From NCBI GenBank assembly GCA_945860785.1, contig CAMATD010000036.1, positions 1 through 32,281 on the forward strand: a stretch of 32,281 bases of DNA. Direction: 5' to 3'. The stretch comes from Variovorax sp. YR752 (GTDB lineage: Bacteria; Pseudomonadota; Gammaproteobacteria; Burkholderiales; Burkholderiaceae_C). Positions 1 to 32,281 of the stretch are shown in pieces; position 1 is the stretch's first letter; each line of letters opens with the position of its first letter. The notes below the pieces were generated by a model. That model saw nothing but the letters and a program-made list of their open reading frames with translations, had not been told where the DNA came from and did no database searches. The position numbers were made by a program, and so were the translations under genes.

Positions 1-1
1 G

Positions 2-142
2 CCCTCAGGTTGCGTGTTCCGCACGCGCTGTCCGCATGCCATCGAGGCGTGTGCGCAGACCGTGCCGCCGCTCGAAGAGATTTCCCCCGGACACTATCAC
101 GCCTGCATCCGCAAAGATCTGCTCTCAAATATCGCCGCATGA
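2..142 (+). CDS. Oligopeptide/dipeptide ABC transporter ATP-binding protein, C-terminal end (partial)
   Basis: Reading from base 2 gives 46 residues ending at a TGA at 140-142; the gene begins outside the window. The tail has the Cys-rich signature of the C-terminal oligo/dipeptide-transporter extension that follows the ABC domain: GCVFRTRCPHA, a second Cys in a CAQT stretch, and PGHYHAC. In DppD/DppF/OppD-type ATPases this region carries an iron-sulfur-like Cys motif. The protein would energise peptide import at the inner membrane. Its stop overlaps the next start as ATGA, so it is translationally coupled to the deaminase gene. Family assignment rests only on this tail; substrate (dipeptide, D-peptide or other) is not determined. 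Confidence 0.75.
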   Translation, partial: PSGCVFRTRCPHAIEACAQTVPPLEEISPGHYHACIRKDLLSNIAA

Positions 143-1452
143 CCATGACCATGACCGACACCGCCGCCAAAGACTTCAATGACCCGCTGCTGGGCAGCAA
201 TTTCAAGGGCTACCCGCGCACCCAGCCGCCGCGCCGGCGCAGCGAGGTGGGCTCTGCGGGATGGAATGTGCTGGCGGGCGACCTGCCGTTGCCGCTGGCG
301 ATGCTCAAGCGCGAGGCACTGGAACACAACCTCACGTGGATGCAGTCGCGTGTGCGCGAGTGGGGCATCGACCTTGCACCGCACGGCAAGACGACCATGT
401 CGCCGCAGCTCTTCCAGCGCCAGTTGAATGCGGGCGCGTGGGGTTTGACCTTCGCCACGGTCACGCAGCTCGCCGTCGGTGTGGCGGCGGGCGCGCGCCG
501 CACGCTCATCGCCAACCAAGTTGTGAGTGATGAAGATCTTGCCGGCATCCAGATGCTGCTGAGCGCGACGGTGGGCCTGCGCATCGTGTTCCTGGTCGAT
601 TCGCTCGCGCAGCTCGGCCTCATCGAAGACTGGGCCAAGCGCCATCCCGCGAGCGTGCCGTTCGAAGTGATGATCGAGATCGGCGTCGAAGGTGCGCGCA
701 CCGGTTGCCGCACGCATGAAGAGGCTGTGACGCTCGCCACGCGCCTGCGCGCCAGCGATGCCGTCAAGCTCGTCGGCATCGAGACCTACGAAGGGCAGGG
801 CGCCACCGGCGTCAGCGAGCCCGACACGGCCTACGCGAACACGCTGATGGACCGTGTCGAAGCCATCGCCCGCCACTGCGATACGCAGAAGCTCTTCGAG
901 ACCGCCGAGGTGCTGGTCTCGGCCGGTGGCTCGGCCATCTTCGATCTCGTGGCCGGACGCCTGAAGCCCGCGCTCGGTTCGCCGGTGCGCGGCCTGCTGC
1001 GCTCGGGCTGCTACGTCACGCACGACCATGGCTTCTACAAGCGCATGGTGAGCGCAGTCGACGAACGCCTGGGCTGTGACTGCGGCGAAGGCCTGCGTCC
1101 CGCCATGGAAGTCTGGGCCACGGTGCAATCGCGCCCCGAGCCCAGCCTCGCGATCCTCGCCGTGGGCAAGCGCGACATCTCCTTCGACCTCTCGATGCCC
1201 GTGCCCATCGCACGCGCAGCACGCGGCGCGCTCGAAGCGCAGGCCGTGCCCGCCGGCTGGAAGATCACCGCGCTCAACGACCAGCACGCCTACCTGCGCT
1301 GGGACGCGAGCGAAGAGGCGCAGGCCCCCGCTGTCGGCGACCGCGTCGGCCTCGGCATCTCGCACCCCTGCACCACCTTCGACAAATGGCACTGGATGCC
1401 CGTGGTCGAAAACGACTACCGCGTGAGCGACGCCGTCGCCATGCACTTCTGA
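139..1452 (+). CDS. PLP-dependent D-amino-acid deaminase / D-threonine aldolase-like (DSD1 family)
   Basis: This 437-aa protein is of the fold-III PLP type represented by D-threonine aldolase and eukaryotic-type D-serine dehydratase. The PLP lysine is K84 in an APHGKTTMSPQ motif. A GISHPCTTFDKW motif near the C-terminus supplies the His and Cys that bind zinc in this family. The expected reaction is deamination of a D-hydroxy-amino acid such as D-serine to a keto acid and ammonia in the cytoplasm; exact substrate is inference. The ATG at 139 is chosen over in-frame upstream codons because it overlaps the stop of the ABC ATPase as ATGA. The neighbours (peptide importer, RpiR regulator, N-acyl-D-amino-acid deacylase) point to D-amino-acid use. 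The start has three close ATG codons (139, 145, 151). Confidence 0.85.
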   Translation: MTMTMTDTAAKDFNDPLLGSNFKGYPRTQPPRRRSEVGSAGWNVLAGDLPLPLAMLKREALEHNLTWMQSRVREWGIDLAPHGKTTMSPQLFQRQLNAGAWGLTFATVTQLAVGVAAGARRTLIANQVVSDEDLAGIQMLLSATVGLRIVFLVDSLAQLGLIEDWAKRHPASVPFEVMIEIGVEGARTGCRTHEEAVTLATRLRASDAVKLVGIETYEGQGATGVSEPDTAYANTLMDRVEAIARHCDTQKLFETAEVLVSAGGSAIFDLVAGRLKPALGSPVRGLLRSGCYVTHDHGFYKRMVSAVDERLGCDCGEGLRPAMEVWATVQSRPEPSLAILAVGKRDISFDLSMPVPIARAARGALEAQAVPAGWKITALNDQHAYLRWDASEEAQAPAVGDRVGLGISHPCTTFDKWHWMPVVENDYRVSDAVAMHF

Positions 1453-1462
1453 CACCGCACCG

Positions 1463-2380
1463 ATGACTCCCTCCCTGCTTCAGAAAATCGCCGAGCTGCG
1501 CAGCAGCGCCCCGGCCACGCGGCGCGCGATTCTCGACCTGATCCTCGAAGACCCCGACCGCGCGCTCGAAGAAAGCTTCGAGCAGCTGGCCGAGCGTTCG
1601 CGCAGCTCGGTGCCGACCATCATGCGCACCTGCCGCGACCTCGGCTTTGCGGGTCTGCGCGAATTCAAGCTCGCGCTCGCGCAGGAGCTGGCGCTCGGCG
1701 GCTCGCCGCTGCACCGCCGCGTCAACATCGAGGACGCGGCCGACGAAGTGGTCAGCAAGATCGCGCGCAGCGCCGCGGCTTCGGTCTCGGGCGTGCGCGG
1801 CCAGCTCGACATGCAGGTGCTCGACGGCGCCGTGGCCGCCATTGCGGCTGCACCGCATGTGGATTTGTACGGCGCGGGCGCGACCTCGTGGTTCATGGCC
1901 AACGACCTGCAGGCGCGGCTTTTCCGCCTCGGTCTCTCGGCCAACGCCTGGGCCGACTACCACCTGCAGCAGGTGGCCGGCGCGGCGCAGCGTCCGGGCG
2001 GCGTGGTCATCGCCATCTCGCATGTCGGCGGCATGCCCTCGCTGCTCGACGCGGTGGACATCGCGCGCGGGCAGGGCGCCAAGGTGGTTGCGCTCACGCG
2101 GCCCGGCACCGCGCTCGCGGCCAAGGCCGACTTTCTGCTGGGGCTCTCGGTGCCCGACGATGCGGTGATGCACGTGGGCATCGACGCCTACCTCACGCAC
2201 CTCACCGCCATCGAAATCCTCACGGTGCTGGTCGCGCAACGCCGCGGCGAGCCCGCGGTGCAGCGCCTGCAGCGCGCCCGCGAAGCCTTCCAGCGCCACG
2301 GCATCGACGCCACCACGCATCCGCTGCAAAGCTGGGACGGCGGCGGCATCAATGACGAAAAAGGAGGACGCGCATCGTGA
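1463..2380 (+). CDS. MurR/RpiR family transcriptional regulator
   Basis: This 305-aa cytoplasmic regulator has an N-terminal RpiR-type helix-turn-helix (about residues 1-75; SFEQLAERSRSSVPTIMRTC is the core) and a C-terminal SIS sugar-isomerase-like domain (about 125-265; GAGATSWFM and AISHVGGM lie at the ligand pocket). Family members bind phosphosugars or amino-sugar/amino-acid related ligands and control nearby catabolic genes. It starts 10 bp after the deaminase stop. It ends in a GTGA overlap with the deacylase start, so it is an internal member of the operon and probably its local regulator. The ligand cannot be read from sequence. Confidence 0.88.
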   Translation: MTPSLLQKIAELRSSAPATRRAILDLILEDPDRALEESFEQLAERSRSSVPTIMRTCRDLGFAGLREFKLALAQELALGGSPLHRRVNIEDAADEVVSKIARSAAASVSGVRGQLDMQVLDGAVAAIAAAPHVDLYGAGATSWFMANDLQARLFRLGLSANAWADYHLQQVAGAAQRPGGVVIAISHVGGMPSLLDAVDIARGQGAKVVALTRPGTALAAKADFLLGLSVPDDAVMHVGIDAYLTHLTAIEILTVLVAQRRGEPAVQRLQRAREAFQRHGIDATTHPLQSWDGGGINDEKGGRAS

Positions 2381-3835
2381 GCGACGTCAAAGCCGTATTG
2401 CTCGAAGCCGGCCTCGTGGTCGACGGCTCGGGCGGACCCTCATGGCCCGGCGACGTGCTGCTGCAGGGCGACCGCATCCTCGCGCTCGGCGAAGGCCTGC
2501 GCGGGCGGCTGCCCGAAGGGCTCGTGCTCGCCGACCTCGACATCGTCGATTGCCGCACCAAGGTGATCGCCCCCGGCTTCATCGACGCGCACACGCACGA
2601 CGATGCCATCGTGCTGCGCGACCCACTGTGCCTGCCCAAGGTGTCGCAAGGCATCACCACCGTGGTGACGGGCAACTGCGGCATCTCGCTCGCGCCGTAC
2701 CGCACGCCGCAATCGAAGCCGCCGCTTACGCTGCTGGGCGCGGATTCGTTCAAGCACGCCACCATGGCCGAGTACCGCGCGGCCGTCGATGCGACGCAGC
2801 CTGCGCTCAACGTGGCTGCGCTGGTCGGTCACACCACGCTGCGCTTCGCGACGATGGAAGCGCTCGACCGGCCGGCGAGCGGCGATGAGTTGGCGCGCAT
2901 GGAGGCGCTGCTCGACAGCTGCATGGCCGATGGCGCGCACGGCATGTCCTCGGGTCTGTTCTACGAAGAGGCGCTTTGCAGCGCCGGCCGAGGAAGTGAC
3001 CGCGCTCGCCCGCGTCGTGGCGCGGCACGGCGGCGTGTACGCCACGCACCTGCGCAGCGAGATGCAGCAGATCATCGAAGCGCTGCACGAAGCCGGCGAC
3101 TCGGCCTTCAACGCCGGCGTGCCATTGGTCATCTCTCACCACAAGTGCGCAGGCCCCGCGAACTGGGGCCGCACGAAAGAAACGCTGCCGTTGATCGAAG
3201 CGCTTACACTGCGCCAGCAGATCGCGATGGACGTGTACCCCTACGTCGCCGGCTCCACGGTGCTGCGCGAAGATCTGGTCGACGGCGTCATCGACGTGCT
3301 GCTGACCTGGTCCGAGCCGCATCCCGAGATGACCGGCCGCCTGATCTCAGACATCGCGCGCGAGTGGGGCACCACCGAGCAGGAGGCGTGCCTGCGGCTG
3401 AAGCCCGGCGGCGCCTGCTATTTCCAGATGCAGGAGGAAGACGTGGAGCGCGTCATCGCGCACCCGCTCACCATGATCGGCAGCGACGGCCTGCCGCACG
3501 ACCGCCATCCGCACCCGCGCCTGTGGGGCGCGTTCCCGCGCTACTGGCGCCAGCGCCGCCTGTTCACGCTGGAACAGGCTGTGCACAAGATGACCGGCAT
3601 GACCGCGCGCAACCTGCGCATCGCCGACCGCGGGTTATTGCGCGTCGGCGCGATAGCCGACGTGGTGGTGTTCGACCCCGAGACCATCGCCGACACCGCC
3701 ACCTACGACAAGCCGCACGGCGTGAGCCTGGGCGTGGAGCGGGTGTTCGTGAACGGCGTGCTGGCGTATCGCGGCGGCGAGGGCGAAGCGAAGGTGCTCC
3801 CGCGCGCGGGCCGGATGCTCACGCGCGGGAGCTGA
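2377..3835 (+). pseudogene. N-acyl-D-amino-acid deacylase (D-aminoacylase), one frameshift
   Basis: This amidohydrolase removes the acyl group from N-acyl-D-amino acids, feeding free D-amino acids to the deaminase upstream. The GTG start at 2377 overlaps the RpiR stop. The first frame (to about 2973) carries the metal-site motif DAHTHDD (H72, H74) and TGNCG (C101, the bridging cysteine of D-aminoacylases). The next frame carries YATHLRSE, SHHK and GSDG, which hold the remaining His/Asp ligands, and runs to TGA at 3835. The break is an extra base near 2974, in gcgctttgca: dropping one C joins EEA to FAAPAEEV. The repaired protein is about 485 aa, normal for the family. All catalytic residues are intact, so a sequencing error or a very recent mutation is more likely than old decay. 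It converges with the lactonase gene, leaving 6 bp. Confidence 0.85.
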
Positions 3836-3841
3836 CAGGCA

Positions 3842-5107
3842 CTAGGCAAACACCAGGCACGCCGGCGTCGGCAGCTGGGCCACCTGCACCGGCTGGTCCA
3901 GCTTGCCGCTCGCGGGGTCGATGCGCAGGCGCAAGACGGTGTCGCCTTTCTGGCTGAGCGCGTAGAGATGGCTGCCACCGGGCGCCATCGCCAACGCGCG
4001 CGGAAAGCGCAGGCCTTCGCTCCAGTGCTGCAGCGGTGTCAGCGTGCCACTGCTCGCATCGATGCGGAACGCGGCGATGCTGTCCGCCATCGGATGGTCC
4101 GACTTCAACCGGCGATTGGTCGCGTAGAGAAATGGCCCCGAGGGATGCATCACCAGCGCCGCCGAGCTCTTCTGGCCGCTGAAGCCTTCGGGCACGGTGG
4201 AGACGCGCTGGCGTTGTTCCCCGACCTTGCCGCTCGCCGCGTCGTAGCCAAAGGAGGCGACCGTGGCGTCGAGTTCGTTCACCAGGTACACGAAGCGTTG
4301 CGACGGATGCAGCGCCAAGTGGCGCGGGCCGCTGCCGGGCGACACGGATGTGCGGCCTTGCAAAGCCAGCTTGCCGTCGGCGATCGTGAAGACATTGATG
4401 CGGTCGGTTCCGAGGTCGGTGGCGAGCAGGCGCTGGCCCGAAGCATCGAACAGCACCATGTGGGGGTGCGGCGATTCCTGGCGCTCCGCATCGGGGCCGG
4501 AGCCGGTTTCCTTCTCGATGCCCGAGACCTTGCCGAGCTTGCCGTCCGCGCCAATGGGCAGCACGTTGTACGCGTCGCCACCGTACAACGCCACCGCCAG
4601 TGCGCGGCCATCGGGCGACACGGCCAGGTGCGCCGGGATCACGCCCGACAGCGAGAGCGGCTGGCGGTTGAGCAGCGTCAGGCGGCCGTCCTGCGCATCG
4701 ATGGCATAGGCCTCTGCTGTTCCGGTGGGCAGGCCCTGGTAGGTGTCGATCTCGTTGATCGCGTACAGGAAGCGCTGGCTGGGATGCACCGCGAGGAACG
4801 AGGGGTTCGCGCTGGTGACCGATTGCACCTGCGTCCAGCCGCCGTCCTTGATGGCGAGCACATAGATGCCCTTCGACGCAGGCCCCCCAGCCGTGCCGCC
4901 TGGCGCGTCGCTGGTGTAAGTGCCGACGTAGGCAAAGCGTGGCACGGGTGCGTTGCTGGCGGCTGTGTTCGTCGCGGTCGCACCGGCGCCAGGGGTCTGC
5001 GCTCCGGCAGGGATCAACGGCGTCAACGCGCCGAGTGCGGAAGCGCCGCCGATCCACTGCATGACGGCGCGGCGTTTTTGACCGGGGTGACTGGGGCTGT
5101 GTGTCAT
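3842..5107 (-). CDS. Lactonase family protein, 6-phosphogluconolactonase-like 7-bladed beta-propeller, exported
   Basis: This 421-aa protein resembles YbhE/Pgl-type lactonases: FAYVGTYTSD at the mature N-terminus, GIYVLAIKDG, repeated blades with HPSQRFLYAINE and HPSGPFLYATNR, and PRALAMAPGGSHLYAL near the end. The first 36 residues form an export signal with KRRAVMQWIGG and a hydrophobic stretch ending in AGA, so it may go through Tat or Sec to the periplasm. The ATG at 5107 is chosen for its GAGAGG ribosome-binding site and the signal peptide directly after it; longer in-frame readings lack such signals. The likely role is hydrolysis of a sugar lactone. The neighbouring gene on the same strand encodes a sugar-oxidase-like flavoprotein, which would make such lactones. 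The substrate is not known. Confidence 0.83.
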   Translation of the reverse strand: MTHSPSHPGQKRRAVMQWIGGASALGALTPLIPAGAQTPGAGATATNTAASNAPVPRFAYVGTYTSDAPGGTAGGPASKGIYVLAIKDGGWTQVQSVTSANPSFLAVHPSQRFLYAINEIDTYQGLPTGTAEAYAIDAQDGRLTLLNRQPLSLSGVIPAHLAVSPDGRALAVALYGGDAYNVLPIGADGKLGKVSGIEKETGSGPDAERQESPHPHMVLFDASGQRLLATDLGTDRINVFTIADGKLALQGRTSVSPGSGPRHLALHPSQRFVYLVNELDATVASFGYDAASGKVGEQRQRVSTVPEGFSGQKSSAALVMHPSGPFLYATNRRLKSDHPMADSIAAFRIDASSGTLTPLQHWSEGLRFPRALAMAPGGSHLYALSQKGDTVLRLRIDPASGKLDQPVQVAQLPTPACLVFA

Positions 5108-5148
5108 GGGATTCCTCTCGTTAATGAGGGTGCTTGTGTTTGGGGTGC

Positions 5149-5241
5149 GTGCACAGGACACCGGGTGGCTCCCCTCCGCGAATGTCCCCCGCTTCGCTCC
5201 TCCTTTATTTCGTTGCGGGGAGCACCCGGTGCCCTGTGCAC
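5149..5241. repeat. Intergenic hairpin repeat (REP/MITE-like)
   Basis: The left arm at 5149-5174 (gtgcacaggacaccggg then tggctcccc) pairs with the right arm at 5217-5241 (ggggagcacccggtgcc then ctgtgcac) with about two imperfections. They enclose a 42-bp centre containing cttcgctcctcctttatt. It fills most of the gap between the oxidase stop and the lactonase start and has no coding potential. Long imperfect hairpins of this kind are typical of dispersed intergenic repeats; I see only this copy here, so family membership is inferred. It could also act as an RNA hairpin between the oxidase and lactonase cistrons. Confidence 0.6.
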
Positions 5242-5353
5242 AGTGGACGCTGCCGTGGTGCTGGCCGATCAACCACGGCTCTGAACGATCACACCGTCGG
5301 CGTGAGCGCGCCCTGAACAACGCACAACTTGAACTGAAGAGCCGGACTCCATT

Positions 5354-6886
5354 TCAGGGCCGCACCGACATCGCGTGATGAAAGATGTTGTTCGGGTCGT
5401 AGCGCCGCTTCACTTTCTGCAAGAAGCCATAGAGCCCTTGATCCCCGTAGTAGAGCTGCGACCAGAACGGGTACGCCAGCATGTCGTTGTCCGGATAGTT
5501 GATGTAGCAGCCCTCGTAGCGCTCGCTGGGATAGGGCGTTCCGGCATAGCGCTCGGGAACATCGGGCGTGCCGTACACATCGCGGTAGAAGTCGCTGATC
5601 CAGCGCAAGTGACCGGCATCGTCCTTGGCGCTGCGCCAGTAGGTCTGGTATTGCAGCTTCATGATCGACGCGCGTTGCGGCACCGCCGTGTCGTTGATGC
5701 GCTCGGGCTTGTTGATGGCGCCGCCATAGGAGTCCACCTGCACCAGCGACTGGCTCAGATCGACGCCTGGAATGACGCGCGTCAGGTGCGTGTAGATGCG
5801 CTGCGCTTCGCGGGCGCTGAAGTTCTGCTTCATGTAGCTCGACTTGTATTTGCCGCGCTGGGTGTCGCCCGATCCGTTGAGGTACTGCGTGGCCGTGAGC
5901 CAGTCGTAGCGCGTCACGGTGTGCGGCTTGGAACACAGCAGTTGCCCCGCATCGCGTTGCGGCGCCGGGCCCACGCCCGGTGCACAGCCCTTGAGGGGCA
6001 CCGGTGCGCAGGCACGGAAGCGATCGAGAAAATCGTTGAGCACCGTCAGGTCGTTGCAGGTGCCGTCGGGGTTGCAGAACTGCGTCAGCATCACGATCTG
6101 GCCCGACGAGCGGTGCGTGAGCTTGAGCAGTGAGAACCTGCCCCAGGTGTCGGGTGACTTGCCGCGTGTCTCCCAATATTCACCGTACGTGGAGAGCAGG
6201 GCGGCGAAGCGTTCGGGCGTCATGCTGGCCCAGTCGAACGCGACCACCGCGAGCGCCACCTCGCGCGGTGCTGTCGGCAGGGTGTCGAACACGTAGTTGG
6301 TGATCGCGCCGAAGTTGCCGCCGCCCGCGCCGCGACAGGCGCGAAACAGCTCGGGCTCGTGGGTCGCATCCACGGTGCGCGGCACCACCTTGCCGTGCGT
6401 GTCCACCGTCAGGATGTCCACCGCGGAGAGCCAATCGACCGTCAACCCCTGCAGGCGCGACAAGAGGCCGTAGCCGCCGCTGCAGATGTGTCCGCCCGCG
6501 CCGACCGAGTAGCACGAGCCGCCGGGCAGGGTGACGTTGCTGCGCTTGTACAGATCGAGGTATTCGTTCCAGTTCTGCGTGCCGGGGCCGATGCGATAGC
6601 GCCCGTCGTTCTTGCCGCCGGCACCCGCCTGGGTGAGCAGGCTCAGGTCGAGGATCGCGCCTTCGGGATTGTTGGCAACAAAGTCTTCATAGCAATGTCC
6701 ACCGCTGCGCAACGTGGGCCGAAGGCCTGCGTCGACGATGCGCTGCAAGGCGGTGGCTGCGTCGCCGGCGTTCTCCGCCAGTTCGATGCGCGAAGCCGCA
6801 TCCGATTCCGTTGCAGGCCATCGCAGATTGAAGCCCTTTTTCAAGGTGTTGTAGCGAGCATCTTGGCGTGTCACGGTGATGGTCAT
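5354..6886 (-). CDS. FAD-binding oxidoreductase with BBE domain (bicovalent flavoprotein oxidase)
   Basis: This 510-aa protein has a PCMH-type FAD domain (about residues 30-215) and a C-terminal berberine-bridge-enzyme segment ([18 protein letters not shown] near the end). H64 in [11 protein letters not shown] and C125 in [13 protein letters not shown] occupy the positions that bind FAD through both 8-alpha-histidyl and 6-cysteinyl bonds in this family. Such enzymes oxidise carbohydrates to lactones or other alcohols using oxygen, giving hydrogen peroxide. No signal peptide is seen. The ATG at 6886 is preferred to the GTG at 6895 because an AGAAAG lies upstream at suitable spacing. It is followed after 246 bp by the lactonase on the same strand, suggesting an oxidase-lactonase pair; substrate is unknown. 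Confidence 0.85.
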
Positions 6887-7013
6887 GTGCAGCACTTTCT
6901 GATGGATGTCTTGCGACGATGGAAGTCGGAGAGGGAGAAAGCCTGCATGGCTTCCGGTGAACTTGAAAATGAAATATTTTTTCTGAATCTCCTTGAATCG
7001 AAGTGGAAATCAC

Positions 7014-7032
7014 GCAATATCGACAATATTGC
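7014..7032. promoter_or_regulatory. Palindrome in AT-rich promoter region (candidate operator)
   Basis: GCAATAT-CGACA-ATATTGC is a perfect 7-bp inverted repeat around a 5-bp centre, about 130 bp upstream of the oxidase start, in the most AT-rich stretch nearby. The form suits a dimeric regulator such as a LysR, TetR or GntR protein, but none is encoded next to it. Function is inferred. Confidence 0.35.
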
Positions 7033-7090
7033 CGTTATTTTTGGAATTGTTGAAATATATTTTCATGGATTGGCAAAGGATCGGCGGCCT

Positions 7091-7168
7091 CCCAAGTTGA
7101 CCGGTATGGCCGCGCAACTTGCGCATCGCTGACCGCTGCCTGCTGCGCGTCGGCACCATGGCCGATGC
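7091..7168 (+). pseudogene. Relic of a D-aminoacylase gene (C-terminal fragment)
   Basis: This stretch aligns with 3585-3664 in the deacylase gene: aagttgaccggtatggccg matches aagatgaccggcatgaccg, and the following bases match the codons for NLRIADR and LLRVG. Identity by eye is near 80 percent, with a 2-bp deletion in the GCGCGC run that breaks the frame. There is no surrounding deacylase sequence. It is probably the last remnant of a second deacylase copy, on the same strand as the hydrolase gene. Confidence 0.6.
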
Positions 7169-7380
7169 CCCGATGAGCCCGCGCTTGCAAATCGCTAACA
7201 CAAATGGATGCAACAATGTTGCGTCTATGCGAGGGAGAGGTGCATGACCCGACGGGCCGGCTGTCACGCCGCAGCCTGTGGTGGCGCACGCGTTCCCGGA
7301 CATTCAGACGACAGTCAAGGGGCGCTGTTCGTTATGCGACCAGCACGCCCTCATCGTGCATTGAGTCAGGGAGAGAGGAT

Positions 7381-9780
7381 TTGAAAGTCAGATGTGCAAA
7401 GCGCGCGCCGCAGGCGTGCGCGCTTTTTCTTGTGTTTGCATTGCTGGGCGGATGCGGTGGTGGCAGTGGTGGGGGAGCGCGATGCCATTCGCGCTGACAC
7501 AGCCAACACCTTCCAGTACGGCCGACCCCGCGGAGCAGCCCGCCGCGCCCGCTCCGACGGCCCCGGTGTCCGTCATGCCGAACCCTGCGGACCCCTCCGA
7601 AATCACGCGGTACTCGGCCACCGTGCCTTTCGGCGAGAAGGGGAGCTTCGTGGCTTCGGATCAGGTCGTCTACAACTTCGGCACCACGGCCGTGTCCGAT
7701 GAGCTGAACACGGACGTGATCTACCAGGTGCCTTTGCGAGGCACGGTGAGATATCCCGACCGGCAACGCCGGTACGCCAGGCGCGTCCAGGGTTCAGGTC
7801 TCGCCATCGGGCTGTTATCCGGTGGTGGTGTTCCTGCATGGCATGCATGATGATCAAGAACTCGAAAACGCCAAAGGCTACGACTACCTGCAGAAGGATC
7901 TGGCCGAGAACGGCTACGTGGCGTTCTCCATCGACGCGGCAAAAATCAACGGCCTCAGCAATGTCAACGCATCCGATGCTGGCGCACTCGCGCGTGGCCA
8001 GTTGCTCATGACAACGCTCGATCTACTGCGCACGGGCAACGCCACCGGCATATTCAATGGCGTTGCACTGGCGGAGCTCAAGGGGAAGCTGGATCTCGAC
8101 CGGGTGGGCATCCTCGGGCACTCGCGCGGTGCGGAAGCGGTCGCCTATGCGGTGGAACTGAACAAGCAACGCATCGGGATCAGTTACCTGGACGTCGCAA
8201 TGGCGCGCAAAAGTTACCTGGACGCCGACACGCAAATCACCATATCCCAGGCAAAGGTGAAGCAAGATCAGCAAGATGTGGACGCAGCCACGACTGCCGC
8301 CAACGCGGCGGCCGCGGAGTTGGCCAAGGCGCTGAGCGCACTTGTCGCACTGCCCGCGGGCTCACCTTCCATCACATCCGCAACACAGACCGTGGCGCAG
8401 CGTCTCAGCGAAGCGAAGGCGGCGCAGGCGAAGCTCGTCGTAGAGAAGGCCGGGCTGGAAGCGGACACGGCAACGCTCCGGTCTCTTCAGGCGTACCACC
8501 CCATCAACTCAAACAGCAAGACGTGGCTGGAGGCGTCGAATTCCCCCACTGCGTTGACGCAATCCGGAATCGTGCTGCCACCCAGCAGCGAACCGCCGCA
8601 CAAGATACGCGCGGTCTTTTCCGTGGCTCCGATCAATGCCAAGCAGCTGTCGCACGTGACCCACGTTCCGTTTGCCACCCTGTTGCCTACCTGCGATGGC
8701 GACCTCTACGACATGCCCGGCGCGCAGATCTTCGACGACAGCCGCTACACCGCAGACGACGAAAGCGCACCGAAGTATCAGGTTGTCGTCAGGGGTGCGA
8801 ATCACAACTTCTACAACAGCCACTGGGCTGAGGGGGACGATTCGGAAAATAGAGCGCCTCTCTATTGCAAGGCGGGAAAAATCGAGACGCTGCGCCTGAG
8901 TCCGTCTGACCAGCGGCGCAATGGTGCCTTTCTGATGGAGTCGTTCATGCGCTACTTTGTCGGCGACGAAATTCAGTTCGCACCATATTGGAAAGGGCAG
9001 GCACCAATTCCGACCGCTGGATGTCCGGCTGGCGAGACCAGTTGCAACGAGCGCGTGGTCCTGACCATCCATCAACCGGTGGCACAGCGCAAACTGCTTC
9101 AAAACTTCCGCAATACCGACAGCAGCGCGAAGAATCCGAGTGGACTGTTGACGCTGTTCGAAGCGTTCAAACAAACCGTGCAATGCCAGTTTCTGGGAAA
9201 TGTATTGACTTCATGGGATGCCCCATCCAGGGCGGTGGCATGTACCGATCCCGTCACCAGTCTCTCCAGCAACTCCCTGTTCACTGAAGGTGAGAATTAC
9301 CATCCTTCCACTTATGACAAGAAGACGCTGCTGAACTGGTCAGTCACGGACCAGGCCCAGTTGCAGTGGGACGCTCCCGGCCCGACCATGACCGTCAACA
9401 CCGGCGATCTCTCGGCCAAGGGCTTCGACACCCTCAGCTTCCGTGTCGCCGTCGAGGCGCCGATTGGACAAGAGGTCGAGGTGTCCTTGATCGATACACA
9501 GGATCGCACCGTGGCATTGAAGGGCAGCGATTTCAGCGATGCGCTCTACAACATCGCGCGCAAGCCGAACGGAACGATCCCGCTGGTCGACGCGCCTGAA
9601 GATGCGATCTACGCCGACACCGGCACCATGCGTCCGTTGTTGAACATGGTGGCCGTGCCCCTCAAGGCGTTCGCGCTGCACGAGGTGGACCTGGACCATA
9701 TCAAGCAGGTGAAGTTCCGGTTCCCGAAAGCCTCGGGCAGCGTGGCGGTGACGGACGTCCAGTTGCAGCGCATGGACTGA
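7381..9780 (+). pseudogene. Lipoprotein alpha/beta hydrolase with coiled-coil-like insertion, two compensating frameshifts
   Basis: The repaired product is about 799 aa. A TTG start at 7381 follows an AGGGAGAG site and opens a lipoprotein signal (FLVFALLGGCGGG). The frame then breaks in the G run at about 7479-7483 (one G short). The second frame reads through a Pro/Ala-rich linker and a domain ending VPLRGTVRYP. An extra base near 7759 returns it to the first frame, giving PTGNAGTPGAS and VVVFLHGMHDD. Hydrolase motifs are FLHGMHDD (oxyanion region), GILGHSRGAEA (nucleophile Ser, about 8112-8126) and VVVRGANHNFYNSHW (probable catalytic His). Residues encoded by about 8224-8500 are Ala/Lys/Gln-rich and look helical. 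A beta-rich C-terminal region follows. The natural substrate is unknown; cell-envelope ester hydrolysis is inference. Confidence 0.7.
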
Positions 9781-9795
9781 TTTGCAGGAGGAACG

Positions 9796-9818
9796 AGGCG
9801 GTGCCTCCGGCATCGCCT
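9796..9818. terminator. Hairpin between convergent genes (candidate bidirectional terminator)
   Basis: AGGCGGTGCC-TCC-GGCATCGCCT forms a 10-bp stem with one G-T pair and a 3-base loop, 16 bp after the hydrolase stop and before the end of the carbonic-anhydrase gene on the other strand. No strong T-run follows, so intrinsic termination would be weak. Confidence 0.45.
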
Positions 9819-9885
9819 TGAACGTTCATTTCAGCGTGCGTTGTTCCAGGTAGAAGACGCTGCAGGGATGGACTCCCGCCGATCT

Positions 9886-10449
9886 TCAGAGATCTTTTTC
9901 GATGCGCTTGTAGCCCTGCACCAGGCCGTTGTTGGTACGCGCCACGTCCTCGGAGAACTCACTGGCTTCGGCTGTGACCTTGGGAACCTGGGTCAAGTCG
10001 GTCGCAGGTCCGATGCGTTCGCTCGAAGGTACGTAGAAGCCGGGAGGCAAGTCCTGTCCGTCGACGACGGCGTTGTGGCGCACGACACACCCGGCACCGA
10101 CATTGCAGTTGAAGAGCACGCTGTTGAAGCCGATGAAAACGCCGCTTCCAACCTCGCACGGTCCGTGAACGATGGCGCGGTGGGCGATGGACGTGCGTTC
10201 GCCGATGGTGACGGCCGCACCCGACTTGGAGTGGATCACCACGCCATCCTTGATGTTGGAATGGGCACCGATCACAATGGGTTCCATGTGCCCGTCGGCA
10301 TCGACCTCGTCGGCGCGGATCACAGCATAGGGGCCAATGAAGACGTTTTCGTGCACGACCACCCGACCACACAGGATGGCGGTCGGGTCGACAAAGGCGC
10401 TTTCGTGCACCTGGGGTCTGTGGCCTTGCGGATTGATGCGAATCACCAT
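9886..10449 (-). CDS. Gamma-class carbonic anhydrase family protein
   Basis: This 187-aa protein is a left-handed beta-helix of hexapeptide repeats (AFVDPTAILCGRVVVHENVFIG and so on). All three zinc ligands of gamma-carbonic anhydrases are present: H73 in NIKDGVVIHS, and H90 and H95 in SIAHRAIVHG. It should interconvert CO2 and bicarbonate, or be a related metal-bound acyl-type enzyme, in the cytoplasm. It is last in the metal importer operon. The ATG at 10449 is chosen because the protein match begins there; a TTG at 10488 directly after the binding-protein stop is an alternative, and neither has a clear ribosome-binding site. Its place behind a zinc-type importer suggests a form made when metal is short. 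Confidence 0.82.
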   Translation of the reverse strand: MVIRINPQGHRPQVHESAFVDPTAILCGRVVVHENVFIGPYAVIRADEVDADGHMEPIVIGAHSNIKDGVVIHSKSGAAVTIGERTSIAHRAIVHGPCEVGSGVFIGFNSVLFNCNVGAGCVVRHNAVVDGQDLPPGFYVPSSERIGPATDLTQVPKVTAEASEFSEDVARTNNGLVQGYKRIEKDL

Positions 10450-10488
10450 GTTCGGGACGATCGGGCGCTTGCCAGCAGGTGCGAGCAA

Positions 10489-11379
10489 TCAATGCTGGCC
10501 GGCAGACAACGCGCTGGTAATGGTCAGCGCATTGTGGGCGAACAGCTTCAGGTAGGTGTCGGCCTCCGTGCCCGGGGGCGACAGCGCATCGGAATAAAGC
10601 CGGCCGCCGACCGCGGCACCACCTTCGCGCGCGATGCGCTCGACCAGGCGCGGGTCGGTGATGTTTTCGACGAAGATGGCACGCACGTCCTGATGGCGGA
10701 TCTGGTCGATCAGCCGCGCGACGACGGCGGCAGAGGCTTCGCTGTCGGTGCTCATGCCCTGAGGCGCCAGAAACTCAACGCCATAGGCCGCGCCGAAATA
10801 GCCGAATGCGCCGTGCGAGGTGATGATTTTGCGGCTGTCTTTCGACACCGCAAAAAAACGTGCTCGCACCTTGTCGTCGAGCGCCTGGAACTGCTGGATG
10901 TAGATTGCCGCACGTTGCTCGAAATGCGCCGTGCTTGCCGGCCGCGCAAGGCTCAGCGCGTCGCGCACGTTCTCGGCATAGCGTACGGCGTTGCTCAGGT
11001 CCTGCCAGGCATGCGGATCGGGTTCGCTGCCCCGCAAGCGCGCGGCGATGCCTTTGCTTGCCACCACCACCGGGCCGCGGTAGCCCGAGGCGCTCACCAG
11101 GCGATCGAGCCAGCCTTCGAAACCCAGTCCGTTGATCAGGACCAGCTGCGCCTGGGCCAGGCGCAGCGCATCGGCCGGGCTGGGCTGGAAGACGTGGGCA
11201 TCGGCGCCGGGGCCGACCAGTGCGGCAACCTCGACATCGTCGCCGCCGACGTTGCGCACGATGTCGGCCAGGATGGAAAAACTGGCGACGACACGCAATG
11301 GACGTGCTGACTGAGCCAGCGTGGGGGCGGCCGCGAGGGCACAAAGCATGGCAACCGCGGATCGACGGGATGGATTCAT
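10489..11379 (-). CDS. Metal ABC transporter substrate-binding protein (ZnuA/TroA/AztC-like, cluster A-I)
   Basis: This 296-aa periplasmic protein has a signal peptide (about 1-22, ending TLAQS) and the two-lobed metal-binding fold. The four ligand positions are visible: H62 in DAHVFQPS, H123 in DPDPHAW-type context (EPDPHAWQD), H189 in ITSHGAFGYF, and an acidic residue near D264 in SDALSPPGTEADTY. There is no long His-rich loop as in classic ZnuA, so zinc is likely but manganese is possible. The start at 11379 lies one base after the permease stop, so the genes are coupled. It would deliver the ion to the permease encoded just upstream. Confidence 0.88.
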   Translation of the reverse strand: MNPSRRSAVAMLCALAAAPTLAQSARPLRVVASFSILADIVRNVGGDDVEVAALVGPGADAHVFQPSPADALRLAQAQLVLINGLGFEGWLDRLVSASGYRGPVVVASKGIAARLRGSEPDPHAWQDLSNAVRYAENVRDALSLARPASTAHFEQRAAIYIQQFQALDDKVRARFFAVSKDSRKIITSHGAFGYFGAAYGVEFLAPQGMSTDSEASAAVVARLIDQIRHQDVRAIFVENITDPRLVERIAREGGAAVGGRLYSDALSPPGTEADTYLKLFAHNALTITSALSAGQH

Positions 11380-11380
11380 T

Positions 11381-12268
11381 TCAGACAGTCCGATGAGAAC
11401 GACGCCCCAGGCGCCAAAGCAGGCCGTCGTGCGGCCCGGCGAGCAGTGAAAAAAGATAGGCCGCACCGGCCACCAGCACGATGGCCGGCCCGGAGGGCCA
11501 TTGGGCGTGGAACGAGAGCAGCAGCCCGGCGAAGCCGGACAGCACCGAGATGCCGCCCGCGACCAGGGCCAGGCTCCAGACCTCGCCAGTCCAGAAGCGT
11601 GCCGCGGTGGCCGGCAGCATCATCAAAACCACCGCCATCAGGGTGCCCAGCGCCTGAAAGCCGGCCACCAGGTTTGCCACGGTGAGCACCAGGAATGCGC
11701 CATGAACAAGATGGCCCCGGCCACCCACATTGCGCAGGAAGCCCGGGTCGAGGCATTCGACGATCAGAGGCCGGTAGAGCACCGCCAGTGCAACCAGCGT
11801 CAGACTCGCGACACTCGCCATGAGCAGCAACGCGGCGTCGTCGACCGCGAGGATGGTGCCGAACAGCAAGTGCATCAGGTCGACGCTGCTGCCGTGGGTG
11901 GACACCAGCATCACGCCCAGCGCCAGGGCGATCAGGTAGAAGGCCGCGAAGCTTGCATCCTCGCGCTGCGCGGTGACGCGCGTCACATAACCGGCGGCCA
12001 GCGCCACGGCGAGCGCAGCAATGAAACCGCCCGCGCTCATCGCCGACAGCGAGAAGCCCGCGACGATGAAACCCAATGCAGCACCGGGCAGCAGGGCGTG
12101 GCCCATCGCGTCGCCCATGAGACTCATGCGACGCAGCACCAGCAGCGTCCCGATGGGCGCGCTGCCCATGCTCAGCGCCAGCGTGGCGACCAGCGCACGG
12201 CGCATGAAACCATAGTCCGCAAACGGCTGCAGCAGCAAGGAGGAGGGCGTCACGCTGCTTGCCGCCAT
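11381..12268 (-). CDS. Metal ABC transporter permease (ABC-3 family)
   Basis: This 295-aa inner-membrane protein has about eight hydrophobic segments and the ABC-3 landmarks FMRRALVATLALS, LRRMSLMGDAMGHALLPGAALGF (start of the core) and LGTLMAVVLMMLPATAARFW. It forms the channel of the zinc/manganese-type importer. Its ATG overlaps the end of the ATPase gene by 19 bp. No damage is seen. Confidence 0.88.
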   Translation of the reverse strand: MAASSVTPSSLLLQPFADYGFMRRALVATLALSMGSAPIGTLLVLRRMSLMGDAMGHALLPGAALGFIVAGFSLSAMSAGGFIAALAVALAAGYVTRVTAQREDASFAAFYLIALALGVMLVSTHGSSVDLMHLLFGTILAVDDAALLLMASVASLTLVALAVLYRPLIVECLDPGFLRNVGGRGHLVHGAFLVLTVANLVAGFQALGTLMAVVLMMLPATAARFWTGEVWSLALVAGGISVLSGFAGLLLSFHAQWPSGPAIVLVAGAAYLFSLLAGPHDGLLWRLGRRSHRTV

Positions 12269-13008
12269 GCGAGCGGGGCGTCATTCCAGGCTTCGGCCAT
12301 TTGGCGCGCGCGACATAGATGTTCGGCGCTCAGCACCTCGGCTGTCGGGCCCCAGGCAATGCAGCGCCGCGCCATCAGCAGCGTGCGGTCGAAATGCAGC
12401 CGGACCTGCTCCAGGTCGTGCAGCACCGCAATCACGGTGCGCGCTTCGGCATGCCAGCGTGCCACCACCGCCAGCAGGTCGGCCGTGGTGCGCGCGTCGA
12501 TGGCATTGAAGGGCTCGTCGAGCAGGATCACCGACGCGTCCTGCAGCAACACGCGTGCGAACAGTACTCGCTGGAACTGACCGGCGGACAGCTCGGCAAT
12601 ACGGCGATGAGCGAAGCCATCGAGGCCGACTGTCGCCAGGGCATGAGGCACCGCGTCGCGCTGAAGTGTGGTCATGCCCTTGAAGGAACTCAATCGACTC
12701 CAGTGGCCGAGCGCGACCAGATCGAAGACGCGAATCGGAAAACTGCGGTCGATCTCGGCCTGCTGCGGCAGCCACGCAATGCGGCCGCCTGGACCGGCAT
12801 CGAACCGGACGTCGCCGTGGCTCGGTTGCACCCGGCCCATGATCGCGGCCAACAGGCTGGTCTTGCCGGCACCGTTGGGGCCGACGATGGCTGTCAGGGA
12901 GCCTGCATCGAATTCGCCCGACAAGGCATGCACAGCCGGACGCCCGCGGTAGGCAACGGTCAAATTCCTGAGGGTGATGGCCGCAGGAGCTGCGAGAGCG
13001 GTGTTCAT
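12250..13008 (-). CDS. Metal ABC transporter ATP-binding protein
   Basis: This 252-aa ATPase has Walker A GPNGAGKT (43-50), a Q-loop in AWLPQQAEIDRSFP, signature LSAGQ (140-144), Walker B VILLDEP (about 160-166) and a switch His in VLHDLEQ. The PQQAEIDRSFP segment is typical of zinc/manganese importers. The ATG at 13008 overlaps the stop of the preceding small reading frame as TGATG. It powers the neighbouring permease. Confidence 0.9.
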   Translation of the reverse strand: MNTALAAPAAITLRNLTVAYRGRPAVHALSGEFDAGSLTAIVGPNGAGKTSLLAAIMGRVQPSHGDVRFDAGPGGRIAWLPQQAEIDRSFPIRVFDLVALGHWSRLSSFKGMTTLQRDAVPHALATVGLDGFAHRRIAELSAGQFQRVLFARVLLQDASVILLDEPFNAIDARTTADLLAVVARWHAEARTVIAVLHDLEQVRLHFDRTLLMARRCIAWGPTAEVLSAEHLCRARQMAEAWNDAPLAWRQAA

Positions 13009-13241
13009 CAGCACAGGGCCCAGATGACGGCGAGCCACAACCCGAGGAGTCCTGTCAGCGTGCCGAGCACACGTTTGCACAGGCCGGTCATCAGCAGGCT
13101 CTTCGGCGCAACCCTGGGCCTCATGACCAACCCCCGCAGCGCGCGTTGCGCGAGTTCGCAGACTTTCTGAAGTGTGGGTGACTGACGGTTTTCCGAAAGT
13201 GCAGTCGGCACGGCGCTGCGTCGGCGGGTATGGTGTTCCAT
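13008..13241 (-). CDS. Small hypothetical protein with C-terminal membrane segment, first in metal operon
   Basis: A 77-residue frame from ATG 13241 whose stop overlaps the ATPase start as TGATG. The first half is basic and polar. The last 25 residues (VLGTLTGLLGLWLAVIWAL) form one clear membrane helix. I do not recognise a family. The predicted transcription start lies at or next to this ATG, so it would be leaderless, or the real start lies further in (ATG codons precede RPRVAP and TGLCKR). It might be a small accessory membrane protein of the importer or only a translated leader. Confidence 0.4.
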   Translation of the reverse strand: MEHHTRRRSAVPTALSENRQSPTLQKVCELAQRALRGLVMRPRVAPKSLLMTGLCKRVLGTLTGLLGLWLAVIWALC

Positions 13242-13247
13242 GCCTGG

Positions 13248-13277
13248 ATAATATTACAAATGGGAATGCATTCTCAA
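13248..13277 (-). promoter_or_regulatory. Promoter of the metal importer operon with Fur/Zur-like palindrome
   Basis: On the - strand, TTGAGA (13272-13277) and TATTAT (13248-13253) are separated by 18 bp, a fair sigma-70 promoter. TGAGAATGCATTCCCA (13261-13276) is a 7-2-7 palindrome with one mismatched pair and overlaps the -35 and spacer. That is where a metal-responsive Fur-family repressor such as Zur would block transcription. The gene content makes Zur the best guess; the regulator itself is not in the window. Confidence 0.5.
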
Positions 13278-13351
13278 TAAAACAATCGAAGAAAAATCCG
13301 AAACCAAGACGACCCGTATGATGGCCGCCGAGCTTCTCCGATGGTTGTTTG

Positions 13352-14632
13352 TCAGCCCTTCGGGATCATCCAGCCTGTCTGGCTGCTCCTGCCTGGCAGA
13401 TGCAGGGTCGTCGTCGCAGCCGGCGTTTCCGCCAGCAGCGTGCCCTTGCGAAACACCTTGAGCCGCGTCGCACGCAACCGGATCGCCTCGACCGGGTCGC
13501 GCGCCTGCAGCAGCACGAAGCTGGCGTCGCAACCCGCCTCGATGCCGTAGCCCTCCAGGTGCATCACGCGCGCGGCATTCGTGGTCACCGCCTCGAAGCA
13601 CTGGCGGATGCCGGCCTGGCTGGTCATCTGCGCCATGTGCAGGCCCATGTGCGCCACTTCGAGCATGTCGCCCGAGCCCATGCCGTACCACGGGTCCATC
13701 ACGCAGTCGTGGCCGAAGGCGACGTTCACGCCGGCGGCCATCAGCTCGGGCACGCGCGTCATGCCGCGGCGCTTGAGGTAGCTGTCGTGACGACCCTGCA
13801 GCGTGATGTTGATGAGCGGATTGGCGATGACGGCCACGCCGCTCTGCGCAATCAGCGGCAGCAGCTTGCTCACGTAGTAGTTGTCCATCGAATGCATCGA
13901 GGTGCAGTGCGAGCCGGTCACGCGGCCCTGCAGGCCCAGACGCTGCGCCTCGAAGGCCAGCGTCTCGATGTGGCGCGAAAGCGGGTCGTCGGATTCGTCG
14001 CAGTGCATGTCCACCAGCTTGCCGCGCTCGGCGGTCAGCTCGCACAGCAGCTTCACGCTGGCCGCGCCGTCGGCCATGGTGCGCTCGAAATGCGGAATGC
14101 CGCCGACCACGTCCACGCCCTTGTCGAGCGCGCGCTTCAGGTTGTCGACGCCGCCGGGGGAGCGCAGCACGCCGTCCTGCGGGAAGGCGACCAGTTGCAG
14201 GTTGATGTAGGGCGCGACCTGGCGCTTGACTTCGAGCAGCGCATCGACGGCGAGCAGGCTAGCATCGCTGGTGTCCACGTGCGAACGGATCGCCAGCAGG
14301 CCCTTGGCCACGGCCCAGTCGCAGTAGGCCAGTGCACGCTCGATCAGTGCATCGGCCGTGAGCAGCGGCTTGAGTTCGCCCCACAGCGCAATGCCCTCGA
14401 GCAGCGTGCCGCTCTCGTTGACGCGCGGCAGGCCGTAGCTCAGCGTGGCGTCCATGTGGAAGTGCGGATCGACGAAATGCGGTGCGAGCAGCAGGCCTTG
14501 CGCGTCGAGCTTCTCGTGCGCCGGTGCATCGAGGCCCTCGGTGACTTCGGCGATGCGGCCGCCCTGCACGGCAATCGACATGCCGGTGCGGCCGTCGGGG
14601 AGGGTGGCGTTGGTGATGAGGAGGTCGAGCAT
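13352..14632 (-). CDS. codA: Cytosine deaminase (CodA-like amidohydrolase)
   Basis: This 426-aa protein follows E. coli CodA along its length. Metal ligands are H57 and H59 (VDPHFHMD), H210 (VDMHCDE, with the catalytic E213), and D309 (FGHDCVMDPWY). H242 lies in TGSHCTSMHS and the pyrimidine-contacting Gln is in VAFPQDG (Q152). NPLINITLQGRHDSYLKRRG is highly typical. It converts cytosine to uracil and ammonia in the cytoplasm. Uracil is the substrate of the Upp enzyme encoded about 7 kb away, so the two loci may form one pyrimidine route. It is divergent from an AraC-type gene, with an 85-bp gap. Related deaminases act on isoguanine or other rings, so cytosine is likely but not proven. Confidence 0.85.
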   Translation of the reverse strand: MLDLLITNATLPDGRTGMSIAVQGGRIAEVTEGLDAPAHEKLDAQGLLLAPHFVDPHFHMDATLSYGLPRVNESGTLLEGIALWGELKPLLTADALIERALAYCDWAVAKGLLAIRSHVDTSDASLLAVDALLEVKRQVAPYINLQLVAFPQDGVLRSPGGVDNLKRALDKGVDVVGGIPHFERTMADGAASVKLLCELTAERGKLVDMHCDESDDPLSRHIETLAFEAQRLGLQGRVTGSHCTSMHSMDNYYVSKLLPLIAQSGVAVIANPLINITLQGRHDSYLKRRGMTRVPELMAAGVNVAFGHDCVMDPWYGMGSGDMLEVAHMGLHMAQMTSQAGIRQCFEAVTTNAARVMHLEGYGIEAGCDASFVLLQARDPVEAIRLRATRLKVFRKGTLLAETPAATTTLHLPGRSSQTGWMIPKG

Positions 14633-14717
14633 CGTGGAAGGTCTCTGGGGATCGGTTGAGCTGTATTTTCCCGTCGCGATGGCGCCGCAGGGCAGGGCGT
14701 GCCATGAAAATCCCGCC

Positions 14718-15560
14718 ATGGCAAAGAAACCAGCGCTGAAGAAGGTCGATGCAGACAGCGCCATGCCCGACCTCAGCGAGCGTGCCGATGGCCCCGCGCT
14801 GATTGCGCTCTGGGGCGCCGACGAGGCGGGCCACGAGTTTCGCCTCGGCACCCGTGAATACGATTGGCACAGCCATCTGCGCGGACAGGTCTTCTGTGTC
14901 GAGAGCGGCCTGGTGCATGTGCGCACCGCCCACGGGTCCTGGCTGCTGCCGCCGCATCGCGCCGGCTGGCTGCCACCGGGCGAGGCGCACAAGGTGAGCA
15001 TCAGCGGTGCGATGAGCGGCTGGAGCGTGCTGATCGCGCCCCAGGCCAGCCAGGACCTGCCCGAGCGGCCTTGCGTGATCGGCATCAGCGAGTTGATGCG
15101 CGCATTGGTGCGGCGTGCGGTGGCCTGGACCGGCCAGGACCAGCTCGATGCCGGGCAGGAGCGGATGACCGTCGTGCTGCTCGACGAGATGCGCCGCGCG
15201 CCGCACGAACCGCGGCACCTGCCGATGCCCACAGACCGCCGGCTGTTGCGAATTGCCACTGCGATCTACAAGCAGCCCGACAGCCCCCGAACGCTCGGCG
15301 AGTGGGCGCACTGGGCCGGGCTCTCGCCGCGCACGCTGAGCCGCCTGTTCCTGGCCGAAACGACCATGAGCTTTGCCCGGTGGCGCCAGCAGGCGCGGCT
15401 GGTGCATGCGCTGGAAAGGCTCGCGCGGGGCGAGGCGGTGGCCGACATTGCCGATGCGCTGGGGTATGCCACGCCGAGCAACTTCATCGCGATGTTCAGG
15501 CGCAGCTTTGGGGATTCGCCGGGGCGGTATTTCGCGCAGCGTGGCGGGTTGCGCCAGTGA
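14718..15560 (+). CDS. AraC family transcriptional regulator with N-terminal cupin
   Basis: This 280-aa protein has a cupin-type sensor half (YDWHSHLRGQVFCVESG, PPHRAGWLPPGEAHKV) and a C-terminal AraC DNA-binding domain (about 175-275). The domain has two helix-turn-helix units, seen as LGEWAHWAGLSPRTLSRLF and VADIADALGYATPSNFIAMF. The small cupin-AraC form often controls an adjacent gene; the divergent deaminase is the obvious candidate. The ATG at 14718 begins the conserved part; frames further upstream are antisense to the deaminase gene. The gene converges on a small secreted-protein gene with 10 bp between stops. Confidence 0.86.
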   Translation: MAKKPALKKVDADSAMPDLSERADGPALIALWGADEAGHEFRLGTREYDWHSHLRGQVFCVESGLVHVRTAHGSWLLPPHRAGWLPPGEAHKVSISGAMSGWSVLIAPQASQDLPERPCVIGISELMRALVRRAVAWTGQDQLDAGQERMTVVLLDEMRRAPHEPRHLPMPTDRRLLRIATAIYKQPDSPRTLGEWAHWAGLSPRTLSRLFLAETTMSFARWRQQARLVHALERLARGEAVADIADALGYATPSNFIAMFRRSFGDSPGRYFAQRGGLRQ

Positions 15561-15570
15561 GCCGGGATTG

Positions 15571-16023
15571 TCAGCGCGTGCGCTGCGCCCGATAGCGGTA
15601 CTGGCCCGCTGTCGGCCCGACCTCGATGGTCACGCGGCGCAGCTTGTCGTCATGTCCGGACGACGCTTTCGCCGTCACCACGATGCCGCGCGGCGTGGCG
15701 CGGCAGGTGAGGTCGGTGAGCGCGATCTCGGCATGGTCGTTGTCGAGCTCGGCAATCGCCACCGTGTGCTCGGCATGCAGGCCGCCGTTGGCATCGCGCG
15801 TCATCCACTGCACGTAGAGGAAGGACTGTGCGTACTGGTCGGCGTGGACCACGCGGTAGGTGCCCTGGTGGTCCTTGCCCCAGGTGCCGCACAGCTGCAC
15901 CCAGCTGACCGCGTCGGCGGTCTTGAAGGTGTCGTAGGTGTAGTCGCTGCCCAGCGCATGCGCACCGTTGCCGCTGAGCGTCAGCAGTGCGGCGAGCAGG
16001 GTTGCAGCGGTTGTCTTCATCAT
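15571..16023 (-). CDS. Small secreted protein of unknown function
   Basis: A 150-aa protein with a clear Sec signal peptide (MMKTTAATLLAALLTLSGNGAHA). The mature part has YDTFKTADAVSWVQLCGTWG, two Cys residues and a C-terminus rich in beta-type sequence. I do not recognise a named domain. Its start overlaps the stop of the permease gene as TGATG, so it is the last gene of the nucleoside transporter operon. Two adjacent ATG codons (16023, 16020) could serve. Confidence 0.65.
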   Translation of the reverse strand: MMKTTAATLLAALLTLSGNGAHALGSDYTYDTFKTADAVSWVQLCGTWGKDHQGTYRVVHADQYAQSFLYVQWMTRDANGGLHAEHTVAIAELDNDHAEIALTDLTCRATPRGIVVTAKASSGHDDKLRRVTIEVGPTAGQYRYRAQRTR

Positions 16024-16946
16024 CAACGTTCCCCCTTGCGATACGGCTTCATCAGCGCTTGCGGATAACTGGCCTTGCGCGCCACCAGCACCAGCGCGAG
16101 GATCGACAGCAGGTACGGCAGCATCAGGTAGATCTGGTAGGGCAGCACGGCATCGCCCGATTGTTGCAGCCGCAGTTGCAGCGCGTCGAAGAACGCGAAC
16201 AGCAGCGCGCCGAGCAGCGCCTTGCCGGGCCGCCACGAGGCGAACACCACCAGCGCCACGCAGATCCAGCCGCGGCCGTTCACCGTGTTGAAGAAGAAGG
16301 CGTTGAAGGCAGAGAGCGTGAGGAACGAACCCGCGACACCCATCAGCGCCGAGCCCGCCACGATGGCGCCGGTGCGCGTGGCCGCGACCGACACGCCCTG
16401 GCTCTCGGCCGCCTGCGGGTTCTCGCCGACCATGCGCAGCGCGAGGCCGAGCGGCGTGCGGTACAGCACACAGCCCACCACCGGCACCAGCAGCAGCGCG
16501 AACAGCGTGAGCGCGGTCTGTGCGTTCAATATCGGTACCGGCAACCAGTCCATCGGCGCGAAGGGCGTGATGGTCGGCGGCGTGTTGACCTTCGGAAAGC
16601 TCACGCGGTAGCCAAAGTAACTGAGCGCGGTAGCGAGCAACGTAATGCCCAGCCCCGAGACGTGCTGCGAGAGCGCAAGACCGACCGTGAGAAAGGCATG
16701 GAGCAACCCGAACACCATGCCTGTGAGCGCTGCCACGCCAACGCCCATCCACAACGGCGCACCGGCATACACCGCGAGCCATCCCGTGAAGGCGCCCGCG
16801 ACCATGATCCCTTCGATGCCGAGGTTGAGCACGCCCGCGCGCTCGCACAGCAGCACGCCGAGCGTGCCGAGGATCAGCGGCGTGGCGATGCGCAGCACCG
16901 CGACCCAGAAGGCGGGGTTGGCGAGGATGTCGAGCAGGTCGGTCAT
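16023..16946 (-). CDS. Nucleoside (BMP-type) ABC transporter permease, second subunit
   Basis: This 307-aa membrane protein has the branched-chain-permease fold found with BMP binding proteins: TPLILGTLGVLLCERAGVLN, LGIEGIMVAGAF, LSQHVSGLGITLLATALSYF, and GENPQAAESQGV (the EAA-like cytoplasmic loop contacting the ATPase). It forms half of the channel for nucleosides. In operons of this type it follows the other permease gene. Here the other permease (17910-18971) faces the opposite way because the segment between is inverted. Its start at 16946 is 9 bp from a REP-like repeat. Confidence 0.88.
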   Translation of the reverse strand: MTDLLDILANPAFWVAVLRIATPLILGTLGVLLCERAGVLNLGIEGIMVAGAFTGWLAVYAGAPLWMGVGVAALTGMVFGLLHAFLTVGLALSQHVSGLGITLLATALSYFGYRVSFPKVNTPPTITPFAPMDWLPVPILNAQTALTLFALLLVPVVGCVLYRTPLGLALRMVGENPQAAESQGVSVAATRTGAIVAGSALMGVAGSFLTLSAFNAFFFNTVNGRGWICVALVVFASWRPGKALLGALLFAFFDALQLRLQQSGDAVLPYQIYLMLPYLLSILALVLVARKASYPQALMKPYRKGER

Positions 16947-16955
16947 CGGGTATTT

Positions 16956-16991
16956 CTCCCTCCCCTTCCGGGGGAGGGTTGGGGTGGGGGC
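16956..16991 (+). repeat. REP-like repeat at inversion edge (left copy)
   Basis: CTCCCTCCCC-TTCC-GGGGGAGGG stem followed by TTGGGGTGGGGGC. It resembles the copies at 18995-19030 (same orientation in this window) and 19738-19762 (stem only). Copies of this kind are common dispersed intergenic repeats in proteobacteria. It lies between the permease start and the broken ATPase half. Confidence 0.6.
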
Positions 16992-17910
16992 GCGCACGGC
17001 CGACACGACGCAAGCCCAGCTCGCGCTGTGGATGGTCGGGCATGCGGTCGAGGCGCCGCAGCGCCGGCCGGCCAGATCGGTGGGCGATGCGGTCTGCGTG
17101 CTCGACCATGTGAGCACCGCATCGGCCAAGGACGGTGGGCAGGACCGGCTTCGCGAGGTGTCGCTCACGCTGCGCGCCGGCGAGATCACCGCCATCGCAG
17201 GCGTCTCGGGCAACGGCCAGGTCGCGCTGGCCGAGCTGCTGTGCGGCACACGCCGCGCCATTTCCGGCACGGCGCAGCTGATGGGCCGTGCGCTGCCGCC
17301 CTCGCCCGCCCGGCTGGTGCAGCGGGGCGTGGCGCGCATTCCCGAAGACCGTCATGCAGTCGGCGTAGTGGGCGATCTGCCGGTGTGGGAGAACGCGGTG
17401 TCCGAGCGCCTGCGCAGCCCGGTGTTCTCGCGCTGGTCGTGGTTCGTGCGGCGCACGGCCGCTCGGCTTCACGCCCGGCGCATCGAAAAAGCATTCGACG
17501 TGCGCGGCGCCGGCCTGATGGCACCGGCTCGCTTGCTTTCTGGCGGGAACATGCAGAAACTGATCCTGGGGCGCGCACTGCTGGCACCCGAGCAGGCGGA
17601 AGACGCCGACAACAAGAAGTACCCGACCCGCGCGCCGCGCCTGATCGTGGCGCATCAGCCGACGTGGGGCCTCGACATCGGCGCCGTCGCCTATGTGCAG
17701 CAGCAGCTCATCGCCGCGCGCGATGCCGGTGCGGCGGTGCTGGTGATTTCCGACGACCTCGATGAAGTGCTTGCGCTCGGCGACCGCGTGGCCGTGATGC
17801 ATGGCGGCCACCTCGGCGAAGCGCGCCCAGCCGCGGCATGGACGCGTGAAGCCATCGGACTGGCGATGGCTGGCGCGACAGCACCACAACGAACGGCGGT
17901 CTCCTCGTGA
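16987..17910 (+). pseudogene. Nucleoside ABC transporter ATPase, C-terminal half (separated by inversion)
   Basis: About 307 residues forming the second nucleotide-binding domain of a tandem ABC ATPase of the RbsA/YufO type. They begin TADTTQAQLALWMVGHAVEAP, the usual linker after the first domain. It has the degenerate Walker A of second domains (GVSGNGQVALAELLCG), signature LSGGNMQKL, a modified Walker B (LIVAHQPTWGLD) and VISDDLDEVLALGDR. There is no start codon or ribosome-binding site at its left edge, only REP sequence. The stop overlaps the permease start as TGATG. It cannot make a working ATPase alone in this order. Confidence 0.85.
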
Positions 17911-18971
17911 TGTGGCTCGAACGACGCCACGAGACCTCGCGCGCAGCGCTGGTGTTGGCGCCCGTCGGTGCGGTCGTGTTCACGATGGCGGTGAGCGCGC
18001 TGCTCGTGCTCTGGGCCGGCGCACCGGTCGGCCGCACATATGCGTTGTTGCTGCAGGGCGGCTTCGGCTCGGTGTTCGCATGGAGCGAGACGCTGACGCG
18101 CGCGATTCCGCTGATCCTCACCGGACTGGCCGCCACGGTCGCCTTCAAGGTGCGACTTTTCAACATCGGCGCCGAGGGCCAGCTCTATGCCGGCGCGCTC
18201 GCAGCCGTGGCCGTGGGCGGCATGCATGGCGGCACGGGCTTCGAGCTCTCGCCCTGGGTGCTGTTCCCGCTGATGATGCTGGCGGCGGCCGTCGCAGGCG
18301 CCCTGATGCTGCTGGGCCCCGCGCTCATGAAGAACAAGCTCGGCGTCGACGAGGTCGTGACCACGCTGCTGATCAATTTCATCGTGCTGCTCGGCGTGTC
18401 GGCCCTGCTCGACGGGCCGATGAAAGACCCGACCGCCATGGACTGGCCGCAAAGCGTGTCGCTGCAGTCCGACCTGGAGCTGGGCAAGCTCATTGCCCAG
18501 ACGCGCGTGCACACCGGGCTGCTGTGGGCCGTGTCGCTCGCGGTGATCGTGTGGGCGATCTTCAAGTACACCGTGCTGGGCTTCGACATCCGCGCGGTCG
18601 GCGCCAATGCGCGCGCCGCGGCCTTTGCCGGTGTGCCAGTCACGCGCACCGTGGTGATGGTGGCGCTGCTCTCGGGTGCGCTGGCCGGGCTGGCCGGCGC
18701 CATCGAGGTGGCGGGCCGCACGAGCTACGTCACGCTCGACATGTCGCCGGGCTACGGCTACACCGGCATCGTGATCGCGATGCTCGCGGGACTGCACCCG
18801 CTGGGCGTGATCGCCGCGGGCGTGTTCGTGGCGGGCGTGCTGGTCGGCGCCGACACCATGAGCCGCGCGGTGGGCGTGCCGACCTACATCGCCGACGTGA
18901 TCGTCGCGGCCTCGCTGATCGCGGTGCTGGTGGCGACGCTGCTGACGCAATACCGGGTGCGGATGAAATGA
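17910..18971 (+). CDS. Nucleoside (BMP-type) ABC transporter permease, first subunit
   Basis: This 353-aa inner-membrane permease has a large first loop, then LFNIGAEGQLYAGALAAVAVGG, KNKLGVDEVVTTLLINFIV, and VGANARAAAFAGVPVTRTV (EAA-like loop), followed by GRTSYVTLDMSPGYGYTGIV. These are characteristic of the larger permease of nucleoside/BMP importers. It pairs with the permease at 16023-16946. The ATG at 17910 overlaps the ATPase stop; a GTG at 17907 would add one residue. It is intact but lies in the inverted segment, so the operon promoter upstream of 25207 would read it antisense. Confidence 0.88.
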   Translation: MWLERRHETSRAALVLAPVGAVVFTMAVSALLVLWAGAPVGRTYALLLQGGFGSVFAWSETLTRAIPLILTGLAATVAFKVRLFNIGAEGQLYAGALAAVAVGGMHGGTGFELSPWVLFPLMMLAAAVAGALMLLGPALMKNKLGVDEVVTTLLINFIVLLGVSALLDGPMKDPTAMDWPQSVSLQSDLELGKLIAQTRVHTGLLWAVSLAVIVWAIFKYTVLGFDIRAVGANARAAAFAGVPVTRTVVMVALLSGALAGLAGAIEVAGRTSYVTLDMSPGYGYTGIVIAMLAGLHPLGVIAAGVFVAGVLVGADTMSRAVGVPTYIADVIVAASLIAVLVATLLTQYRVRMK

Positions 18972-18994
18972 CCGAGCTGGCTCCTCCGGATTTG

Positions 18995-19030
18995 CTCCTT
19001 CCCCCGCTGGGGGAAGGCCGGGATGGGGGC
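18995..19030 (+). repeat. REP-like repeat at inversion edge (right copy)
   Basis: CTCCTTCCCCC-GCT-GGGGGAAGG stem followed by CCGGGATGGGGGC, the same pattern and direction as 16956-16991. It sits 23 bp after the permease stop. After re-inversion it would oppose the left copy, as REP pairs usually do. Confidence 0.6.
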
Positions 19031-19057
19031 ATCGGCCTCCACGACGAGCGCCGCGTG

Positions 19058-19727
19058 CCCCCGCCACGAGCTTGCCGCCGCGCAGCACGGCGATGCGGTG
19101 CGACACGCGTAGCACCTCGCCGAGCTTGTGACTGATGAAGATCACCGACAGGCCCTGCGCCACCATCTGCGCGAGCGTGGCGAAGAGTGCTTCGCTTTCT
19201 TGCGGCGTCAGCACGGCGGTCGGCTCGTCGAGGATCAGGATGCGCGCGCCGCGGTACAGCGCCTGGAGGATCTCGACGCGCTGGCGCTCGCCGACCGAGA
19301 GGCTGCCGATCTTCGCGTCGGGCTGCACCGGCAGGCCGAAGCGCTGCGCCACTTCGAGCAACCGGGCGCGTGCGGCCGCGCGGCGCGAGAAAGGGTTCCA
19401 CAGCGATTCGGTGCCCATCATCACGTTGTCGAGCACGCTGAGGTTGTCGGCCAGCGTGAAGTGCTGGTGCACCATGCCCACGCCTGCGGCGAGCGCGGCC
19501 TTGGGGTTGCCCGAAGGCAGCGGCGCACCAAACACCTCGATGCTGCCTTCGTCGGCGACGTAGTGGCCGAACAGGATCGACATCAGCGTCGACTTGCTGG
19601 CGCCGTTCTCTCCGAGCAGCGCCAGCACTTCGCCGGCCTGCAGGTCGAGAGAGATCGCGTCGTTGGCCACGAGGCTGCCGAAGCGCTTGGTGATGCCCTG
19701 GAGGCGGAGAACAATGGTGCCGGTCAT
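19058..19727 (-). pseudogene. Nucleoside ABC transporter ATPase, N-terminal half (separated by inversion)
   Basis: About 222 residues of the first ABC domain: ITKRFGSLVANDAISLDLQ, Walker A region GENGASKST, Q-loop GMVHQHFTLADNLSVLDNV (typical of nucleoside/BMP ATPases), signature LSVGERQRVEI, Walker B ILILDEPTAVLTP and FISHKLGEV. After VLRGGKLVAGAR the frame runs into unrelated and REP sequence, where the inversion breaks the gene. The Walker A has Ser (AGC) where most family members have Gly before the invariant Lys; one G-to-A change explains it and could weaken ATP use. The start at 19727 follows the nucleosidase by 46 bp. Confidence 0.87.
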
Positions 19728-19737
19728 GAAGGTCTTG

Positions 19738-19762
19738 CTCCTTCCCCCGGAAGGGGAGGGAG
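19738..19762. repeat. REP-like hairpin between nucleosidase and ATPase genes
   Basis: CTCCTTCCCCCGGAAGGGGAGGGAG is a near-perfect hairpin in the 46-bp gap before the ATPase start and resembles the stems of the two REP-like copies at the inversion edges. It may act as an RNA hairpin between cistrons. Confidence 0.5.
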
Positions 19763-19773
19763 TGAAAGCGGGA

Positions 19774-20730
19774 TCACTTCCAGGCGGCCAGGAACGCCAG
19801 CATCACCTTGGCCGAGTTGTCGGCCGCGATGCCCATGAAGGTGCCCATCTCGTTCTCGCCGTCGCCGCCGCCCGCGAGGTCGCTGAGCGAGCGGAAGGCG
19901 ATGTAGGGCACGCCGTTGCTGTAGGCCACCATGCCCACGGCCGCGGTTTCCATGTCGAGGACGTTGGCCTGGAAGGTCTTGTAGGTGTATTCGCGATAGG
20001 CCTTGTTGTCCATGAAGGCCTGGCCCGAGACGCCATTGCCGCCGACCACGAGCTGCGGCTTGCGCGGGAGGCACTTGCCGGCGCTGCAGTTGGCCAGGTC
20101 GACATTGCGGATGCTGCGCGCCACGTCGAGCATCTTCGGATCGGCCTCGAACCAGAACTTGCGCACGATCTCGGGCTTCGCCGCCGAGCGCACCTCGACC
20201 GGACGCGGATGCATCATGCCGAAGTTGGGCAGCGTGGCGTCGGTGATGAAGGGCGGTGCGGTGAATTTGCCGGGCGCGGTTTCGCGTGCCATCAGCACTT
20301 CGAGGTACTGGCCCCATTGCGCGGGCACCGTCACGTCGCCGACGTGCAGCGACGGATTCACGCCGCCCGCGATGCCGCTGAACACGATGTTGGTGATGCG
20401 AAAGCGGTTGAGCACGAGCTGCGTGTTCATGGTCGCGTTCGTCATGCTGATGCCGGAGAGGAACAGCACCACGGGCTTACCTTCGAGCGTGTCGGTGGTG
20501 AACTCCACGCCGTTCACGCTGTGCTTCGCGGGCCCCTGCAGGCGGGCCAGCAGCAGCGTGAGTTCGGGCTGGAAGGCCGAGATCACCGCGATGCGCGGCG
20601 TGTCGTCCAGGCGGATGCTGCTGTTGATGCTGGCACTGGGCGACCTGTAGGCACCGATGCAGCCAGACAGGCTGATCAACCCGGCCGCCAGCGCGCAGGC
20701 GGAAAGCACAGAACGCCAGCGCATGGTCAT
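19774..20730 (-). CDS. Exported lipoprotein nucleosidase/phosphorylase (MTA/SAH nucleosidase-like)
   Basis: This 318-aa protein has a lipoprotein signal (ACALAAGLISLSGC, lipid Cys C24) and a nucleoside phosphorylase-type domain. The domain shows RIAVISAFQPELTLL, NIVFSGIAGG and HVGDVTVP. LDMETAAVGMVAYSNGVP and FRSLSDLAGG supply the nucleoside-binding Glu and the base-protonating Asp of the MTA/SAH nucleosidase family. It would split nucleosides to base and sugar in the periplasm. The ATG at 20730 has a GAGGG site and begins 8 bp after the binding-protein gene. In this operon a role in freeing bases from nucleosides is likely, but purine versus pyrimidine preference cannot be read. Confidence 0.83.
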   Translation of the reverse strand: MTMRWRSVLSACALAAGLISLSGCIGAYRSPSASINSSIRLDDTPRIAVISAFQPELTLLLARLQGPAKHSVNGVEFTTDTLEGKPVVLFLSGISMTNATMNTQLVLNRFRITNIVFSGIAGGVNPSLHVGDVTVPAQWGQYLEVLMARETAPGKFTAPPFITDATLPNFGMMHPRPVEVRSAAKPEIVRKFWFEADPKMLDVARSIRNVDLANCSAGKCLPRKPQLVVGGNGVSGQAFMDNKAYREYTYKTFQANVLDMETAAVGMVAYSNGVPYIAFRSLSDLAGGGDGENEMGTFMGIAADNSAKVMLAFLAAWK

Positions 20731-20738
20731 CGCGGCCC

Positions 20739-21740
20739 TCACTTTGCCGTCGACTTCGGTTGCGCGTCGTCCACCTTCACGGTGAACTTGCCCGAGAGGA
20801 TGTCGGCCTGTCTGGCCTTCACCTTGGCGACGATGTCGGCCGGGATCTTCTTCTCGAAGGTGCCGAACGGAGCGAGTTCCGAGCCCTTGTGCTTCATCTG
20901 GGCATACACACCATAGTCTTCGGCCGTGAACTTGCCTTCCTTCACGAGCTTGATCGCACGGTCGGCAGCGGGCTCGAAGTTCCACAGGGCCGAGGCGACC
21001 ACCGTGTCGGGGTACTGGCTCTGCGTGTCGATCACGTTGCCGATGGCGAGCTTGCCCTTTTCCTTGGCGGCATCCGACACGCCGAAGCGCTCGGCGTATA
21101 TCACGTCGGCGCCCTTGTCGATCATGGCAAAGGCCGCTTCCTTGGCCTTCGGCGGATCGAACCAGCTGTTGATGAAGCTCACGCTGAACTCGACCTTCGG
21201 GTTCGTTTCCTTGGCGCCGGCCATAAGGGCGTTCATGAGCCGGTTCACTTCGGGAATCGGAAAGCCGCCGACCATGCCGATGCGGTTGCTCTTGGTCACG
21301 CCGCCGGCCACCATGCCGCTCAGGTAAGCCGGTTCCTAGATGAAGTTGTCGAACACGCTGAAATTGGGCGCCTGTGGCTTGAGCGACGAGCCCATCAGGA
21401 AGGCGACCTTGGGGAAATCCTTCGCGACCTTGCGTGCCGCCGCTTCCACGCCGAACACCTCGCCGAGGATCAGCTGGTTGCCGCCGGTGGCGTACTCGCG
21501 CATCACGCGCTCGTAGTCGGCGTTGCTGACGTTCTCGGTGGCCTTGTATTCGATCTCGCCGCGCGCCTCGGCCGCCTTGAGCGCCTTGTGGATGCGGCCG
21601 ACCCATTGCTGCTCGAAGGGCACGGTGTACACCGCCGCCACCTTGAGCTTGGCCTGCGCGAGCGCGATGCCCGGCGCGCCGGCCGCAAGGGCGGCGGCAA
21701 TGGCGACCGAACGAATGATCAACTGACGGCGTGCTGTCAC
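20739..21740 (-). pseudogene. BMP family nucleoside-binding protein, interrupted by an amber codon
   Basis: Full coding span of 333 codons. The GTG start at 21740 follows a strong GAGGAG site, then a signal peptide (RRQLIIRSVAIAAALAAG and ALAQA). The BMP (Med/PnrA-type) domain follows: LKVAAVYTVPFEQQWVGRIHKAL, SNADYERVMREYATGGNQLI and GVEAAARKVAKDFP, then after the break MVAGGVTKSNRIGMVGGFPIPEVNR and GADVIYAERFGVSDAA. A TAG at 21338-21336 (codon 135) sits in frame between NFI and EPAYLSG; a CAG-to-TAG change would explain it. There is no indel. It is the periplasmic receptor for the nucleoside importer encoded downstream. Confidence 0.86.
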
Positions 21741-21817
21741 GGTGCTTCTCCTCGAGGTATGAAAATCTTCTTGTGCCATCCCGTCGGACAGCTGGACGAC
21801 CGCCAGGGGGCGTCGGG

Positions 21818-22447
21818 TTACTTCGTGCCGAAGATGCGGTCGCCGGCGTCGCCGAGGCCCGGCAGGATGTAGCCGTGGCTGTTGAGCTCGCGGTCGATCG
21901 CGGCGGTGTAGATCGGCACATCGGGGTGGGCCTTCTGCATGGTCGCGACGCCTTCGGGGCAGGTCAGCAGGCAGACGAACTTGATCGACTTCGGGTTGAG
22001 CTCCTTCAGTCGCTCGACCGCGGCCACGGCCGAGTTGCCGGTGGCCAGCATCGGGTCGACTACGATCACGTCGCGGTTCTCCATTTCGCCGGGCATCTTG
22101 AAGTAGTACTCGACGGCCGTGAGCGTCTTCGGGTCGCGGTACAGGCCGATGTGGCCGACGCGCGCGCCGGGCACCACGGTCAGCATGCCGTCGAGGATGC
22201 CGGTGCCGGCGCGAAGAATGGACACCAGCACCAGCTTCTTGCCGTCGATGACCTTGGCCTGCATGGTCTCGAGCGGGGTCTCGACCTCAATGTCCTGCAT
22301 CGGCATGTCGCGCGTGACCTCGTAGGCCATGAGCATGCTGATTTCGTTGAGGAGCCGGCGGAAGCTGTTGGTGGATGCGTCCTTGCGGCGCATCAGGGTG
22401 AGCTTGTGCTGGACGAGGGGGTGGCTGACGAGGTGGACGTTGCTCAT
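21818..22447 (-). CDS. upp: Uracil phosphoribosyltransferase
   Basis: This 209-aa protein makes UMP from uracil and PRPP. The PRPP motif [10 protein letters not shown] (130-139), [11 protein letters not shown], and the uracil-site C-terminus [12 protein letters not shown] are all present, and length is typical. The ATG at 22447 begins [20 protein letters not shown], as in bacterial Upp. In this operon it sits directly behind the URC4 and URC1-type genes, the same trio as URC6-URC4-URC1 of the yeast uracil catabolic pathway. It may therefore supply UMP for breakdown as well as salvage. Confidence 0.95.
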
Positions 22448-22481
22448 TGGAATTTTTTCTACCGTTGCTGGACCGGTGAGT

Positions 22482-23878
22482 CTAAAAGACGGTGCCGTCG
22501 CTCTCGATCTGCAGCGGTGGTGCTCCGTCACGCAAGCGCTGTGCCAGCGCCCGGCCGGCGGCCCAGGTGCCGCCTTCGAGCACGCAGGCCAGCGGCAGTT
22601 CTTCTTCGGTGCGGTCGAGCACCTTGCGCACGCGCGGCGCCAGTTCGTCGAGCAGCGCCACGGTGAGCGCGCGCCATTCGACGATGAACTCGTCGCTCGC
22701 CTTCCAGCGGCGGGTGAGAAAGGTTGCCTCCTTCGGCACGATCACGCCGCTGTCGATCAGGAGGCCGCCGTTGCGGTACTCGGGCAGGGCGGTCAGCGCA
22801 TCGAGATGGCGCACCTTCACGCCCGCCCATTCGAAGGGTTCGAGCAGCGAGTAGGTGAGCCACTGCGAGAGCTTGTGGAAGGGCATCCAGCCGTTGGTGA
22901 GCCCGGGGCCGCGCACCGCGCTGTGACGCCAGCAGTCGCCGAGCGCCAATGCCGGGTCGCCCGAGGCGATGCCGCCGGCGTTGTCGCTGCCGTTGATCGC
23001 GATGCTGTCCACCGCATTGGCCGAGGGCCAGATGCGCGAGAGCGTGTCGAGCAGCAGCGAGAGGATCTGGTGCGCCGTGATCTCGGCGGTGGGCGGCGCG
23101 GCCGGGCCGTAGGGACCGACCAGCGCGTCGAAGAGGCGTCCGGGCCGGCCGTCGTCGCCGAAAGTCTCGGGCTGCTCGCTCATCGTCTCGCCGAGCCGGC
23201 GCAGCAGCGTGGCGCGACCCGCCAGGCCGATCAGCGGATTGACTTCGCTCACCTGGAAGGCGTCGCCCAGCCGGTCGGTCACGAGGCCGCGCAGGCCGGC
23301 CGCATCGGCCTGCAGCGGATGGTTGGGGTCGGACGAGAAAAGCCCGCTCGTGAAGGCATGGAAGCTCGCCACGCCAAGGCCTTCGGAGCGCGTGTAGCGC
23401 TCGCCGGTGGCCGGTTCGGTGTAGTGCCAGTCGGGGCCTGCACCCGCATCGAGCAGCACGCTGACCAGCACGAGGTCGATGTGCGTGCGGGCGCGCTGCC
23501 GGGCATCGACGCTGTTGCCGAGCAGCTTGTCGAGCTGTTTGAGCCGATCGATGCCGCCCGCCTCGAAGTGACGCCAGCGGCTGTGGTACGGAATGGTGTC
23601 CCAGGGATAGCGCTCGCGCGTGACCTCGGCGACGGTGCGCGCCGCGTCTTCGAGCGCATCGTCGCTGCCGATGCGGAACCATTGCGACTCGCCCCGGCGC
23701 GCACGCGCCAGCAGGGCGCCCGCCCGCTGGCGGATGGCGGCGGTGGTGCGCAGCAGCGTGGCCGCGCCGGCCGGGTGGCTGGTGTCCGCGGTGAACTCGA
23801 TCGACGGATCGACATTGCCCGCGCCGCCTGGCCGCAGGCTGCCGGAACCATCGACGGGCATGTCCTTGCTGTTGCTTG

Positions 23879-23882
<4 letters not shown>
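22482..23882 (-). CDS. DUF1688 family protein, URC4/urg3-type (uracil catabolism)
   Basis: This 466-aa protein matches the DUF1688 family, which includes yeast URC4 and fungal urg3. Typical stretches are [64 protein letters not shown] and [19 protein letters not shown]. The family is required for uracil breakdown through the URC route; its reaction is not one I can state. Its ATG overlaps the stop of the URC1-like gene as ATGA, and upp follows after 34 bp. No signal peptide or membrane segment is seen, so it is cytoplasmic. Confidence 0.86.
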
Positions 23883-25207
<1,325 letters not shown>

Positions 25208-25227
25208 TGGAGGCCCTCAAAAAATGC

Positions 25228-25256
25228 AATGTACCGAGCACTCGTGCGGCTGGCAA
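25228..25256 (-). promoter_or_regulatory. Sigma-70 promoter of the pyrimidine operon
   Basis: TTGCCA (25256-25251) and TACATT (25233-25228) with a 17-bp spacer on the - strand. Transcription would start near 25221, leaving a short leader with a GAGG site before the ATG at 25207. No operator repeat is obvious. Confidence 0.55.
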
Positions 25257-25289
25257 GCCGGGGCGGACCAGGCCCCGCCGGGCCGATGC

Positions 25290-25757
25290 TCAGGCGGGCG
25301 ACGAGCGCAGGCCGTAGCTCTTGCCGCCGACGAACAGGTATTCGGCGCGCAGCACCGTGTCGCCCTTCTCGCCGGTGAAGGTGAAACCCAGCACGCTCAC
25401 CGAGGTGCCCGGTTTGATCTCTTCGACGCCCCAGGCCTGCAGCCGCGTGAGCGGCGCCAGTTCGACCAGCCACTTGCGGTCGCGCCGCGTCGGCCACTGG
25501 GCCTTGGCCAGCAGCGCGGCGCCATCGACGGCTGCGCTCTGCTTCGGCAGCGCGCGCTGCTTCAGGTCGGCGGGAAGGGCGAGGTTCTCGGGAATTTCGA
25601 GCTCCACCTCGCCATGCGGGTTGCGCCACATGACCTTGGTCGCGCGCCCCTCGAGGTAGAGCGGGCGCTCCTGGTCGAAGCTGCTCCATCCATGGTGGGC
25701 CCAGGCCGGCAGCGCGAGGCCCAGCGAACCGGCAACGAACATGCGTCTATGCAGCAT
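25290..25757 (-). CDS. DUF6152 family secreted protein
   Basis: This 155-aa protein has a signal peptide (MLHRRMFVAGSLGLALPAWA) followed by HHGWSSFDQERPLYLEG, the His-His-Gly start of DUF6152 proteins, then VMWRNPHGEVELE. Function of the family is not known to me. An AAGGAG site precedes the ATG at 25757. It lies 14 bp behind a small membrane-protein gene in the same direction, so the two are likely co-transcribed. The conserved His pair at the mature N-terminus might bind a metal; this is inference. Confidence 0.72.
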   Translation of the reverse strand: MLHRRMFVAGSLGLALPAWAHHGWSSFDQERPLYLEGRATKVMWRNPHGEVELEIPENLALPADLKQRALPKQSAAVDGAALLAKAQWPTRRDRKWLVELAPLTRLQAWGVEEIKPGTSVSVLGFTFTGEKGDTVLRAEYLFVGGKSYGLRSSPA

Positions 25758-25771
25758 CTCGGTCTCCTTGT

Positions 25772-26179
25772 TCAGACATAAGCGATCCAGCGCCCGCAGA
25801 TGATGACAGCGAGCCAAAACCCCAACGACAGCAGGCATTGCGCCTTGGCGAAGCTGTCGATCGCCGCGGCGCCGCTGCGCAAGTGAAACAGCGCCGCGTT
25901 GGCGCCGGCCAGGACGATCAGCAGCAGCTTGATGCGAAAGGCCGGGTTGACCAGCAGCTCGTCCGGCTGGCTGGCAAACATCGTCAGCCCGGTGACGGCG
26001 CACAGGCCGAAGCCGAACAGGGCGGGGCGCAGCGTCAGGCGTGCCAGCAGCTCCCGGCCCAGGCCGAGGGCGCGCAGCTCGAACACCAGCAGGCCGCCGA
26101 ACAGCACTGCGATGCCGATGATGTGCATCACCTCCAGCGCCGGATACGCCCAGGGATGGGAGACGAGTCGGGCCAGCAT
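25772..26179 (-). CDS. Small integral membrane protein (four membrane segments)
   Basis: This 135-aa protein is almost all hydrophobic helices: ALEVMHIIGIAVLFGGLLVFE, ALFGFGLCAVTGLTMF, FRIKLLLIVLAGANAALFH and LLSLGFWLAVIICGRW. It resembles DUF6644-type proteins often paired with DUF6152, but I am not certain. His19 in EVMHIIG and H98 in AALFH lie in helices and could bind heme or a metal. It is divergent from the sigma factor gene. Confidence 0.62.
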   Translation of the reverse strand: MLARLVSHPWAYPALEVMHIIGIAVLFGGLLVFELRALGLGRELLARLTLRPALFGFGLCAVTGLTMFASQPDELLVNPAFRIKLLLIVLAGANAALFHLRSGAAAIDSFAKAQCLLSLGFWLAVIICGRWIAYV

Positions 26180-26248
26180 CGGCGCAGCTTAGCCCAAGGG
26201 TCTTGGATCGACACGGCACAATCGAACGCACTATTTTTCGACAAGGCT

Positions 26249-26274
26249 GTAACCAGCCAGCCCGATGGCACGAA
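26249..26274 (+). promoter_or_regulatory. ECF (SigF/NrsF-type) promoter upstream of the sigma factor gene
   Basis: GTAACC (26249-26254), a 16-bp spacer, and CGAA (26271-26274) match the promoter form described for the Caulobacter SigF sigma factor, whose anti-sigma partner is NrsF. Transcription would begin near 26281, just before the sigma gene, indicating autoregulation. It also rules out the in-frame ATG at 26265. Confidence 0.6.
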
Positions 26275-26297
26275 ACACCGTAGGCAGCAGGATGCAA

Positions 26298-26855
26298 ATG
26301 AGCGACGCGGAAGCGGCGCTGCGGAGCCTGTTCCTTCGCGGCCTCGACGGCGACGCCGGGGCTTATCGCGAATTCCTGCAGAAACTCAGCGCGCACCTGC
26401 GCGCCTTTCTGGGCAAGCGCCTCTTTGGCTGGCCCGATGAAGTGGAAGACCTCGTCCAGGAATGCCTGCTCGCCATGCACAACCAGCGCCACACCTACCA
26501 GAGCGACCAGCCGCTGACGGCCTGGGTGCATGCGATTGCGCGCTACAAGATGATCGACCTGCTGCGCGCCAAGTCGGTCCGCGAGGACCTGCATGACCCG
26601 CTGGACGACGACCTGGCCGTGTTCGCCGAATCCGCCACCGAGGCCAGCGACGCCCGGCGCGATCTCGGCGGCCTGCTCGAGACCTTGCACGATCGCCAGC
26701 GCCTGCCGATCGTGCACGTGAAGATCGAGGGCCTTTCGGTGGCCGAGACCGCGAACCTGACGGGCATGTCCGAGTCGGCGGTGAAGGTCGGCATCCACCG
26801 CGGCCTCAAGGCATTGGCCGCCCGGTTCGGCAACCGCTGGAGCGCCACCGCATGA
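26298..26855 (+). CDS. ECF-type RNA polymerase sigma factor (SigF-like)
   Basis: This 185-aa protein has sigma region 2 ([17 protein letters not shown], then [20 protein letters not shown]) and region 4 ([26 protein letters not shown]). It would direct RNA polymerase to stress genes. The ATG at 26298 is preferred because a GCAGGA site precedes it and the predicted transcription start lies near 26281; the ATG at 26292 is nearly as good. The stop overlaps the anti-sigma gene as ATGA. In the known system this pair responds to heavy-metal stress; here the signal is not known. Confidence 0.88.
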
Positions 26856-27493
26856 AGACCGACGACCTGGTCGCGATGCTGGCCAATGGCCCTGTCGCCG
26901 CGCCACGGCGTGCCGCGAGCCGGCGTCTCGGCCTGGCGCTGCTGGTGGGCTTGCCGATCTCCTTCCTGATCCTGTTCGCCGAATACGGCGTTCGGCGCGA
27001 CTTGGTGCAGGCCATGTTCTGGCCGATGTTCTGGGTCAAGGTGCTGTTTCCGTTGTGCATTGCCGCGGCCGGCTTCGTCGCGGTGCAGCGGCTCGCGCGG
27101 CCGGGCGTCGCGGTGCGGCGCGCCTGGCTCGGTGCGGTGCTGCCGGTGCTCGGGGTCTGGGTGCTGGCCGTCATCGCCTGGTTCACCGTGCCTGCCGAGG
27201 AGCGCATGCCTTCGCTCATGGGGCAGTCGTGGCGCATCTGCGCGCTCAGCATCGGGCTGATGGCGCTGCCGGTTTTTGCGGCGGCGCTGGTGGCGCTCAA
27301 GGGGTTGGCCCCCACGCAGCCCGCGCTGGCAGGCGCCGCGGCCGGTGCGCTGGCGGGCGGTGTCGGCGCTGCGGTCTACGCCTTGCACTGCATGGAGCTC
27401 ACGGCGCCGTTTCTCGCGGTCTGGTACGTGAGCGGGATCGTGGTGCCGGTGCTGGTCGGTGCTGTCCTCGGGCCACGCCTGCTGCGCTGGTAA
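26852..27493 (+). CDS. NrsF-like anti-sigma factor (DUF1109)
   Basis: This 213-aa protein starts with a short cytoplasmic segment ([18 protein letters not shown]) and then six membrane helices, the DUF1109 layout. DUF1109 proteins hold an ECF sigma factor inactive at the inner membrane until a stress signal arrives. [16 protein letters not shown] and [11 protein letters not shown] are characteristic, and Cys residues in these segments (the C of SWRIC and of LHCM) are at places where NrsF senses metals. It is translationally coupled to the sigma gene. Confidence 0.86.
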
Positions 27494-27618
27494 TAGCCGC
27501 TCGCTGTCCCCGCTGTGGGACAAACCCTAGTCGGGCCTGAAATGTCGTCCCGATAACAGTCCGCAGAAAACGAAAGTAGTGGAATCGCGTCGCTTTCCCC
27601 AATAACGAAGGAGACACG

Positions 27619-29973
27619 ATGCGAGACATCTACCGAGCGGGACTCAGGGTCCTGGGCCTGTGTGCGTTGGCTTCCGTCATCAGTTGTGGCGGCGATGGCG
27701 GAGGCGGCAGCGGCTTCTTGCCGATCGTTTCGCCTTCGGGCAACGCGCCGCCCGATTCGCCCCCCACCACGCCAAATGCCGGCGCGCTGAAGATACAGAC
27801 GCTGTCGAACCGCGCCGACATGATCAGCGACGGCGATGCCTACATCGAGATCGTCATGCCACAGGGCGCGAGCGCGACCGACCTTGCCGTGGACCTCAAC
27901 GGCAAGGACGTGTCCTCGTCGTTCGCACTGCGCGGCAACGGCCGCGTGCTCGGCACGGTCACGGGCCTGGGCGTAGGCAGCAACACGCTGACCGCCACGC
28001 TGAGGTCGCAGAAGAAGGGCGCCAGTCTCGCCATCGAGAACTTCAACCGCGCCGGTAACATCTTCGCGGGCGTGCCGATCCAGCCCTGGATCTGCGCCAC
28101 CAAGGCGCCCAAGGCCACGCTGGTGACGGTGGCCGGCACCGGCCTCTCGGACACGGTGACCACCCAGGTCAGCGGCCTGGACTCGGACCCGGTCGATGCC
28201 GACTGCAACGCCCCGACCGTCTACACCTACTACTACCAGCCCAAGGCTAAGGAGGGCACCGACTGTGGCCAGCAGCCCTTCGGCCCGTACGCGTGCTACG
28301 TCCAGTACGACCCGGCCAAGCGCCCGGCCGACGCCGACATCGCGAATTTCACCAACGACCGCGGCGACACCGTCAAGAGCCTGCTGCGGGTTGAGCTGGG
28401 CACCATGGGCCGCAGCGAATACCGGGTGGCGGTGTACTTCGACCCGGCCCAGCCCTGGACGCCCTGGGCGCCGCAGAAGGGCTGGAATGGCAAGGTGCTC
28501 TGGAAGATGGGCGCCTCGGCCTCGGGCAACCGCTTCCAGCAGAACCCGGGCACGGCGCTGTTCGACGACAACGCGCTGCGGGCCGGCTTCATGACCGTCA
28601 ATTCGCAGCTGACCAACCACAACGACAACAACAACGAGTTCCTCGCGACCGAGAACATCATGATGGTGAAGGAACACATCATCGACACCTACGGCGAGAT
28701 CCGCTACACGATGTCCGACGGCAGCTCGGGCGGCTCGATGATGCAGACCGTGCCCGCCTCGGTGATGCCCGGCCTGCTCGACGGCCTGCAGACCGGCTAC
28801 AGCTACCCCGACGCGGTGACGACCTGGATCGAGGGGCGCGACTGCGGCATCCTCTGGCGCTACTTACATGACCGGTCCGGGCACCGGACTGTCGCTTGCG
28901 GCAAGGGCAGCCATCGAGGGCCATCCGACGGCCGACTACTGCACCAGCTGGGTCTATTCGTTCCTCGCGCCGCAGAACCCGGTGCTGGCCGCGAACTGCG
29001 GGCCGGGCTTTCCGGCCTCCATCGTCTACGACCCGGTCGCGCGGCCCAAGGGCGTGCGCTGCACGATCCACGACGTGATGACGGCGATCCTCGGCACCGT
29101 CGATCTTGGTGGCAACACCGTGCCCAATCTGCCCTACGACAACGCGGGCGTGCAGTACGGGCTGAAGGCCTTGCGGTCCGGACTCCTCACGCCGGAGGAA
29201 TTCGTCGCGCTCAACGAAGGCATCGGAAGCTGGGACGCCGACATGATCTGGTCGGGCGACAAGGCCGTCACGCCCGCGGCCCGGGCCCGCGCGCTGCCGA
29301 GTGCCATGACCGCGCTGTACCGCAGCGGCCTGGTCAGCTACGCGAAGAACCTCGCGAAGGTGCCGATCATCGACCTGCGGTCCGAGCTGGGCGCCGACAT
29401 CCACATGGCCTGGCGCACCTTCCAGCAGCGCGCGCGGCTCGACGCCGGCAACGGCGGGCACGACAACCACATCGTGCAGGCGAGCGCGGCCGGTACCGGC
29501 ATCGCGATGACCAAACACAGGCCTTCCTGATGATGGACCGCTGGCTGGCAGCCATCGAGGCCGACACCTCGCAGGACGCGAAAGAGAAGAAGGTCGTAAA
29601 GAACAAACCCGCCGACGCGGTCGATTTCTGCATCGCGACCGCGGGCATGACGAACGCAGAGCTGGTGGACGTCGGTTTCACCAGCGCCGCATGCCCGGTG
29701 AAGCCCTATGAGTCGGTGCGCATCGTGTCCGGCGGCCCGCTGTCGGAAGACGTGTTCAAGTGCCAGCTCAAGCCCATCGACTTTGCCTCGGCCGACTATG
29801 CGGGAGCCACCTTCACGGGCGGCCAGCAAGTGCGCCTGCAGGCGGCGTTTCCCGATGGGGTGTGCGACTGGAGCAAGCCGGGCGTCGGCCAGGTGCCCTG
29901 GACGCCGACCACCTTCCGCAGCGGTCCCGGCGGGCAGGACATTCCGGCGGTGCCGGTGTCCGTGGCGTTCTGA
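27619..29973 (+). pseudogene. DUF6351 family lipoprotein, two compensating frameshifts
   Basis: Repaired length is 784 aa. It starts with a lipoprotein signal (LGLCALASVISCGG, lipid Cys C23) after a GAAGGAG site. Blocks such as IQTLSNRADMISDGDAYIEI, AGVPIQPWICA, DCNAPTVYTYYYQP and MSDGSSGGSMMQT fit the DUF6351 family of large exported proteins, possibly alpha/beta-hydrolase relatives (the SDGSSGG motif may hold a nucleophile Ser). An extra T near 28864 moves to another frame reading MTGPGTGLSLAARAAIEG, and a missing base near 29513-29518 restores the first frame at TQAFLMMDRWLAAIE. The middle encodes good family sequence in the shifted frame. The hairpin TGTCCC-N6-GGGACA at 27505-27522 lies upstream. 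The function is unknown. Confidence 0.72.
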
Positions 29974-29985
29974 TCTCCGCCGTTT

Positions 29986-30694
29986 TCAGCCGGGCTGGTT
30001 GTTCGGATACCTCGACAGGCGCTGCCTGTCGAGCACATTGATGTAGCCGTAGCCCGTCTTGATGAGCTCGGCGGCTTCGAGCTCGTGCAGCGCCACGTTC
30101 ACCCGCTGGCGCGACACGCCGACCATCCAGCCGATCTCTTCCTGGCTGATCTGCAGGGTGGCGTCGGTGTTGGGGTAGAGCACTGGATGGAACAGGCTCG
30201 CGATGCCGCGCGCGACGCGGGCGGTGGGCTCGAGCAACCGGTCGAACTTCACGGTCGCGATGAACTGGCTCAGCCGCTCGTTCAGGTGCGACAGCATGAA
30301 GTGGTTGAAGGGCACGCTCTTGTTCAGCAGCCAGGTGAAGGTGTCGCGCGGCAGGTGCAGGGTGGTGGTGGGGCGAGTCGCGGCAATCTCGTACTTGCGC
30401 GCTGCTCGATCTTCAGCAGCGAGCCCTCGCCGATCCAGCCGCCTGCGGCCACGCCGGTGAACATCACGGGCTTGCCGTCGGCGGAGGTGTCCTGCACGCG
30501 CAGGAACCCGCGGATCACGCCGATCCAGCTGTCGGCGATTTCATTGCGCTGGCAGACGAAATGGCCCTGGTCGTGCTCGCGGATGTACAGGGCCTTGAAC
30601 GCTGCGTCGCGTTCGGACTGCGTGAGCACGCGGGGCCAGATGCACCTTCCCCGAAGTCGGCGACTTCCTTGTCCGGCGTCCTGGCCGTCGACAT
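29986..30694 (-). pseudogene. Crp/Fnr family transcriptional regulator, two frameshifts
   Basis: The repaired protein is about 236 aa. The ATG at 30694 reads MSTARTPDKEVADFG; one extra G in the run at about 30644-30647 leads into RCIWPRVLTQSERDAAFKAL. The cyclic-nucleotide-binding-like domain follows (GHFVCQRNEIADSWIGVIRG, GGWIGEGSLL). A second missing base near 30397-30402 (IEQR to RKYEIAATRPTTTLHLPRD) leads to the C-terminal frame with LEPTARVARGIASL and the HTH QISQEEIGWMVGVSRQRVNV. The span of 709 bp becomes a multiple of three only when both bases are restored. It starts 7 bp after the HerA-like stop, so they may form an operon. It converges with the DUF6351 gene. Confidence 0.78.
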
Positions 30695-30701
30695 GCAAGG
30701 C

Positions 30702-32217
30702 TCAGCGCTTCTTCGACCCGAAGATGCCGCCGAGCACGCCGCGCAGGATTTCCTTGCCCACCGAGGTGCCCATGGTGCGTACCGCCGACTTGGCCATGGT
30801 CTGCACCAGGTCGTCGCGTTTTCCGCCGCGCGGGCCGGTGCTGCCGAAGATCATGTCGTTGAGCATTCCGCCCACGCCGGCCCCGGACGCGTCGGCGCCG
30901 CCCTTGCCGGCCGGCGCGTTGGCTGCCGGTGCATCGGGTGCGGATTCGGCGCGGCCCTTGAGCTTTTCGTAGGCCGATTCGCGGTCGACCGTCTTTTCAT
31001 AGACGCCGGCGACGAGCGAGTTGGCGATCAGCGCCTTGCGCTGGTCGGGCGTGATCGGGCCGAGCTGGCTGCCGGGCGGCAGCACGAACACGCGCTCGGT
31101 CACGCTCGGGCGGCCCTTTTCATCGAGGAAGCTCACGAGGGCCTCGCCCACGGCCAGCTCGGTGATGGCGGTCTCGATGTCGAGGCCCGGCTTCTGGCGC
31201 ATGGTGCTGGCGGCCGCTTTCACGGCCTTCTGGTCGCGCGGGGTGAAGGCGCGCAGGGCATGCTGCACCCGGTTGCCGAGCTGGGCCAGCACCGAATCGG
31301 GAATGTCCAGCGGGTTCTGCGTGACGAAATAGACGCCCACGCCCTTGGAGCGCACGAGGCGCACCACCAGCTCGATGCGTTCCACCAGTGCCTTGGGCGC
31401 CTCGTTGAACAGCAGGTGGGCCTCGTCGAAGAAGAAGGCCAGCTTGGGCTGTTCGGGGTCGCCGATTTCGGGCAGCTGCTCGAATAGCTCCGACAGCATC
31501 CAGAGCAGGAAGGTCGCGTACAGGCGCGGCGAATTCATGAGCTTGTCGGCCGCCAGGATGTTGATCACGCCCTTGCCGCCCACGGTCTGCATGAAGTCGG
31601 CGATGTTGAGCATCGGTTCGCCGAAGAATTTTTCGCCGCCCTGGGTTTCGATCTGCAGCAGGCCGCGCTGGATGGCGCCCACGCTGGCGGCGCTGATGTT
31701 GCCGTACTGGGTGGTGAACTGGCTCGCGTTCTCGCCCACGTACTGCAGTATGGCGCGCAGGTCTTTCAGGTCGAGCAGCAGCATGCCGTTGTCGTCGGCG
31801 ATCTTGAACACCAGGTTCAGCACGCCGGCCTGGGTTTCGTTCACGTCGAGCATGCGGCCCAGCAGCAGGGGGCCCATGTCGGAGACCGTAGCCCGTACCG
31901 GGTGGCCCTGTTCGCCGAACACGTCCCACAGCGTGACGGGGCAGGCGGAGGGCTCGGGCAGGTCGATGCCGCGTTCCTTCAGCGTGGCGGCCAGCTTGTC
32001 GCCGATGCTGCCTTTCTGGCTGATGCCGGTCAGGTCGCCCTTGACGTCGGCCATGAACACCGGCACTCCGATGCTGGAGAGTTTCTCGGCCATGGTCTGG
32101 AGCGAGACGGTCTTGCCGGTGCCGGTGGCGCCGGTGATCAGGCCGTGGCGGTTGGCCAGGCTGGGGAGGAGGGCGCACTCGACGGTGTCGTGGCGTGCGA
32201 TCAGAGGGGGCGGCCAT
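30702..32217 (-). CDS. HerA-like ATPase (DUF853 family), one frameshift near the start
   Basis: The HerA/FtsK-type ATPase has Walker A GATGTGKT (about 32130), [13 protein letters not shown], Walker [14 protein letters not shown], and the arginine-rich [17 protein letters not shown]. The C-terminal tail is Gly/Ala-rich with [20 protein letters not shown]. Such proteins are hexameric DNA-translocase-like ATPases of unclear cellular role. The frame with Walker A has no start codon before an upstream stop. The ATG at 32217 (GGAG site) reads MAAP in another frame, and removing one C of the C5 run at 32206-32210 continues it as [20 protein letters not shown]. The full span is 505 codons plus one base. 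A shorter protein from ATG 32093 would lack Walker A. Confidence 0.82.
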
Positions 32218-32266
32218 GGGTGCTCCGGGTCGTATCGAAGCGGGCAGTCGAATCAAGCCGCGCTCC

Positions 32267-32272
32267 TATAAT
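32267..32272 (+). promoter_or_regulatory. Perfect -10 element at window edge
   Basis: TATAAT on the + strand, 50 bp from the HerA-like start and pointing out of the window. The -35 region (near 32244-32249) is weak. It may serve a rightward gene beyond the edge. Confidence 0.3.
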
Positions 32273-32281
32273 CCACGACCC

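Follow-up and report, generated by a model that had tools for sequence, protein, structure and literature searches.

The window analysed here, 32,281 nucleotides in length, is the entire contig C36 of the draft genome of a soil-type bacterium, Variovorax. It carries one operon that probably encodes a nucleoside importer, a transport role that we assign from the protein families and the neighbouring genes. According to profile matches, the gene set of a BMP-type importer is complete, with PF02608, two PF00005 domains and two PF02653 permeases (Table 1). On the minus strand, the order is binding protein, PNP-like protein, N-terminal half of the ATPase, an interruption and permease 2; permease 1 and the C-terminal half of the ATPase are located on the plus strand, between the N-terminal half and permease 2. 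NupNOPQ of Bacillus subtilis and RnsBACD of Streptococcus are importers of this BMP/PnrA type. The operon resembles them in its PF02608 binding protein, tandem PF00005 ATPase and two PF02653 permeases, and in the relatives these genes are intact and in the usual order. Different from such importers, neither the ATPase nor the binding protein of the window is intact: the ATPase is split by an inversion and has lost its Walker A glycine (G44S), and the binding-protein gene is interrupted by a stop codon. The open frame of the N-terminal half, 678 codons long, extends into antisense sequence; annotation of this frame calls for caution.

Table 1. Features of the importer operon and of the inverted segment (window coordinates).
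Feature	Coordinates	Strand	Family match and remarks
Permease 2	16026-16946	-	PF02653, 120.8 bits; outside the flip, in ancestral orientation
REP/BIME spacer, second half, formerly between permeases 1 and 2	16946-16995	-	Left junction GGGGGCGCGC at 16986-16995
Inverted segment	16986-19062		2,077 bp including both copies of the 10-bp match
ATPase, C-terminal domain half, severed from its start	16987-17907	+	PF00005, 43.6 bits
Permease 1	17907-18968	+	PF02653; frame intact; G179D
REP/BIME spacer, first half (first REP and linker), moved with permease 1	18970-19062	+	Right junction GCGTGCCCCC at 19053-19062
ATPase, N-terminal domain half	19059-19727	-	PF00005, 108.4 bits; Walker A GENGASKS (G44S)
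PNP/nucleosidase-like protein, same operon	19777-20724	-	PF01048, 137.8 bits
BMP/PnrA-type nucleoside-binding protein	20742-21755	-	PF02608 on either side of an in-frame TAG at 21336-21338

The importer is adjoined by genes for one DUF1688 protein and one GTP cyclohydrolase II-like protein (22485-25207), both presumably members of the uracil-degradation pathway, and an amidohydrolase is also among the neighbouring genes. This neighbourhood suggests a uracil or pyrimidine degradation setting, which fits nucleoside uptake.

The draft genome comprises 6.2 Mb in 445 contigs, with a completeness of 86.8% and a contamination of 4.6%, and the named loci nearest to the window are from Variovorax. Besides a partial second rpoB and a second bamA (contigs C416 and C133), the assembly gave no match to rplB anywhere; contamination together with missing contigs is the likely reason. 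Owing to all these features, the quality of the assembly is not high. No second copy of the operon was found in it.

Comparison with relatives and the two junctions

The operon was compared with 80 loci from named relatives, which are not all independent because some are near-duplicates of a single strain. In 78 of the 80 loci both halves of the ATPase fall within one continuous alignment, and the remaining two loci are cut by contig ends. Stop codons are present in four of the 78 ATPase alignments, every one at the natural C-terminal end. Permease 1 lies on the ATPase strand in all 78 relatives, less than 300 bp away in 77 of them, and the permease 2 orthologs are encoded on the same strand as both. 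The inverted arrangement is present in none (0/78). When the window was aligned with seven relatives, each represented by 40 kb of sequence, the block from 16989 to 18978-19068 had the opposite orientation in all seven, and the remaining aligned blocks longer than 400 bp had a single orientation. In eleven alignable stretches of nine other contigs of the same genome, no further inverted block of more than 400 bp was observed.

These comparisons bear out the structural part of the first-pass annotation, which had placed the ATPase halves on opposite strands, had described the segment as inverted with the ends listed in Table 1, had located the inverted match at exactly the two junctions, and had argued that flipping the segment back would give both permeases the usual order and direction; ATPase, permease 1 and permease 2 are indeed collinear in the relatives. 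It had also proposed that rejoining at the match restores the reading frame through VAGAR. In fact, rejoining at the 10-bp match yields one open frame of 529 codons, so this part holds; however, the product is probably not the exact ancestral protein, since the relatives mostly have VAEAR or VAQAR. At the junction residue, Glu is found in 54 of the 78 relatives, Gln in 22, Asn in one and a gap in one; Gly, the residue of the rejoined window, is found in none.

The spacer between the permeases was examined in the same manner. After rejoining it is 136 bp in length, and it can be aligned over its full length to the orthologous spacers in the relatives as well as to further BIMEs of this genome; GCGCCGCGTGCCCCCACCCC, which runs across the rejoined spacer join, is also present in some of the relatives' spacers. 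With the 10-bp match counted once, zero spacer bases were lost. This full-length alignment shows the inversion to be balanced; one of its ends lies in a REP-type repeat and the other in the interdomain linker of the ATPase.

We also searched for the un-inverted ATPase junction. Allowing up to 3 mismatches, its pattern was found at seven places in the assembly, compared to five for a reversed-pattern control, and none of the seven is a real un-inverted junction: the left junction itself accounts for one, and the remaining six are in stretches that lack any ATPase or permease match. In a junction-directed protein search, which scored 7,972 candidates and gave 1,254 matches, coverage of the query region does not exceed 36% for any of the 120 matches listed. 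Among the intact ATPases listed, drawn from a database clustered at 90%, the closest has 95% identity, and no sister strain above 97% identity is among those listed. Within the reach of these searches, the inversion appears to be private to this genome.

The two junction copies, GGGGGCGCGC (16986-16995) and GCGTGCCCCC (19053-19062), form an inverted match of 10 bp with nine identical positions. In 200,000 draws, random inverted pairs of 10-mers from the window reached at least 9/10 identity with a frequency of 1.05e-4, and the match is non-random at the present breakpoints, though part of it was probably made by the event. The permease-side break is situated in a BIME, a spacer built from two palindromic repeats that face in opposite directions. 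Each repeat occurs dozens of times in the genome, and a search of 1.60 Mb of other contigs gave 12 matches to the paired form. The repeats are thus REP/BIME-like in being paired, opposed and present in many copies, and also in being extragenic, a property checked for the operon spacer. One lone REP-like palindrome is located at 19733-19762, between the PNP-like gene and the start of the ATPase; with this additional palindrome, the operon has REP sequence at three places.

The ATPase-side break is located in the linker that follows the first ATP-binding domain, where the relatives have GTGGC-N-GAG-GCG-CGC or similar, encoding VAEAR or VAQAR. The glycine of the rejoined window may be explained in either of two ways. 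A Glu to Gly change in this species may have preceded the flip, or the REP core GGGGGC may have been copied to both junctions with a few ATPase bases lost. We favour the latter, according to which the inverted match would be largely the product, not the cause, of the event; the identity shared beforehand was probably about GGC plus scattered bases. In each copy, the mismatched base is the one that the relatives have in the corresponding old flank, which places the exchange on the GGGGGC side of the mismatch.

Broken genes in the operon and in the genome

In addition to the inversion, the operon carries changes at conserved positions. The TAG codon at 21336-21338 in the binding-protein gene replaces a Gln codon present in 67 of the 67 relatives that cover the site; Gly44 of the Walker A motif is conserved in 78 of 78 relatives covering it; and Gly179 of permease 1, Asp in the window, is Gly in all 80 loci. 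Both ATPase halves and permease 1 remain open frames, and decay of the halves themselves is not evident. Several independent, presumably inactivating changes, namely the inversion, the stop codon and the Walker A change, are thus found in one operon, which judging from the sequence is probably dead in either orientation.

Private nonsynonymous/synonymous counts in the window, a possible sign of relaxed selection, are raised only modestly, and some other genomes are equally high. The private changes were also inspected for a signature of uniform sequencing error or DNA damage. C>T and G>A changes make up 56% of them, which falls inside the range of 17 other sequences (17-68%), so that the spectrum does not discriminate. 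By HMM alone, possible frame changes were called elsewhere in the window, at 2996, 7566, 25772, 28868 and 30402.

Broken frames are frequent in the sampled part of the genome as well. A coding-frame HMM applied to 1.63 Mb, the window included, called 97 in-frame stops and 265 frame breaks; as 1.476 Mb of this is coding sequence, the rates are 66 stops and 180 frame breaks per Mb coding. The same HMM found 9 stops and 35 frame breaks in 0.625 Mb of control Variovorax. Because it also counts some natural gene junctions, only the excess over the controls is used here. Fifty of the HMM stops are TAG in this genome, compared to none in the controls. With a simpler stop count, 26 stops were found in 0.43 Mb, compared to 6 in 0.24, 2 in 0.24 and 2 in 0.20 Mb of the controls; two of the ten control stops are TAG.

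The sequences flanking the stops were matched to protein families. For 7 of 15 pairs, the two halves match consecutive parts of one family, the broken families being a dipeptidase, an aminotransferase, a histidinol dehydrogenase, an efflux outer membrane protein, a sensor kinase, an indolepyruvate oxidoreductase and a dipeptide-type ABC ATPase. Of the other pairs, four have a one-sided match, one has no match, and three are plainly neighbouring genes. Comparison with 68 orthologs, for which some of the reference frames look like spurious antisense ORFs, revealed 13 with an internal stop and 8 with a frame change; the corresponding control numbers (stop plus frame change) are 4+1 of 31, 2+1 of 30, 2+1 of 9, and 0 of 32 in five further sets.

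The housekeeping genes are different. We compared 32 orthologs of E. coli reference genes, which we take to be essential; over 12.8 thousand codons, they contain no stop and no frame change. From the excess rate about 6.7 breaks would be expected in this set, and the Poisson chance of finding none is about 0.001. The set derives from 81 reference genes, 33 of which were matched at 35% identity or higher; fusA, a non-ortholog, was dropped. Two genes, truB (residues 1-238 of 314) and lpxD (3-295 of 341), were counted over the matched part, and rplJ comes from contig C416, which may be a contaminant. Five rows with less than 35% identity (tufA, murD, bamA, lpxA and rbfA) were left out of the count, and no stops were found in these weaker matches. 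The excess of breaks is genome-wide but spares the 32 housekeeping orthologs, which makes decay a likelier cause than uniform sequence error. The genome may be losing genes, possibly at an early stage of genome decay. Among the titles retrieved by a literature search on Variovorax with pseudogenes and symbiont, none was on this subject.

Several further loci were observed along the way. On contig C11, an intact mra cell-wall cluster lies alongside a broken murC paralog (34% identity), which contains one TAG (C11:39736-40887). Private substitution counts in the mra cluster are not decisive and give the general picture only, as several gene starts in that comparison are set too far upstream. A second BMP-type binding protein (L155:11114-12664; C2 around 51,100-52,700) may be cut near its start by TAG; the family match is in the downstream piece only, and the gene lies beside an ATPase and a permease (C2:52789 and C2:54340). 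Among the dipeptide/nickel-type ABC genes at L161:1573-5493 (C7), the ATPase has one TAG with matches on both sides, and the permease perhaps has a stop near its start, with a match on one side only. On C60 (L280), around 3,400-13,100, five neighbouring genes in a run have stops or frame changes relative to orthologs.

Origin of the inversion

Three causes had been listed in the first-pass annotation: a fixed rearrangement, a reversible switch and a misassembly. The first is the best supported and the other two less so. We consider it likely that the segment is a fixed, inactivating inversion, the best reading of the data, in which case the cellular DNA would have the order of the assembly. 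Taken alone, such an inversion is a loss-of-function rearrangement of known type. Inversion-type pseudogenes in decaying genomes are a general class, and the window resembles them: a small inversion interrupts one of its genes, in a genome where nonsense changes and frame breaks are numerous and the housekeeping genes are spared.

An artefact of assembly or library preparation, through misorientation of one 2-kb piece or assembly of a chimeric read family, is improbable in our judgement, though it deserves weighing: the assembly is a contaminated draft, one end of the segment is in a REP repeat with dozens of copies, and among the relatives and protein matches listed the inversion is present in this assembly alone. 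However, the identity between the two ends is limited to 10 bp with one mismatch, and before the event it was probably confined to GGC and scattered bases, which is too short for a k-mer join by an assembler. Both junctions are reciprocal and the window is free of Ns, whereas amplification chimeras usually yield one junction; moreover, the inversion is the only one seen in the stretches and contigs compared above. The first-pass annotation had slightly favoured misassembly on account of other single-base faults in the window. Such faults occur genome-wide, yet the 32 housekeeping orthologs are spared, so that the single-base lesions behave like real mutations, and gene decay accounts for them better than poor sequence quality does.

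A reversible switch (inverton) that toggles nucleoside uptake, the other cause that had been raised, is very unlikely. Intragenic inversions are a known class, reportedly described among invertible DNA by Chanin and colleagues in 2024 (as cited in PMC11868660), and the window is inverton-like in its balanced, flipped segment with one end inside a gene, in the short inverted match at its ends and in the in-frame rejoin. Different from invertons, the match is short and imperfect, and the genome has dozens of copies of its REP side; the 25 window frames scanned (7 + 10 + 8, four of them without any family; the window has 120 ORFs of at least 100 residues) gave no match to a recombinase or invertase family. 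There is also no sign of both orientations, given that none of the 78 relatives is inverted and the un-inverted ATPase junction is lacking from the assembly, and flipping back would produce VAGAR, a sequence found in 0/78 relatives. Because of the lesions in the binding protein, the Walker A motif and permease 1, a switch would have nothing to switch; with the first two the importer would be dead even in the on state. Our literature search on bacterial 'intragenic inversion' with inverted repeats returned only Drosophila work. We give hardly any credence to a split but functional ATPase, with the halves acting as separate polypeptides, as they do where an importer has two ATPase genes. Each half retains an open frame, but no start was seen at the junction for the C-terminal half, its frame opening at an ATG inside antisense permease 2 (16645); the N-terminal half lacks the Walker A glycine conserved in the relatives, and the binding protein is truncated.

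The fixed, inactivating inversion may have arisen as follows. In this Variovorax lineage, the REP/BIME spacer that separates permease 1 from permease 2 would have been broken, and so would the linker joining the two ATP-binding domains of the one ATPase that the importer has. Two double-strand breaks, or one REP-centred break plus a second site, could have been repaired by minimal-homology joining, and the ends rejoined in flipped orientation, which would give a balanced inversion of about 2.07 kb. We infer that only about 3 bp of prior identity (GGC) are certain, and the REP core GGGGGC would now stand at both junctions. The ATPase would be destroyed by this event: in the assembled order its N-terminal half reads into antisense permease sequence, and its C-terminal half, together with permease 1, points away from the operon promoter. 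The loss of function is most likely fixed, in an operon that also has the binding-protein nonsense codon and the Walker A change, and in a genome with many broken genes. The locus would then be a clear example of how a small balanced inversion, anchored at one end in a REP/BIME spacer, destroys an operon, and the ancestral sequence can be read from dozens of relatives. The genome itself, a Variovorax with unusually many broken genes, is worth attention as a possible instance of early genome decay.

It is conceivable, though rather doubtful, that the junctions are the footprint of a REP-directed staggered cut, possibly made by a REP-associated transposase, that was joined to a non-REP site. Such a cut could have left GGGGGC at both ends, removed a few ATPase bases and flipped the intervening DNA. 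The window resembles REP/BIME- and RAYT-linked rearrangements in that one breakpoint lies in paired, opposed palindromes with dozens of copies and a candidate transposase family is represented in the genome; RAYT activity could, according to one paper on these transposases, account for various rearrangements (PMC2817692). Different from such rearrangements, the other breakpoint in the window is not a REP. If the REP-directed cut were true, REP spacers would be seeds of small, operon-breaking inversions in decaying genomes. The candidate family is PF01797, which we take to be the class that includes the REP-associated transposases, and the genome contains one match to it.
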